NCBI RefSeq assembly: GCF_036345915.1
Contig: NZ_CP107785.1
Coordinates: 7,750,001 to 7,814,000 of the forward strand
Direction: 5' to 3'
Origin: Nocardia sp. NBC_00565
GTDB lineage: Bacteria > Actinomycetota > Actinomycetes > Mycobacteriales > Mycobacteriaceae
Length of the DNA stretch: 64,000 nucleotides
Shown: in pieces, positions 1-64,000 of the stretch
How positions within the stretch are numbered: position 1 is the stretch's first letter
Layout of the letters: each line of letters opens with the position of its first letter
The notes under the pieces: generated by a model
Seen by the model: the letters and a program-made list of their open reading frames with translations, nothing else
The model's database searches: none
Told to the model about the DNA's origin: nothing
Position numbers and translations under genes: made by a program

Positions 1-667
1 CAGAGGCGTTGGGCTGGGGCGGCGCAGCACCGGCTGGGGCGGCCGGGCCGGTGGTGGCGCCGTTGGGCGGGTGGGCCTCAGAAATCAGTCGTGCGGCAGC
101 GCTGGTGGCGTCATCGCTGTGGCTCTGCGTGCCGGAATGAGCACTGTCGGCGTCGAGGTGGCCGAGGGTGAGATCGGCGGCGAGCTGCGTCGAGTCATCG
201 ATCGGCAAATCCATCCAGCCGGGCTCGCTGGCCAGCAGTCGCTCGGCGTCAGCCTGGATCTCATCGGGATCGAGCCCGGCATCGGTCAGGCGCTCGTCGT
301 AAGCATCAGCTCGATCGGGATCGATATCCGCTGTTGCCCGCGCTGCGGCCCATTCGGCGATGGCAGCGTCGTCTTGATGTTGCGACAGCTGGTCGCGTGC
401 AAGTTCCTTCGCGAATTCCGCGTTCTGGTCGAGTACTTCGAGGCGTCGAGTCGTCTCGATAGTCCGGAGCTGGTGGCGCTGCTGATCTCGTGTTTCGCGA
501 GCGGCGGCCCGGGCTTCGCTGACGTTGGCGCGGTTTTGTGCGGCACCGTCGCGCGCCGCGCCCTGCTTGGCTGCCCGGTAGGTGCGAACAGTGTCGAGAG
601 CGACGCGCATCGCCTGGGTCGCCACGCCACGGAGCGAGTTGGTGATCTCGTCGACTTCTTCGGTCAT
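1..667 (-). CDS. Alanine/charge-rich helical protein of the transfer operon (3' end off window)
   Basis: An open frame starts with ATG at 667 and runs past the window edge without a stop, giving at least 222 codons. Residues 1-120 are rich in Ala, Arg, Glu and Gln and look helical, possibly coiled-coil; the region then becomes acidic and, near the edge, Pro/Ala/Gly-rich. There is no signal peptide or membrane segment, so it is probably cytosolic. It begins two bases after the stop of the upstream lipoprotein gene, so it is the next gene of the leftward operon. I do not recognise the family; a mobilisation accessory protein is possible, but nothing in the residues shows it. Confidence 0.7.
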   Translation of the reverse strand, partial: MTEEVDEITNSLRGVATQAMRVALDTVRTYRAAKQGAARDGAAQNRANVSEARAAARETRDQQRHQLRTIETTRRLEVLDQNAEFAKELARDQLSQHQDDAAIAEWAAARATADIDPDRADAYDERLTDAGLDPDEIQADAERLLASEPGWMDLPIDDSTQLAADLTLGHLDADSAHSGTQSHSDDATSAAARLISEAHPPNGATTGPAAPAGAAPPQPNAS

Positions 668-669
668 GA

Positions 670-1200
670 TCAGCGCACCTCAAGCTGGTCAAGCAACCAG
701 GGTCGCTTCGAATCGGTTCGGACAACCCGCGCGTAGATGGAGGTGTGATGGGCTGGGCCATCGCCGAGATGCTGATCGAGCGTGATTACGCGACTGACCG
801 ATCCGCCGGTGTCGGGTGGATGATCGTCCTCGGCGACATGCGCCGTGGTGATTACGCGCGTTGCGCCACGTTGCTCCGACAACGTGCTGGTGATCTGGCC
901 CCCGAGCGCGATGGCCGAGTTTCCGACTCTTTCGCGGTAGTCGTCGGTCAACAGTGGAGAGGCAGCATCGAATGATGTCGCAGGGTCGTACTTTTCGGAC
1001 GATTGGGAAAAGATGCGCGTGACTGCTGCGGTCAGCACTTCCTCGGCCGCGCAGGGGTCGACGTTCGTGTAAGGGTGAGGAAATGGCGGCGCGGTGCACG
1101 TTGCCGCAGGAATCGCCACGTCGTCGCGCGCCGCGCAGCCGGTGACTGCCAGCAGCATGGCCCCGATACCGGTGATCGCAAGCGCGGGTCGGACCTTCAT
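670..1200 (-). CDS. Putative lipoprotein of the transfer operon
   Basis: 176 residues. The N-terminus (basic start, hydrophobic stretch, then A-V-T-G-C with Cys22 as the lipid-attachment residue) fits a type II signal peptide, so the protein probably sits on the outer face of the plasma membrane. The mature part, about 150 residues, has a fold-like mixture ending in beta-type segments; residues around 90-170 resemble the NTF2-like shape of Mce-associated and VirB8-like proteins, but this is only an impression. The ATG at 1200 overlaps the upstream stop codon (ATGA), fixing both the start and membership of the operon. Function is not known. Confidence 0.72.
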   Translation of the reverse strand: MKVRPALAITGIGAMLLAVTGCAARDDVAIPAATCTAPPFPHPYTNVDPCAAEEVLTAAVTRIFSQSSEKYDPATSFDAASPLLTDDYRERVGNSAIALGGQITSTLSEQRGATRVITTAHVAEDDHPPDTGGSVSRVITLDQHLGDGPAHHTSIYARVVRTDSKRPWLLDQLEVR

Positions 1201-1691
1201 GACGCGGTCGGGTAGGCATCGTCGGAGAGCAGTTCGACGGGATCGACGGCGGGTTGGAGATAGCCACCCGAGTTCACCCATTCCGTTGCCGGATTCCAGT
1301 CACTAGTGACGATGAGATCCAGCACCAGTTGGTGGCTGTTCGCCAAGTTGGTCAGCCTCGCGTTATCGAGTGTCCTGCTCACCATCAAGTGGACGGTCGC
1401 TGCGGGGGCGTTGATAGCTTCGCGAGCGCGGGCAGCCAGTCGAATGGCCTTGATCGCTGCCGAGTTGTCGGCGCGCAGTGGATCGCCCTGTGGGTGATCC
1501 GGATCGTCGAAACCAAAGGGACCGAAGGCAATCAGCTGGCCCTCGTCGCCGCAGATCGCCCAAGTGTCATGGTCACTTCCCGCGGACCACAAGGTGATAT
1601 GTGGACCGCTGTCAGCTGCGGATCGGCCATACTTGTCGGTGGCCGACGCCGGGTCGTGTTGTGCCGGGATTCTGTGGCCGGGGATGAACAT
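1197..1691 (-). CDS. Conserved-looking hypothetical protein of the transfer operon
   Basis: 164 residues, with no signal peptide or membrane helix, so a soluble cytosolic protein is likely. The ATG at 1691 has a strong Shine-Dalgarno sequence (AAGGAGGAAG) a few bases upstream; it lies 19 bases after the NlpC/P60 gene and overlaps the next gene by four bases. The sequence includes a short phrase describing an acidic Asp-rich turn (FDDPDHPQ) and an Ala-rich helix around residues 78-95. I do not recognise it. Its place between a wall hydrolase and a lipoprotein suggests a role in assembling or regulating the transfer channel, but that is context only. Confidence 0.65.
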   Translation of the reverse strand: MFIPGHRIPAQHDPASATDKYGRSAADSGPHITLWSAGSDHDTWAICGDEGQLIAFGPFGFDDPDHPQGDPLRADNSAAIKAIRLAARAREAINAPAATVHLMVSRTLDNARLTNLANSHQLVLDLIVTSDWNPATEWVNSGGYLQPAVDPVELLSDDAYPTAS

Positions 1692-1709
1692 ACGTACTTC
1701 CTCCTTGTG

Positions 1710-2801
1710 TTATCCGTATCTGCGGACGTCCATGCGTTCCCCCTGCCAGAGGGGCTCGATCGTGACGGTTTGGCCGAAGGTCGGCGCGTGTAGGAGCAGG
1801 TCACGGCCCTGCTCGTCGGTGCCGTACAAGACACCGACGTGATGGGATTCCGCAGCGCCGGGTTGTGTGAAAAAGATCAGGTCGCCGGGCCGGCGCTGAG
1901 CGAACGGAATGGTTTGGCCCGCAGGGTCGTCCTGCTGTGACTGCGTGTAGTGCGCGAGCCGGATGCGTCCCTGCGATGCGTGGTAGATCGCGTAGAGGGT
2001 CAGACCTGAGCAATCCATTCCGCCGCTGGTGGGGCCGTTGGCATCGCCGCCGCCCCACACGTAAGGCGTTCCGAGCCAGCGCGCGGCGGCCTCGACAACC
2101 GCTTGGCCGAATGGTCCTGTGTTGCCTGGGATTGCAAGTCCCGAGCCGTCTGCACCGCATCCTGCTGGCAGCTGGCCGGGGGCCGTGGCGGGCAGTTGAC
2201 CGACATCGATTCCAGCAAAAGCGTTGTACAGGTCCTGGGCCAGTGGGAGGTCGCGGCTGTACGCAGTGGGATTGCCAGAGATCTCGATGGCCTGCGCGAG
2301 TTCGGCCGGATCCATCGCAGCAGCGCCGCTGATCTTGTCGGCCTGGTCATAGAACCATCCGATCTGATAACTAGGGTCCATCAATGTCGAGATGCCAACC
2401 GCTCCCCACACGCTGGCTCGCATCTGATGTGGTCCGAGGCTATCCAGGTTGGTGCCGGTCCCGTCGTTGGCGAAGCGCAGAGATTCCGGGACGGAAGGAT
2501 TGGCGAGGTTCCTGAGTCCGGATTCGGTGATCTGCGCCGCGAGTTCGGCGACGATCACTGTGCGTGGCTGGCGCCGCTGCACACCGATCACCACACCGTT
2601 GCGAGCGAGCTTGAGCTGTGCCTCGTTGAGCCCGGCGAGAGTGATGCCGGTAGGACCTTCGATTCCGCCGCCCGAAGAAGCGGCCAGAGTGCACGTGGCC
2701 GGATTTTGGGAGCCGACCATGACGAGCATCGACAATGTCGATACGGTGAGAAGCAGAGGGAGGGCGGTAGCGAACGCTACGGTGGTCCGTGAGGTCTCCA
2801 T
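1710..2801 (-). CDS. Bifunctional peptidoglycan hydrolase: lysozyme-like plus NlpC/P60 endopeptidase
   Basis: 363 residues, starting at the ATG at 2801 just after the VirB4-like gene; the frame is open further upstream, but that part overlaps the preceding gene. Residues 10-31 form an N-terminal membrane anchor or uncleaved signal. Residues about 80-170 contain I-T-E-S-G-L-R-N (Glu93 is a likely catalytic acid), a G-P-H-Q-M-R segment and a MDPSYQ...FY segment, the pattern of soluble lytic transglycosylase-like domains. Residues about 230-363 are an NlpC/P60 domain with Cys264 in D-C-S-G, His321 in H-H-V-G-V and a third polar residue at His338. It probably cuts both glycan and peptide to open the wall for the transfer channel, as VirB1- and Orf14-type proteins do in other conjugation systems. 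Confidence 0.9.
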   Translation of the reverse strand: METSRTTVAFATALPLLLTVSTLSMLVMVGSQNPATCTLAASSGGGIEGPTGITLAGLNEAQLKLARNGVVIGVQRRQPRTVIVAELAAQITESGLRNLANPSVPESLRFANDGTGTNLDSLGPHQMRASVWGAVGISTLMDPSYQIGWFYDQADKISGAAAMDPAELAQAIEISGNPTAYSRDLPLAQDLYNAFAGIDVGQLPATAPGQLPAGCGADGSGLAIPGNTGPFGQAVVEAAARWLGTPYVWGGGDANGPTSGGMDCSGLTLYAIYHASQGRIRLAHYTQSQQDDPAGQTIPFAQRRPGDLIFFTQPGAAESHHVGVLYGTDEQGRDLLLHAPTFGQTVTIEPLWQGERMDVRRYG

Positions 2802-2805
2802 GCGA

Positions 2806-4503
2806 TCACCCCGCGTCTTCAGTATCGCGGAGGCCATCAAACCGACGGTTCGTATTGTGGACCTGAGTTGCGCGCTCGGTGGCGGTGAAAACGAGCCTGA
2901 ATGGAATTCCGGGTTGCTGGCCTTCGCCGGTACGGAGTAGGAAACATCCTGTGCCAGGCGGTGTTTCACGTTCGCCCCGACTATCGAGCAGTTCTTCGGT
3001 GGGTTGACGGGGAGCCGCCCACCCGGTGAGTAGTAGTTCCTCGGTTTTGGTCAATGGCACGACCGCGCGAAGTCGTTCCACTTCGTCGGGTGGTATCGGC
3101 CCGAGGATCTTCGCTCTGGATCGCTCGATGAATCCCAGCGCCTTCATGCGGGCTGCTGGACTGTCGAACGCCGACAGATCTTTGATGGTGTGGCTGCACA
3201 TGATCAGCCCTGAGCCCAGCGGCCGGTTGAGCCGAGTGAGCGCGTCGACGCGGTCAACCATGAAATCGCCGAGCCCAAGGACTCGCCAGATCTCGTCGAG
3301 GACGATCTCGAATGTGCGTTTGCGTGCGAGGCCGGCGTCAGCGAGGGTGTGAGCTGCGGTCACGGCGTTGATACCTTCGGACCAGCAGACCATGAGCACG
3401 GCGGCGAGCAATTTGTTGTCCCCATCGGGGATATGGCTGACATCAACGCAGACCGCGGGCGCATCGAGGTTGAGTTCGGTCGTGGTATGGCCGTCGAGCG
3501 CTTCTCCGAATGGGCCTTCGATCAGCGCTCTCAACGAACGCCGAAGAGTGCGGGTGGAGTCTCGGTAGGCGTACCCGACGTCCTCCTCCGAGGAGCGAAG
3601 CATGTTCTCGCCGCCGTCGGAGATCACGCCGAGCAGATCACGCAGGAGCGGCGGCCGAGACATCGTGTAGTCACCGTCGCTGTAGAGCTGTCGTAGACCC
3701 GCCGCGATCAGGGTCTCTTCCCAATCCGCGATCCGGTCGCCCCGCGCGAGTTCAATCAGAGCAGCAACGATGGTGACCTGACCTGCTTCGACGCGGGCAA
3801 TGACCTGCCGCCGCAGATCAGAGTCGGGTAGGCGGTCGACCACGGCACCGAGTGCGCCGACGGCCAAGGGATTCAGCTTGCCTCGCCCGTATCCGAGTTC
3901 GACGATCTGGCCGCCGAGATGCTCGACCAGGTCGCGGTATTCACCTTTGGTGTCACCGAGCGCGAGCACGGTCTCTCCGGCAGCGACTGCGCCGGTCATT
4001 ATCCGGCGGATGAGTGAGGACTTGCCGAAACCGTTGAGGGCCAGCACGAAAAGCGTGGGAGCAGTGAGAAAGCCGCGTAAGAACCAGGCCATGGGATCGA
4101 AGTGCACCGGGCTGCCGGTGACGAAGTGCGGCCCGAGCGGGGTGCCGACTACTGGCGCGGAAGCGCCGACCGAGAATGGCCAGAGTCCAGCTGTTTGGGT
4201 TGTGGTGCCACGCCACTCTGGTGTCGCGGGAACGACCGAGGACCGCCCGCCTCCGGCTCCGCGATAGCCACGGTCGGTCAGAGTTGCCAACGGGCGGTCG
4301 AAGCCATCGCGGCGGCTGTCTTCGGCGCGGCGGGTCGCGGTGGCGAGGCGGTGGTTGTCGCTGGACAACAGGTATCGCGCCCACCAGGCACTAAGACCGC
4401 CGTGCGCCACGACATTCTCGACGCGCGCACGCTCGTCCCGCGTCATTACTCGAATCCCGGCCACCTGTGTGGTGCGGGCTGGATGGGCGGCGCGGCGGGT
4501 CAT
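2806..4503 (-). CDS. VirB4-like T4SS ATPase (ATP-binding half)
   Basis: 565 residues. A P-loop lies at residues 155-162 and a Walker B aspartate-glutamate pair at 403-404 (EIVLDEIW), both typical of the VirB4/TraC/HerA group that powers T4SS assembly and substrate movement at the membrane. The first P-loop glycine is replaced by Ala155 (A-L-N-G-F-G-K-S), a mild deviation. The protein lacks the usual VirB4 N-terminal domain; the upstream SCO6880-type gene probably supplies it, so VirB4 function appears split over two genes. The start overlaps the upstream stop by four bases. VirD4-type coupling proteins share this fold, but the position next to the SCO6880 homologue favours VirB4. Confidence 0.85.
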   Translation of the reverse strand: MTRRAAHPARTTQVAGIRVMTRDERARVENVVAHGGLSAWWARYLLSSDNHRLATATRRAEDSRRDGFDRPLATLTDRGYRGAGGGRSSVVPATPEWRGTTTQTAGLWPFSVGASAPVVGTPLGPHFVTGSPVHFDPMAWFLRGFLTAPTLFVLALNGFGKSSLIRRIMTGAVAAGETVLALGDTKGEYRDLVEHLGGQIVELGYGRGKLNPLAVGALGAVVDRLPDSDLRRQVIARVEAGQVTIVAALIELARGDRIADWEETLIAAGLRQLYSDGDYTMSRPPLLRDLLGVISDGGENMLRSSEEDVGYAYRDSTRTLRRSLRALIEGPFGEALDGHTTTELNLDAPAVCVDVSHIPDGDNKLLAAVLMVCWSEGINAVTAAHTLADAGLARKRTFEIVLDEIWRVLGLGDFMVDRVDALTRLNRPLGSGLIMCSHTIKDLSAFDSPAARMKALGFIERSRAKILGPIPPDEVERLRAVVPLTKTEELLLTGWAAPRQPTEELLDSRGERETPPGTGCFLLRTGEGQQPGIPFRLVFTATERATQVHNTNRRFDGLRDTEDAG

Positions 4504-5969
4504 GACGCCGACACGCGCTTCGAGATGCTGGCATGTTCAGGCAGGATCACACCGACGCCGAGGCTCGCGGCAAATGCCGAGGCTTGGAAGGCGTAGCAGC
4601 GGCGCACGTTGAGCCGAGATGCCGCCGACATGGTCTGTACAGATGCTTCGATGCCGGGGAGATCAGCGCCCAGATGGTCGGTGACGGTGACGAGTACGCC
4701 GAAGCGAGTCAAACCAGCACCGCGGGCTTGTTCCTGACGGCTGGCCTGCGTGTTGCCTACCCGAAGTGAGGCGGATGCCGAGGCTATTCCTTGTTGGGTC
4801 TGCTCGGCGGCGAGAGCATCCTTGAAATCGGAATCGACGATCGAGGTCGATTCGGCAGGAGAGTGCAGTCGATACACGACGGCGACTCGTTTGCGGGGAA
4901 CATCCGGGCGCGGCTCGAGCAGTGGCTTGAGTGCCGTTTCGTGGACCGCCCCCAGCGGAGCGGCGTCCATCTCCCAGGTCACCGACCGGGCACCATCGTG
5001 AACGAAATGGTCCCATCGGTCGTCATGACTGATCGGCCCGGCACTATCCCAGGATTGGGTGCCCAGTACATCCTCGCCCGCTGCTTCGACATCACGTTGA
5101 GCAGCAAGGTCGTAACGGGTCCGAACCAGGCCGAATACCTCCCACGCCCGCATTGGGGTAGCGGGCAGCCCGGCACGGGCCAATTGGCTGAGTGCTCCTT
5201 GCAGCCGCAGCCCGATTTCTTTCGCCTGTTCAGCCTGGTCGCGACGCATCCGCCCAATCGACCGGTACGTCAGCGCGATCCGAGCTTCGATACGCACTCC
5301 GCTTCCACCGGTATCGGCGGCAGCTTCGGCCATGACGGCGCGCGCGTAATCAGGGGTGCCGCGCCGAATCAGCCGTGCAACCTCACGCCGTTGCCGGAGC
5401 CGAGTATCGACGACGGATTCCAGAACCGAGGTCACCGCGACGACATCGCCGCTGCGCCCTTGTGCAGCCAGGAACGTCCCGTATTCTTCGACCCAGGCGT
5501 CGATTCGGTCTTGATCGACCAGTTCCTGCGCCGACGGAATGACGCGCAACACCACCGTCCAGTGGTTGGTTCGACGCACATGGATCAGCCCGAACCTCCG
5601 CCCACCCGGTGCTTCGAACTCCATCAGCTTCGAGTCGGCCAGCAAGCCAGGCAACCGCGCGGAACCGGGAATTCGGCTGAACCGCCCTGCACGGTAAAGG
5701 GTTTCGTTACGTCGTCGTGCAAGTGCGTACTGTGTTCGCAGCGTGACGATCTCCCAGCCGGTCCGTCCTGCGCGCTGCACGACCAACGGTGTCCACACAA
5801 TGGCAGCGACGGCCAGCAGCACCGCAGCCACGGTGATCGATTGGGTGATCAAGAAACCGATCATGATCATGACGACCAGACCGAGTCCTGCCATGGACAC
5901 ACCCCAGGTCAGACCCATCAGCCCGGCGGATCGGGGCCGCTCCCAACGTCCGTACATTCGCGTTGTCAT
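4500..5969 (-). CDS. SCO6880-family T4SS membrane protein
   Basis: 489 residues from the ATG at 5969, preceded by GGAGGTC at good spacing; the ATGA overlap with the upstream gene agrees. Two membrane helices at about residues 20-40 and 44-64 are followed by a large soluble domain with no P-loop. This is the architecture of the SCO6880 family in actinobacterial conjugative elements: an inner-membrane component resembling VirB3 plus the N-terminal part of VirB4. It is translated directly ahead of the ATPase gene and probably forms a complex with it at the inner membrane. The family name is from memory of its sequence pattern and neighbourhood; confidence in the T4SS role is high. Confidence 0.83.
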   Translation of the reverse strand: MTTRMYGRWERPRSAGLMGLTWGVSMAGLGLVVMIMIGFLITQSITVAAVLLAVAAIVWTPLVVQRAGRTGWEIVTLRTQYALARRRNETLYRAGRFSRIPGSARLPGLLADSKLMEFEAPGGRRFGLIHVRRTNHWTVVLRVIPSAQELVDQDRIDAWVEEYGTFLAAQGRSGDVVAVTSVLESVVDTRLRQRREVARLIRRGTPDYARAVMAEAAADTGGSGVRIEARIALTYRSIGRMRRDQAEQAKEIGLRLQGALSQLARAGLPATPMRAWEVFGLVRTRYDLAAQRDVEAAGEDVLGTQSWDSAGPISHDDRWDHFVHDGARSVTWEMDAAPLGAVHETALKPLLEPRPDVPRKRVAVVYRLHSPAESTSIVDSDFKDALAAEQTQQGIASASASLRVGNTQASRQEQARGAGLTRFGVLVTVTDHLGADLPGIEASVQTMSAASRLNVRRCYAFQASAFAASLGVGVILPEHASISKRVSAS

Positions 5970-7414
5970 CGACGGACCTCCATGGGGCCGGGTTCGTCGG
6001 GGCCTATCTCGTTGGCGACTTGATCGCGTACTTGATTGGCTGCACTCGCTCCGGCTTGGACTCCGGCGTTGGCGGCTGCCACCCACGGCCCACCAGCGGC
6101 ACCGCCCGCTGCCGAGCCAGCCGTTGAGGTCCCCGGCGTCGCACTGCCAGTGGGAACAGCTGGAGTCGGCTGTTGGCTACCGCTGCGACCACCTCCCCCG
6201 CCGTTAGTTGTTGAGGCCGTGGTGGATTCACTACCTGTCATCACCCGACCGCCACCACTGCCGTGCCCGGATCCGCTCTGCCCTGACGAAGAGTTCGATG
6301 AACCGCCGCTATGGACGGATTCAGTGACACCACGTGCGCCGGAAGCCGATCCCGCCGCCGACGCGGCACCGGAGGCAGCGAGGCCGCCCGCCGCGCCCAA
6401 TGCCATAGCGGCACCGGCCCCGCCGCCGCCGCCCATCGTGGCGACCGCAGGCGCGACCATGCGCATGATCGCGGGCAATACCAGCGCCACCAGGGCAAGC
6501 AGGATCAGCCCAAGCAGTGCCATTTGAGGGTCGTCGCCGGGAGTGCCGGCGGCGGCGAAGGCCACGACGTAAACGAGCGCACCTACGGGTTTGAACAGCA
6601 CGAAGGCGATCGACCACGTCAGCAAGCGTTTGTAGGCACCCGAACCCGGTCCTGTGCCCGCCGCTGAGGCGGCAACCGGCAGTAACGCGACGACCACGAT
6701 CAGCAGTGCTTGTCGGATCACCAGCAGAATGACCTGGACCAGCGCTCCGATGAATCCGATCGTGCCGAGGATGAACATCGCTCCGAGCCCCAGTCCCCCG
6801 TCGCTGTCGACGAGGGAGTCGAAACTGACCATGTTGTGCAGGACGTTCACCGCGTCGTTGTGCGTGATATCGAGGAGGACCCAGGTCGAGAAGCTGTCTC
6901 CTGCCCTGGTTCCCGCGGTGATGACGGCGGCGAACATCCAGCTGCCGAACACAGCGCGGGCGAAGGTCAGGAAGGACTCCTGAGTTTCGGCCGCCAACCC
7001 GACCTGCCCAGGCAGACCGCCCCGCTTGGCCATCATCAATCTGGCGGCCGTGAGGAGCACCGCACCAGTCATCAGCAGCACTTGAAGTCCGGTCGTGTAC
7101 TCGCGCACCGTGGCCAGGACGGGCGAGACTTGGCCCGATCCCGATCCGAGCACTGGAGAGGGCAGGGCGACCCACCACGACAAGGCCCATTCCAGCTGTC
7201 GGCCGAACCCCTGGAGCATCGAGTTGACGATGGCTTCGAAACTGCCCTGTGCCGCGTCCTTCACTGCGTCGCCGCCCACCTTGCACGCCAGGTCGGCGCC
7301 AGGGATATAGCACGGGAGGGGCTTGGCTGAGGCGCTGCCGGTGCCCAGGATCATCGATTCGGCCACCACAATGCCGGTGAATGGCACCGTGAGCAGAATG
7401 CGTCGGCCGATCAT
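5966..7414 (-). CDS. VirB6/TrbL-like polytopic transfer protein
   Basis: 482 residues when started at the ATG at 7414 (ATGA overlap with the upstream gene, GGGG seven bases ahead); an ATG at 7420 is possible. Residues 1-30 look like a signal sequence ending near A-S-A. The middle holds about six hydrophobic helices, and the C-terminal 150 residues are a low-complexity Gly/Ser/Ala/Thr tail. Many helices plus a long disordered tail is the VirB6/TrbL pattern: the inner-membrane channel protein of a T4SS. It is co-translated with SCO6880- and VirB8-like partners. The tail sequence itself carries no recognisable motif. Confidence 0.82.
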   Translation of the reverse strand: MIGRRILLTVPFTGIVVAESMILGTGSASAKPLPCYIPGADLACKVGGDAVKDAAQGSFEAIVNSMLQGFGRQLEWALSWWVALPSPVLGSGSGQVSPVLATVREYTTGLQVLLMTGAVLLTAARLMMAKRGGLPGQVGLAAETQESFLTFARAVFGSWMFAAVITAGTRAGDSFSTWVLLDITHNDAVNVLHNMVSFDSLVDSDGGLGLGAMFILGTIGFIGALVQVILLVIRQALLIVVVALLPVAASAAGTGPGSGAYKRLLTWSIAFVLFKPVGALVYVVAFAAAGTPGDDPQMALLGLILLALVALVLPAIMRMVAPAVATMGGGGGAGAAMALGAAGGLAASGAASAAGSASGARGVTESVHSGGSSNSSSGQSGSGHGSGGGRVMTGSESTTASTTNGGGGGRSGSQQPTPAVPTGSATPGTSTAGSAAGGAAGGPWVAAANAGVQAGASAANQVRDQVANEIGPDEPGPMEVRR

Positions 7415-8232
7415 CGCCATACCCCGAAGTCGGCCAGCGAGGTGACCAACGTGGACGCCGCCCACAGGGCTCCCACGTCCTCTGGGGCACGGATACGCCA
7501 GTCGCCGTCGACCCAGACCATCGGCCAGGAGGAGAATCCCGACTTGCCTTGCGGGGTACGGACTCCCAGCTGCACGACAGCGAAATCGTCGCGGTAGCCG
7601 ACGACTTTGATTCCTGCTGGGACGACGACGTATTTCGCGGCGTCGGGGTTGTCGCGGCGGCTGCTGGCGTATCGCTCGAGCAACGCTGCCTGGTCTCCGA
7701 CAAATCGTGCTGCCACTACCCGCTGCCAGACCCCATCGGGGGCTGCCAGCGCGCGAGCCATCGCGTCGGCGGCGGCCAGGCCAGCACCCTGCGGTGTATG
7801 TGCGAATCCGGATGCGATGCCGCCATCGATACGCGCTGGGCCATCGCTGCGGGATGCGGGCAACGCTGCGCCGTTCCACCCCCGCTGCCACATCATGCCC
7901 GCCGGTGCGGCGATGAACCACGCGGCACCGAGACCGGGGTCCGGGCCAGCTGAGTCCTGGGGCAACGCCGCACCAGCCGGGTCGGTGGGCGTTTCGAGCC
8001 GGACACCGAACAGGTCTGTCGTCGGCAGCCCGAAGGCAGGCGATCTGGGCGGATTCGCCACCGCCGTCGACGATGGGTTCGGCGGAACACTCGGCACCAC
8101 AGTGGTTTTCGTGCCGGACTGCGATTCGTTGTTGTACAGCAGGGCGAGCACGGCGACGACGACGAGCGCCAAGAGCGAAGCTGTGAGGGTCAGCCCGGGT
8201 CGGAGTCCGAATGAGGTCTTGCGGCTACTCAT
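7411..8232 (-). CDS. Single-pass membrane protein, VirB8-like by context
   Basis: 273 residues: a short basic cytosolic tail, one membrane helix at about residues 16-34, a Pro/Ser-rich linker, then an exported domain. The exported part shares a pattern with the neighbouring lipoprotein gene (G-[FY]-x-H-[ST]-P-x-G near the middle, W-x-R-V-V, and a final D-W-x-[IV/L] strand), so the two are paralogues. Size, topology and position just before the VirB6-like gene match VirB8/TcpC scaffold proteins of T4SSs. The assignment is inferred from layout; the residues do not identify the fold with certainty. It overlaps genes on both sides by four bases. Confidence 0.75.
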   Translation of the reverse strand: MSSRKTSFGLRPGLTLTASLLALVVVAVLALLYNNESQSGTKTTVVPSVPPNPSSTAVANPPRSPAFGLPTTDLFGVRLETPTDPAGAALPQDSAGPDPGLGAAWFIAAPAGMMWQRGWNGAALPASRSDGPARIDGGIASGFAHTPQGAGLAAADAMARALAAPDGVWQRVVAARFVGDQAALLERYASSRRDNPDAAKYVVVPAGIKVVGYRDDFAVVQLGVRTPQGKSGFSSWPMVWVDGDWRIRAPEDVGALWAASTLVTSLADFGVWR

Positions 8233-8879
8233 AGCGGTAGCCAGACCATGTCAGTGGGTGTCGCGGGTACCGCTGTCACCGGTGAGGAGTCGGGGTTCTC
8301 GGGCAGCACCAGGAGCCAGTCAGTGTCGTGCCAGGCCACCGTGGCGGTATTGCGGGTCAGTGAGTTATCGGGCTGGCGGGTGAAGATGGCGACGTCTGCG
8401 GAATCTGGGGTGTAGGCCAGCAGGCTGTAACCGAGGATCTGGGGTGCGCGATCGGATGTGACCGGTTCGGTGATGGACAGTTGGATGCGTGCTGTGGCCC
8501 AGTGATCACGGCCGACTCCGGGTTGGACCATCCGGCCGACGACGCGCGACCACTGGGTGTCGTCGGCATTGGAGATTCGCACGGTGGCTTGGATGGCCGC
8601 GACCGCCGAACCGCGGGGCGAGTGTTCGTATCCGGCAGCAACTGGTCCTTCCTCGATGGTCGGCCCCTGCTGAGTTCGAGGGATCGGAATGCCTTGGAAC
8701 TGTTGCCATGTCAGCCCGGTCGGTGCGGCACCAAGTTCGGCGCGGGTCGGCGATGGGCCGGTGGAGATCACCGTCGGGCCGTCGGTGCCACATCCACTGA
8801 TCAGACCGGCGAGAGTCAGCAGACCTGTAACGCCCAGCAGGATGAGGATGGCGAGGGCTGGTTTGCCACTCGGGTACAT
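8229..8879 (-). CDS. Putative lipoprotein, paralogue of the VirB8-like neighbour
   Basis: 216 residues from the ATG at 8879, preceded by AAAGG. The N-terminus is a type II signal with lipobox L-I-S-G-C, Cys30 being the lipidated residue. The exported domain has the same landmarks as the next gene product (G-Y-E-H-S-P-R-G, then Q-W-S-R-V-V and a C-terminal W-H-D-T-D-W-L-L), which suggests an old duplication in which one copy became lipid-anchored and the other kept a membrane helix. It is likely a periplasmic structural part of the transfer channel. No enzymatic motif is visible. Confidence 0.75.
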   Translation of the reverse strand: MYPSGKPALAILILLGVTGLLTLAGLISGCGTDGPTVISTGPSPTRAELGAAPTGLTWQQFQGIPIPRTQQGPTIEEGPVAAGYEHSPRGSAVAAIQATVRISNADDTQWSRVVGRMVQPGVGRDHWATARIQLSITEPVTSDRAPQILGYSLLAYTPDSADVAIFTRQPDNSLTRNTATVAWHDTDWLLVLPENPDSSPVTAVPATPTDMVWLPL

Positions 8880-8931
8880 CGGGTGCCTTTCGTGAACGAG
8901 CATGGGTGAGCAAGTGGGGTCGGCGACTGCA

Positions 8932-9168
8932 TCAGGGGGGTTGCAAGACGGCTTGGGCGATCAGCCCTGCCGATCCAAGGACGGCACCGCCCACCAGCGC
9001 GGCGATCAGCCCTTCGATTGCCTCGTCGCGGTAGACGCGAATTGCTAAAAGCGCTCCCGCCCAGATGATTCGGGTGATTCCGACCAGGATCGCCAGCCAG
9101 GCGACCCAGCCGAACAGCTGGATCAGCGGAGCGGTGACGGTGGGTGGCAGTTGCTTGGCGGCGATCAA
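8932..9168 (-). CDS. Small two-helix membrane protein of the transfer operon
   Basis: 78 residues, starting with TTG at 9168 that overlaps the upstream stop codon (TTGA), which argues for this unusual start. Two hydrophobic helices flank a short positively charged loop, and the C-terminus is Gly/Ala-rich and hydrophobic. Size and topology resemble pilin-like VirB2/TrbC proteins or the small PrgI-like subunits of Gram-positive T4SSs. It follows a second two-helix protein of similar size, and the two share W-[AV]-[SA]-W and G-[AG]-x-x-G patterns, so they may be related. There is no known name. Confidence 0.68.
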   Translation of the reverse strand: MIAAKQLPPTVTAPLIQLFGWVAWLAILVGITRIIWAGALLAIRVYRDEAIEGLIAALVGGAVLGSAGLIAQAVLQPP

Positions 9169-9443
9169 GAGCTCACGCCGTTCATCAACAGCCCGGAGAT
9201 GGTCACGAAGACGCCACCGATGAGAGCCCCGGCGATGATCTTCGGCGACTCCATGGCACCGCCGTGCATCTTCTCCCAGGCGAATTTGCCGCCGCCGTAG
9301 ATGATTCCGAGGACACCGGCGATCATCGCGAACCAGCTGGCCCAGCCGATGAGTTTGAGGAAGCGTTCGGAGCCTGGAGGTGCTATTGGGGTCACGGAGA
9401 CTTCGGCGAGGTGTGTCACCGCTGAAAGGGCCACGGTCAGCAT
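9165..9443 (-). CDS. Small two-helix membrane protein, pilin-like (VirB2/TrbC type) candidate
   Basis: 92 residues with an AAGGAG ribosome site ahead of the ATG at 9443. After an amphipathic N-terminus there are two membrane helices, at about residues 33-52 and 68-88, joined by a short loop; the second ends in the small-residue-rich stretch typical of VirB2-like subunits (A-L-I-G-G-V-F-V). It overlaps the upstream gene by seven bases and the downstream small membrane gene by three or four. A role as the major subunit of the transfer channel or pilus is an inference from size, topology and position. Confidence 0.72.
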   Translation of the reverse strand: MLTVALSAVTHLAEVSVTPIAPPGSERFLKLIGWASWFAMIAGVLGIIYGGGKFAWEKMHGGAMESPKIIAGALIGGVFVTISGLLMNGVSS

Positions 9444-10102
9444 GGGGACTCCTTGGTGCTGGTGTCGGACAGATGTCGCGACGCCGCGATGAGCCGGGTG
9501 ATCGCAGCACCTGCGGCAATCACGTCGGCGGGGACCGATTCAGTGATGCGGCGACGGCGACGGCGACGCGGAACCGGTTGGCCCGGTGTCCATTCGGCGA
9601 GGTCAACCAGTTCGCAAGCGATGAGTTCGTCGTGCCAGTCGATGTTGAACACGTGCTCGTCGATGAGGTTGGCGACAAGATCTCGGTATCGGCGGACCTC
9701 GGCCGGTACTCGACCGGGGCGGGGCGGCGTCAGCACGAGCGCCACAACGGTCACGCCAGCAGGCGCGTGCTCGGCGCGCCATTCCCGCAATCTGTCGGCA
9801 GCGGCGACGAGGCCGGGCATGCACAGCCGCGCAGCGAGAACAACACGCTGAGTAGTAACCGTTGATGCGGGCCAGCACTGTCCGCTGTCGGCCGCGGGTG
9901 CCCAGAACCGTGCAAGTGTCGAGGTAGCGGCACCACCATGTGCGCCGACTATCGCAACGAGCGGTGGGTACGCGCCCGTGGTCGGTAGCGGTTGGCTACG
10001 GATGGGGGACGGAATGAGTGGGGATGCATAAACGAAGTCGGCCAGCGACGACGGCGCAGGCGCGCGGTCGGGTTGCAAAGGGAGCGCGTTGGTCACCGTC
10101 AC
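9437..10102 (-). CDS. Degenerate MinD/ParA-type P-loop protein
   Basis: 221 residues starting at GTG 10102, which overlaps the upstream stop (GTGA). Residues 46-63 read L-V-A-I-V-G-A-H-G-G-A-A-T-S-T-L, the position and look of the deviant Walker A motif of MinD/ParA ATPases (K-G-G-x-G-K-T), but both lysines are missing. A later hydrophobic strand followed by L-T-P-P-R-P fits the family core. It is therefore probably a MinD-like fold that no longer hydrolyses ATP, or does so poorly. A basic run of arginines lies at about residues 176-182. It may spatially organise the channel; this is inference. Confidence 0.66.
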   Translation of the reverse strand: MTVTNALPLQPDRAPAPSSLADFVYASPLIPSPIRSQPLPTTGAYPPLVAIVGAHGGAATSTLARFWAPAADSGQCWPASTVTTQRVVLAARLCMPGLVAAADRLREWRAEHAPAGVTVVALVLTPPRPGRVPAEVRRYRDLVANLIDEHVFNIDWHDELIACELVDLAEWTPGQPVPRRRRRRRITESVPADVIAAGAAITRLIAASRHLSDTSTKESPC

Positions 10103-10845
10103 CCTCGTTTCTGGATGTTGGTGATGTGTGTGCCGTCGTGGAAGCGAACGTTGATCAGTTGCAAGTAGTCGAAACGATCGCGGTCGGGCCGCAATTCGAC
10201 GATGTGTACCTCTGCGGCGGTATCGCTCAGCGGAGTAATCGCAACGCAATGGCGGGTGCCGACGGGAAGGCTGGCGATTCCTGCGGTGAGTCCGTCGAGG
10301 GTGAGGCCCGCCTCGGGCGTGGTGAGAGACAATGCACGAGCTGGGTCACGGTCGGCGTAGTAGGCAAATTCGAAACTGGCGACGATCCCCCCGATCGAGG
10401 TGTCATCTCCATGGCGATCGGTGACGACGACGCCGGTCAAACCCATGCACGCCGGGCTGTCGTGAACCGTTGACACCCCGGCAGTTGTGGAGGTGATGGT
10501 CGTCGTTGCAGTTTGGTCGAGGTCGGGTCGCGACCTGACCGCCACAGCCCCGACGACGACTGCTACCACGGCGGCCGAGATGGATACCCACCCCAGGACG
10601 CTGCTGCTTGATCTGGGTGCCTTCGCTGTTACCAGGGCAGTGGTCTTGGTGTCCTCGTCGTCGGTGCGTTCACCATCGGCGGCCGATAGCTGTTGCTCGC
10701 CGAGCCATCCCCATTCTCGGGCGGTGTCCGGGTCCACAGCAGAGGTGAATGCGTCGAAAGACAGCGACTGGGCTTGGGCAGGGCGAGCGCCGGGATGGCC
10801 GTCGATCCATCCCCATTCTTCACGGGACTTATTGTCTTGCAACAC
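10099..10845 (-). CDS. Single-pass membrane protein with repeated WGW motif
   Basis: 248 residues, starting at GTG 10845 behind AGGAGGT. A cytosolic N-terminal region of about 80 residues contains two copies of an R-E-x(0-1)-W-G-W motif (near residues 8-13 and 43-47) and then an acidic stretch. A membrane helix at 84-104 follows, then a Thr-rich linker and a compact exported domain of about 120 residues. The exported domain may have an NTF2-like shape, as in several T4SS scaffold proteins. The repeated WGW motif suggests a docking element for a cytosolic partner, perhaps the MinD-like protein encoded next. The family is not recognised. Confidence 0.72.
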   Translation of the reverse strand: MLQDNKSREEWGWIDGHPGARPAQAQSLSFDAFTSAVDPDTAREWGWLGEQQLSAADGERTDDEDTKTTALVTAKAPRSSSSVLGWVSISAAVVAVVVGAVAVRSRPDLDQTATTTITSTTAGVSTVHDSPACMGLTGVVVTDRHGDDTSIGGIVASFEFAYYADRDPARALSLTTPEAGLTLDGLTAGIASLPVGTRHCVAITPLSDTAAEVHIVELRPDRDRFDYLQLINVRFHDGTHITNIQKRG

Positions 10846-10859
10846 ACTTCACCTCCTCG

Positions 10860-12428
10860 TCAGTTGGCAGGGAGTTCCTCCGGGGGAGCCACACGATCTG
10901 GTGAGGGGGTGTGCGGCTCCCCCGAAGGAAGGGGCGCGGAAGTACTGACTCCCGCGGGCCTCGGTGTCACCGACGAGTGCGGTGGACGCTGGACAGGACT
11001 GTCGGCCAGTGCCGCGAACCAGTGCGCGGCCACCGTCATCAGCGACTGCTGGCCGTTGCTGGAGGCGCCGTAGTCGGCGCGCCGACCGATGACATCGGCG
11101 GCTTGGGTCAGAAGCCCGATGTCGACCAGGTCGGCGTTGTCGGTGATGTTGTCGCGAACGGCGTCGAATGCTTGCTGCACCAACCGCGTTCCGGTGGCAG
11201 GCGGGATCAGTTCGACGGCGGCAGCAGCAAGCTTCGTACCAAGAGTTGTCAACGCCGCGACTGGGTTGACCAGGCCGACGCCGATCAGTTCGGCAACGGT
11301 GGCTGGGGTGATGACCTTCTCGGCGACAGTGACGACGCTGTTGAAGGCAATGGTTCCCAGCTTCATAAGCGCCTGGATCGCGTCGTTCGGACCGGGGATC
11401 TGAGTGCGCGGGTCCGAGGCTTCGGCAAGTCGTTGCGAAATGCTCTTCTCGGGCGCATAGGAGATCTGGTCCAGGCTGGTGCCTTGAACGTCGTCGTTGA
11501 CGACGTTGACCGCCGTGGTGTAAATCGTTTGCGCCATCGCGGTCGCGATCGTCGATATCGCCGCAATGGGGTCGTGGAGGTCTGCGCGTGCCGCCACGTT
11601 CGATACGACTTGCAGCAGCGCGGCGTGGTCGGGAGCGTTGCAGGCGAGATCACCGGGCGCGCAAAGGTCTGCGACGCGGCCGGTGAGTGTTCCGTAGCTG
11701 GCCGAACCGGTCGCATGGTTACCGAGCGCCGCGGCGATTCCGCCTCCGTCGAGGCGGGTGTTGGGCAAGGTGATCGCCGAGACAGCGGAGTCGGGCAGGC
11801 TCGGTGGTGCCGACGGTGTGGTCTGCCCAGGGCGGCCCGGCAGCACCTCGGAATCTCGCTGTCGCGCAGGATTGGCGATCAACGCGATACCCGCAATGCG
11901 ATCGGCCGGGATGGCTGTGGCGCCGGTGCCGACTCGTCGGCTGAACTCTGAAAGCGCTTGCGCCCCTTGGGCATATCCGGCCCCGCCGAGCTGTGTGTCC
12001 GGGCACTTCTGAAGAACATGGGTCGCGGACTCGACCAATCTGTCCGCCGCCGCGCTGATGGCTCGGGTGTATCCGTCGCCTGCAGCGCTCGAAGAACCGG
12101 TCGCAGCTGAGGCGTCTAGTTCGACGTAGGCGCGTTGAACCTTCGTGCCCGTTTCGGCAAGCAGTGGCCGAAGCATCGTTCCGAGCATTCCGGTGTCGGT
12201 GGTGGACGTAGCGTCGGGCGAGGTTTCTTCGGCGGGCTGGATGCCGAGCACATACAGTGCCGGGCATTCAGCCCCGGTTGGTGGCTCCGATGTGGGCTGC
12301 GACCATGCCGCGCCGGTCATGACGATCAACGCGGCGACGGTAGTGGCGCTTGCTGCCAGCACCCGCACCGGCGCCCGGTGCGCACCACGCTGCGCACACC
12401 GAACCCGGGCCCACTGGAACCGACTCAT
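10860..12428 (-). CDS. Cutinase-family protein lacking catalytic Ser and His (pseudoenzyme)
   Basis: 522 residues with a signal sequence (about residues 22-43) and a cutinase-like alpha/beta-hydrolase domain. The nucleophile elbow reads G-Y-A-Q-G with Ala153 where Ser is required, and the position aligned with the catalytic His of the neighbouring paralogue is Arg450; the catalytic Asp260 in G-D-L-A-C remains. Cutinase cysteines (Cys55, Cys142, Cys256, Cys263) are kept, so the fold is probably intact. Like its neighbour it has a long insert between the Asp and His regions, plus a Pro-rich C-terminal tail. It is co-translated with the active copy (ATGA overlap) and may bind lipid or mycolate without cutting it, or partner the active enzyme. 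Confidence 0.85.
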   Translation of the reverse strand: MSRFQWARVRCAQRGAHRAPVRVLAASATTVAALIVMTGAAWSQPTSEPPTGAECPALYVLGIQPAEETSPDATSTTDTGMLGTMLRPLLAETGTKVQRAYVELDASAATGSSSAAGDGYTRAISAAADRLVESATHVLQKCPDTQLGGAGYAQGAQALSEFSRRVGTGATAIPADRIAGIALIANPARQRDSEVLPGRPGQTTPSAPPSLPDSAVSAITLPNTRLDGGGIAAALGNHATGSASYGTLTGRVADLCAPGDLACNAPDHAALLQVVSNVAARADLHDPIAAISTIATAMAQTIYTTAVNVVNDDVQGTSLDQISYAPEKSISQRLAEASDPRTQIPGPNDAIQALMKLGTIAFNSVVTVAEKVITPATVAELIGVGLVNPVAALTTLGTKLAAAAVELIPPATGTRLVQQAFDAVRDNITDNADLVDIGLLTQAADVIGRRADYGASSNGQQSLMTVAAHWFAALADSPVQRPPHSSVTPRPAGVSTSAPLPSGEPHTPSPDRVAPPEELPAN

Positions 12429-13681
12429 CGGCCAGCTCCTCCCGCGAGATCACGCGACAGAGCCGAGAACCAGTCGGCAGCGTTGGCAGTCTGGCCATCG
12501 GTGCCGTACCCGGTGTGATTGCCGGGCACATCGAGGTAGCGCCCCAGGACTGCGGGGTTGGCCAGATCGCTGTTGTCGGCGATGTTCTGCCCGATCGCTG
12601 CGACGAGTTGCCCGGCTAGACGCGGGATCTGTCCCAGCGGATCAGCAAGGATCGCCGAAACGACGCGGTCGGCCTTGTCGTTGGCAGCATGCGTCTCCTC
12701 CGGTGTCGGTGCCGCGGAGCGGGGGTCGGCAGCTTCGGCCAAGCGCTGAGAGACCGACCGGGACGGGGCGTAGGTGACCTGGCCGTCGACGACGCTGACA
12801 TCGTTCACCAGGACGGAGGTCCTGGTGTCGGCCACAGTGTCCGACCAGGCATTCGAAAGAGACTGTGCGGCAGCGATCGGATCGCGCAGGTCTGCTTGAG
12901 CGGCGAGACCGGCGGCGGTCCGCAGGGCTGCGTCGTTGGCGGGAGCGTCACAGCTCAGATCGCCCGCAATGCAGAATTCTGCGACGCGACCGGACAAGTC
13001 GCCATAGCCTGATCCGCTGGCAGCGATGCCACCGGTCGGAGGTACGGGGTTGATCCGTACCTGGGTGGTCAGTTCCCCGTCCGATCCTGGCGGCGGGTTG
13101 GGCGTCAACTGGCCGGGCCGCCCGGGGAACGGATCGGTGCCCGGTGCACGAGAGGGATTGCTGAGCAAGGCGATCCCAGCCACCCGGTCAGCCGGTACGG
13201 GCCCGTTTCCGGAGCCGACATCGGCGGCGAAACTGGAAAGCACTTCCGCGCCTTGACTGAATCCGGCGGCGGCCAGCTGCGTGTCAGGGCATTGCGCGAT
13301 GACCTGGGTGGCCATCGCGTTCAGCTGTGCGCGGGCCGCTTGAACGGAATCGCCGTAGGAGTCGGTACCTGCGCCGGTGCCGATCACGCCGCCGAAAGAG
13401 GCTGGGTAAGGCACGTAGGCGTGTCCGATACTCACCCCGTTCGCCAGCATCGGCCGGAACATCTCGCCGAGCATCCCGGTATTGTCGAAAAGCGATGCTC
13501 CGGGCGAAGATTCGCTTGTCCCCTGAATACCCAGCACGTAGAGGCCAGGGCAGCTGGAACCAGGGACCTGCGCGGTGTCGTCGGCGATGGCTGTTGCGGT
13601 GCCCGCCAGCATCGCTGCTGCGGTGCATGCCGTCACGCTCCAGGCAGCACGGTGCCGCTGGCGAGCTCGGTGCTTGCTCAT
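12425..13681 (-). CDS. Cutinase-family serine esterase, likely active
   Basis: 418 residues: a signal peptide (about 1-34) and a cutinase fold with nucleophile elbow G-F-S-Q-G (Ser142), catalytic Asp241 in G-D-L-S-C, His389 in N-H-T-G-Y-G, and disulfide-type cysteines 44/131 and 237/244. The His lies about 150 residues after the Asp, far more than in fungal cutinases, because of a helical insert shared with the next gene. Mycobacterial members of the family cut acyl, phospholipid or mycolyl esters. Its place in a conjugation operon suggests local opening of the mycolate outer layer. The substrate is not visible from sequence. Confidence 0.87.
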   Translation of the reverse strand: MSKHRARQRHRAAWSVTACTAAAMLAGTATAIADDTAQVPGSSCPGLYVLGIQGTSESSPGASLFDNTGMLGEMFRPMLANGVSIGHAYVPYPASFGGVIGTGAGTDSYGDSVQAARAQLNAMATQVIAQCPDTQLAAAGFSQGAEVLSSFAADVGSGNGPVPADRVAGIALLSNPSRAPGTDPFPGRPGQLTPNPPPGSDGELTTQVRINPVPPTGGIAASGSGYGDLSGRVAEFCIAGDLSCDAPANDAALRTAAGLAAQADLRDPIAAAQSLSNAWSDTVADTRTSVLVNDVSVVDGQVTYAPSRSVSQRLAEAADPRSAAPTPEETHAANDKADRVVSAILADPLGQIPRLAGQLVAAIGQNIADNSDLANPAVLGRYLDVPGNHTGYGTDGQTANAADWFSALSRDLAGGAGR

Positions 13682-14655
13682 TCCCCCACCCCCACAGCTG
13701 CGCCGACGCTGGCGCCGACCGTCCCGCCAGCAATGGCTGCGGGGATTCCACCCAGGGCTCCGGTGATAGCCCCGCCGATCACGGCACCGATCACGGCACC
13801 GACTGCGGTAGCGGTGCCGATAGTCCCGCCGAAGACGATGGGAGTGGCGGCAGCAGCAGCCAGGATGCCTGGAATAGCACCGATTCCTGCGGTGGCTACA
13901 GCACCTGCGACGGCCAACGCACCCTCGACGCCAATAGACCCCACGACTCCAACTGCGGCACCGATCGCGGCACCGGCCGCGGCACCTACTGCCGCGCCAG
14001 GGACGGCGGCGACGGCAGCCGCAGGAACTCCGGCGGAGACGGCACCGATCCCGGCTCCTGCGGTGGCCGCCGCCGCGACGCGGTCACTGCGCTCCGGGGG
14101 TACCCCGATGCTGTCCCAGAGCTGTGCTGCTCCGGCTTCGAAACCTGCTGCAGCGGTGTTGATTCCGTCTCTCACCTCCGGAGGGAGCCAGTCTGGGCTG
14201 GGGGTGCTCCAGTCGCCGATCCTGATCGTGTTGGGCGGCGGTTCGATCGGCGCGACCGGCGGAGTCGGTTCGGGTAGGTGGAGGTCCTCCCAGACGATCG
14301 GCGGAGCTGGCTCCGACGGAGGGACCGGGCGGGAGGAGGCATCGTTGCGTACCGCGGGCGAGGTGTGCTCGGGTTCGGGTTGGGGTTCAGATGCCGTTGG
14401 AGGTGGGGACGGCGCGGTCGTTCCCGGCTGCGCCGGGCTGGTCACCCCCGGCTGGTCGGCGATATCACCGACGGCTGCGCCGGCCGGGATCACCAAGGCC
14501 AACGTGACCATCAGAGGAACAGCGGCAACGAACAGGCCCCGCTGGATTCGACGCTTGGCCTGCCCTTGAGGAGGCCAATGATGTGAGGAGGACTGGGAGG
14601 CGCTCTCGACATGCGGAGAAACGCATAGCGAGGTCCGGTTTTCCGATGAAGGCAT
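13678..14655 (-). CDS. Gly/Ala-rich (glycine-zipper) exported protein
   Basis: 325 residues from the ATG at 14655, which has GGAA upstream; a TTG at 14691 is a weaker alternative. An N-terminal hydrophobic segment (about 43-62 of the chosen product) is followed by about 100 residues rich in Pro, Glu and Ser. The C-terminal 140 residues are made almost wholly of Gly, Ala, Val and Ile in G-x3-G-like spacing. Such glycine zippers pack helices in membranes and form pores or oligomers. It is the first large gene of the transfer operon and overlaps the cutinase gene by four bases. It could be a structural component that inserts into the mycolate layer, but this is inference. Confidence 0.74.
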   Translation of the reverse strand: MPSSENRTSLCVSPHVESASQSSSHHWPPQGQAKRRIQRGLFVAAVPLMVTLALVIPAGAAVGDIADQPGVTSPAQPGTTAPSPPPTASEPQPEPEHTSPAVRNDASSRPVPPSEPAPPIVWEDLHLPEPTPPVAPIEPPPNTIRIGDWSTPSPDWLPPEVRDGINTAAAGFEAGAAQLWDSIGVPPERSDRVAAAATAGAGIGAVSAGVPAAAVAAVPGAAVGAAAGAAIGAAVGVVGSIGVEGALAVAGAVATAGIGAIPGILAAAAATPIVFGGTIGTATAVGAVIGAVIGGAITGALGGIPAAIAGGTVGASVGAAVGVGE

Positions 14656-14718
14656 GCGCGTTCCACTTTCTGCGCTGAGAATTATCGACAAAGTCGAAAG
14701 AGTTTCTAGATAGGAAAT

Positions 14719-14751
14719 GGGCCGCCCGATGCATTCATCGCCGGGCGGCCC
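14719..14751 (-). terminator. Perfect 10-bp hairpin between leader peptide and transfer operon
   Basis: GGGCCGCCCG at 14719-14728 pairs with CGGGCGGCCC at 14742-14751 around a 13-base loop. It lies directly after the small peptide gene and before the glycine-rich protein gene, so on the minus strand it could terminate or attenuate transcription into the transfer operon, or stabilise the upstream message. No U-run follows, so simple Rho-independent action is uncertain. A clearly related hairpin stands at 16227-16257. Confidence 0.6.
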
Positions 14752-14759
14752 CGAAGTCC

Positions 14760-14867
14760 CTACAGGAAGCTGAATACGATATTCAGCACATTCACCAGAG
14801 CCGATGTCGCATTGACAGCGATCGAACTGCCGGTGTTGAGAAAGTTGAGGATGATGGCGGGGTCCAC
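14760..14867 (-). CDS. 35-residue hydrophobic peptide at the head of the transfer operon
   Basis: GTG at 14867 follows the strong ribosome site AAGGAGAAT and opens a 35-residue frame ending at TAG 14762. The peptide has one acidic residue near the start and then only hydrophobic and small polar residues, including a D-P-A-I-I-L-N-F-L start and a V-N-V-L-N-I-V-F-S-F-L end. It could form one amphipathic or membrane helix. Its size and composition recall short pore-forming peptides such as corynebacterial PorA/PorH, or a leader peptide controlling the hairpin downstream. An ATG at 14897 is in frame but has a poorer ribosome site. Confidence 0.5.
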   Translation of the reverse strand: MDPAIILNFLNTGSSIAVNATSALVNVLNIVFSFL

Positions 14868-14960
14868 GGATTCTCCTTCTGATTCACGTGTTGTCATTCT
14901 GACTCCACCATCACAGCCGTGAAAACCATTGCGTGTCCATAGTTTTCACTTGCACCACCA

Positions 14961-14990
14961 AGTGCATTACACCTCGCAGTGCATTACACC
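14961..14990. promoter_or_regulatory. Tandem operator candidates upstream of the transfer operon
   Basis: AGTGCATTACACC occurs twice, at 14961-14973 and 14978-14990, a centre-to-centre spacing of 17 bp. A 12/13 match in the opposite orientation lies at 16037-16049 on the other side of the regulator gene. The spacing and placement between divergent genes fit binding sites for the XRE/MmyB protein encoded at 15132. The 14868-15131 interval holds no other feature I can support. Confidence 0.6.
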
Positions 14991-15131
14991 GAACAGTGTC
15001 AATCCGACCCCTCCCACAAGATCACAATTCGAATACGATTCGATCTTGAAGGAACCGAGAACACAGTTCCGCCGTCCTATCCATCACAGGCGTTTTGGAG
15101 GAGATGCCTGCTTGAGAATCAAGGGGGTTGA

Positions 15132-15956
15132 ATGCACAACGAAAGCTCAGCTAGCAAACAATTCGCTATCGAAAAGGGACCGCGGGTCCGCCCGCTGTCG
15201 CGTCCGACCCTCGGTCGGTACATCAGGGCGGCGCGTCGTCGCACGAAGATGAGCATGAGCCGTCTGGCCGAGCTCGCCCAGGTCAGCTTGTCCTATGTGG
15301 TGCAACTCGAACACGGGGACAAGAAGAAGCCGTCGATCGGAGTGCTCGAGGCTTTTGCTCGCGCATTGGAACTCGACGAAGACGGCCGGTGGGCCTTGTT
15401 CCAACTCGCCGGCGTCGAGGTTCCCGGCCCGACGCCGACCGTGGAGGAGTTGCGCCGCGGTCTTACCGCCAACCAGCGCTACACACTCACAGGAACCGAA
15501 CCACACCTGGCGGCCTACTTCGATTCCCGGTGGAACCTGTTGGCCCACAACAGCGCTCACGAGCGCGCTTTTCCCGGTCTGGCCGAGGCCGGTAACGAAC
15601 AACTGTGGATGTTCACCGACGAGGCACGAGAGGTCCTGTTGGACCGCGACCACGAGATCGCAATCAGGATCGCCTGCCTGCGCGGTCGTTTGGCGATGAG
15701 GCCGAAAACGGACTGGGCTGACGAGCTCCTGGGAGCGCTCGAGGAGTATCCCGAGTTCCGGCGACGTTGGAGCCGTGACGAACGGATGGCCTACGGCCGC
15801 AGCGCTGCCGACCCGTTCATGGCGCTCCTCGATCCGGTCACGCGCCAGCCTTACTTGGTGCGCGTCAACGAGTTTCTGACCGGCAAATGCGGTGGCTACG
15901 CTCTGCACTGCTTCGTCGGCTGCAAAGAGATCGCACACCAGGCGGAAGTGGCTTAG
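15132..15956 (+). CDS. XRE-family regulator with MmyB-like ligand domain, ICE control protein
   Basis: 274 residues. The helix-turn-helix at about residues 27-93 reads L-G-R-Y-I-R-A-A-R-R-R, then L-A-x-L-A-Q-V-S-x-S-Y-V-x-x-L-E-x-G, a typical XRE pattern. Residues about 120-260 match the MmyB-type C-terminal domain (a PAS-like fold that may bind a fatty-acid-type or other small ligand). The ATG follows AAGGGGG at good spacing. It is divergent from the transfer operon and upstream of the hydrolase/excisionase operon. The matching operator-like repeats on both sides suggest it controls both, and probably itself. A signal-responsive repressor of transfer is the simplest reading; activation is also possible. 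Confidence 0.85.
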   Translation: MHNESSASKQFAIEKGPRVRPLSRPTLGRYIRAARRRTKMSMSRLAELAQVSLSYVVQLEHGDKKKPSIGVLEAFARALELDEDGRWALFQLAGVEVPGPTPTVEELRRGLTANQRYTLTGTEPHLAAYFDSRWNLLAHNSAHERAFPGLAEAGNEQLWMFTDEAREVLLDRDHEIAIRIACLRGRLAMRPKTDWADELLGALEEYPEFRRRWSRDERMAYGRSAADPFMALLDPVTRQPYLVRVNEFLTGKCGGYALHCFVGCKEIAHQAEVA

Positions 15957-16136
15957 GTCACAACGATGCATGTTCGTGTTGCAGCTCACATCGACCCACC
16001 TCGTTGCAAGTGCAGATGCACGCACATACACCCGTCGGTGTATTGCACTCGATGGCGTAGTCGAAATCAGTGGACGCCCACGGGATTACACGGTTGTGAT
16101 GGTGAAGTCCGATAAACCTTCGAACCAGGAGAACCC

Positions 16137-16175
16137 GTGGATTCAACCACCACTGGTCGAGCTTCGACCCGTTAA
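16137..16175 (+). CDS. 12-residue leader-peptide candidate
   Basis: GTG at 16137 follows CAGGAGAACCC and opens a 12-codon frame ending in TAA. The initiation region matches that of the 35-residue peptide on the other side of the regulator almost base for base, but the coding part is shorter and different. It may be a decayed copy or a true leader peptide. No protein evidence is visible. Confidence 0.3.
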   Translation: MDSTTTGRASTR

Positions 16176-16226
16176 CGCTGTGGAAATTCCGACGCATCCA
16201 AATCTTTCCCACTAGGGATTGCGCGG

Positions 16227-16257
16227 GCCGCCCGATCACCCCCTCCGATCGGGCGGC
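16227..16257 (+). terminator. Perfect 11-bp hairpin, attenuator or terminator candidate
   Basis: GCCGCCCGATC at 16227-16237 pairs with GATCGGGCGGC at 16247-16257 around a 9-base loop. The stem and the following CATTCCC closely match the hairpin at 14719-14751 read on its own strand (CGGGCGGC followed by C-CATTTCC). It lies after a short frame and before the hydrolase operon. There is no U-run. Confidence 0.55.
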
Positions 16258-16432
16258 TCATTCCCACCGAAGCGATTGTCCTACGTACATCGTCTGATTC
16301 GCGTTGCGCGAGAATATCGATTCCGAATTCCGTCAGCCGAACTGTTCTGCCGCACCCGTATCTCGTTGCACGCCCGCGAATCCCATCACCCGAAAGTGCG
16401 CGCTGCCGTGCGCTCCTCGAAAGGAATGGGTT

Positions 16433-16786
16433 GTGAATTCGGCTCCCCCAGGGCGATGCCCTCAACATATCGGCACGACCATGACACCTTTGTGCGGCGC
16501 CTGCCGTACCGCACGCCGGGCTCGTGCCGCCTGGGATCGCCGACATCACAACGAGTTGCACGAAGCAGCGGTCGCCGAACGCACTCGGCGACGTTCCTGC
16601 TCGATGTGCGACGAAGCCGGATGGCGCAGGCCCCCTGCGGAATTGCTGGCAGCGAATGCCGATCCGCCTGTCGTCCGGTGCGACCACACCACACCCACGT
16701 CGCTCGATCACTGGCATCCGGCAGCTCCTCAGCCATCGATGCCGTTCACTCTCCCCCTGTCCCTATATGAGGAACCGAACCCATGA
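16433..16786 (+). CDS. Small CxxC...CxxC protein, possible zinc-binding regulator
   Basis: 117 residues from GTG 16433 (GAAAGGA upstream), or 101 from ATG 16481. C-G-A-C and, 30-odd residues later, C-S-M-C frame an Arg/Ala/Glu-rich helical segment with a His pair, which suggests a treble-clef or ribbon zinc site. The stop codon overlaps the hydrolase start (ATGA), which strongly supports it being a real gene and fixes the frame. The C-terminal 35 residues are Pro/Ser-rich. I do not recognise the family; DNA or protein binding is plausible. Confidence 0.6.
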   Translation: MNSAPPGRCPQHIGTTMTPLCGACRTARRARAAWDRRHHNELHEAAVAERTRRRSCSMCDEAGWRRPPAELLAANADPPVVRCDHTTPTSLDHWHPAAPQPSMPFTLPLSLYEEPNP

Positions 16787-17727
16787 CCTTCCCCAAGGAA
16801 TGCACCCTCGCTGTCTCGACCCCGGATGGAGTTCGCCTGTCGGCCAAGCGATTCGGCACTGGCCGCGCACAGACCTCCGTGATCTTCGTGCACGGCTTGC
16901 TGACCGATTCGACCTACTGGGCTCCACTGGCCGAACATTTGACAAGCCGCCTCGGCGACACCGTCGATCTGTATCTCTACGACCAGCGTGGCCATGGCAA
17001 TTCGGGATGGCCGCACCGCAGGGCCACCACCACACTGGCGACAATGGCGGCCGACCTCGACGCCATCGTTTCACGTGTGGCCGGCCGGGTGATCCTCGTT
17101 GCGCACTCCGCGGGCAGCCTGGTCGCCCAGGCTTTCGCTGAACACCATCCCCGCCAGTTCCGGGAGTTAGCCGCCGCCGTGCTATTCAGTCCGGCTGGTG
17201 AGTTCCCGGAGTACCCGGCCCTGCCGAGTTACTTCCTGTCCATTCCCAACGCGCTGAGCGGACCCCGTCCTGGGGCGCTCGACGCGCTGAATGTCTTGGC
17301 TCATCGAGCTCTACAAGCCCGCTTCCGAAGACTGAGTAGGCGATACGGATCACGCTCCCCGTTCGTGACTGGCCGCCACAACGGCGACCCTCGGGTGCTG
17401 TGCGATTTTGTGCACGCTCTGCGTCACTTCTATCTGGGACCGCAGACCATAGCCACGTTGCGCGCGGTTCCGACCGTCGTCCTGGGCGCGGAGCGCGATG
17501 GCGTCGTGCCCGCCTCGCAATCGGCGCGTCTCGCGGACAAGATCGAGGCGGATTTCGAGCTGGCCACCGGAGTCGGCCATTCGCTGCCGCACGCTGATCC
17601 AATCCGGTCGGCAACAGCCGTCGAATCCACAATCGCCAGAGTTGGTGGTCCGCGAGTCAGCATCGGTTACTCCGGTGCCGAGAACGACATCGCCTGGGGG
17701 GTGCACGGTTCGGGGTCCGAGGGATGA
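16783..17727 (+). CDS. Alpha/beta-fold hydrolase carried by the ICE
   Basis: 314 residues. The alpha/beta-hydrolase landmarks are in order: oxyanion H-G-L-L at 37-40, Y-D-Q-R-G-H-G at 66-72, nucleophile V-A-H-S-A-G with Ser109 (the first elbow Gly is Ala), acid Asp239 in G-A-E-R-D-G-V-V-P, and His266 in G-V-G-H-S-L-P-H. No signal peptide is present, so it acts in the cytosol. Substrates could be lipid esters, lactones or xenobiotics; the sequence does not decide. It is translationally coupled to the CxxC gene before it and the excisionase-like gene after it, so it may be a phenotypic cargo gene, or it may modify the ligand sensed by the nearby regulator. Confidence 0.85.
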   Translation: MTFPKECTLAVSTPDGVRLSAKRFGTGRAQTSVIFVHGLLTDSTYWAPLAEHLTSRLGDTVDLYLYDQRGHGNSGWPHRRATTTLATMAADLDAIVSRVAGRVILVAHSAGSLVAQAFAEHHPRQFRELAAAVLFSPAGEFPEYPALPSYFLSIPNALSGPRPGALDALNVLAHRALQARFRRLSRRYGSRSPFVTGRHNGDPRVLCDFVHALRHFYLGPQTIATLRAVPTVVLGAERDGVVPASQSARLADKIEADFELATGVGHSLPHADPIRSATAVESTIARVGGPRVSIGYSGAENDIAWGVHGSGSEG

Positions 17728-18077
17728 CCAGGGAACCACCGGCCCCGCCAGACGACGAGACCGCAGGCCGCGACAACGGCAACGCAGCTGGGAAGACCTA
17801 TCCGGTCGAGGAAGGCGCACGGCGGCTGCGCAAATCGAGAGCCTGGTACCTACGTCAACTGAGAGCCGGGCTGTTGCCCGGTCACCGGGCGGGTCGAACC
17901 TGGTTTCTGACCGAGCGCGATATCGACCAGGCGCTGGAGCAGACCGCCCAGCCAGCGAATGGCTCGCCCCCGTCAGCAACAGAGGCGTTGGGTCAGTCAT
18001 CGGCCCAGAAGCTCACCCAGGCAGCGGGATTGAGTCGGCGGCAACGCCGACACCGTTTGCCACCACCAGCCGGTTGA
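17724..18077 (+). CDS. Excisionase-like helix-turn-helix protein
   Basis: 117 residues, beginning inside the hydrolase stop codon (ATGA). Residues about 25-75 form a winged-helix/MerR-like motif: Y-P-V-E-E-G-A-R-R-L-R-K-S, then W-Y-L-R-Q-L-R-A-G-L-L-P-G-H-R-A-G-R, then W-F-L-T-E-R-D-I. This is the pattern of excisionases and HTH_17-type DNA-binding proteins. The C-terminus is Ser/Ala/Arg-rich. It probably steers the integrase toward excision of the element. Being in one operon with an MmyB-regulated promoter, excision would be switched together with transfer. It could instead be a general transcription factor. Confidence 0.72.
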   Translation: MTREPPAPPDDETAGRDNGNAAGKTYPVEEGARRLRKSRAWYLRQLRAGLLPGHRAGRTWFLTERDIDQALEQTAQPANGSPPSATEALGQSSAQKLTQAAGLSRRQRRHRLPPPAG

Positions 18078-18119
18078 CCCCCTGGGACGCGGCTCAGCCG
18101 ACACCGCGTGACAGGGATC

Positions 18120-18177
18120 GACACGGTCCGGAGAGTGATCCCAGGTGGAACCCGTGCACCTGTCTCCGGACCGTGTC
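18120..18177. terminator. Nested 15-bp plus 6-bp inverted repeat between convergent genes
   Basis: GACACGGTCCGGAGA (18120-18134) is perfectly complementary to TCTCCGGACCGTGTC (18163-18177). Inside it, CAGGTG (18142-18147) pairs with CACCTG (18157-18162). It sits between the ends of two convergent genes, so a bidirectional terminator is the simplest role. Unusually long and exact, it could also be a single-strand structure used in transfer. Confidence 0.6.
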
Positions 18178-18215
18178 ACCGTCTCGTTCGCACCACGCCT
18201 AACGCGCAGGCACCG

Positions 18216-19202
18216 TCAGGCGCTGGTAGCCGCCGCCGGTCGGCGGGCACTCTCCAGCTCGGCACGCAGTCGGGCCACGTCGACGTCGGCCCGTTCCAAC
18301 GCCGCAGTCATCTGTTCACGGTGGTCGCCGCGGATTCGTTCGATCTGCTGGCGATGACCGTGTGCCGCCCTGTCGGCGGCGCTATGCGCGGCCGTGAGCG
18401 CCTCGGTGTGGACCGCGTGCAGTTGAGCGAGTTGGCACGAGTGCTCCTCGGTCCGGCTCTCGAAGACCTCACGCAGTCTGGATGCTTCGGCTCGATCCGA
18501 CTCGGCCGCCTTCAGCGCCGCATCGCGTTCGCCTTCGGCTCGTGCTTGCGCGGCGCGGGCGGCATCGACGTGCTCCCGCATCTGCTTGAGTGTCTGTTCG
18601 GCTTCGTCGTACACGCTGTCACGGGCAGCTTCGGCGTCGGCGATGCGCCGGTTCGCCTCGGCGGTCACCTGCTCGACTCGGTCGTTGGCCTCATCAAGGG
18701 CAGTCGCAGCCTCATCGGCGGCATCGATGGCCACCTGCTCGAGATCGCGAGATTGGTCGCGCTGTAGACGCATCGCATCGGCGGCCTGCTCGGCATGTGC
18801 ACGAGCCTGTTCGGCTTCGGCGACCTGGATCGCGGTGCTGCGCTTGATCTCAGCGATCTCACGTGCAATGTTGGCCGGATTGCGGATCGAGTCGAATAGA
18901 TCCCCAGCGTCGGTCACCACGGCGTCGAGCTCAGTGCCGAGTTTGCCGAAGCGGTCGACGAGTCCGACCAGCGAAGTGACGTCGCCGGTGACTGTCCGGC
19001 GAGCGGCAGCTTCCTCGGCGCGGGCCGCCGTCTTCGCCAGCGCCTGCTTCTTGCGCAGCGCCTTGAGAGCCGTGTGGCCGGGATCGTCGCAGTACGCCAG
19101 CGGACGACGCCGGTGTTCGCTGACCGCGACCGGCCGACCGCAGCCAGGATAGGTGCACGCATCAGAGGTGGTGGATGAGGACGAGTCGATGACCTTGAGC
19201 AT
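18216..19202 (-). CDS. Zn-finger plus coiled-coil protein, KfrA-like by layout
   Basis: 328 residues. The N-terminus has a likely zinc site: Cys16 and Cys21 in C-x4-C, then Cys38 and His43 in C-x4-H. From about residue 45 to the end it is almost entirely Ala/Glu/Arg/Gln heptads, that is, a long coiled coil. KfrA-type proteins of plasmids have a DNA-binding N-terminus and such a coiled coil and bind repeats at their own promoter; here TTTCA repeats lie directly upstream of the ATG. The zinc motif differs from classical KfrA, so homology is not claimed. A role in element stability or partition, or in autoregulation, is inferred. The start at 19202 lacks a clear ribosome site. Confidence 0.72.
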   Translation of the reverse strand: MLKVIDSSSSTTSDACTYPGCGRPVAVSEHRRRPLAYCDDPGHTALKALRKKQALAKTAARAEEAAARRTVTGDVTSLVGLVDRFGKLGTELDAVVTDAGDLFDSIRNPANIAREIAEIKRSTAIQVAEAEQARAHAEQAADAMRLQRDQSRDLEQVAIDAADEAATALDEANDRVEQVTAEANRRIADAEAARDSVYDEAEQTLKQMREHVDAARAAQARAEGERDAALKAAESDRAEASRLREVFESRTEEHSCQLAQLHAVHTEALTAAHSAADRAAHGHRQQIERIRGDHREQMTAALERADVDVARLRAELESARRPAAATSA

Positions 19203-19205
19203 TGG

Positions 19206-19268
19206 ATTTCATTTCATTTCAATGCATTTCATTTCATAGCGTCTGTCGTGTGTGCAATGAAATGAAAT
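19206..19268. promoter_or_regulatory. TTTCA iteron-like repeats at the promoter of the coiled-coil gene
   Basis: A run of ATTTC units at 19206-19221, a second block ATTTCATTTCAT at 19226-19237, and an inverted block AATGAAATGAAAT at 19256-19268 lie immediately upstream of the coiled-coil protein's start codon. The AT-rich repeats contrast with the GC-rich surroundings. They look like an operator for the protein encoded next to them, or like iterons. Confidence 0.6.
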
Positions 19269-19345
19269 TGGATCGGATCGAGTGCCCGGCTGCCCGCAGG
19301 TCGATCGTTGCGAACAGCCGGGCGGCAATGAGCCAGCGCGGTGGA

Positions 19346-20029
19346 CTACGGGCTGACCGGCGGTGACGAGACCACGGGGGTGACCCCGGTGAGCTTCGCG
19401 CCCAGTTCAGGCACACACCGCTCGATCAGGGGCACCAACGTGTCGATGCGCGCCAGGCCCAGGTATGCGACAACCGACGGTAGGGACGCCCCGGCGGACA
19501 GCAGCCATTCGGCACAGCTCCAGCGCACGTCCTGCGGGCGCGGCCGTTTGCCGTGCAGTGGGTCGCTGGATTCGTCGTGGCCGTCGAGCAGATCCGCGAG
19601 TGCTCGTCTCCACACCTGGGCATAGCGATGGCCGAGGACCGCACCGCCCGAGCGGGTCGTGAACAGCAGCTCGTCACCGGGCCGGTCCAGGTCAAGGCTA
19701 TCGATCAGCGCCTCGGGCACGCGGATCACCCTGCGGCCGTACTTGTTCGGCCGGATCTTCCATCCGTCGCGTGTCGGCATCCAGGTCTTGGAGATCTCGC
19801 AACCAGCGGTGTCGGGATCGACATCACACACGAACACCGCAGCAGTCTCGTTGAGACGTGCTGCACCCAGGGCAAGGAAGTCGGCGTGCCGATGCCAGAA
19901 CGCGGGCAAAGCATCGCGTACTACGGTGAACTCGTCGGTGCTCAGCAGGACCGGCGACTTCTTGACTTTCCAGTACGGGGTGCGCCGCGACAACCGGGCT
20001 TCGGCGTGCTGCCGAATTGACGCGTTCAT
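19346..20029 (-). CDS. Degenerate tyrosine-recombinase paralogue
   Basis: 227 residues starting inside the stop of the integrase gene (ATGA at 20029). It aligns along the C-terminal half of that integrase (for example D-x-x-D-x-[TA]-G followed by K-[AT]-W, L-D-L-[ND]-R-P, H/N-G-K-R-P) but lacks the N-terminal arm-binding domain. The two catalytic arginines are kept (Arg58, Arg169), while the catalytic His is Leu192 and the nucleophilic Tyr is Ile202, so it should not cut DNA. It may bind att sites with the active integrase, or modulate it. It could also be decaying, but the intact frame and coupling argue for function. Confidence 0.75.
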   Translation of the reverse strand: MNASIRQHAEARLSRRTPYWKVKKSPVLLSTDEFTVVRDALPAFWHRHADFLALGAARLNETAAVFVCDVDPDTAGCEISKTWMPTRDGWKIRPNKYGRRVIRVPEALIDSLDLDRPGDELLFTTRSGGAVLGHRYAQVWRRALADLLDGHDESSDPLHGKRPRPQDVRWSCAEWLLSAGASLPSVVAYLGLARIDTLVPLIERCVPELGAKLTGVTPVVSSPPVSP

Positions 20030-21219
20030 GCGGCGAGGGACAGGATCGGGCGGTGCAACCGCGGAAGGCGGGCGGCGAAGACCTGGGCGGCCTCGGCGCT
20101 GGCGGAGCGATCGAGGTGGCCGTAGGTCTTGTCGGTGATGACGGCCGACTCGTGCCCGGCGTCGCGGGAGACCACGAACAATGGAGCACCGCCGAGTAGA
20201 CGCCAGCTGATTCCAGTGTGCCGCAACCAATACGGGCTAGGGCGTTTACCGTTCAGCTCATCGGAGACAACCTCGCCCTTTTCGTCGAGGACGATGAGGC
20301 TCTTCAGCGCCGGAACGAATGCCTTCTGATAGAAGTAGCAGGGCCGGACCGGGTTGCCGTGCTGGGTCTGGAACAGCAGCTCATGTGCGGGTCGGTTCAG
20401 GTCGAGTAGGTCGAGGGTTTCCATCGGCACGTTGGTGACGCGGACGCCTCGCTGTGTCTTGGGTGGACCCAGTTTGAGCTTGCCGCCGGTGTACTTCCAT
20501 GCCTTGGTGATGTCCACCGCGCCGGTATCGCGGTTGATGTCACCGACCAGCAGCGCCGCGACCTCTGCGGGTCGCGCCATGGAAGCGGTAGAGAACTCGG
20601 CCTGCGGTACCCACCGCTCAGGCATCGCGCCGACGAACAGTTCATATTCGTCGGGTTCGAGGAACATGATGCGAGTGGCATAGATCTTCGGCAGCCGGGT
20701 TCCAGAGCACGGGTTGTAGGGGATCAATGATTGCGGCTTGAGCGTCGCCGCTGCTTTCATCGCCGAGGACAGGAATCCGTGTTTGTTGTGGATCGTCTTC
20801 GGCTTGAACTCCTTCTCCTCCTGCATGTGGATGACCCACTCGGCGTCGGTGAACTGGGTGACCGCGTCGATGGGCATGTGTCCCATGAAGGGATCGATGT
20901 CATTGTCGATGTACTGCCGGTACTTCTTCTTGGTGTACGGCTCGATGCCGCTGAGGTGATCGACGTAGATCCGGCACCATTCGGTGACCGTCGGCGCGAC
21001 AACGATCGCGCTGCGCTGCACCTCGAGGATGCGCAGGGCCTCGATCGGCCCGACCTTCTCAAGCAGATCTGCGAACTTCTGCGCAGGTTCGTAGTCATCG
21101 AAGGTTTCGGAGGTCTGCTTGGGCGTGTTGCCGGGACGCGGCAGACGGAAGGGCACTTTCCAGGTGACAGAACCGTCACTGTTGGTGCGTGAACGTGGAG
21201 TGGGCACAAAGTCCTCCAT
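20026..21219 (-). CDS. int: Tyrosine site-specific integrase
   Basis: 397 residues. I start it at ATG 21219 (M-E-D-F-V); the frame stays open upstream across the tRNA but cannot be coding there. Residues about 80-180 form the core-binding SAM-like domain and 185-397 the catalytic domain, with Arg216 (M-A-R-P-A-E-V), Arg333 in Y-W-L-R-H-T (the usual His of HxxR is Tyr330), His356 in D-A-G-H-E-S and nucleophile Tyr366 in K-T-Y-G-H. It inserts and excises the element at the 3' end of the tRNA-Leu 110 bp away. It is followed by a coupled, inactive paralogue. Ribosome-site quality at the start is poor, so expression may be low. Confidence 0.9.
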   Translation of the reverse strand: MEDFVPTPRSRTNSDGSVTWKVPFRLPRPGNTPKQTSETFDDYEPAQKFADLLEKVGPIEALRILEVQRSAIVVAPTVTEWCRIYVDHLSGIEPYTKKKYRQYIDNDIDPFMGHMPIDAVTQFTDAEWVIHMQEEKEFKPKTIHNKHGFLSSAMKAAATLKPQSLIPYNPCSGTRLPKIYATRIMFLEPDEYELFVGAMPERWVPQAEFSTASMARPAEVAALLVGDINRDTGAVDITKAWKYTGGKLKLGPPKTQRGVRVTNVPMETLDLLDLNRPAHELLFQTQHGNPVRPCYFYQKAFVPALKSLIVLDEKGEVVSDELNGKRPSPYWLRHTGISWRLLGGAPLFVVSRDAGHESAVITDKTYGHLDRSASAEAAQVFAARLPRLHRPILSLAA

Positions 21220-21257
21220 GATGATGGTGACTGTGCCGACATCCCGTGGGATGCATG

Positions 21258-21314
21258 ATGTTGACCGGAATGTTGACAGCCGGTCAGAGATCCAATTGAA
21301 TCTTACCTCTGACC
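21258..21314. promoter_or_regulatory. Repeats between int and the tRNA: integrase-binding (att) candidates
   Basis: ATGTTGAC occurs twice as a direct repeat (21258-21265, 21270-21277). GGTCAGAG (21282-21289) faces CTCTGACC (21307-21314) as an inverted repeat. They lie between the integrase start and the tRNA 3' end, where arm- and core-type sites of tRNA-targeting integrases are found. The attachment core itself probably lies in the tRNA's 3' part and cannot be delimited without the other end. Confidence 0.45.
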
Positions 21315-21328
21315 AGCCGCAACGTGTG

Positions 21329-21411
21329 TGGGCGAAGGGGGACTTGAACCCCCACGTCCCGAAGGACACTGGCACCTGAAGCCAGCGCGTCTGCCATTCC
21401 GCCACTCGCCC
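21329..21411 (-). tRNA. tRNA-Leu (anticodon CAG), ICE attachment gene
   Basis: The minus strand folds into a class II tRNA: acceptor GGGCGAG pairs with TTCGCCC, the anticodon stem CTGGC/GCCAG encloses a loop with CAG, a long variable arm follows, and the T-arm GGGGG-TTCAAGT-CCCCC is canonical. Discriminator is A and CCA is not encoded. It lies next to fhaA as in mycobacteria. The ICE begins at its 3' end and restores an intact tRNA. Confidence 0.95.
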
Positions 21412-21635
21412 GAGCGACTCGGAGACAGTATCACGAGGGTCGACCGGACACGAAATCGGCGCCTGGCGGCCTTCGATCGCAGGCCAGGCGACCACGGGAA
21501 CCCGCTGGGCTTTCCAGGAGTTACAGGTGTGGACGATCGTGGATATCATGCAATGAACGTGGTCGATACGCGACACGCCATATCCGCGTGTCGTTGTTAT
21601 GAATCAGTACAGACGCTCACCGAAGGGAGGCCGAG

Positions 21636-23039
21636 ATGGGCATCGTTTCTCGATTCGAGCGTCGCCTGCAAGGCGCCGTCGGTGATGTGTTCGCACGGGC
21701 CTTCGGGGGCAGTGTCGTCCCCCAGGAGGTCGAGGCGGCGCTCAAGCAAGAAGCCACCGACAATATCCAGGATCTGGGTGGCGGACATCTGTTGGCGCCC
21801 AACAGTTATGTGATCACCATCAACACCTCTGATCACCAACAACTCGACGCCGACCACGAGCTCACCACCCGCGCGTTCGCCAAACACCTCCAGGACTATA
21901 TCCGCGAGCAAGGCTGGCAGACCTACGGCGAAGTACACGTGGCATTCGAGGCATCACTTACGCTGCACACCGGACAGTTCAGGACGAGCGGTCGGGTCGA
22001 TCCCGACATCGGCCGCCGAGCCACCCCGGCTCGTAGCCCCGAACCCCCGCCACAACGACCTGCAAACCCGCAACCAGGAGCTGGCCCCATGACGCAGAAC
22101 TCAGGCTACGACCCAAGCCGTGAGCCCGCGGAGTCCGATCCACGCAACCGCGGGTACGCACCGCCGCCAGCGGGGCGGCCCGGGCCGCCGAACGGTGCGT
22201 ACCGCGACGACTACGGCCGGGGCGGCGCGCCCTATGGCGGTGGCGCCGACTATCCGGCGGCGGACCCGCAGCAGGGTTACGGCGAATACCAGAACGGCTA
22301 CGACTACCAGCAGGGTGGCCAGGGCTACCAGGAGCCGGGTTACGGCGGTGGCCAGCAGGGCTATGGCGAGCGTGGCGGCTACGGCCAGCAGCAAGGTGGC
22401 TACGCCGAGCAGGACTACGCCCAGCCCGGGTACCAGGAGCCGGGTTACGGTCAGCCGGGCTATGGCGAACAGGGCTACGGACAGCAGGGCTACGCCCAGC
22501 CCGGCTACGGCGAGCAGGGCTACGCCGACCAGGGCGGATACGGCCAGCAGCCGGGCTACGGACAGCAGGGCTACGCCCAGCCCGCCTATGGCGAACCGGG
22601 CTATGCGGAACCCGGTTACGGCGAGCAGGGCTACGCCGCGCCCGAGGAGCAGGGCGGCTACGGCCAGGCCTACTCGCAACAGCCCGGCTACGGCGCCCAG
22701 GGCGGCGGTTACGCGGCCCCCGCGTACGGCGCTGGCGCACAAGCCGGTTCGGGTTACTCGGCGACGCTACAACTCGACGACGGCAGCGGCCGCACCTATC
22801 AGCTTCGCGAGGGCAGCAATATCATCGGCCGTGGCCAGGACGCGCATTTCCGGCTGCCGGATACCGGAGTCTCACGTCGGCACATCGAAGTTCGTTGGGA
22901 CGGCCAGACCGCGATGCTCTCGGATCTCGGCTCGACCAACGGCACTCTCGTCAACGGTTCTCCCGTGCAGGATTGGCAGCTCGCCGACGGTGATGTCATC
23001 CGCGCCGGGCATTCCGAGATTCTGATCCGTATCGTCTGA
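21636..23039 (+). CDS. fhaA: FhaA, DUF3662/FHA signalling protein
   Basis: 467 residues. Residues 1-120 form the DUF3662 domain; about 150-370 are a low-complexity linker of Gly-Tyr-Gly-Glu-Gln-type repeats; about 371-467 form an FHA domain with G-R-G, S-R-R-H and the L-G-S-T-N-G-T phosphothreonine-binding loop. In mycobacteria FhaA binds phosphorylated MviN and tunes peptidoglycan precursor flipping at the poles. The ATG follows GAAGGGAGG. It opens the fhaA-fhaB-pstP-rodA-pbpA-pknA-pknB cluster, 224 bp from the tRNA-Leu. The repeat linker is much longer than a simple hinge and may help form condensates. Confidence 0.95.
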
Positions 23040-23240
23040 TCCCGTAAGCTCGCGGTGCAGGTCACGACATGGCGTACAGGGATTCTGCTGTCGTATCGTG
23101 ATCGAACTCGACCCACGGCCCTATGATGCTGCCAACACACGCGCGTCACCGGGACCGGGGCTCGCGAAACCAGCAAGCCGGTGGGGGCGAACTCGCACCT
23201 ACGGCACCGACGTACACGGTCGAACAGGAGGTGGAGCGCC

Positions 23241-23708
23241 GTGCAGGGACTTATCCTGCAATTGACCCGTGCGGGGTTCCTGCTGCTGTTGTGGTTATTC
23301 GTGTGGGCGGTGTTGCGCACTCTGCGCAGCGACATCTACGCGGCATCCGGCATCCGGATACAGCCCAGGGCCGCACGCGGTTCCGCGGTGCTGCCGTCTT
23401 TCAGCCGAGGCCAGAAGGGCGCCAAATTTCTTGTGGTGACTCAAGGTTCACTCGCCGGCACTCGCATCTCGCTCGGCACCCAACCGGTGCTGATCGGACG
23501 TGCGGACGACTCAACGCTGGTACTCACCGATGACTACGCCTCAACCAGGCATGCGCGGCTATCACCGCGTGGTGACGACTGGTACGTCGAAGACCTCGGC
23601 TCGACGAATGGCACTTACCTCGACCGCGCGAAAGTCACCACCGCAGTCCGAGTTCCACTCGGCACCCCTGTCCGTGTCGGCAAAACAGTGATCGAGCTGC
23701 GATCGTGA
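23241..23708 (+). CDS. fhaB: FhaB (FipA-type) membrane FHA protein
   Basis: 155 residues from GTG 23241, the same length as the mycobacterial protein. One membrane helix at about 8-27 is followed by a basic linker and a C-terminal FHA domain with G-R-A, S-T-R-H and L-G-S-T-N-G-T. It binds phosphothreonine marks laid by PknA/PknB and links them to division proteins at the membrane. GGAGG-type sequence precedes the start. The stop overlaps the pstP start (GTGA), so the two are translated together. The 200 bp between fhaA and fhaB holds no other gene. Confidence 0.94.
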   Translation: MQGLILQLTRAGFLLLLWLFVWAVLRTLRSDIYAASGIRIQPRAARGSAVLPSFSRGQKGAKFLVVTQGSLAGTRISLGTQPVLIGRADDSTLVLTDDYASTRHARLSPRGDDWYVEDLGSTNGTYLDRAKVTTAVRVPLGTPVRVGKTVIELRS

Positions 23709-25180
23709 CACTTGTTCTCCGCTACGCAGCGCGCAGCGACCGCGGTCTTGTCCGAGGCAACAACGAGGACTCCGTCTATGCGGGCGCACGGCTGCTCGCA
23801 CTAGCCGACGGTATGGGCGGCCACGCCGCGGGCGAGGTCGCATCCCAGCTGATGATCGCCGCGCTGGCCCATCTCGACGACGACGAGCCCGGCGACGATC
23901 TGCTCGGCAAGCTCAACGCAGCCACCCATGAGGGCAATGCGGCGATCGCCGATCATGTCGAGGAGGAGCCCGAACTCGACGGCATGGGCACCACGCTCAC
24001 CGCAATCCTGTTCGCGGGCAAGAAACTCGGCCTCGTCCACATCGGCGACTCCCGCGCCTATCTGCTGCGCGGCGGTGAGCTGGCCCAGATCACCCGTGAC
24101 GACACCTTCGTCCAGTCACTGGTGGACGAGGGCCGCATCACGCCCGAGCAGGCGCACACCCATCCACAGCGTTCGCTGATCATGCGCGCGCTCACCGGCA
24201 ACGAGATCGAGCCGACGCTGATCATGCGCGAGGCTCGGGCCGGCGATCGCTATCTGCTGTGCTCGGACGGACTCTCCGATGTGGTCAGCGATGAGACTAT
24301 CGCCAACACCATGCGCGAGGGCAGCACCGACGAATGTGCCGACCGGCTCATCGAGCTCGCGTTGCGCAGCGGCGGTCCGGACAACGTCACCGTGGTCGTC
24401 GCCGATGTCATCGATCTCGACTACGGGCAGAGCCATCCGATCGTCGCAGGCGCGGCCTCGGGTCAAGACGATGACACGCCGCCGCCGAATACCGCCGCCG
24501 GTCGCGCGGCCGCGATGCGCCCGCCCCGGGCGGAGCCGCGCCGTGCCGCCGCCCCCGAACCACCCCCGCAGAGCAAATCGCACAAGCTGCGCTGGATCCT
24601 GCTGGCGGTCGCCCTCGTGGTGGCCGCTGGCGTCGGATTGCTGGTCGGCTACAAGATGATTCGCAGCAACTACTACGTCGGCGCCGATGGCGGCCAGGTC
24701 GTCATCCTGCGCGGGCTCCCCGGTTCGGTGCTCGGGTATTCGATCCACGAGGTCGAATCGATCGGCTGTGTCGACAAGAGCGGCACTCTCACGCTGGCGC
24801 AGCCGGGCGAAGATCTGCCGCCGAAGTGCAAGGCGCTCGCGGTCGCCGATCTCAAGCAGACCGGGCACGATCAAGTTGACAAGGGACTGCCGCCGGGCTC
24901 GCTGGACGAGGCCCGCAAGCAGATGCAGACCCTCGCGCAGAAGGAACTGCTGCCCGTCTGCCCGCCCAAGGAGTCGGTGCCGCAGCCTGGGGTCGTTCCG
25001 CCCGCCGAACCGCCCGCGCAACCCGGTACGCCCGCGCCGACCTCGGTCGCGCCGACCAGCGAGAACCGGTCTACACCCGAGCAAGCGGCCGAGACCAAGA
25101 GTCCGGACGCCAAGACCCCGACGGCGACGGCGTCGCCGAATCCCCAGACGGCGGGGGAGCCTTGCCGGGTGACGGACTGA
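23705..25180 (+). CDS. pstP: PstP, PP2C-type Ser/Thr protein phosphatase
   Basis: 491 residues. Residues 1-240 are a PP2C domain with the metal-binding motifs R-G-N-N-E-D near residue 17, A-D-G-M-G-G-H near 33, H-I-G-D-S-R near 116, C-S-D-G-L-S-D and G-G-P-D-N-V-T. A membrane helix follows at about 297-318, then an exported Pro/Thr-rich domain with two cysteines. It removes phosphates from PknA, PknB and their targets and so resets the growth signal. It starts at GTG inside the fhaB stop. The next gene begins on the last base of its stop codon. Confidence 0.96.
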
Positions 25181-26655
25181 TGTCCGCTCCGGCACCGCCG
25201 TCCGCTGGGGCCTTTCCCAGTCCTCCCGGCGGATTCGCGCCTGCGCCGCCGCCGTCGACCAGGCGCAATGCCGAACTGTTACTCCTCGCCGGTGCGACGG
25301 TGATCGTCACCGTCTCGCTGTTCCTGGTGGAGGCCAGCCAGGAGCAGTCGGTCACCTGGGAAATCGCCAAATATGGTTTCGCCTATCTGGCCCTGTTCGC
25401 GGTGGCGCATATGGCGGTGCGGCGCTTCGCGCCATTCGCCGATCCGCTGCTCTTACCGATCGCCGCGCTACTCAACGGACTCGGCTTGGTGCTAATCCAT
25501 CGGCTCGATCTCGCCGATGCGCAGACCGCCGCCTACAACTCGTGGCCGATCCCCTCCCCCGACGCCAATCAGCAGATCCTGTGGACCGGTCTGGGGATGA
25601 TCATCTTCATCGCGATCCTGGTCGTGCTGCGCGATTACCGCACGCTGGCCCGCTACGGCTACACCTTAGGCCTCGTCGGTCTTGTCGCGCTGGCGATTCC
25701 GGCATTGCTGCCCGGCGCGTATTCGGAGACGAACGGCTCCAAGATCTGGATCAGGCTGCCCGGATTGAGCGTGCAGCCCGGCGAATTCGCGAAGATTCTG
25801 CTGATCATCTTCTTCGCCTCGGTGCTGGTCGCCAAGCGCGATCTGTTCACCGCGGCCGGGCGGCATTTCCTCGGTATGGAGTTCCCGCGCGCCCGCGATC
25901 TCGGGCCGATCCTGGTGGTGTGGATCGTCTGCATCGGGGTGCTGGTCTTCGAAAAGGATCTCGGCACTTCGCTGTTGATCTTCAGCACCGTGCTGGTGAT
26001 GCTCTACATCGCGACCGAGCGGGTCGGCTGGCTCGTCATCGGCGGTGTGCTGCTGAGCATCGGGTTCTTCTTCGCCTACCAGTCCTTCAGCCATGTGCGG
26101 GTGCGCACCCAGACCTGGCTGCATCCGTTCGCCGATTACAACAACACCGGCTACCAGATCTCGCAGTCGCTGTTCGGGCTCGCCACCGGCGGACTCGCCG
26201 GCACCGGGCTCGGCAGCGGGCGGCCCTCGCAGGTGCCCTTCGCCAAGACCGACTTCATCATCACCACCATCGGTGAGGAACTCGGCCTGTTCGGGCTCGC
26301 CGCGGTACTGCTGCTGTTCCTGGTCTTCGTCGTGCGTGGGCTGCGGACCGCGCTGGCCGTGCGCGACAGCTTCGGCAAGCTGCTGGCCGCGGGCTTGTCG
26401 TTCACCATCGCGATTCAGCTGTTCGTGGTGGTCGGCGGTGTCACCAAATTGATTCCGCTGACCGGTCTCACCACCCCGTTCATGTCGTACGGTGGTTCGT
26501 CGCTGCTGGCCAATTACGCGCTGCTGGCATTGCTGATCAAGGTCTCCGACGCGGCCCGCGCCCCGGCGCCGGTACGCAAGAAGGATCCGGTGGCCCCGAT
26601 CGCGGACGCGACTACCGAGCTTCTGCGTAAACCGGAAGCGAGGCCGCAGGAATGA
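25180..26655 (+). CDS. rodA: RodA/FtsW-family SEDS peptidoglycan glycosyltransferase
   Basis: 491 residues from ATG 25180, which shares one base with the pstP stop; an in-frame TTG at 25162 is less likely. After a Pro-rich cytosolic tail there are about 12 membrane helices with the SEDS signature near the C-terminus ([16 protein letters not shown]). It polymerises lipid II into glycan strands at the membrane and works with the class B PBP encoded next. The pbpA start overlaps its stop by four bases, so the pair is made in step. Confidence 0.96.
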
Positions 26656-28118
26656 ACACACCGCTACGACGGGTCGCGGTCGCGGTGATGCTCATGATCG
26701 TCGCGCTGCTGATCAATGCCACCTACGTGCAGGTGATCAAGGCCGATGACTACCGCAACGATCCGCGCAATTCGCGCGTGCTGCTCGACGAGTACGCGCG
26801 CCAGCGCGGGCAGATCTCCGCGGGCGGCACCGTGCTGGCCAGTTCGGTCGCCACCGACGACCGCTACAAATACCTCCGCACCTACCCCACCGACCCCGAG
26901 GCCTACGCGCCGGCCACCGGCTTCTACTCGATGCAGTACGGCAGCACGGGTTTGGAGCGCGCCGAGGACACCGTGCTGAACGGTTCGGACAATTCGCTGT
27001 TCGGGCGCCGCCTGATCGATATGATCTCCGGTCGTGACCCGCGCGGCGGCAATGTGCTGACCACGCTGGATCCGATGATGCAGCAGGTCGCCTACGAGCA
27101 GCTGACCGCCAAGGGCTTCACCGGCTCCGTGGTGGCGGTGGAGCCGAGTACGGGCAAGATTCTCACCATGGTCTCCACCCCCAGCTACGACCCCAACCTG
27201 CTGTCCGGGCACGACGGCGCCCAAGGCACCAAATCTTGGGAAGAGCTGAGTGCGGATCAGCGCCAACCCATGTTGAATCGTGCTGTGTCGCAGACCTATC
27301 CCCCGGGGTCCACCTTCAAGGTGGTCGTCACCGCCGCCGCACTGGCCAACGGCACCGCCACCCCGGATGACCAGTTCACCGCGGCGCCCACCATCACGCT
27401 GCCCGGCACCACCACCACGCTGGAGAACTACAACGGCTCCACCTGCGGCAACGGCCCGACCGCGACACTCACCGAGGCGTTCCGCAGATCCTGCAACACC
27501 GCGTTCGTCGAACTGGGCCTCAAGGTCGGCGCATCGAACCTGAAGGACGAGGCCGCCGCGTTCGGCATCGGCGCGCACCGCGGCATTCCGATTCCGGTGG
27601 CCGAGAGCACCGTCGGCACGATTCCGGACAATGCGGCACTGGCCCAGAGCAGCATCGGCCAGCGCGATGTCGCGCTCACGCCACTGGATAACGCGGTCAT
27701 CGCCGCGACCGTCGCGAATGGCGGCGTCCGCATGGAGCCATACCTGGTCGATCAACTGCAGGGACCCGATCTGAGCGAGCTCTCGAAGAACAAACCCGTC
27801 TCAGTCGGCCAAGCCGTCAGCGCCCAGGTAGCGTCGACGCTGACCAACCTGATGATCGCGTCGGAGGACAACACCGTCGGACACGGCCAAACCCGGTACC
27901 AAATTGCCTCTAAGACCGGAACCGCCGAGCACGGCAGCAATCCGCGCAATACGCCACCGCATGCCTGGTACATCGCCTTCGCCCCCGCACAGAACCCCAA
28001 GATCGCCATCGCGGTGATCGTGGAGAACGGTGGCGACCGGGCATTGGCCGCGACCGGTGGCTCGGTGGCCGCGCCGATTGCCCGCGCGGTGCTGGACGCC
28101 GGTCTGCGAGGGCGCTGA
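26652..28118 (+). CDS. pbpA: PbpA, class B penicillin-binding protein (transpeptidase)
   Basis: 488 residues with an N-terminal anchor helix at about 8-25. The transpeptidase motifs are S-T-F-K at 220-223, S-C-N at 280-282 and K-T-G at 421-423, matching the length and spacing of mycobacterial PbpA. It cross-links the glycan made by RodA during growth and septation. It lies between rodA and pknA and is expected to be controlled by the kinases of the same cluster. Confidence 0.96.
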
Positions 28119-28155
28119 GAGATATGAACGTGCGAGTGGATGTACGGGGGCCCGG

Positions 28156-29679
28156 ATGCTGAACAACGGTGCGATGATTGCCGACCGATATCGCCTGCAT
28201 CGCCTGATCGCGACCGGCGGTATGGGTCAGGTCTGGGAGGCGCTGGACACTCGGCTGGACCGCCGGGTGGCGGTGAAGGTACTCAAGTCGGAGTTCTCGG
28301 CCGACCCCACGTTCCGGCACCGATTCCGCAGCGAGGCCAAGACCACGGCACAGCTGAATCACCCCGGCATCGCCGGGATCTACGACTACGGCGAGACCAT
28401 GGACCCGAGCGGCGGTGAAACCGCGTATCTGGTCATGGAATTGGTGCAGGGCGAACCGCTCAATACGGTGCTGAACCGGCTCGGCCGACTCTCGGTGGTC
28501 CAGGGTCTGGACATGCTGGAGCAGACCGGCCGCGCACTCGAGATCGCACACGCCGCCGGCGTGGTGCACCGTGATGTGAAGCCGGGCAACATCCTGGTCA
28601 CTCCGACCGGTCAGGTGAAGATCACCGACTTCGGCATCGCCAAGGCGGTCGACGCCTCCCCGGTCACCAAGACCGGCATGGTGATGGGCACCGCCCAGTA
28701 CATCGCGCCGGAGCAGGCGGTCGGCGAAGACGCGACCGCCGCCAGTGATGTGTACGCCCTCGGCGTGGTCGGCTACGAAGCGCTGGCCGGGCAGCGGCCG
28801 TTCAGCGGCGACGGCGCGATCACCGTCGCGATGAAGCATGTGCGCGAGGCCCCGCCGCCGATGCCGTCGGATCTGCCGCCCAATGTGCGTGAGCTCATCG
28901 AGATCACCCTGGGCAAGGATCCGACGCGTCGCTACGCGCGCGGCGGCGAGTTCGCCGACGCCGTCGCGGCGGTCCGCGCCGGACGCCGCCCGCCGCCGCC
29001 GAGCGGCACCGCCGAACCGACGACGGGCGCAACCCGGGTCTTGCCGCCCGGCCCGACGGTGATCCTGCCGTCACGGGACTACGAAGGCCCAACGGTCCGG
29101 TACAACACTCCGGCAACGCCGGCGGGCGGCGCGACCGGGCACACCGCTGTCGGCGCTCCCGCGACCGTGCTTGGCACCAGCGCATCCGGTGCCACGCCGC
29201 CGACCGGACGTGGCACCTCGAATAGTCACGGCAAGCCGGGATTCAGCACGGGACAGAAGGTCGGCGCGGGCGTCGCCGTCGGCGCCGTGCTGCTCGTCGG
29301 TCTCGTCCTCTGGCTGCTCTTCGGTGGCGACACCAACCCGGACACCGTGCGCGCGCCCACCACCACCTCTAAGGTCGCACCGCCGCCGGTCACCACGCCG
29401 CCGCCGACGACCGAAGAACCGACGACGGTCATCACCACGACCAGGCCGGCCCCGCCCCCGCCGCCGACGACCGCCTCGGAACCGACGACGACGCAACCAC
29501 CGACGACAACCCCGTCGAGCACCGCGCCGAGTACGACGAAATCGTCGAAGACGACGAGTCCGTCCACGACCACCAGAGGCTCGTGGTTCCCTACGCTCGA
29601 TTTACCATTTCCGGATAGTCCCGGTGCCCGAGGACCCTCGGCCACCCCCGGCGCTGCTACTCCGCAAGGACAACCATGA
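28156..29679 (+). CDS. pknA: PknA, membrane Ser/Thr protein kinase
   Basis: 507 residues from ATG 28156 behind GGGGG; the frame extends upstream into pbpA but that part is not credible. The kinase domain occupies about 10-275 with glycine loop G-G-M-G-Q-V, Lys41, H-R-D with Asp140, D-F-G at 158-160 and A-P-E. A juxtamembrane Pro/Thr region precedes one helix at about 365-390, and the exported tail is a Thr/Pro-rich low-complexity sequence with no PASTA domain. It regulates elongation and division by phosphorylating cell-envelope proteins. It overlaps pknB by four bases. Confidence 0.95.
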
Positions 29680-31580
29680 CGACCCCGAAGAATCTCTCCT
29701 CCCGCTACGAGCTGGGTGAGATCATCGGGTTCGGCGGCATGTCCGAAGTCCACAAGGCGCGCGATCTACGGCTGAGCCGGGACGTGGCGATCAAGGTGCT
29801 GCGTGCCGACCTGGCCCGCGACCCCACGTTCTATCTGCGCTTCAAGCGCGAGGCGCAGAACGCCGCCGCCCTGAATCATCCGGCCATCGTCGCGGTCTAC
29901 GACACCGGTGAGGCGGAGGTGGACGGCGGTCCGCTGCCGTACATCGTGATGGAGTACGTGGACGGCGATACGCTGCGCGATATCGTGCGCGGCAAGGGGC
30001 CGATTCCGGCACGCCGCGCGATGGAGATCGTCGCCGATGTCTGCGCCGCACTGGATTTCAGTCATAAGGCCGGAATCGTGCACCGCGATATGAAGCCGGC
30101 CAACATCATGATCAACCGGGCTGGTGCGGTGAAGGTGATGGACTTCGGCATCGCGCGCGCCATCGCCGACAGCGCCAACCCGATGACCCAGACCGCCGCC
30201 GTTATCGGTACCGCGCAATACCTTTCGCCCGAACAGGCGCGCGGTGAGACCGTCGACGCCCGCTCGGACGTCTACTCCGTCGGCTGCGTGCTGTTCGAAA
30301 TCCTCACCGGTGAGCCGCCTTTCACCGGCGATTCCCCGGTCGCGGTCGCCTACCAGCATGTCCGGGAGGATCCGCGGCTGCCCTCGCACGTCTTCGCCGG
30401 GGTGCCGCGCGAACTGGACTCCGTCGTGCTCAAGGCGATGAGCAAGAATCCGGCCAACCGGTACCAGACCGCCGCCGAGATGCGCGCCGATCTGATCCGC
30501 GTGCTCGGCGGCCAGAAGCCCAGCGCACCGATGGTGATGACCGACGAGGACCGCACCACCATCCTCGGCTCCAACGAACCGCCGCCGCGCAACTTCCGCA
30601 CCGTCGAGCGCAATGACGACACCGCCGAGCAGGAGCCCGCCGATGCGGCGAATCCGCGCCGCAATATCTATATCGCGCTCGCCGCGGCCGCCGCGGTCAT
30701 CGTGGCGTTCGCACTGTTCTGGGTATTGATAGGTCCCGGTGCCAGACCGGATCAGATTGCCATACCCGACCTTTCGAACAAATCCGCGCAACAGGCCCAG
30801 GACGCGCTGCAGAAGCTCGGCTTCACGGTGGCCATCCAGCAGAAGCCGGATAACAAGGTCGCCACCGGCAATGTCATCTCCACCCAACCGCTGGGTGGCT
30901 CCCGGGTCGACAAGGGCAGCACCATCACCGTCCAGGTCTCCACCGGACCGGCGCAGGTCCAGGTGCCGCGACTGGACGGCATGACCCAGCAGCAGGCCGA
31001 GCAGCAGCTGAACTCCAGTGGTCTGCGGATGGATCCGACGGTGCAGCGCAAACCGTCCAGCGAGCAGGAGACCGACAAGGTGATCGGCACCGACCCGTCG
31101 GCGGGCTCGCGGGTCGACGTCGACCAGGCCATCGTCGTCATTCTCGGTGCGGGCCCCGAACAGGTCCGGGTGCCGAACGTGATCGGGCAGGACATCAGCG
31201 TCGCGCAGCCGAATCTGGTGGACAGCGCCGGGTTCAAGATCAGCGTTCAGGAGGTGCCGTCGTCGAAGCCGAAGGGCGAGGTAATCGCGACGAACCCGAC
31301 GGGCGGCACCACCGCCGATAAGGGGTCCGTAGTGACGGTGCAGGTCTCCAACGGAGACATCACCATGCCGAGCCTCATCGGCCTGTCCACCGCGCAAGCC
31401 GTGGACAAGCTGCGACAGGCGGGCTGGACCGGCACATCCGCTCAGATCAGCCAGTCCACCCAGGGCACCTTCGACACCAACAGCGTCGGCCGCGTCATCA
31501 GCCAGCAGCCCGCCGCGGGTTCATCGATCGGGAAGAACGGAACGGTTTCGATCACGACATACGTCCTCGGCCCGCCGTGA
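29676..31580 (+). CDS. pknB: PknB, PASTA-domain Ser/Thr protein kinase
   Basis: 634 residues. Kinase domain about 10-275: Lys40, H-R-D Asp138, D-F-G 156-158, and activation-loop Thr171 and Thr173, the same numbers as the autophosphorylation sites of mycobacterial PknB. One membrane helix lies at about 330-352, followed by four PASTA repeats that bind muropeptides or lipid II outside the cell. It senses wall synthesis and signals to FhaA, CrgA-linked division proteins and others. Its stop codon is followed immediately by a 37-bp tandem repeat array. Confidence 0.97.
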
Positions 31581-31741
31581 GCAATCGCTACGGCTGACCT
31601 TTTCGAGCGACCTGCAAGCAATCGCTACGGCTGACCTTTTCGAGCGACCTGCAAGCAATCGCTACGGCTGACCCTTTCGAGCGACCTGCAAGCAATCGCT
31701 ACGGCTGACCCTTTCGAGCGACCTGCAAGCAATCGCTACGG
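31581..31741. repeat. 37-bp tandem repeat (4.35 copies) filling the pknB/deaminase gap
   Basis: Units begin at 31581, 31618, 31655 and 31692, with a 13-bp partial unit at 31729-31741. Each unit contains TTTCGAGCGACCTGC followed by AAGCAATCGCTACGG, which can fold because AGCGA and CTGC face GCA(A) and TCGCT. The array starts on the base after the pknB stop and ends on the base before the stop of the convergent gene. Related copies lie at 34027-34061 and 60177-60248. It is a REP-like family and may act as a bidirectional terminator. Confidence 0.9.
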
Positions 31742-32194
31742 TTAGGACAGATCCAGGTGGCGATTCATCGACATCGCCGCCTCGGCCAGCTCCGGTAGTT
31801 CGACCACCTCGACGCCGTGCTGCCGCAGTTTCTCCACACCGATGCAATTGGTCACGAAGGTCGTCGGTTCCCGCCAGGCGATGACGACGCGCGGAATCCC
31901 GGCCCGCAGGATCCGATCGGTGCACGGCAGGCGCGTCGCGGTGGCGCGCTGCGAACACGGTTCCAGCGTGCTGTAGATCGTCGCCCGGGCCAGCCGGGGA
32001 TCGTCCGCGTCGAGCTTGTCCAGCGCGGACTCTTCGGCATGGACCTTCGCATCGGTCTCCCTGGAGTAGCCCGTGGCGATTTCAGCGCCATCGGTCACGA
32101 TCACGGCGCCGACCGAGAACGCGGTCGGGCTGGTCGGGCACAACCGCGCCAGTGCTATTGCCCTGCGCATGAATTGGACGTCATCGGTCGACAT
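31742..32194 (-). CDS. RibD-like/cytidine-deaminase-family deaminase
   Basis: 150 residues from ATG 32194, chosen for its GGAGGT ribosome site at ideal distance; an upstream ATG at 32227 overlaps the preceding stop and is the alternative. The zinc motif is H52-A-E54 and P-C80 with a second Cys91, the latter spaced 11 residues from the first, slightly wider than usual in RibD. The fold is the N-terminal half of RibD, which deaminates the pyrimidine precursor of riboflavin. The reductase half is encoded separately just upstream, so the two may act as a split RibD-like pair; a specialised nucleotide deaminase is also possible. Confidence 0.85.
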   Translation of the reverse strand: MSTDDVQFMRRAIALARLCPTSPTAFSVGAVIVTDGAEIATGYSRETDAKVHAEESALDKLDADDPRLARATIYSTLEPCSQRATATRLPCTDRILRAGIPRVVIAWREPTTFVTNCIGVEKLRQHGVEVVELPELAEAAMSMNRHLDLS

Positions 32195-32223
32195 CGACAG
32201 ACCTCCGTGATTCTGGGCGGCGG

Positions 32224-32901
32224 TCATCCGCCGTCGGACTCTTGCGGCAGGTAGCGCAGCAGCGCGACATCACCGATCCGAGTGACATCGGCCAGCCGCA
32301 TCCGGCGGCTCGGAAACTCGGCCGGGCCGAGAAAGCGCGGGGCCGCGGCGTGCCCGACGAGAATCGGTGCGACCGCCATCTGCAATTCGTCGGCCAAATC
32401 CGCCGAAAGGAACTCGGTATGCATCCGAGTGCCGCCCTCGACCATCATCCGGGCGATGCCGCGGCGGCCGAGATCGTCGAGCAGTGCACCGAGATCGATA
32501 TCACCGCCGAGGGAGACGACCTCCGCGAGGCCCGCCAACCGGTCCCCGAGCTTCGCCGCACCGGTGTTGGTGGTGTAGACGAGTTTGTCACCGCCGTGAT
32601 GCCAGAACCGCAGTTCGGGATCCAGATCGCCACGCGCGCTGACGGTGACCTTCAGTGGGTACTCCGGCTTACCCGCCGCGAGGCGCGCGGCCCGGCGCTC
32701 CGCACTGCTGACCAGCAACCGGGGATTGTCGCGCCGCAGCGTTTCCGCACCGATCAAGATCGCGTCGGAATCCGCGCGCACCGCATCCACCCGGTCGAAG
32801 TCCGCCTCGTTCGACAGCAGTAAACGCTGGGGACTCGCGTCATCGATGTACCCGTCGACGCTGACCGCGACGGACAGCAGGACGTAGGGACGGTGCGTCA
32901 C
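32224..32901 (-). CDS. RibD C-terminal/dihydrofolate-reductase-like pyrimidine reductase
   Basis: 225 residues from GTG 32901, which overlaps the stop of the amidotransferase gene (GTGA). The fold is the RibD_C/DHFR-like NADPH reductase: an N-terminal strand with S-V-D-G, a nucleotide-binding region with G-A-E-T-L, and V-E-G-G-T at about 170. It is expected to reduce a ribosyl-pyrimidine in flavin-type or deazaflavin-type biosynthesis. The deaminase of the same pathway follows, and the TrpG/PabA-type gene precedes it. The exact substrate is uncertain because a full-length RibD may exist elsewhere. Confidence 0.85.
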   Translation of the reverse strand: MTHRPYVLLSVAVSVDGYIDDASPQRLLLSNEADFDRVDAVRADSDAILIGAETLRRDNPRLLVSSAERRAARLAAGKPEYPLKVTVSARGDLDPELRFWHHGGDKLVYTTNTGAAKLGDRLAGLAEVVSLGGDIDLGALLDDLGRRGIARMMVEGGTRMHTEFLSADLADELQMAVAPILVGHAAAPRFLGPAEFPSRRMRLADVTRIGDVALLRYLPQESDGG

Positions 32902-33542
32902 TGAGTCACCAGTGCCGCGACCTCCGCCTCCAGCATCTCCACCAGGCTCTCGGACGGACGTTCGCCGCAGATCTCGAGCCAGTTCGCCAGCATCCGGTGC
33001 CCACTCTGGGTCAGCACCGATTCGGGATGGAACTGCACGCCGTGGATGGGCAGCGTGCGGTGGCGCATGGCCATCACGATTCCGGTCTCGGTGCGCCCGA
33101 GCACCTCGATATCGGCCGGCAGGGTGTTCTCGAGCACGGTGAGCGAGTGGTAGCGCGTCGCGGTGAACGGGTCGGGCAGACCGGCCAACACGCCGGCACC
33201 GATATGGAACACCGAGCTGGTCTTGCCGTGCAGTAGCTCCGGCGCCCTGGTCACGGTGCCGCCGAACGCCTCGCCGATCGCCTGATGTCCGAGGCACACC
33301 CCGAGCAGCGGAATGCGGTGCCGGGCGCAGGCGTGCACCAGGTCGATGCTCGCGCCCGCCCGATCCGGGGTGCCGGGGCCGGGGCTGATCAGGATGCCGT
33401 CGTATTCGGTGACCACGGCGTCCAGATCGGTCAGCTGTGGATCGTCATTGCGCCAGACCACGGCCTCGGCACCCAACTGGCCGAGATACTGCACCAGGTT
33501 GAACACGAAGCTGTCGTAGTTGTCGACGACCAGTACACGCAT
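32898..33542 (-). CDS. trpG: Class I glutamine amidotransferase (TrpG/PabA type)
   Basis: 214 residues from ATG 33542 (M-R-V-L-V-V-D-N-Y-D-S-F). The amidotransferase triad is Cys83 in G-V-C-L-G-H-Q with His172 and Glu174 in H-P-E-S. It delivers ammonia from glutamine to a chorismate-using synthase for anthranilate or p-aminobenzoate. A TrpG/PabA gene sits beside pknB in mycobacteria, so this is the conserved position, although here two RibD-like genes lie between it and pknB. Which chorismate pathway it serves cannot be told from this window. Confidence 0.9.
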   Translation of the reverse strand: MRVLVVDNYDSFVFNLVQYLGQLGAEAVVWRNDDPQLTDLDAVVTEYDGILISPGPGTPDRAGASIDLVHACARHRIPLLGVCLGHQAIGEAFGGTVTRAPELLHGKTSSVFHIGAGVLAGLPDPFTATRYHSLTVLENTLPADIEVLGRTETGIVMAMRHRTLPIHGVQFHPESVLTQSGHRMLANWLEICGERPSESLVEMLEAEVAALVTQ

Positions 33543-33749
33543 GGTGTCGAGATTACGTGGCGACCCGGCGGGCCGTCGCACGCATTACCAGTTGGGTTAG
33601 CCTAGAGGCAGACCCGGAGGGGACCCGATCCCGCGCCCGGACCGTCCTGGCTCCCGCCGGATCGGGTTCCGTGGCGAGCGAGCTCGGCACCATAATTCAA
33701 CCGAATCTCTCCACCGGTACCCGACCTGAACGCCGAACACGAGGACGAC

Positions 33750-34013
33750 ATGCCCAAGTCGAAGGTCCGCAAGAAGACCGACTACACGATCAATCCCGCC
33801 AGCCGCACACCGGTAAAGGTGAAGGTAGGGCCGTCCCCGGTCTGGTACGTCGTGATCATGCTCGGCTTCATGCTGGCCGGGCTGATCTGGCTGCTCGTCT
33901 ACTACCTGGCCAACGACCGCATCACCTGGATGGCGGATCTCGGCGCGTGGAACTTCCTCATCGGCTTCGGGTTGATGGTCGTCGGGCTGATCATGACAAT
34001 GCGGTGGCGCTGA
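33750..34013 (+). CDS. crgA: CrgA, division-coordinating membrane protein
   Basis: 87 residues, opening M-P-K-S-K-V-R-K-K with a basic cytosolic tail and two membrane helices at about 31-52 and 64-84, the CrgA pattern. In mycobacteria and Streptomyces it binds FtsZ, FtsQ, FtsI and CwsA and tunes septum assembly. It stands alone and is divergent from trpG. The DUF881 gene found beside it in mycobacteria is absent here. Confidence 0.95.
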
Positions 34014-34026
34014 CCGCTCCTACCCG

Positions 34027-34061
34027 GCTGATCGTTTCGAGCGACCTGCAAGCAGTCGCTA
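34027..34061. repeat. Single copy of the REP-like repeat family
   Basis: GCTGATCGTTTCGAGCGACC followed by TGCAAGCAGTCGCTA. The arms AGCGA/TCGCT and CTGC/GCAG give a hairpin with one bulged C. It lies just downstream of crgA and matches the 60177-60248 copies almost exactly. Confidence 0.85.
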
Positions 34062-34096
34062 ACGGCCGGATTACAGACGTGTCATTCATTCACACC

Positions 34097-34117
34097 TGTG
34101 GATAACCATGTGGACAA
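34097..34117 (-). promoter_or_regulatory. Pair of DnaA boxes upstream of the PH-domain gene
   Basis: TGTGGATAA (34097-34105) and TGTGGACAA (34109-34117) are the reverse complements of TTATCCACA and TTGTCCACA, two perfect DnaA-box forms, in the same orientation 12 bp apart. They lie 29 bp upstream of the next gene's start, about 19 kb from oriC, and may make that gene DnaA-regulated or serve as a DnaA titration site. Confidence 0.65.
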
Positions 34118-34145
34118 CTCGAGGAACGATTGGGGAAAGTGACGC

Positions 34146-34613
34146 GTGGATCCCGAATCCGATTCGCCTGATCCGCTGACTCCCGCGCCGCGCACCACGT
34201 GGACCACGCCGGTCGCAGCGCTCGTCGCGGTCACCATCGGCGGTGTGGTGCTGGCCGGTGCCGCCATCCTCGCCAAGGACGGACCCAGCCGTCTGTTGAT
34301 CGGATTGGCCGCGGTCGGTCTACTGGCGCTGGCCGGGCTCGGATTCCGGCAGCGCCCGCGACTGAGCATCTCCTCCGACGCTGAGCCACGGCTGGTGGTC
34401 CGCACCCTCACCGGCCCCACCGAATACACCCGCGACCAGATCCTGCGAGCGCGCGTCGTCGGCTACCGGCGCCTCGGTCGCAAGAATCCGATGCTCGAAA
34501 TCGACGTCCAGCACCACGGCGACGAACGCCTGCTGATCTTCGGCCGCTGGGACCTCGGCACCAGCCCCGACGACGTCTTCGAATCCCTTGTCGCGCACGG
34601 CTTGGCGCGATAG
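34146..34613 (+). CDS. PH-domain membrane protein (Rv0010c-like)
   Basis: 155 residues from GTG 34146 with GGGGAAAG upstream. Two helices at about 22-42 and 47-65 are followed by a small beta-rich bacterial PH-like domain with conserved E-Y-T-R-D-Q-I, R-A-R-V-V and a C-terminal helix. A protein of this kind lies between ppiA and crgA in mycobacteria. Its role is unknown; bacterial PH domains usually mediate membrane or protein contacts. Two DnaA boxes in its upstream region are unusual. Confidence 0.82.
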   Translation: MDPESDSPDPLTPAPRTTWTTPVAALVAVTIGGVVLAGAAILAKDGPSRLLIGLAAVGLLALAGLGFRQRPRLSISSDAEPRLVVRTLTGPTEYTRDQILRARVVGYRRLGRKNPMLEIDVQHHGDERLLIFGRWDLGTSPDDVFESLVAHGLAR

Positions 34614-34641
34614 CGATGCGCTGAATACGCGTCGGCGGCAA

Positions 34642-34657
34642 CGTTTCACGTGAAGCA
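34642..34657. promoter_or_regulatory. parS-like site in the PH-domain/rhomboid gap
   Basis: CGTTTCACGTGAAGCA matches the ParB-binding consensus TGTTTCACGTGAAACA at 14 of 16 positions. It lies 26 kb from parB. Confidence 0.5.
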
Positions 34658-34696
34658 TCTCGGGACCGACCGCTGCTGCAGCCCACCCCTGGCTCG

Positions 34697-35560
34697 TCAG
34701 TGATACGCCGCGGCGACGATGACAGCCAGCGCCACAACGGCGACCGCGGACACCGCCGCCCAGCCGATCAGCCGCACCGTCTCCTGGGATTTCGCGCGCA
34801 ACCACTCGGGCAGGAACAAGATGCCGAGCGCGGCGAGAGTTCCCGCGACCAAGCCGCCGAGGTGTCCGGCCAAGGAGATGCCGGGCAGCGAGAAGCTGAT
34901 GAAAACGTTGATGCCGATGAGGATCAACATCTGATTCGGGTTCTGCCGCACCCGGATCAAGATCACCGTGATCGCACCGAACAGGCCGTACACCGCGCAC
35001 GACGCACCCGCGGTGAGGCTGTCCCTGGCGAAAACCATGACGGCGGCCGAACCGCCGAGCAGTGAGACCAGGTAGACCACCAGATAGCGCACCCGTCCGA
35101 GGACCGGCTCGATGCTGCGGCCAACCACGTACAACGCGAACATGTTGAGCAGCAGATGGATCGGCCCGTAGTGCAAGAAGCCGGATCCGATCAGCCGCAC
35201 CCACTGGCCGTGCGCCACCGCGGGCGGGTACAGCACCCAGTCGACATATAACGCGGATCGGGCGGTGTTCTCCACCAGCGAGCGCGATTGGCCCGCGGTG
35301 ACCGCGAACACGATCGTATTCAGCGCGATCAGGACATAGGTGACATACGGAATCGGATTCCGCGCGGTCTGCGCACCGGCCACGGTCCGGACCGGCCGGA
35401 CCTCGCGCTGGCCTTGGCGGACACAGTCGACACAGTGTTGCCCGACCGCCGCGGGGCGCAGGCACTCCGGACAGGCCGGCCGCCCGCAACGCGTGCAGGC
35501 CAGGCCCGTCGGGCGATTGGGGTGGCGGACGCACGTCGGTGCGGGCGGCTGAGCGTTCAT
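34697..35560 (-). CDS. Rhomboid-family intramembrane serine protease with zinc finger
   Basis: 287 residues from ATG 35560. Residues about 9-50 form a B-box-like zinc site (C-x2-H ... C-x2-C ... C-x2-C ... C-x2-C). Six or seven membrane helices follow, with the rhomboid nucleophile in G-A-S-C-A-V-Y-G and the catalytic His in A-G-H-L-G-G. It cleaves membrane protein substrates within the bilayer. A rhomboid protease is not the usual ppiA neighbour in M. tuberculosis but is common in Nocardia-type genomes. It starts four bases before the cyclophilin stop, so they may be one unit. Confidence 0.92.
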   Translation of the reverse strand: MNAQPPAPTCVRHPNRPTGLACTRCGRPACPECLRPAAVGQHCVDCVRQGQREVRPVRTVAGAQTARNPIPYVTYVLIALNTIVFAVTAGQSRSLVENTARSALYVDWVLYPPAVAHGQWVRLIGSGFLHYGPIHLLLNMFALYVVGRSIEPVLGRVRYLVVYLVSLLGGSAAVMVFARDSLTAGASCAVYGLFGAITVILIRVRQNPNQMLILIGINVFISFSLPGISLAGHLGGLVAGTLAALGILFLPEWLRAKSQETVRLIGWAAVSAVAVVALAVIVAAAYH

Positions 35561-35564
35561 CGGA

Positions 35565-36101
35565 CTACTCGATGGTGATCTTGGAGATGGTGACGGCTTC
35601 CTTCGGACGATCGTTGCGATCGGTCGCGGTGGTCGCGATGGCATCGACGACCTTGCGCGAATCGGGGTCGACGACCTCCCCGAAGATGGTGTGCTTGCGG
35701 TTCAGGTGCGGCTGCGCGCCGACGGTGATGAAGAACTGCGAACCATTGGTGCCAGGTCCCGCATTCGCCATCGCCAGCAGATATCCACGGTCGAAGCGCA
35801 GCTCCGGATGGAATTCGTCGCCGAATTCGTAGCCGGGTCCACCGCGTCCGGTGCCGGTCGGGTCACCACCTTGAATCATGAACCCGTCGATCACCCGGTG
35901 GAAGACGGCGCCGTCGTAGAACGGCCCGGAGGTTCCTCCGCTCGCGTTCTCGGTCTGGTACGGCGCCGATCCGTCGGCCAGGCCGAGGAAGTTCCGCACC
36001 GTCTTCGGGGCGTGGTTGCCGAAGAGCGAGATCTTGATATCGCCGTGATTGGTGTGCAGCGTCGCCACGGCGGTCTGATTCGGTGAGGTCACGCCGCCCA
36101 T
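35565..36101 (-). CDS. ppiA: Cyclophilin-type peptidyl-prolyl isomerase A
   Basis: 178 residues from ATG 36101; GTG at 36092 is a possible alternative. Cyclophilin motifs are present: F-H-R-V-I-D-G-F-M-I-Q-G-G-D with the catalytic Arg, N-G-S-Q-F-F-I-T and H-T-I-F-G-E-V. No signal peptide, so it acts in the cytosol on proline bonds of folding proteins. ppiA is part of the conserved gyrA-to-pknB region of mycobacteria, here in the expected strand relation. Confidence 0.93.
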   Translation of the reverse strand: MGGVTSPNQTAVATLHTNHGDIKISLFGNHAPKTVRNFLGLADGSAPYQTENASGGTSGPFYDGAVFHRVIDGFMIQGGDPTGTGRGGPGYEFGDEFHPELRFDRGYLLAMANAGPGTNGSQFFITVGAQPHLNRKHTIFGEVVDPDSRKVVDAIATTATDRNDRPKEAVTISKITIE

Positions 36102-36197
36102 CGTGCCACGATCGCCGGATTCTTCCCCGAACCGGGCCGGGTACGGCTGTGAACTGGAGCTACTGCACGAAGCGGCGGTGTGTGCCACAGTTGTCGA

Positions 36198-36410
36198 ATG
36201 ACCTTGGGGCGCCTTCACGTATCCGCACGTTCTCGTAACCGACTAATCGCCGCGGCCGTCGTCGCGCTGGCCGGTGGCGTCGCCCTGCTGGCACGCAGCA
36301 AGCGTCCGCAGCCGCCGGAACCCGCATCGGCACCGCCGCGAATCGGATACTCCCGCAACGGCTCCGCGCCCACCCCGTTGGCGGGCGCGGGCGCGGACAA
36401 CAGTCGCTGA
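36198..36410 (+). CDS. Small single-pass membrane protein, weakly supported
   Basis: 70 residues from ATG 36198: a basic N-terminus, a hydrophobic segment (about 18-33) and a Pro/Ala-rich tail. It is divergent from ppiA and ends just before a strong hairpin. No family is recognised and the ribosome site is weak, so it may not be translated. Confidence 0.4.
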   Translation: MTLGRLHVSARSRNRLIAAAVVALAGGVALLARSKRPQPPEPASAPPRIGYSRNGSAPTPLAGAGADNSR

Positions 36411-36420
36411 CGACCGGTTA

Positions 36421-36451
36421 CCGCTGACCGGGCGCTACGTCCGGTCAGCGG
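36421..36451. terminator. Perfect 11-bp hairpin between convergent genes
   Basis: CCGCTGACCGG (36421-36431) pairs with CCGGTCAGCGG (36441-36451) around a 9-base loop, between the small gene at left and the end of the permease gene, whose last codons it overlaps. It probably terminates transcription from both sides. There is no U-run. Confidence 0.6.
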
Positions 36452-37302
36452 CTGACGGTGCGTTTGTATTGCCGCAGGGCCAGCGGGATGAACACCACCA
36501 GGATGATCACCACCCACGCCAGCGTGGTCACCACCGGATGCCGCATGGACCAGGCATCCGATTGCGGCGCCATCGGGCTGGTGTTGCCGAACAGCTCACG
36601 GGTCGCCTGGGTAACCGCGGAAACCGGATTCCATTCGGCGAAGATCCGCAGCGCCGTCGGCAGATTCTCGAGCGGCACGAAGGTGTTCGCCAGGAAGGTC
36701 AGCGGGAAGATCACCATGAAGCTGGCGTTGTTGAACACCTCGGGCGCGCGGACGAGCAGACCGACCACGGCCATGATCCACGAGATCGCATAGGCGAACA
36801 GCAGCAACAGCACATAAGCCAGCACCGCGTCGAGGAGTGACCCGCGGATCCGCCAGCCGACGACCAGACCGGTCAGCGACATCACCACCAGGCTGACCAC
36901 GTTGATCACCACATCGCTGATGGTGCGCCCGACCAGCACGGCCGAGGGCGCCATCGGCAGCGAGCGGAACCGGTCGATGATGCCCTTCTGCATATCCTCG
37001 GCCAGACCCAATCCGGTGAAGGTCGCGCCGAACACCACCGACTGCGCGAAGATGCCCGCGATCAGGAACTCGCGATAGCCGCCCGACATACCGGGCACCT
37101 CGATCGCCGAACCGAAGATGTAGGCGAACAGCAGCACGAACATGATCGGCGACAGCGTCGAGAAGATCAGCACGTCGGGTACGCGCTTGATCTTGATGAC
37201 ATTGCGCTTCGCGATCGTCACGCTGTCGCTGAAGACGAAAGACAGGCGTTCGCCGAGCGATATCGTGGTTCTGGTGTCCAGGGTCGTGGTCGCCGCGGTC
37301 AT
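36445..37302 (-). CDS. ABC-2 type permease (DrrB-like)
   Basis: 285 residues with six membrane helices and the ABC-2 core pattern (D-R-F-R-S-L-P-M near 105 and N-P-[VF]-[ST] near the C-terminus). It pairs with the ATPase encoded just upstream (ATGA overlap) as a DrrAB-type exporter for lipids, drugs or lipoglycan parts. The substrate is not evident. Confidence 0.9.
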   Translation of the reverse strand: MTAATTTLDTRTTISLGERLSFVFSDSVTIAKRNVIKIKRVPDVLIFSTLSPIMFVLLFAYIFGSAIEVPGMSGGYREFLIAGIFAQSVVFGATFTGLGLAEDMQKGIIDRFRSLPMAPSAVLVGRTISDVVINVVSLVVMSLTGLVVGWRIRGSLLDAVLAYVLLLLFAYAISWIMAVVGLLVRAPEVFNNASFMVIFPLTFLANTFVPLENLPTALRIFAEWNPVSAVTQATRELFGNTSPMAPQSDAWSMRHPVVTTLAWVVIILVVFIPLALRQYKRTVSR

Positions 37303-38306
37303 CGGTTCCGTCCTTCTGTGGCTTCGAGCCGGTCGGCGGACTTGCTTCCGTTGCCGTTGACCAGCTCCTCGGCCTCGTGCCCGGTCAGTGTGAGGAAGAC
37401 GTCGTCGAGCGAGGGACGGCGCAGGCCGACATCGTGGATCTGCACGTTGTGCTTGCTCAACATGCCGATAGCATCGATGAGCGCCTGTGACCCGTCGCTG
37501 ACCGGAACGGTGATCCGCCGCAGCCCGGGCTCCAGGTGGATCTCCCCATCCGCCAAGCCCTTCAGCGCCTCCTGGGCGGTCCCGAGGTTGTCGGCGTGGT
37601 CGACGGTGAGCTCGATGCGATCCCCGCCGACCAGGGTCTTCAGCTCGTCCGCGGTGCCGCGGGCGATCACCTTGCCGTGGTCGATCACCGCGATCGAGTC
37701 GGCCAGCCGGTCGGCCTCCTCCATGTACTGCGTGGTGAGCAGCAGCGTGGTGCCGCCGGCCACCAGTTCCTCGATGACATCCCAGAGATCGAGGCGCGCT
37801 CGCGGATCGAGTCCCGTGGTCGGCTCGTCGAGAAAGAGCACCGGCGGATTGGCCACCAGCGCACCCGCCAGGTCGAGCCGTCGGCGCATACCGCCGGAGT
37901 AGCCCTTGACCGGTCGGTCGGCGGCGTCGCTGAGTCGGAATCGCTCCAGCAATTCCCGAGCGCGCTCCTTACTGCGCGGCACACCCATGTGATAGAGCCG
38001 CCCCACCATTTCCAGATTTTCGAATCCGGTGAGATATTCGTCGACCGCTGCGTATTGTCCCGACGCGCCGATGCGCGAGCGCAGCGCCTGTGGATTGCGG
38101 AGCACATCGATACCCGCGACCGTCGCCTGGCCCGCGTCCGGAATCAGCAGAGTGGTGAACACCCGGACCGTGGTGGTCTTCCCCGCACCGTTGGGTCCGA
38201 GCAGTGCGGTGACGGTGCCCTCGGGCACCGACAGATCGAGTCCATCGAGGGCGACCAACTGGCCGTATCGTTTGACCAGACCCTCGGCGACTATTGCGTC
38301 GGGCAT
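37299..38306 (-). CDS. ABC transporter ATP-binding protein (DrrA-like)
   Basis: 335 residues from ATG 38306 with AGGAG upstream; the frame extends much further upstream but is not credible. Walker A G-P-N-G-A-G-K-T-T, Q-loop, signature Y-S-G-G-M-R-R-R and Walker B L-F-L-D-E-P-T are all present, with the C-terminal extension of the DrrA/CcmA subgroup ending in a P-S-L-D-D-V-F-L motif. It drives export through the DrrB-like permease. Daunorubicin-type family names do not imply that drug here. Confidence 0.92.
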   Translation of the reverse strand: MPDAIVAEGLVKRYGQLVALDGLDLSVPEGTVTALLGPNGAGKTTTVRVFTTLLIPDAGQATVAGIDVLRNPQALRSRIGASGQYAAVDEYLTGFENLEMVGRLYHMGVPRSKERARELLERFRLSDAADRPVKGYSGGMRRRLDLAGALVANPPVLFLDEPTTGLDPRARLDLWDVIEELVAGGTTLLLTTQYMEEADRLADSIAVIDHGKVIARGTADELKTLVGGDRIELTVDHADNLGTAQEALKGLADGEIHLEPGLRRITVPVSDGSQALIDAIGMLSKHNVQIHDVGLRRPSLDDVFLTLTGHEAEELVNGNGSKSADRLEATEGRNR

Positions 38307-38904
38307 GATTCTCCTGAGTTTTCGGGCGCGGCGACCATTACCCGAGTCAGTATTGCCCTGGGCACCGACAATTTCATCCGATTTGTGGTCGACCTGGACA
38401 TTCGACTGAAACCGCACCCCCGGCCGGATGTGACATAAGACGGTCGCATCCCGTTCCGGGCGGTGCTCGGGGGTGCCGGATCGGGATGCGACCGGTTCGA
38501 TCATCCCGCTCGGGTACCCATGCCATCGCGCGTAGCGCACTACCCGATTCGGGCCCGAACCGGTACTCGAGTCCCGCGCACACGACATGCCCGCCCCGGA
38601 ACGACACGCGACAAATCCGACCAAATCCGTAGCCCGGGAGCCGAAGCCGGGATCGCGATCACCGACACACAGCGGCCGGTCGGCACGTTTTTCACAGTGC
38701 ACATCGACCTGGTAGCCCGCTCCCCTTCGCCCGTAAAAGCCTGCGCGACAGCATTTTTGACAACAGTCACAAAATCGGGCCGCGCACGACCAACCGACCG
38801 GTCCAGCTACCTGGGCGGAGTCTGCCACGACGGCGGGTAAATCGACCCAAAAAATCTTGGAAAGTGGCGATCCCCACGCACACACAATCCCGGATCATCG
38901 CGTA
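38307..38904. other. Intergenic stretch upstream of the exporter genes
   Basis: About 600 bp with no convincing gene; open frames on either strand lack ribosome sites or family patterns. It should contain the promoter of the exporter operon on the left and that of the 6C RNA on the right. TAGGAT at 38903-38908 could be the latter's -10 element. Confidence 0.5.
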
Positions 38905-39003
38905 GGATCATTCACGTCGGCCCCTCCCCCCCGGGCCGACCTTACGCGGGCCTCGGCTAACTCCCCCCCTTCGCCGAGGCCCGCTCCCCATTTCTGGGGC
39001 AGG
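38905..39003 (+). ncRNA. 6C RNA (actinobacterial small RNA)
   Basis: Two adjacent hairpins carry cytosine runs in their loops. GTCGGCCC (38916-38923) pairs with GGGCCGAC (38933-38940) around a loop with seven or more C. GCGGGCCTCGGC (38946-38957) pairs with GCCGAGGCCCGC (38973-38984) around a loop containing CCCCCCC. This is the defining structure of the 6C RNA family conserved in actinobacteria. A short GC stem with CCCC/GGGG ends follows and may terminate it. In mycobacteria this RNA (B11) pairs through its C-rich loops with G-rich mRNA starts and affects growth-related genes. The 5' end is estimated. Confidence 0.85.
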
Positions 39004-39016
39004 TCGAAACCCCGGC

Positions 39017-39967
39017 TCAGCTATCCGCCAGCACGGCTGGATCACCCTGATTTCCATCGATGCCCACCGATAGCCAGGCCGCCGTCAACCGTTGCGCCCG
39101 TACCTTTCCCGCCGTCGCCAGCAGCCGCCGATCGCGGTCCCACCGCTCGCGGGTGACCGGATCGGTCTGTGCCCAGAGCGGCGCCAACTCTGTCAGCACC
39201 TGCTCGAAGTATTCGTATCCACCCCCGATCGCGATATGCCCGCCCGGCGACGTCGGCCGATCCATCTCGAGGCCGCGCACGAACGCCACCGCGGCGAGCA
39301 ACCGCTGCAATGCCGAGCGCGGCCAGCCGGACGCCCGCCCGACGCGGACCAGCCAGCCGAGCGTGGCCGCGAGCACATGGACGTCCTCGATGGTGCGGAA
39401 CGGTTTGAGATAGTCCGAATACCCGTCACCGGGCAGCACCTCGGCTACGGCGCCCGCGAATGTCACCGTGGCGTGCGGGATTTCGGGTGCGAACGGGACC
39501 GGCGGCAGATTAGTCACATGCACACCGGACTGCCCGGCCTCGACGAGGACCGCGCGCAACCGATTCCGCCCATCCGCCGCCGCGCCCGCGCTCGCGATCA
39601 CCAGGAAGCGCCGCGCCAGCATCCCCAAGGTCGTAAAGGTCTTCGTGCCGTCCACCCGCCAGCCCGCGTCGGTATCGGTGAGTCTGGTCTCGATCGCGGA
39701 CGGATGCGCACCACCCGCCTCGGTCGCCGATACCGCGACCAGGTCATCGGCCGATATGTCCGGCAGCAAGCAGCGCAACGCCTGCTGATATCCGGACAGA
39801 AATGCGAAACCCAGTCGGTCCGCACCGAATCCACCGGCAATCGCGATATCCACCGTGGTGCCGAACTGTTCGGCGACCGCCCGATGCCGCGTCCACGCAT
39901 CGGCGATCGTCTCGAGCGGTGTCGGGTCGAGAGCTTCGGTCAGCAGATAGTCGAACACAGAGTCCAC
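39017..39967 (-). CDS. Acyl-CoA dehydrogenase-family protein, shortened
   Basis: 316 residues, shorter than the usual 370-390. The middle beta-domain region is recognisable (S-A-T-E-A-G-G, then G-W-R-V-D-G-T-K-T-F-T-T-L), and a helical C-terminal part remains, but the segment with the usual catalytic Glu and C-terminal helices is abbreviated. Members such as this are common in Nocardia and may act on unusual acyl thioesters or have lost dehydrogenase activity. It stands alone between a small RNA and a divergent gene. Confidence 0.78.
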   Translation of the reverse strand: MDSVFDYLLTEALDPTPLETIADAWTRHRAVAEQFGTTVDIAIAGGFGADRLGFAFLSGYQQALRCLLPDISADDLVAVSATEAGGAHPSAIETRLTDTDAGWRVDGTKTFTTLGMLARRFLVIASAGAAADGRNRLRAVLVEAGQSGVHVTNLPPVPFAPEIPHATVTFAGAVAEVLPGDGYSDYLKPFRTIEDVHVLAATLGWLVRVGRASGWPRSALQRLLAAVAFVRGLEMDRPTSPGGHIAIGGGYEYFEQVLTELAPLWAQTDPVTRERWDRDRRLLATAGKVRAQRLTAAWLSVGIDGNQGDPAVLADS

Positions 39968-40092
39968 TCGTGCACGCTAGCCGAGGAACGGCGACTGTCC
40001 GGCAATCCTTATCGAGCCCTCGGCGATGCGACGGCGAAATCTCAGGAACACCGGGTATCACTGAGTCGTCATCTCCCAGAGGAGCCCGACCA

Positions 40093-40803
40093 GTGACGAA
40101 ACCGGATCTCGCCCGCAGAAGAATGCTGTACGACGCCGAGGCGCGGCTGTCGTGGGTACTCGCCACGCTCGCCGGTCTCATCGGCGCGGCGGCCTTCATG
40201 CATACCGCCGGCTACTTCGTCACCTTCATGACCGGCAATACCGAGCGAGCCGTCCTCGGTTACTTCCACGACGAACCCGACCTGGCCGTCGCCGCCGCCT
40301 TGCTGATGCTGTCGTTCCTGTCCGGCGTCGTGGTCGCCTCCTGGTGCCGCACGCATTATTGGTCCGGCCATCCGCACGGCCCGACCCTGCTCACCACGCT
40401 CAGCCTCGCCGCGGCATCCCTCGTGGACGGCATCATCTACTTGACGACCAGCGCCACCAACATCGACCTCATCCCGATCCTGCTGGTGGCCTTCGGCGTC
40501 GGCGCCCTCAACACTTCGTTCGTCAAGAACGGCGAAGTCTCGATTCCGCTCAGCTACGTCACCGGAACCCTCGTCAAGATGGGCCAGGGCATCGAACGCC
40601 ACATCAGCGGCGGCGATTACGCCGATTGGCTCGGCTACTTCCTGCTCTACGCCGCCTTCAGCGCCGGCGCCCTGCTCGGCGGTCTGCTGAGTCTGCTGGT
40701 GGCCGGCTGGGCCATGCTCATCACCGCCACCGTGGTGTGCCTGATCACTACCTGCTTCACCTACCTGCACCTGGACCGACACGGCCCACCCACAACCGGC
40801 TGA
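40093..40803 (+). CDS. DUF1275/YoaK-family membrane protein
   Basis: 236 residues from GTG 40093 with GAGGAG upstream; an internal ATG at 40123 is possible. Six hydrophobic helices, with the conserved F-M-T-G-N-T segment near residue 50 and a repeated S-Y-V-T-G-T-L segment in the second half, give the DUF1275 pattern. Function of the family is unknown; a transporter-like fold is likely. It is divergent from the acyl-CoA dehydrogenase-like gene. Confidence 0.85.
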   Translation: MTKPDLARRRMLYDAEARLSWVLATLAGLIGAAAFMHTAGYFVTFMTGNTERAVLGYFHDEPDLAVAAALLMLSFLSGVVVASWCRTHYWSGHPHGPTLLTTLSLAAASLVDGIIYLTTSATNIDLIPILLVAFGVGALNTSFVKNGEVSIPLSYVTGTLVKMGQGIERHISGGDYADWLGYFLLYAAFSAGALLGGLLSLLVAGWAMLITATVVCLITTCFTYLHLDRHGPPTTG

Positions 40804-40843
40804 CCCGCGTGCGTGGCGTCGAGGCGACGGATACGGTTATCCG

Positions 40844-42112
40844 GTGGGGAGTTTCGAAGATCTGACGCCGGATCACTTTGCGACGCTCGTGCTGCGGCAT
40901 CTGGCCGACGTCGGCAAATCGGTCGTGAGTTACGACCCCGAGACGTTCCGGATCGACTTCGTCGACGGATCCAAGATCGGGATCCGCGGTGCGTATTACG
41001 ACACCATTCGCCTTCCCGAGCCGCAACGAGCAGCGTCGATCGCGAGGTTCCTGACCTCGGTGGGCAATGCGGAGCACCTGCGCCTGCCCACCTGGCAGGA
41101 AGCTCGACCGCTGCTGCGCCCGATTCTGCGTTCGACCACCGACAAACAGGCGACCGCGGATGAGGTGCTCCACCTGTCGCCCGAGGAGGTCGAAGAGGCC
41201 GACGCGCGGCCCGTCCGGCGCTCGGTGTTTCCCTTCGTCGACGAGTTGGTCGCGATCGACCAACCGAACTCCCGAACCGTCGTCGACTACTCGACCCTGA
41301 CACGTTGGCAGGTCACGCCCGACGAACTCTTCGCGGCTGCCCGCGAAAACCTGGAAACCATTGCGCAGCCCCATGATCCGCGCGGCAACGCGATTCTCAC
41401 CCGCACCGATCACAACGGCCACAGGTACTTCACCTCCTGGCCGCTCGCATCGAGCTGGTTGGCCAGCTTCCGCCAGCGCTACAGCGGCCGCCGCCCGGTC
41501 GTGTTCATGCCCGATATCGACACCCTGATCGTGGTCCCCGACATCCCGCACCTACTCGCCCGCATCTACCGCCAGGTCGAGCAGCAGTACGCGAACGCGC
41601 ACCACCGCCTCTCACCCCAGGGCTACACCCTCGATGAGGACGACACCGTCGTCCCCTTCGACCGAGCGGGCCCGCACGAGCAGCACCAAGCCGCGGTACG
41701 CGCCGGATATCGCCTGGCGATCCAGGAGTACGCCGCCCAAGCCCGCTGGCTCAACGAGGCACTGCGGCGCGATCTCGAATTCACCCGCTTCGGCCTGGAA
41801 ATGGCCGTCGTCGGCGAGGTAAAGGTCGCAGGCACCGACACCCACCCCTACACCTACACAATCTGGGGCAAAGGCGTCGACTACCTACTCCCCGCCGCCG
41901 ACTACATCATCTTCGCCACCACCGACCCCGACGGCAAACCCGTCCCCCACTGCGCCGTCCCCTGCACCGCCGCCCTCGAAATAGCCGGCCTCATACCAAT
42001 TCCCGACATGTCCCCCATCCGCTTCGAGGCCCGCTTCTGGCCCGACGAAACGATGCTCACCCACCTGCAACAGGCCTCGGTCCCCCTCGATGAACCCACA
42101 TGGCACACCTAA
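40844..42112 (+). CDS. Hypothetical protein, DUF1444-like candidate
   Basis: 422 residues starting at GTG 40844, about 40 bp after the DUF1275 gene. A short N-terminal alpha/beta part is followed by several strand-rich segments; V-V-F-M-P-D-I-D-T-L-I-V-V-P-D-I resembles the DUF1444/YtpQ core, and the C-terminal section has R-F-E-A-R-F-W. No signal peptide, membrane helix or catalytic motif is visible. It is likely a cytosolic protein of unknown role. The base composition matches the surrounding core genes. Confidence 0.7.
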   Translation: MGSFEDLTPDHFATLVLRHLADVGKSVVSYDPETFRIDFVDGSKIGIRGAYYDTIRLPEPQRAASIARFLTSVGNAEHLRLPTWQEARPLLRPILRSTTDKQATADEVLHLSPEEVEEADARPVRRSVFPFVDELVAIDQPNSRTVVDYSTLTRWQVTPDELFAAARENLETIAQPHDPRGNAILTRTDHNGHRYFTSWPLASSWLASFRQRYSGRRPVVFMPDIDTLIVVPDIPHLLARIYRQVEQQYANAHHRLSPQGYTLDEDDTVVPFDRAGPHEQHQAAVRAGYRLAIQEYAAQARWLNEALRRDLEFTRFGLEMAVVGEVKVAGTDTHPYTYTIWGKGVDYLLPAADYIIFATTDPDGKPVPHCAVPCTAALEIAGLIPIPDMSPIRFEARFWPDETMLTHLQQASVPLDEPTWHT

Positions 42113-42130
42113 ACCAGTCGAGTACCTGAG

Positions 42131-42167
42131 CCGAACGAAAAAGTGCAGTACCGAACGAAAGTGCAGT
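42131..42167. repeat. Two short direct repeats after the DUF1444-like gene
   Basis: CCGAACGAAAAAGTGCAGT (42131-42149) is followed by CCGAACGAAAGTGCAGT (42151-42167), differing by two A's. The pair is a small local duplication with no visible role. Confidence 0.6.
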
Positions 42168-42232
42168 GCCCCAGCGGAAGTCAGTGCCGCACCCGAAGCG
42201 CCGAGCCCACCAACCAAACGCAACCGGATCCA

Positions 42233-42562
42233 TTAGACGGCGGCTCGGAGCTGCGAGAACTTTCTCTCCCACAGGGCACGCACCGGTCGTGCCGGCCGCA
42301 TCTGCGGCCAGATGGTGGTGAGTAGGCGCCCGTTGACCAGTTCTCGCAGATGACGGCCGGTTCCTTCTTCGAGGACGATCTTTTAGGCCGCAGTTCGGTC
42401 GTAGGCGTCATCCAGGTCGAACTCGGTCCGGCCGCCCCATGCCAGCTCAACCGGCAGCCGGAGCACACCGTGTTCGGGTCCGCGCAGCTCCACCAGAGAG
42501 TCGACGACCTCATATGGTCTGACCTCAGCGAAGCTGAACGGCGTACCGGCATGATCGGACAT
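42233..42562 (-). pseudogene. Small protein gene with in-frame premature stop
   Basis: From ATG 42562 the frame reads 59 codons, stops at TAA (42385-42383), then continues in the same frame for 50 more coherent codons to TAA 42233. The residues before the stop (D-D-A-Y-D-R-T-A-A) and after it (K-I-V-L-E-E-G-T-G-R-H-L) read as one protein, so a Tyr codon probably became TAA. The restored product would be about 109 residues, soluble and of unknown family. A sequencing error is the alternative. Confidence 0.6.
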
Positions 42563-42824
42563 GCTCACAGTCTGCCGGACATCTGGCAGCAGGTAAACCA
42601 ACCCTCGAACGCGATTCCGGCGTCCAACACTGTGTCACTGCGAGACGGGTCAGTGCGGTGTTTGACGACGAGACCGCGGCCAGACTGATGACTCGACAAC
42701 TACTGCGCCCGATGTGTTCCCAGGCGGTCGAGTAGCCACAGTGGTGATCGCCAACCGCGCCCGGTTCGACACGATCGCAGCTACGGTTGGGCTGGTCATC
42801 ATGTCGTGGGCTGGAGGAATGTCG

Positions 42825-43235
42825 ATGGCAATCAGCGACGAGCAGTTACCGCCGGAAACCGGCGCAGCCAAGGAACCCCCCGATAGCGTTGCCGCGCAAC
42901 CCGATAGCGGCCAGACGGGTGCCGGGTATCCGCCGTGGCCGTATCCGTTGGCGTACAGCGAGCAGGGCCCACCAACCGATCCGGGTTCCGGCTATCCGGC
43001 GTCATCCCCCACCGGCGAATTCAGCCCGGTCTTCGTCCCGAAGAGCGAGAAAGAGCGCACCCGTCTGGTCAGGACCTTCATCGTCGGAATGCTCATCCTC
43101 GCAGTCCTTTTGGTCTGCTGCATACCACTGTTGGTCCTCACCGGCCACGACGCAGGCGTCGTCGTCGCCCCCCTCACCGCAATAATCGCAGGCCTGATCG
43201 GCCTGTTCGCCGCCTCCCCCGGCCAGGACAGCTGA
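42825..43235 (+). CDS. Small membrane protein with Pro-rich cytosolic tail
   Basis: 136 residues from ATG 42825 (GGAGGA upstream). The first 75 residues are Pro/Gly/Tyr/Ser-rich and disordered; two hydrophobic helices follow at about 86-108 and 114-132. Tail-plus-two-helix proteins of this kind are frequent in Nocardia, with unknown roles. No partner gene is adjacent. Confidence 0.65.
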   Translation: MAISDEQLPPETGAAKEPPDSVAAQPDSGQTGAGYPPWPYPLAYSEQGPPTDPGSGYPASSPTGEFSPVFVPKSEKERTRLVRTFIVGMLILAVLLVCCIPLLVLTGHDAGVVVAPLTAIIAGLIGLFAASPGQDS

Positions 43236-43987
43236 GTCCGCCAGCACCCACGCTGACTGCACACCTCAGATGCATTCCGCTCGGATCCAGCTGCCGAGTA
43301 TGGGTGTGTGCTGGCCCATTTCGGCTGCGGCAAGCAGACGGTCGAGCCACGGTCCAGGGTTGTCCAGATCGCGCCAGGTCCAGCGGATCACTATTCAGAC
43401 GGATGCGCCGGAGCCATGGGCTTCGCCAAGGCGCGGCCCACGCCGGCCGCCACGAACCTGAACCCCGCGACATGACCCCGATTTCGCCCGGCCCGGCCTT
43501 CAGCACGTACATCAGCCGGTGGTTCGAACTCCCACAGGACCGGTACGCCGTTGCCCCGCACGATCACGGACAGACCGAGGTCCTCGGCGGCAGGGCACTT
43601 GAACGTCCTGAGGCGTGGGCCGAAAGAACGAGCTGACAATGGTCTGCGACGCCTGTGGCTGCTGGGTACCGATCGCGAGCTCCGGAAAGCTGTTCCCCCA
43701 CGGCGGCGAACGCGGTGTCGTCCCCATCAACCTGCGGCTATACCAAACTACATCTGTGAGCGAACTGGGACTTGAAGCACCCCCGATGTTCGAGTGTGCG
43801 CTGCTCAATGGCCACCACGATCGAAATACCACGTCGCGAACCGAGGGAGGGTTAGGGGAATCGGAATCCGCCGCGCGGATAATACCGATCGAAAAGCCCA
43901 GTTCAGGCCATGGCGCAAGCTCAGAAAATGCTGACAGCAGCCTTACACGTCAACATAGAAAGCAGTAAGAAGAGCCTGAGAAAGTGC
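43236..43987. other. Stretch without a convincing gene
   Basis: About 750 bp before the tRNA terminator. Open frames on both strands (for example a plus frame from 43639 with C-D-A-C-G-C-W and a minus frame ending at 43391) lack good starts and end in sequence with non-coding composition. It may contain remnants of a decayed gene. The right end is the terminator of the tRNA operon. Confidence 0.5.
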
Positions 43988-44013
43988 TCTGACCTGCAGT
44001 TATGCAGGTCAGA
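43988..44013 (-). terminator. Hairpin downstream of tRNA-Ala
   Basis: TCTGACCTGCA (43988-43998) pairs perfectly with TGCAGGTCAGA (44003-44013) around a 4-base loop, five bases after the tRNA-Ala 3' end. It likely ends transcription of the tRNA-Ile/DLW-39/tRNA-Ala unit. Confidence 0.75.
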
Positions 44014-44017
44014 TTTG

Positions 44018-44090
44018 TGGAGCCTAGGGGAATCGAACCCCTAACCCCTGCCTTGCAAAGGCAGTGCTCTGCCAATTGAGCTAAGGCCCC
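44018..44090 (-). tRNA. tRNA-Ala (anticodon TGC)
   Basis: Acceptor GGGGCCT pairs with AGGCTCC, giving the G3-U70 wobble that marks alanine tRNAs. The anticodon stem encloses TTTGCAA with TGC, and the T-arm contains GGTTCGATTCC. Discriminator is A; CCA is not encoded. It follows gyrA-DUF3566 as in mycobacteria. Confidence 0.96.
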
Positions 44091-44115
44091 GAATCCCTGC
44101 TGTCCGAAGACAGAT

Positions 44116-44223
44116 TCAACGGGTGGTGACTTCGTGCCACAGGTCCGCATCATCGCGCTTGCGCAGCTTGGTGATTCCGATGAGAACCACGACTACGACA
44201 CCGACCGTGAGAAGAATTTTCAT
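44116..44223 (-). CDS. DLW-39 family small membrane protein
   Basis: 35 residues between two tRNA genes. ATG 44223 follows GGTGGGAACC. A hydrophobic N-terminal helix (residues 4-17) is followed by a basic patch K-L-R-K-R and D-D-A-D-L-W-H-E, containing the D-L-W signature for which the actinobacterial family is named. It is normally missed by automatic gene calling because of its size. It is a single-pass membrane protein with an unknown role; the position beside tRNA-Ile/Ala and gyrA is conserved. Confidence 0.85.
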   Translation of the reverse strand: MKILLTVGVVVVVLIGITKLRKRDDADLWHEVTTR

Positions 44224-44253
44224 GGTTCCCACCCTACTTGTGATGTCCGGGAG

Positions 44254-44327
44254 TGGGCCTAGGAGGACTTGAACCTCCGACCTCTTCGTTATCAGCGAAG
44301 CGCTCTAACCGCCTGAGCTATAGGCCC
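44254..44327 (-). tRNA. tRNA-Ile (anticodon GAT)
   Basis: Acceptor GGGCCTA pairs with TAGGCCC; the anticodon stem CTTCG/CGAAG encloses a loop with GAT; the T-arm contains GGTTCAAGTCC. CCA is not encoded. It stands upstream of DLW-39 and tRNA-Ala in one probable transcription unit. Confidence 0.96.
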
Positions 44328-44404
44328 TCATCTCGTTCGGATACCCGCCAAAAGCTGCTAACCGAACCGAGGCACGAGATTACCTTACCCGCCCGCTGAT
44401 GACC

Positions 44405-44447
44405 AAAACGGCCGGTCACCGCCCTGCGTGAGGACAGCGACCGGCCG
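44405..44447 (-). terminator. Terminator of the gyrB-gyrA-DUF3566 unit
   Basis: On the minus strand, CGGCCGGTC (44447-44439) pairs with GACCGGCCG (44417-44409) and is followed by TTTT. The 21-base loop is long but the stem is perfect. It lies just past the DUF3566 stop. Confidence 0.65.
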
Positions 44448-44460
44448 CGTGGCGATGCGT

Positions 44461-45576
44461 TTAGTCGGGGTCGGCCAGGGTTATCTGGATGCCGCCGACG
44501 AGGTCACAGCACTGGTTGTAGATGAAGACGCCGACGGTCGCCAAGGCAGTGAAAAGCACCACATTGATCAGTCCGATGACGCCCGCGTACCCGAACACCG
44601 AACCGGCGTCGACCAGTCCGACCGATCCGCTGTCCGAGGACACCATGTCGGTGAAGGTGCTGTTGAGCCGCTCCCACACGCCCATGCCCTCGAGCACGAT
44701 GTAGAGCAGACCGACCGCGAGCATCCATACGAAGAACATCGCCACGCTGATCACCAGCGAGATCTTCAGGGTCGACCACGGGTCGATCCGGCGGATCTGC
44801 ACCGTTGCCCGCAGCGGCTCACCCGAGGCGACGGCCGCCGCGACGGCGACCGGAGCGGCGGGCGAAACCGCGACGGTCTGCGGACCTATGGCCTCGACCG
44901 GCAGCGGATGCCGGATCTCGGAGAGGTCCGGCATGTCCTTGATCAGCTCCGGGCGCGCGATGCTGCGGGTCGGTCCGTCGATGCCGACGGACTTCACCAT
45001 CGCCGCTTCCTTGCGGGCCGCCTTGGCCGCGAGGTCCGCGGTGCTGCGGGCATTCTTGGCGCCACCACCGAGACCGCCACCACCGAGACCGGCGTTGCCG
45101 AGACCAGCGTTGCCGAGACCAGCGCTACCGAGGCCGCCGCCACCGCCACCGCCACCCAGTCCGGGGCCGGAAGTCGGACGACCGGTCACCGGCGCCTGGC
45201 CGGGCCGGTACAGGTTCGACTGCGGTTCCCGCTGTGGCAACTGCGACCAGCCCTCCTGGAACGGTGACTGGCCATTACCCCCGGCCGATTCGCCGCCGTC
45301 CTTGGACGGATCGGCGTTGTTGCGCCGTGCCGTCGTCTGATCGAACGATTCGGGCTTATCGGCGCCGGCGGGCTCCGGCGCACTGAACGCGAGATCGCCT
45401 TGTTGGCTACGCATTTCATGCGGCTGGGCACCTCCCGGCGGGCCACCCGGCTGGCCGTTTTCGGCCGAGGCGACGGGCCGTGGGATCGGCCGCGGCGGAA
45501 TCGGTGACGGTGCGATCCGTTCGGTAACACCGTTCGTCTGGTGCCGCTCGTCGTTCGGCTGATTCGGTGTGGTCAA
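44461..45576 (-). CDS. DUF3566 membrane protein (Rv0007-like)
   Basis: 371 residues. A disordered Pro/Gly/Gln-rich N-terminal half (with a G-L-G-x-A/G-G-L repeat around 150-175) precedes the conserved C-terminal DUF3566 domain from about 255: [12 protein letters not shown], two membrane helices and a conserved [12 protein letters not shown] end. It follows gyrA as in mycobacteria. The role is unknown; linkage to gyrase genes is positional. Confidence 0.92.
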
Positions 45577-45615
45577 TGGGAATCCTTAGATCCGTTCGTT
45601 GCCGCCGCTGTGGGG

Positions 45616-48129
<2,514 letters not shown>

Positions 48130-48176
48130 CTAAAAGTCTCCTTTGGAACCGGACGTGGAAGATGGCGTCACGTCGG

Positions 48177-50685
<2,509 letters not shown>

Positions 50686-51246
50686 CTATCCGTAGGTGTC
50701 GCGGGGGCCGCGGCCCTTGATGTGGCGTTCACCCTTGCGCCAGCTCGGAGCCGTCGGACCGGTGATCTTCAGCGAGGTGACCACGCCCTGTCCGACCCCC
50801 GCATTGATCTTCGCCAGGATCTGGCCCTGCAGCATACGCAGCTGGGTGGCCCAGGCCGTCGACTCGGCGGCGATACTCAGCACGCCGTCCTTCAATGTCA
50901 TTGGTGTCGCGTGCGAGGCGATGTCCTCGCCGACCACCGTGGTCCAGCGGCCGAAGACCATGCCCTCGGCGACCTTGGCCGACCAGCCCCGATTCTTCGC
51001 GATGGATCCGGCGAGACTCGAAAACAGCTGTGGGTCACGGTCATCGGGCCGTGCGCCGGACCAGCCGCTGCGACGCCGGGCGCCGGTGCGCAGCCGACGC
51101 GGCGAGGCCCGGCCCTGTCCCACCGATTTGCCGCTCGCCTTGGCCGCCGCCCGCGCCTCCTCCAGCGCGCGCCGCGCCAGATCGATGCCGCGCAGTTCCG
51201 GCTCCGGCTCCGACGGGGAAGCGCTCGACGCCGCTTGATCGCTCAC
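50686..51246 (-). CDS. dciA: DciA/DUF721 replicative helicase loader
   Basis: 186 residues from GTG 51246, with GAGAGGTGG upstream. A disordered Arg/Ala-rich N-terminal half is followed by the DciA KH-like domain at about 95-180 with G-x-W-x-x-[VI]-V-G-x-x-[IV]-A-x-H and W-A-T-Q-L-R. DciA loads or activates the DnaB helicase in bacteria that lack DnaC. The gene sits between recF and gyrB, the standard place in actinobacteria. Confidence 0.93.
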
Positions 51247-51481
51247 CGGGTCCACCTCTCTCCCCCCGCCTCCCCGAACCTTTGCCGGTCGTAAGTGCCT
51301 CGAACCTTGATCACGGGACCGACGGATCGGATGTGAGACAAGTTCTGGATGTACCCCGGCGACGTACCCATGTGCATTCGAAATCAGTTGGCGCGTTGGT
51401 AGCCATGGCGTTGCAACGGATTCGCGGGTGATCTTACCGATAGTCCACGCCGGCAGCTGCTCTGACGTCGGTACGAATAAA

Positions 51482-52669
51482 TCACGGATCAGGCGGTGGG
51501 GTTTCGATGTCGGCGATCCGGGAGATGCGGCCGTCTGCACCACCGCTGGTCTCCACCCTGAGTGGCACGGCGGCGAGTTCCGCCGGCACATCCTCGGGGA
51601 CGGCGGCGGTGATCAGCACCTGTTCGGCCCCGGCCGCGACCTGCGCGAGTGCGGTGCGGCGACGGCGATCGAGCTCGGCGAAGACGTCGTCGAGCAGCAG
51701 CACCGGTTCGGCGCCGGTGGTGCGCAGCAGCTCGAACGCCGCGAGCCGCAGGGCCAACGCGAACGACCACGACTCACCATGGCTGGCAAAGCCTTTCGCG
51801 GGGGCGGTGCCGAGCATCAGGTCCAGCTCGTCGCGGTGCGGGCCGACCAGGCAGACGCCGCGCTCCAACTCCTTCGGCCGCGCCGCCGCCAGTTCCCGCA
51901 GCAGGATCGCCTCCAGCGCCTCGGCGTCATCGGGCCGTGGCGCGCGCGCCGGATCCAGGAACTCCGGCGGCAGGCTCGCGCTGCGGTAGCCGATTGCGGC
52001 CGGGCGTGATTCGGGGGCGATCGACGAGTACGCCTGTGCGAGATAGGGATACAGGTCGTGCACCAGCCGCAGCCGCTGTGCGAGCAGTACCGCGGCATGC
52101 GTCGCCAAATGCCCGTCCCATACGTCCAGGGTGCTCAGCTCCGCCTTCGAGCGGGCCTGGCGCCCAGCGGATTTCAACAATGCCGAGCGCTGTCGCAGCA
52201 CCCGGTCATAGTCGGCGCGGACGGCGGCGAGCCGCGGCAATCGGGCTGTGCACAACTCGTCGAGAAAGCGCCGGCGCTCGCCCGGATCGCCGCGGACCAA
52301 GGCGAGGTCCTCCGGTGCGAACAACACGGTCTGCAGAATGCCGAGGATCTCTCGTGGTCGGCGTACCGGCGATCGATTGATCTGTGCGCGATTCGCGCTG
52401 CCCTGGTTGAGTTCGATATCGACGCGCAGTTCGCGGCCCGCGTTCACGACGGTCGCGCCGATCCTGGCGCGCTCGGCCCCGATGCGGATCAGCGGTGCGT
52501 CGGCGGCGACCCGATGCGAGCCCAAAGTGGCGAGGTAGCCGGCCGCCTCCAGCAGGTTCGTCTTGCCGTTGCCGTTGGAGCCGAGAAAAACCGTTCGGCC
52601 TGGGGATAATTCGAGCTCCGCGTGTTCCCAGGAGCGGAACTCACGCAGTGACAGCGTCCGGATGAACAC
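51482..52669 (-). CDS. recF: RecF, recombination mediator ATPase
   Basis: 395 residues from GTG 52669 (V-F-I-R-T-L-S-L). The N-terminal P-loop is G-S-N-G-N-G-K-T at 30-37; signature L-F-A-P-E-D-L and the C-terminal [14 protein letters not shown] Walker B are typical. It helps RecA load at gapped DNA and forks together with RecO and RecR. The gene follows dnaN across a 136-bp gap with a DnaA box. Confidence 0.95.
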
Positions 52670-52777
52670 CCGTCTACTCCGCTCCGGCCGTCGTAATCGC
52701 CGTTTTTCGCCGCTGTCGGCAGCGCATCGGCACCAAACCACAACATCTTGTGGTCCATCCACTGCTTGTGGACGAAC

Positions 52778-52786
52778 TGTGGATAA
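52778..52786 (-). promoter_or_regulatory. DnaA box between dnaN and recF
   Basis: TGTGGATAA is the exact reverse complement of TTATCCACA. A weaker neighbour TGTGGACGA precedes it by about ten bases. It may regulate recF or extend the DnaA-binding territory of the origin. Confidence 0.5.
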
Positions 52787-52805
52787 ACCGCATCGACGCC
52801 GATGC

Positions 52806-53981
52806 TCAGCCGGGCAGCCGAACCGGCATCAACAGGTAGATGTACGGGCTCTCCATCGCGGCGAACGCGCCCGACTCCGTCACCTTGGGCTCCTCGTCGC
52901 TGGCGGGCAGCAGCACCGCGGGGCGGCTCGGCGTGGTGAAGCCGAAGGTGACTCGCTCGGCGTGCAGCGCGGAGAGCCCATCGATGAGGTAACCCGGATT
53001 GAACGCGATCGTCAGCGACTCACCACGGAAATCGGCTTCCAGCCATTCCTCGGCGCGTCCGGCATCGTCACCGCCCGCCGAGAGCAACAGGCCCTCGTCG
53101 GCGAATTCCAGGCGCACCTGGGCGCCGCGCTCGGCGACCAACGCGACGCGCTTGATGGCGTCGGTCAGCGAGGCCACCGGGAGCGTTGCGATCGAGGTGT
53201 GCTCCTTGGGGAGCAATTGGCGGAACTTGGGGAATTCCGCATCGAGCAGTCGGGTCGTAGTCCGGCGGCCCGCGTTCACGATGCCGAGCAGACCATCCGC
53301 GCCCGCCCCGGTGCCGAGGGACAGTTGCACGGGGGCATCGGACGGGCCGAGCGTCTTAGCGGCCTCGGACAGCGTCCGGGCGGGGATGAGCACCGCGGTC
53401 TCGATATCGATTCGGGCGGGCTGCCATTCGATGTGCCGGACGGCCAGCCGGAATCGGTCGGTGGCCGCCAGCACGACGTGTGGCCCCTCGATCTCGACCC
53501 GGATGCCAGTGAGCATCGGCAGGGTGTCGTCGCGCCCGGCGGCGACCGCGACCTGGCCGACCGCCTCGGCGAAGATGTCGACGCTCAGCGCACCGGTCTG
53601 CTGGGGTACCTCGGGCAGCTGGGGATAGTCCTCGACCGGCATGGTCGGCAGCGAGAATTTCGCACTGCCACAGGTGATCAGCACACGGGTGCCGTCGACG
53701 GCGACATCGACCGGCTTATTGGACAGCGCCTTGGTGATGTCGGCGAGCAGTCGGCCGGAGACCAGCACCTCACCGGGACCGGCGACCTCGGCCGCCACGC
53801 GCATCTGCGCGGAGACCTCGTAGTCGAAGCCGGAGACGGTGAGCCCGTCCTCGCCCGCCACGAGTAGTACACCACCGAGTACCGGGACCGGAGGCCGCGA
53901 CGGGAGGCTGCGTGCCACCCATGCAACGGACTCGGCGAAATCCTCTCGGGCGACCCGAAACTTCATACTCGCCAGCTCCAT
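52806..53981 (-). CDS. dnaN: DNA polymerase III beta sliding clamp
   Basis: 391 residues from ATG 53981; ATG 53966 is an in-frame alternative with GGAG upstream. The three DNA-clamp folds are clear, with K-F-R-V-x-R-E-D-F at the start and a C-terminal Y-L-L-M-P-V-R-L that forms the partner-binding pocket. As the ring around DNA it tethers polymerases and repair enzymes. It lies directly downstream of oriC in transcription order dnaA-dnaN-recF. Confidence 0.97.
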
Positions 53982-54551
53982 CGCCCGATCTGTCCTCTCC
54001 CGGTTCCGTGATCTCTGTCGGCTCGTCAGCGTTGATTCTCGAAAAAGGGGTGCTGTTTCGGCCGCCCGAAAAGTGTGGCATAGGCGACCGACATCAAACC
54101 GTACCCGCGCGGACCAGATGAACCTAGCCCGACCCTCCGGTCATTGTCTGTAGCGATCTCGACATTCGCATCGATCAGAAGTCATGGAGGAGGGGTGCGG
54201 GCGATCCGGTGGATAGGTCACCCCCTCTCCTCCTTGCTCGGGTGCAGTGACCGACTCGGATGCCGAGGCTCATCGATCGACTTTCCACACACCCTGTTTT
54301 GAAGAGAGATTTCTAAGAAGAAGAACTGAAGTAGTAGTAGGCACTGTGGAATCTGTGGACTGCGGCCGAATCCGCAGGTCCGAGGGCGTGGTGCCGTGGG
54401 GATGACCGTGGGGTGACTCGAGGATGAACGGGAGGGGGCTGTGGAGGTTGCGCAGTTGTCCCACGTTCATCCTCGAGTGCTCCTCGAGTTGTTCCACCGG
54501 ATTCATGTGGTTGTTCACACGTGTGCACCGATTCGTGGACAACTCGTGGAA

Positions 54552-54590
54552 TCCTCGAGGACTCCACACGGAATCCTCGAGGATTCCACA
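54552..54590. repeat. First pair of the 17-bp oriC repeat
   Basis: TCCTCGAGGACTCCACA (54552-54568) and TCCTCGAGGATTCCACA (54574-54590), start to start 22 bp. Each joins the palindrome TCCTCGAGGA to a half DnaA-box-like TCCACA. Confidence 0.9.
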
Positions 54591-54727
54591 ACCCCTTGAC
54601 CGAGCCCGCTGCTGCTCGAGGGGTGTGTGCGGATCGGGCTGTGGAAGCTGTGGAATCCACCCCTGTTAGCGAAGCCGTCGGCGATGCTCCCCGAGCCTGT
54701 GGACGAACCGGTGCACAACTTCGAGTT

Positions 54728-54766
54728 TCCTCGAGGACTCCACAAGAATTCCTCGAGGAATCCACA
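54728..54766. repeat. Second pair of the 17-bp oriC repeat
   Basis: TCCTCGAGGACTCCACA (54728-54744) and TCCTCGAGGAATCCACA (54750-54766), again 22 bp apart and in the same orientation as the first pair. The third copy is identical to the first. Confidence 0.9.
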
Positions 54767-54772
54767 GGGCAC

Positions 54773-54804
54773 AAAAAAGCACCGCCCCTGGTCAGGGGCG
54801 GTGC
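54773..54804 (-). terminator. Rho-independent terminator of dnaA
   Basis: On the minus strand GCACCGCCCC (54804-54795) pairs with GGGGCGGTGC (54788-54779) and is followed by TTTTTT. It sits directly after the dnaA stop and insulates oriC and dnaN from dnaA transcription. Confidence 0.9.
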
Positions 54805-54822
54805 ACAGGGTGTTAGTGCGGA

Positions 54823-56781
54823 TCAGCGCGAACGCTGTTTAATCCGGGCTGTTAGTTCTTGAACCTGGTCATAGACCCGGCGCCGTTCGGTCATTTCCTT
54901 GCGTACCTTCTTCTCCGCGTACATCACCGTGGTGTGGTCGCGGCCGAACGCCTGACCGATCTTGGGTAGCGATAGATCGGTGAGTTCGCGGCATAGGTAC
55001 ATGGCGATCTGGCGGGCCTGCGCCAGCGGTCGTGCCTTGCCCGGGCCGGTGAGCTCTTCGAGCGTGGTGTTGAAGTACTCGGCGGTGACGGCCATGATCG
55101 TCGCCGCATTGATCTCCAGCGTCGCGGTATCGGGCATCAGATCCCGCAACACCACCTCCGCCAGCGGCAGATCCAGCGGCTGACCGTTCAGCGACGCGAA
55201 GGCCGTCACCCGGATCAGCGCACCTTCCAGCTCACGGATATTGCGCTCGACTCGGCTGGCAATGAGTTCGAGCACGTCATGCGGCACGTCTAGCCGGTCC
55301 ATCCGCGCCTTCTTGCGCAGGATCGCGATGCGGGTCTCCAGCTCCGGCGGCTGCACATCGGTGATCAGACCCCATTCGAATCGGGTCCGCAGTCGCTCCT
55401 CCAGGGTGGCCAGTTGCTTGGGCGGGCGGTCGGAGGAGACGACGATCTGTTTGTTGGCGTTGTGCAGGGTGTTGAAGGTGTGGAAGAACTCCTCCTGGAT
55501 ACCTTCCTTGCCCTCGATGAACTGGATGTCGTCGACCAGCAGGATGTCGGTCTCGCGGTAGCGGCGCTTGAACGCCACCTTCCGGTCGTCACGCAGGCTG
55601 TTGATGAAGTCGTTGGTGAACTCTTCGGTGGAGACGTACTTGACCCGCATGCCGGGAAAGAGTCGCTGGGCGTAGTGGCCCGCCGCGTGCAGCAGATGGG
55701 TCTTGCCCAAACCCGAAGCGCCCCAGACGAACAGCGGGTTGTAGGCGCGGGCGGGTGCCTCCGCGATGGCCACCGCCGCGGCGTGCGCGAAGCGGTTGGA
55801 GGCGCCGATCACGAAGGTGTCGAAGGTGTATTTCGCGTTCAGGCTCGCCGATGAGTTCGACGGCGCCGGGTTCTCCTGTGACTTGGTGAAGTAGGTGGGC
55901 CACGAGTTGCGGACATTGACGACCGGTTCGTCGTCGTCATGTGAGTTGTCCGATATCGGCTCGCGGACCGATTCGTGCGCGGCCGCGATCGCCGGATCGG
56001 TGTTCGGCCGGTTTTCTCGCATCGGCGCACGGCCCGGACCACGTGAAGGCTCCGGCTCGGGGTTGAACAGCGACTCCTGCCCGGGCGGTACGGAGTCGCG
56101 GCGCGGCGGGAGTCCGGATTCACGGCGCGGCGCGGGCTGCTCCTGCCGTTCGCCGTTGACCTGGCCCGGGTAGTCACCGCGGGTCGGGTATTGGTCGGTG
56201 GGATACCCCCTTGCCCCTTCATATCCGGGCACCGGCAGGTACTCCGGTGCACCCGTGTAGTCGGGCGCTGCTTCGTAGTCCGGGGCTGTCGAGTATTCGG
56301 GGCCGCCCGAGTACCCGGGCGCGGCCGGGTACTCGTTGGGTTGTGCATAACGTGGCGGCGAATAGTCGTTGCGCCCCGGATAATCGGGTGCGGAATATCC
56401 GGCCGGACCGCGGCCGCTGTCCCGGCCGCGCTCGGGGCGGCTGGTCATTCTGGCGTGACGCGGATTGTTGCCGGTGCGCTCGGTCGGCTGGGTGGCCGGT
56501 GCCGCGATACGGACGCCGAGCCCCTCGACCTGGGGACCCAGGCGGCGACCGAGGGAGCGCAGGATGGGTTCGCGCAGATCGCGTTCGATGGCCTCCTGGG
56601 CCAACGAGGACGGCACCGAGAGCAAGGCGAAGCCCTGTGCCACGGTCAGTGGCTTGACGAGTTTGAGCCAGGCCTGCTGCGCCCGGGAAACCGGCGGGAT
56701 GGCACCATCGGGTGAGCCGGTGGTGAGCTCGGCGACCACCTCGGGCCACACCGTGGCCAACACGTTCTGCTCGTCGTCCAT
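54823..56781 (-). CDS. dnaA: DnaA, chromosomal replication initiator
   Basis: 652 residues from ATG 56781 behind GGGGAGGAA; an upstream ATG is not needed. Domain I covers about 1-90. Domain II is a disordered linker of about 215 residues with repeated Tyr/Pro/Gly units (P-[DE]-Y, G-Y-x-G). Domain III is the AAA+ module with Walker A G-A-S-G-L-G-K-T at 354-361 and Walker B L-L-V-D-D-I-Q-F. Domain IV ends with the DNA-binding signature [10 protein letters not shown]. The linker is much longer than in mycobacteria (about 500 residues in all). It initiates replication at the adjacent oriC. Confidence 0.98.
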
Positions 56782-56974
56782 GCAGTTTCCTCCCCGGAAG
56801 TAGGCGATAGGAGCAGACGGTCGGGGCACGCGGGGTATCTACCGTGGATAGGTCGAAGCTGTGAGTCCGCGTACGTCCGTAACCGGTTCGGACGCTGCCC
56901 GGGTCCCCCATCCGGGCGGCGGCTTGGCACCGTCGGCCCTACGAATATGCCACTCCAGGGGTCTTTCCACACAA

Positions 56975-56983
56975 TTATCCACA
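56975..56983 (+). promoter_or_regulatory. DnaA box upstream of dnaA
   Basis: Exact TTATCCACA about 195 bp before the dnaA start, with a partial inverted neighbour (TGTGGAGAA) right after. Likely autoregulatory. Confidence 0.7.
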
Positions 56984-57190
56984 GATGTGGAGAACTCTGG
57001 GGAAATGTGAAATGAGGCTGCGCTCCGCCGCTATAAGGCCTGGACCTGCGGTTCTTCAGCAATCTTCTGGCTACGTACGTTAGCTGGTGTGGCGGCCGAC
57101 GGCTAGGGGTGTGGACGAACTCACGGTTATACCCAGGACGCGTGACTCCCGGCGGCGCCACCGCGGCCGAACCGCAAGGGTGGGCCGAGT

Positions 57191-57219
57191 TTGACCCGCA
57201 CTTTGCCGATCAGTACCCT
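57191..57219 (+). promoter_or_regulatory. Candidate rpmH promoter
   Basis: TTGACC and TACCCT separated by 17 bp, about 180 bp before rpmH. The leader would be long, which is common upstream of rpmH. Confidence 0.4.
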
Positions 57220-57400
57220 CGTACAGTCACCCCTTGGTGCGGTGGCGGTCCTGTGCTGACCGTGTCGGGTCAATATCGACCTCGTGCGCCAGGACCGACG
57301 CGCATCGATGATGACCACCTCGCGATTCATCGCGCACAGACGTATCACTGACAAAGCTTTGGGCGCCGAACGGTGCCCACTTACTCGAGGAGTGTTGACC

Positions 57401-57544
57401 GTGGCCAAGGGCAAGCGGACGTTCCAGCCGAACAACCGTCGTCGGGCGCGGGTCCACGGCTTCCGTCTCCGGATGCGCACCCGCGCTGGTCGCGCCATCG
57501 TTTCCACGCGTCGCGGCAAGGGCCGCAAGTCCCTTACTGCCTGA
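57401..57544 (+). CDS. rpmH: Ribosomal protein bL34
   Basis: 47 residues from GTG 57401 (GAGGAG upstream): the standard start [11 protein letters not shown] and the Arg/Lys-rich rest of bL34, ending G-R-K-S-L-T-A. It is a structural part of the 50S subunit. The start is GTG, not ATG; a longer upstream frame is not credible. It leads the rpmH-rnpA-yidD-yidC-jag operon away from oriC. Confidence 0.97.
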
Positions 57545-57565
57545 TCCTCGCTCTCGGACGCTCGG

Positions 57566-57997
57566 GTGTTGCCTGAGCCGTATCGGTTGCATCATCGTGC
57601 CGACTTCTCCCGGACGGTGCGCCGCGGCCAGCGAATCGGGAGGCGAGATCTGGTCGTACACGCGCTCGTGCACGGGTATGACGGAGTCATGGGCGCGAGT
57701 GGACCTCAGAGCGATCCGGCGGTAGCCGGATCGTTGGTCCGCGTCGGCGGTCCGCGATTCGGATTGATTGTCAGCAAGGCGGTGGGCAATGCGGTGATTC
57801 GACACCGCGTCGCCCGCCGCCTGCGTCATATGTGCGGCAAGGTGATCGCCGAGCTGCCCGCCGATGCCGATATCGTGATCCGGGCGCTGCCCGGTGCCGC
57901 GACCGCGGACTCGGACGAGTTGCTCCGGCAACTGCGTGGCGCGCTGCGCAAGCTCGATATCGCCCCCGCATCGGCTACCGTGGCCGGTGCGGGATGA
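57566..57997 (+). CDS. rnpA: Ribonuclease P protein component
   Basis: 143 residues from GTG 57566. The RNR motif region reads S-K-A-V-G-N-A-V-I-R-H-R-V-A-R-R-L-R-H, which binds the RNase P RNA; N-terminal R-L-H-H-R-A-D-F is typical. It assists 5' processing of tRNAs. It has an insert of about 20 residues in the centre (around 35-60), as is common in actinobacteria. The yidD start overlaps its stop by four bases. Confidence 0.96.
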   Translation: MLPEPYRLHHRADFSRTVRRGQRIGRRDLVVHALVHGYDGVMGASGPQSDPAVAGSLVRVGGPRFGLIVSKAVGNAVIRHRVARRLRHMCGKVIAELPADADIVIRALPGAATADSDELLRQLRGALRKLDIAPASATVAGAG

Positions 57998-58347
57998 GTG
58001 CCCGCACTACCGTTGCTCGGCTTCCCGCGAACACGGTGATCTTTCTGATCGAGCTCTACCGGACCTATGTCTCCCCCATGCGCATGCCGGTGTGCCGTTT
58101 CACCCCGTCCTGCAGCGAGTACGCGGTGACCGCGTTGCGCACCCGCGGCCTGTTCATCGGCCTCGGATTGACGGTCGTGCGATTGGCGAAATGTGCGCCC
58201 TGGCACCCTGGTGGGTGGGATCCCGTTCCGGAGCGTAAACCGCGCGGACGGAACGAGGCAGCCGCCGACCCGGAAGCGTCGGCGCCACACGCTTGTAAAG
58301 GATCACCGCGCGCGGTGATCGGCGACACGAACGACGGGAGTGCATAG
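57994..58347 (+). CDS. yidD: YidD membrane-protein-insertion efficiency factor
   Basis: 117 residues from ATG 57994. The family core R-F-x-P-S-C-S-E-Y-A and C-x-P-W-H-P-G-G are present, with a first hydrophobic segment and a longer charged C-terminal tail than the 85-residue minimum. YidD helps YidC-dependent insertion at the membrane. It is coupled to rnpA and just before yidC. Confidence 0.95.
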
Positions 58348-58351
58348 AGCC

Positions 58352-59473
58352 GTGCTCGACTTCATTTATTACCCGGTGTCCTGGATCCTCTGGTTCTGGC
58401 ATCGGGTCTTCGGGTTCGCGTTCGGCGCGGACAACGGACTCACCTGGGCCCTGGCCGTGGTGTTCCTGGTGTTCACGCTGCGCTTGGTGCTCTATAAACC
58501 GTTCGTCAAACAGGTGCGTACCACCAAGCAAATGCAGGAGTTGCAGCCCCAGATCAAGGAGCTGCAGAAGAAGTACAAGAACGATCGCCAGAAGATGGCG
58601 ACCGAGATGCAGAAGCTGCAGAAGGATCACGGCTTCAACCCGCTGATGGGCTGCCTGCCGATCCTGGCGCAGGTGCCGGTCTTCCTCGGTCTGTTCCATG
58701 TACTGCGCTCGTTCAACCGCACCGGCACCGGCATCGGCCAGCTCAGCATGTCGGCCTACGCCAATGCGCATACGCCCAACTATGTCTTCAGCGCCGACGA
58801 TGTCCAGTCATTCCTGAAAGCCCGTATCTTCGGTGCACCCATCTCGGCCTACATCACCAGCCCGCCCAGCCAACTGCAGGCATTCCTCGACTACGGCGGC
58901 GTACCGACCAAGCTGAGCATCGCGCTGGTCTCCATCCCGTTGATGGTGATCGCGGGTCTGGCAACGCATTTCAACGCGCGCGCGTCGGTTGCACGGCAGA
59001 GCCCGGAAGCCGCGGCCAACCCGCAGTCGGCCATGATGAACAAGCTCGCGCTGTGGGTCTTCCCGCTCGGTGTACTCGTCGGTGGTCCGTTCCTGCCGAT
59101 CGCCATCCTGCTCTACTGGGTCGCAAATAACATCTGGACCTACGGACAGCAGCACCTCGTCTTCGGCCGCATGGCGAAGGAAGAGGAAGTCAAGAAACAG
59201 CAGAAGCTGGAGCAGCGCGCACAGAACGCGCCGAAGCCGGGCGCCAAGCCGGTCAACGTCAAGAAGAAGCAGTCGCCCTCGGACGCGACCCCCGTCGACG
59301 CCGATTCCGACGCCGATTCCGACGCTGATTCTGTGGCCGATGCGGTCGACGCTCCGCCGTCTACGAACGGCACCGCGAAGTCCCCGACCAAGGCGGGACA
59401 GGGACAGCGGCGCTCGGGCGGTCAGAAGCGGCCGGGCAACCGCGGCCGGCCGAACCAGAAGCGACGGCGCTGA
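58352..59473 (+). CDS. yidC: YidC/OxaI membrane protein insertase
   Basis: 373 residues from GTG 58352 ([11 protein letters not shown]); GTG 58340 is an alternative overlapping yidD. Five membrane helices surround the hydrophilic groove, with the conserved cytoplasmic coiled loop around 55-95 and a G-C-L-P-I-L-x-Q-x-P segment. The C-terminal 100 residues are a Lys/Arg/Asp/Ser-rich tail including a D-S-D-A-D-S-D-A-D repeat, which probably contacts ribosomes. It inserts and folds membrane proteins. Confidence 0.96.
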
Positions 59474-59570
59474 GTCAGCCGGCCTGCGAGACCCTTTGAG
59501 CAACCCTGATTGCGTTCTCCGGCCGGCGCCGGTCGCCGGTCGCGCGCGATGAGCAGATGAAGGAAATCAA

Positions 59571-60149
59571 ATGACTGTTGAAACCGACGGAGGGGACGCC
59601 ACAGTGGCGACGACGACGATGGTGAACGACACGGCCGGGCACGAAGCCGATGCGGGGACCGAACCCGCCGACACCGCGAACGATGCCGAGGAAGCCCTGA
59701 TCGAAGAGGGCGAAATTGCGGGCGACTACCTCGAGCAGTTGCTCGATGTGCTCGACTTCGATGGCGATATCGATCTTGATGTCGAGGGTGACCGCGCCAT
59801 CGTGAGCATCGATGGTGGCCGGGATCTCTCGAAGCTGGTCGGCCGTAACGGCGAGGTGCTCGACGCGCTACAGGAGCTGACGCGCCTGGCCGTGCAGCAG
59901 GCGACCGGGGTGCGCAGTCGGCTGATGCTTGACGTGGCTGGCTGGCGTGCCAAGCGCCGCTCGGAGCTGAGCGCGCTCGGGGCGGCCGCCGCGCAGCGGG
60001 TGCTCGAATCGGGTGCGCCGGAGCCGCTGGCGCCGATGACGCCGTTCGAGCGCAAGATCGTGCACGACGCGGTCGCCGCGGTCGACGGCGTCAGCAGCGA
60101 GAGCGAGGGTGTGGAGCCGAACCGCCACGTTGTCGTGGTGCCCTCCTGA
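59571..60149 (+). CDS. jag: Jag/KhpB family RNA-binding protein (KH plus R3H)
   Basis: 192 residues, ATG 59571 after AAGGAAA. An acidic N-terminus precedes a KH-II-like domain at about 55-130 (D-L-S-K-L-V-G-R-N-G-E-V-L-D-A-L-Q) and an R3H domain at about 130-190 (A-P-M-T-P-F-E-R-K-I-V-H-D). It binds RNA and is usually co-transcribed with yidC. In Gram-positive bacteria it affects cell elongation. Confidence 0.93.
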   Translation: MTVETDGGDATVATTTMVNDTAGHEADAGTEPADTANDAEEALIEEGEIAGDYLEQLLDVLDFDGDIDLDVEGDRAIVSIDGGRDLSKLVGRNGEVLDALQELTRLAVQQATGVRSRLMLDVAGWRAKRRSELSALGAAAAQRVLESGAPEPLAPMTPFERKIVHDAVAAVDGVSSESEGVEPNRHVVVVPS

Positions 60150-60176
60150 ATTGCGCACTCCGCAGGCGAATCTCGA

Positions 60177-60248
60177 GCTGATCGTTTCGAGCGACCTGCA
60201 AGCAGTCGCTACGCTGATCGTTTCGAGCGACCTGCAACCAGTCGCTAC
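60177..60248. repeat. Two tandem copies of the REP-like repeat
   Basis: Units at 60177-60212 and 60213-60248, each GCTGATCGTTTCGAGCGACC plus TGCAA(G/C)CAGTCGCTAC, 36 bp long. The first is identical to the 34027 copy over 35 bp. It lies just after the jag stop. Confidence 0.9.
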
Positions 60249-60299
60249 GAGGGTTCCAGGACGCCATGTTTGGCGACGGAACCAGTAGTGATTGGATAG

Positions 60300-60330
60300 G
60301 GCCTCTGGTCTTCGGACCGGAGGCCTTCTT
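60300..60330 (+). terminator. Terminator after jag with UUCG loop
   Basis: GGCCTCTGGTC (60300-60310), loop TTCG, GACCGGAGGCC (60315-60325), then TTCTT. The stem contains one T-G wobble and the stable tetraloop; the T-rich tail gives Rho-independent termination. It closes the rpmH-to-jag operon ahead of rsmG. Confidence 0.9.
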
Positions 60331-60390
60331 CATGTCCTGGATATCCCCCCTCCCCCGCACCGCCGCACTGATCGACTCGAGTTCGGAAGG

Positions 60391-61155
60391 ATGTTTCACG
60401 TGGAACGAGATCTCGGTGGAGTCGCCGCTGGCGACCGCTCGCCGGTGGGTTCGAATAACGTCGCGTTGCCGAATGAGCTGGAGCCCCCAGCGTCGGCCGC
60501 GGTGGTGTTCGGGGACCGGCTGGATCTCGCCCGTCGGTATTGCACGGCACTCGCCACCGCCGGAGTCGAGCGCGGGCTGATCGGTCCCCGCGAGGTGCCG
60601 CGGTTGTGGGATCGGCACATCCTCAACTGCGCGGTGGTCGGTGAGTTGATGGCCGAGGGCACGACCGTGGTCGATATCGGCAGCGGCGCCGGGCTACCCG
60701 GAATCCCGTTGGCGATCGCTCGCCCGGATCTCCGGATCACCCTGGTCGAGCCGCTGCTGCGCCGCACCATATTTCTGAGCGAGTTCATCGAGGCGGCCGG
60801 TCTCGATATCACCGTGGTGCGCGGGCGGGCCGAGCAATCGGGCGTGATGAAGGAAGCGGGCGGCGCGGATGTGGTGACGTCCCGTGCGGTCGCCCCGCTG
60901 GCGAAGCTAGCGCAGTGGTCCCTCCCCCTCCTTCGCGACCACGGGCGGATGCTCGCGCTGAAGGGCGTGAGCGCAGCCGAGGAACTCGAGCGTGATGCGG
61001 ATGCCTTGGCGAAGGCGGGCGCGGGGAATGCGAAGGTTCTCGAATGCGGTGCCGGACTCGTCTCGACGCCCACTCTGGTGATCAGCGCCGAGCGGCTGCC
61101 ACGCGCCGAGCGTCCCTCGCGACGCGCGGGTAAGTCGGCACGGAAGTCGAAGTAG
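60391..61155 (+). CDS. rsmG: RsmG, 16S rRNA 7-methylguanosine methyltransferase
   Basis: 254 residues from ATG 60391; GTG 60400, which has GGAAGG at better distance, is an alternative. The SAM-binding motif [14 protein letters not shown] and the later T-S-R-A-V-A motif are typical. It methylates G527 of 16S rRNA; loss gives low-level streptomycin resistance. A parS-like sequence overlaps the start region. The C-terminus is extended by about 25 basic residues. Confidence 0.95.
60392..60407. promoter_or_regulatory. parS-like site at the rsmG start
   Basis: TGTTTCACGTGGAACG matches the ParB consensus at 14 of 16 positions and spans the first codons of rsmG. Confidence 0.65.
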
Positions 61156-61171
61156 ATCCGATTCGCGGCAA

Positions 61172-61187
61172 TGTTTCATGTGAAACG
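61172..61187. promoter_or_regulatory. parS site 1
   Basis: TGTTTCATGTGAAACG, two mismatches from TGTTTCACGTGAAACA. Confidence 0.7.
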
Positions 61188-61384
61188 ACGCACCTAGGCG
61201 TCCCGGATTCGGATGACTCGAACGTCAAACTCCACGTGACGTTTCGAACCTGGTGCCATCGGATGGGGAAATCGATGACCCGGATTGCGCCAGCCTGATC
61301 TAGCCCGAGAGGCCCCCGAGTGCCGCACGTGTCGGCGCCCCCGACGCTCGCGGGTCGATGGACGCGGCACGGTGATGCGGCCCA

Positions 61385-61400
61385 TGTTTCATGTGAAACA
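61385..61400. promoter_or_regulatory. parS site 2
   Basis: TGTTTCATGTGAAACA, one mismatch from consensus, within a longer palindrome CCCATG...CATGGG. Confidence 0.8.
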
Positions 61401-61427
61401 TGGGCCCGGTGTTGATCCGGCACTTCA

Positions 61428-61443
61428 TGTTTCATGTGAAACA
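61428..61443. promoter_or_regulatory. parS site 3
   Basis: TGTTTCATGTGAAACA, identical to site 2 and 43 bp from it. Confidence 0.8.
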
Positions 61444-61744
61444 GCGATTCGGGCGCGCCAATCTTGTTTGCGGCAGCGAGATTCGGCACAGATTTGCGTG
61501 TCGTCTGCGCGTTGCCGCGATTCAGCTTTCTAATCGCGCTCAGTGCTGGCAAGCTAGTGAGCGTCGGGCGTGAGCGTTGGTGCCACGGAGGATGTGGGTG
61601 TCGCAGCGGCGAGAGCTCCGCTCGGTCGATCGGGCGCCGCGGTTCCGATCGAGCATCAAGTTCGATCCGACACAGCTAGTGATGACACGGCGCCGAATTC
61701 GGTCGGGCGCATGTGATCTGAGGTTCTCGCGTTAGGAGCTGTCT

Positions 61745-62752
<1,008 letters not shown>

Positions 62753-62817
62753 TCCGACGGGATCAGATGATTGATCGGGTGCAGCGTGGTGGCGAACGAG
62801 GAAAGGGTCGGTAACCG

Positions 62818-63846
62818 ATGACTCAGGCGAAGAAGGGCGGGCTAGGGCGCGGACTTGCCGCGTTGATTCCGACGGGGCCGACGGCCACACCGGGGCTCGG
62901 TGCCACACCGGGGTTGGGCAGCGCCGCCGCCAATGTCGTCATCGGAATCGATCCGATCGGCCCGCAGCCCGCGTCGGCGTTCCTGCATCGGGTCCCCGAC
63001 CCCAGTGACGAGCAGCTGTCGGACAGCGGCGCGACCTATCGCGAGATTCCGCACGAGCAGATCGAGCCGAATCCGAAGCAGCCGCGCCACGTCTTCGAGG
63101 AAGAGGCGCTCGCCGAACTCGTGCACTCCATCCGTGAGTTCGGGCTGATGCAGCCGATCGTGGTGCGCCGGCTCGAGCCCACGGTGGACAAGTATCAGAT
63201 CGTCATGGGCGAGCGGCGCTGGCGGGCCTGCCAGGAGGCCGGTCTGGCCAGCATCCCGGCGATCGTGCGGGAGACCGCCGACGAGTCGATGCTGCGCGAC
63301 GCCCTGCTGGAGAATATCCACCGGGTGCAGCTGAACCCGCTCGAAGAGGCGGCGGCCTATCAGCAGCTGCTCGAGGAATTCGATGTCACCCATGAGGAAT
63401 TGGCCGCGCGAATCGGCCGATCTCGACCGGTCGTGACCAATATGATCCGCCTGTTGAAATTGCCGATCCCGGTGCAGCGCCGGGTCGCGGCGGGCGTGCT
63501 GTCCGCCGGCCACGCTCGCGCGCTGCTCGGCCTCGAGGCAGGCGCCGATGCCCAGGAGGTTCTCGCCGCTCGCATCGTTGCCGAGGGGCTGTCGGTGCGG
63601 GCCACCGAGGAATCCGTCACCCTGGCAAACCGGGACCCGGATGCGCCAACGCCCTCCGCTCCCCGGCGCAAGCCGATCCATATGCCTGGTCTGCAGGATG
63701 TGGCCGAGCGATTGTCGGAGTCCTTCGACACCAGGGTGACGGTGAGCCTCGGTAAGCGGAAGGGCAAGATCGTTGTCGAATTCGGTTCGGTCGAGGACCT
63801 CGAGCGCATCGTCGGCATGATGGAGCAGCAGCAGCTCAACATGTGA
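62818..63846 (+). CDS. parB: ParB (Spo0J) centromere-binding CTPase
   Basis: 342 residues, AAAGGG upstream. The N-terminus begins [11 protein letters not shown], the ParA-stimulating motif. The ParB/Srx CTPase domain at about 75-165 includes N-P-x-Q-P-R, G-E-R-R-W-R-A and E-N-I-H-R-x-x-L-N-P; the helix-turn-helix with S-R-P-V-V-T-N follows, then the C-terminal dimerisation domain. It loads at the parS sites upstream and spreads as a CTP-driven clamp. Confidence 0.97.
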
Positions 63847-64000
63847 CAGAAGTGGCAAAAATAGCCCTGTGTTTCCGACAGGCACGAGTCCGGCGCTGAA
63901 ACGTCACTGTGACGGCATCGAAAATCGGCCTCGGACAGGTTCCTTACTAACAGCACAGCGACGTGGAATGAGGCGGGTTCTCTTTGATCGCTTATTCTTG
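63847..64000. other. End of window after parB
   Basis: 154 bp with no visible gene, terminator or repeat. Confidence 0.5.

Follow-up and report, generated by a model that had tools for sequence, protein, structure and literature searches.

The idea that a cutinase can serve conjugation is not new in general, as it has been published for plasmids of Rhodococcus: according to that work, a cutinase promotes conjugation of pFiD188 and may help the T4SS complex through the envelope, and both pRErm46 and pFiD188 combine a T4SS with a VirB4-like ATPase, a peptidoglycan hydrolase and a secreted cutinase (PMC6794481). The locus described here differs from these plasmids in being a chromosomal integrative conjugative element (ICE), in carrying an apparently active and a dead cutinase in tandem, and in having genes for a peptide and a glycine-zipper protein in front. 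KY494640 (R. equi, 87,665 bases), a record which by its host and size we take to be pRErm46, has a cutinase that shares 39.7% identity with the Nocardia form occurring as a single copy. A T4SS-type ICE of a mycolate bacterium is also known from Mycolicibacterium, ICEMyc226, which differs by its size of 388 kb and its two T7SSs; the word 'cutinase' is absent from the main text of its description (PMC7478629).

For both cutinases of the locus, Cut1 and Cut2, the closest solved fold and sequence is that of Rv3802c/Culp6 (5w95; M. smegmatis MSMEG_6394, 3aja), while Lysin B of mycobacteriophage D29 (3hc7), a phage lysis protein and not a T4SS gene, ranks below it. The NCBIfam Culp6 model matches both proteins, below its cut-off. 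Rv3802c is commonly described as not being a mycolyl-ester hydrolase, which weighs against our main reading below. In contrast to Rv3802c, Cut1 has 147 residues between Asp and His, mostly helix in the structure model, Cut2 lacks Ser and His, and both genes are part of a mobile T4SS operon.

The element and its T4SS operon

The window, a stretch of 64,000 nucleotides from Nocardia sp. NBC_00565 (contig NZ_CP107785.1, positions 7,750,001 to 7,814,000), contains part of what is, by its genes and borders, an ICE of ~88.6 kb in the chromosome at tRNA-Leu. Its integrase gene lies beside the tRNA gene, and the repeat at the tRNA 3' end recurs as an exact 23-bp match at the far end (within C1:7682715-7682763 of the genome), an arrangement by which ICEs are recognized. 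The pairing of a TraG/VirD4 coupling protein (locus L010:5817-7661) with the VirB4-like ATPase marks it as T4SS-type. The relaxase inside the element (TrwC, 262 bits, C1:7716207-7717484) was the sole match at E≤1 in a whole-genome search; a PF03432 relaxase was not found. With relaxase, coupling protein, VirB4-like ATPase, integrase and att repeat, the element is thus conjugative by content, as the sequence-only reading had held.

The leftward operon (window ~670-14867; Table 1) encodes two proteins of cutinase fold and one with a glycine zipper together with NlpC/P60, VirB4-like, SCO6880 and VirB6-like proteins, a union which that reading had already seen and which the open reading frames, found where it had placed them, and the Pfam and NCBIfam matches bear out. 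Since all genes lie on one strand, most neighbors overlap or are at most 30 bases apart and the order recurs in relatives, the arrangement is not due to chance. The end it had given to the operon coincides with the start codon (ATG) of the gene for the glycine-zipper protein; the head lies further out, at a peptide gene 104 bases before that ATG which was absent from its gene list. Export of the operon products is predicted from their N-termini. The VirB4-like ATPase is not matched by any Pfam model, and its NCBIfam matches (E 3.2e-13) are partial and below model cut-offs, but it has a relative in 475 plasmid records. The annotation of plasmid L202 lists a DUF6668 protein after the cutinase, and the region upstream of the operon gave no plasmid match by BLASTN.

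Table 1. Features of the operon and of the adjacent element border (window coordinates).
Feature	Position	Strand	Basis or remark
Peptide gene, 35 residues, predicted leaderless and amphipathic	14760..14867	-	operon head; GTG start, ribosome-binding site
Glycine-zipper protein (gz), N-terminus exported-looking	13678..14655	-	ATG at 14655; no Pfam match
Cut1, cutinase; Ser-Asp-His present, insert ahead of His mostly helical	12425..13681	-	alignment; Pfam, E 1.6e-14, above curated cut-off
Cut2, putative cutinase-fold pseudoenzyme, Ala at Ser and Arg at His position	10860..12428	-	alignment; Pfam, E 2.3e-8, above curated cut-off
p248, membrane-anchored	10099..10845	-	sequence
p270	9437..10096	-	DUF6668 match below cut-off
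Small membrane protein	9165..9443	-	translation; pilin-like place inferred
Small membrane protein	8932..9168	-	order in relatives
lp224, lipoprotein-like	8229..8903	-	sequence
tm273, membrane-anchored	7411..8232	-	sequence
Polytopic VirB6-like protein	5966..7414	-	sequence and place; no family match
SCO6880 family T4SS protein	4500..5969	-	NCBIfam NF042935, 463 bits, E 1.1e-138
VirB4-like ATPase	2806..4503	-	partial NCBIfam matches, plasmid relatives
NlpC/P60 peptidoglycan hydrolase, N-terminal membrane segment	1710..2801	-	Pfam, E 1.3e-14, above curated cut-off
p164, small protein	1197..1691	-	ORF, order in relatives
lp203, lipoprotein-like	670..1281	-	sequence
Tyrosine integrase of the element	20026..21219	-	Pfam matches below cut-off
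att repeat, 23 bp	21327..21349	.	3' end of tRNA-Leu (21328-21411)

Cut1 and Cut2

Fold and family score place the two proteins with the cutinases (PF01083). In the sequence alignment, the Ser-Asp-His triad of Cut1 is kept in 119 of the 120 homologs listed, the remaining one being gapped, and Cut1 is apparently the one working cutinase of the operon. Its helical insert had no separate match in the VIA listings, from which a new fold cannot be concluded. Cut2 has Ala, Asp and Arg at the triad positions; the nucleophile is lost in 112 of its 120 listed homologs (to A, G, T or R), and of the eight with Ser, two (N. suismassiliense) branch from within the dead clade of the cutinase tree, a quick tree with long branches in several rows. 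The Asp, however, is kept in all 120 and a C..[GV]D..C motif in 117. As Cut2 is a pseudoenzyme by sequence, the proposed pair of cutinases does not consist of two working enzymes, and this part of the sequence-only reading had to be given up. Cut2 evolves fast but under the constraint of purifying selection, although the weak constraint on lp224 (0.37) shows that a dN/dS of 0.25 does not stand out among the accessory genes of this operon. Sequence comparison indicates that it lost its nucleophile after the duplication of one active long cutinase, while its fold was kept. This combination of a Cut1 with intact triad and a nucleophile-less yet constrained Cut2 is new here, and so is a hydrolase of LIP type that relatives have in addition, its serine apparently lost as well (40 of 41).

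Our main reading, to which we give a probability of roughly 0.6, is that during mating a single active esterase opens the mycolate layer, or docks onto it, jointly with partners that have no catalytic role, within the surface module of the ICE's T4SS. The surface gene set would probably serve to bring DNA through the waxy mycolic-acid envelope. The T4SS operon starts with this module, consisting of the 35-residue amphipathic peptide, the glycine-zipper protein, Cut1 and Cut2. NlpC/P60 would open the peptidoglycan; Cut1 could hydrolyze an ester-linked envelope lipid, a mycolyl or another acyl ester, where the mating cells meet; Cut2, as a non-catalytic partner, might hold, target or restrain Cut1 or grip a mycolate-type lipid for the T4SS; and the glycine-zipper protein and the peptide may insert into the mycomembrane. 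Both a mycolyl-ester activity of Cut1 and its requirement in transfer are inferred.

Two other divisions of labor deserve consideration. Cut1 could act on the donor side only, thinning the donor mycomembrane so that a T4SS surface structure emerges, with Cut2 as an inhibitor or immunity-like partner protecting the donor. The co-occurrence of active and dead paralogs in the ICE clade, their 4-base gene overlap in the window and the operon's own peptidoglycan hydrolase would fit this arrangement, but single-cutinase systems do without a dead copy, cut2 is missing in 7 of 25 cut1 loci, and the LIP-type protein of relatives is a second, seemingly dead hydrolase from another family; we consider this rather unlikely. 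It is less likely still that Cut2, and LIP in relatives, act independently of Cut1 as receptors in mating or in surface exclusion, by binding a lipid or the partner cell. The replaced nucleophile beside the preserved Asp and cysteine motif, and the fast but constrained evolution, are what a binding protein might display, whereas cut1 shares the operon in all 18 loci with cut2 among these 25, which speaks against independence.

The peptide gene

The gene set of the main reading is compact, conserved and defined (peptide, glycine-zipper protein, active cutinase, dead hydrolases), and could be removed gene by gene. Its smallest member resembles the Corynebacterium mini-porins PorA/PorH in being very short with a leaderless, amphipathic helix, where helix and lack of a leader are read from the sequence; PorACj has 40 and PorACur 37 residues, with an amphipathic helix and, for PorACur, no precursor seen, according to published reports (PMC3792995, PMC5944148). 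The likeness rests on such features, while the peptide differs in genus, gene context and the absence of a sequence family match: the window peptide matches nothing in Pfam or NCBIfam, and four peptides gave none in Pfam and one unrelated weak match in NCBIfam at E≤10. As called, the peptide is 35 residues long in 50 of 55 cases, and 34 of 39 unique peptides each surpass 495 or more of 500 shuffles in amphipathicity.

Peptide matches lie beside the surface module in 49 of the 50 examined, five of these being the window and the seed loci, and this association is new here. A micro-peptide filter with thresholds set with the peptide in view found no candidate in the stretch of at most 3.5 kb before each of 42 other cutinase operons (seven of them with a reach of 0.5 to 3.4 kb), against 25 of 25 in the clade of this element, whose loci were preselected for the peptide and serve as positive control; a second small ORF passed in 2 of the 25. 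A bolder and rather unlikely proposal is that the peptide inserts into the mycomembrane like a mini-porin. Together with the glycine-zipper protein, the active cutinase and the pseudo-hydrolases as docking proteins, it would then make up the first outer-layer component of a conjugation apparatus built for mycolic-acid bacteria, corresponding to the outer-membrane core of the T4SS in Gram-negatives.

Distribution across hosts

Of 49 long-enough loci from the same host family (f1), presumed from taxonomy, as for all genera here, to be mycolate-bearing, 43 have a cutinase gene beside this VirB4 type and upstream of the T4SS genes. Loci from other families have none, neither the 18 that are long enough nor the full set of 20. 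The arrangement also occurs on plasmids, where 151 of 152 records are from mycolate genera and 62 are typed conjugative. The expected neighborhood of cutinase and T4SS is thereby found, although 7 of 20 second-tier loci carry the module without a T4SS query match in the stretch fetched. The place of the cutinase upstream of T4SS genes in the family loci and on plasmids also argues against hydrolases that merely hitch-hike in the operon and serve host interaction or the use of lipids or polyesters as nutrients, as does, for nutrition, the nucleophile loss in Cut2 and LIP. Cutinase-fold enzymes act on many esters, and the host genome has 10 cutinase-domain places, five of the six others checked being without a nearby T4SS query match, which would suit cargo; we nevertheless hold it to be very unlikely.

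A cutinase does not go wherever this T4SS type occurs: it is missing from all 20 non-family loci and from six long-enough family loci with T4SS (L061, L063, L064, L065, L086, L113). As L112 and L113, moreover, have near-identical VirB4 proteins and differ in cutinase presence, the cutinase is not indispensable. In the VirB4 tree the 20 non-family rows form one group, so that phylogeny and host class are confounded, with few independent events, and the host association is largely that of one lineage. Of the mycolate-specific apparatus first envisaged, the link between cutinase and a T4SS lineage in mycolate hosts stands; specificity cannot be taken as proven, in view of this confounding, the six loci and one whole system on a Cryobacterium plasmid, which by the tree appears to be a recent jump. 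Nocardia accounts for 47 of the 48 loci with a name among the closest relatives, and P0001 is 92% identical. A related, syntenic T4SS locus between hisS and relA in the Nocardia chromosome is a further new finding.

Gene content of the operon and its integrative element

How is the transfer operon organized, and in what context does it reside? The sequence-only reading had proposed a leftward operon joining T4SS-like with cutinase-family genes, and the open reading frames and family matches bear this out (see table). The majority of adjacent genes overlap or lie at most 30 bases apart, with a gap of 104 bases from the end of the 35-codon gene to the next start, and the gene order is seen again in related loci. 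The VirB6-like, membrane and export labels are our reading of sequence and gene position.

Features of the operon and the element (window, bases 7,750,001-7,814,000 of the one-contig, 9.71 Mb source genome; C1, its contig; L009, L010 and L200, stretches within the element)
Feature	Coordinates	Strand or remark
35-codon gene, operon head	window 14760-14867	leftward
Glycine-zipper protein	window 13678-14655	leftward
Cut1	window 12425-13681	leftward
Cut2	window 10860-12428	leftward
p248, p270, two small membrane proteins, lp224, tm273 (following Cut2)		leftward
VirB6-like protein, SCO6880 family protein, VirB4-like ATPase (following tm273)		leftward
NlpC/P60	window 1710-2801	leftward; two small genes beyond
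ORF adjoining integrase	window 19346-20230	(-); by eye resembles catalytic half of another integrase
Integrase	window 20026-21219	adjoins tRNA-Leu; Pfam matches under cut-off
23-bp exact copy of tRNA 3' end	C1:7682715-7682763	inside longer imperfect repeat
TraG/VirD4 coupling protein	L010:5817-7661
TrwC relaxase match	C1:7716207-7717484	sole TrwC match genome-wide
Defence region	L200:6578-18074 (C1:7686578-7698074)	adjacent Gabija-like GajA and GajB; type IIG/ISP restriction-modification protein, 1619 residues
Alanyl-tRNA synthetase, 890 residues	L009:9716-12388	within att-bounded element

The duplicated tRNA 3' end and the tRNA-Leu copy together delimit an element of about 88.6 kb, which, given its integrase, tRNA-end repeat, coupling protein and relaxase match, we file as a putative T4SS-type ICE. 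Its cargo includes the defence genes and the alanyl-tRNA synthetase gene listed.

A second, homologous T4SS locus lies at about 4.12-4.14 Mb of the source contig (stretches L048 and L013), with hisS on one side and relA on the other; it encodes a TraG coupling protein and an M23-SLT-NlpC hydrolase, and relaxase searches found neither a TrwC nor a PF03432 relaxase there. The source genome and all 28 listed genomes of its genus hold a VirB4 relative at 53-55% identity, and the genus is not represented among the listed genomes without a VirB4 match. T4SS genes sit between hisS and relA in all nine genomes compared (the source and eight others, one of another genus), with relA reversed in one of them (G164) and the block beyond hisS inverted in four; five of the nine carry a cutinase at this locus.

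Distribution of the cutinase across hosts

The operon had been interpreted as a transfer apparatus specific to mycolic-acid bacteria. VirB4 searches matched 107 of 301 genomes of the host's family, mycolate bacteria by taxonomy, and 92 of 296 of the class. For comparison we chose 59 places within the family and 20 outside, mostly higher-scoring and a small part of those listed. Forty-nine family loci extend 15 kb or more beyond the VirB4 end on its upstream side; the cutinase profile matched 43 of these and two of the ten shorter family loci, versus none of the 18 outside loci with the same reach and none of all 20; the six long family loci without a match are L061, L063, L064, L065, L086 and L113. 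This agrees with the proposed host specificity, but all 20 outside rows form one group in the VirB4 tree (99% SH-aLRT). L112 and L113 have almost identical VirB4 proteins, yet a cutinase is found in L112 alone. The association of cutinase, T4SS and host is strong, yet few independent events stand behind it.

By tblastn, a single-copy Nocardia cutinase matches 152 plasmid records, many of them near-copies (R. equi plasmids, for example) and a minority checked for T4SS genes. All but one belong to Rhodococcus, Prescottella, Gordonia, Nocardia, Dietzia, Corynebacterium or Hoyosella; the remaining plasmid, from Cryobacterium, carries the whole system. As its VirB4 is almost identical to that of a family locus (L125), this looks like a recent host jump. 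The plasmid records with a VirB4 match number 475, among them 95 from Streptomyces, 54 from Arthrobacter, 21 each from Paenarthrobacter and Clavibacter, and 15 from Curtobacterium.

Catalytic residues and history of the cutinase pair

Both predicted cutinase-family proteins are there, but one has lost catalytic residues: Cut1 carries Ser, Asp and His in the motifs GFSQG, GDLSC and GNHTGYG, whereas Cut2 has Ala at the Ser and Arg at the His position. Among 120 of the 158 Cut1 homologues, 119 have the full triad and one is gapped at Ser. Among 120 of the 199 Cut2 homologues, the Ser column holds A in 59, G in 36, T in 16, S in 8 and R in 1, with Asp kept in all and His in 106. Cut2 was seen in 38 of 48 further loci (47 Nocardia, one Solirubrobacteraceae; a few identical to each other or to loci of the main set), the stretch stopping short of the cut2 position in the other ten; Ser is lost in 36 of these 38 copies and kept in L151 and L166.

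Single-copy cutinases of other T4SS loci retain Ser, with the exception of L126 (5014-6873; a 2.9 Mb family genome), where the sole T4SS cutinase-like protein has Ala at Ser and Gln aligned at His, and lies on a long branch of the cutinase tree. As the Ser-bearing single-copy rows fall outside the Cut1 and Cut2 clades in a quick tree (89% support for the Cut2 branch), the simplest history would be a duplication after which catalysis was kept in Cut1 and lost in Cut2; in two N. suismassiliense Cut2 rows, Ser has apparently been regained. Substitution rates indicate that Cut2 is under purifying selection: by a simple counting method on groups of our choosing, its median dN/dS is 0.25 (range 0.14-0.40, 43 pairs), close to NlpC/P60 (0.19, 28 pairs), looser than VirB4 (0.11) and SCO6880 (0.07), and tighter than lp224 (0.37).

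Relatives encode a LIP-family (PF03583) hydrolase between cut1 and cut2, which is absent from the window. The Ser of its WGYSxG motif is replaced by Ala or Gly in 40 of 41 ORFs (L135 retains it), scored by motif alone with no active LIP in the comparison and with some ORFs representing one locus from two sources. The median dN/dS of LIP is 0.20. Among 20 second-tier loci, the lower-ranked loci of the 35-codon gene, seven lack cut2 and hold cut1 together with a LIP gene or two; the motif was not located in the first LIP of L234, L235 and L242. In these seven (L234-L237, L242, L249 and L250), which have the same surface module, the stretches covered gave no T4SS query match; in L234, L236, L249 and L250, a long ORF after p248 resembles by eye a MinD/ParA-type ATPase.

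Proposed mechanism and the 35-residue peptide

The observed gene content, conservation and catalytic residue status would fit a mechanism in which an envelope ester at the contact site is cleaved by Cut1 and the peptidoglycan is opened by NlpC/P60, with Cut2 in a non-catalytic role and the mycomembrane as the site where both the peptide and the glycine-zipper protein act. According to PMC6794481, the pRErm46 machinery may be aided through the envelope by a cutinase together with a murein endopeptidase, and conjugation of pFiD188 is promoted by a cutinase (Francis 2012, as cited there). Among titles on cutinase with conjugation, ICE or pVAPA, on Nocardia T4SS, on mycomembrane conjugation and on mini-porins, none concerned a dead cutinase partner, the micro-peptide or the hisS-relA locus, in searches not aimed at this exact wording and with most subscription journals outside them.

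The 35-codon gene, which starts with GTG and has a ribosome-binding site, stands ahead of the glycine-zipper gene in four loci (the window, L049, L050 and L052) and upstream of cut1 in a fifth, L051. Its profile matches 78 of 150 genus genomes at E<=0.01, the weakest probably by chance, and, with E<=0.001 as threshold, six of 251 genomes of the family sample, every one from that genus. The glycine-zipper gene, cut1 or both adjoin it in 29 of the 30 best loci, the exception being the 2.1-kb stretch L222 with neither, and it precedes cut1 in all 20 second-tier loci; five of the best 30 are the window and four seed loci, hence 44 of 45 new ones. A feature filter placed the peptide in 25 of 25 loci of its clade, selected for having it, versus none of 42 other cutinase operons.

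The pN/pS of 0.22 (119 close pairs) and the constant length show the gene to be coding: of 55 rows, five of which are repeats, 50 are called at exactly 35 residues, and each of the remaining five holds this form within a longer call. Amphipathicity exceeds that of at least 495 of 500 shuffles in 34 of 39 unique peptides, and a polar stripe (N11, S15, S18, N19, S22, Q26, S29) runs along one helix face. The likeness of the peptide to the Corynebacterium cell-wall channels of 37 and 40 residues, described in PMC5944148 and PMC3792995, is one of size and amphipathicity.
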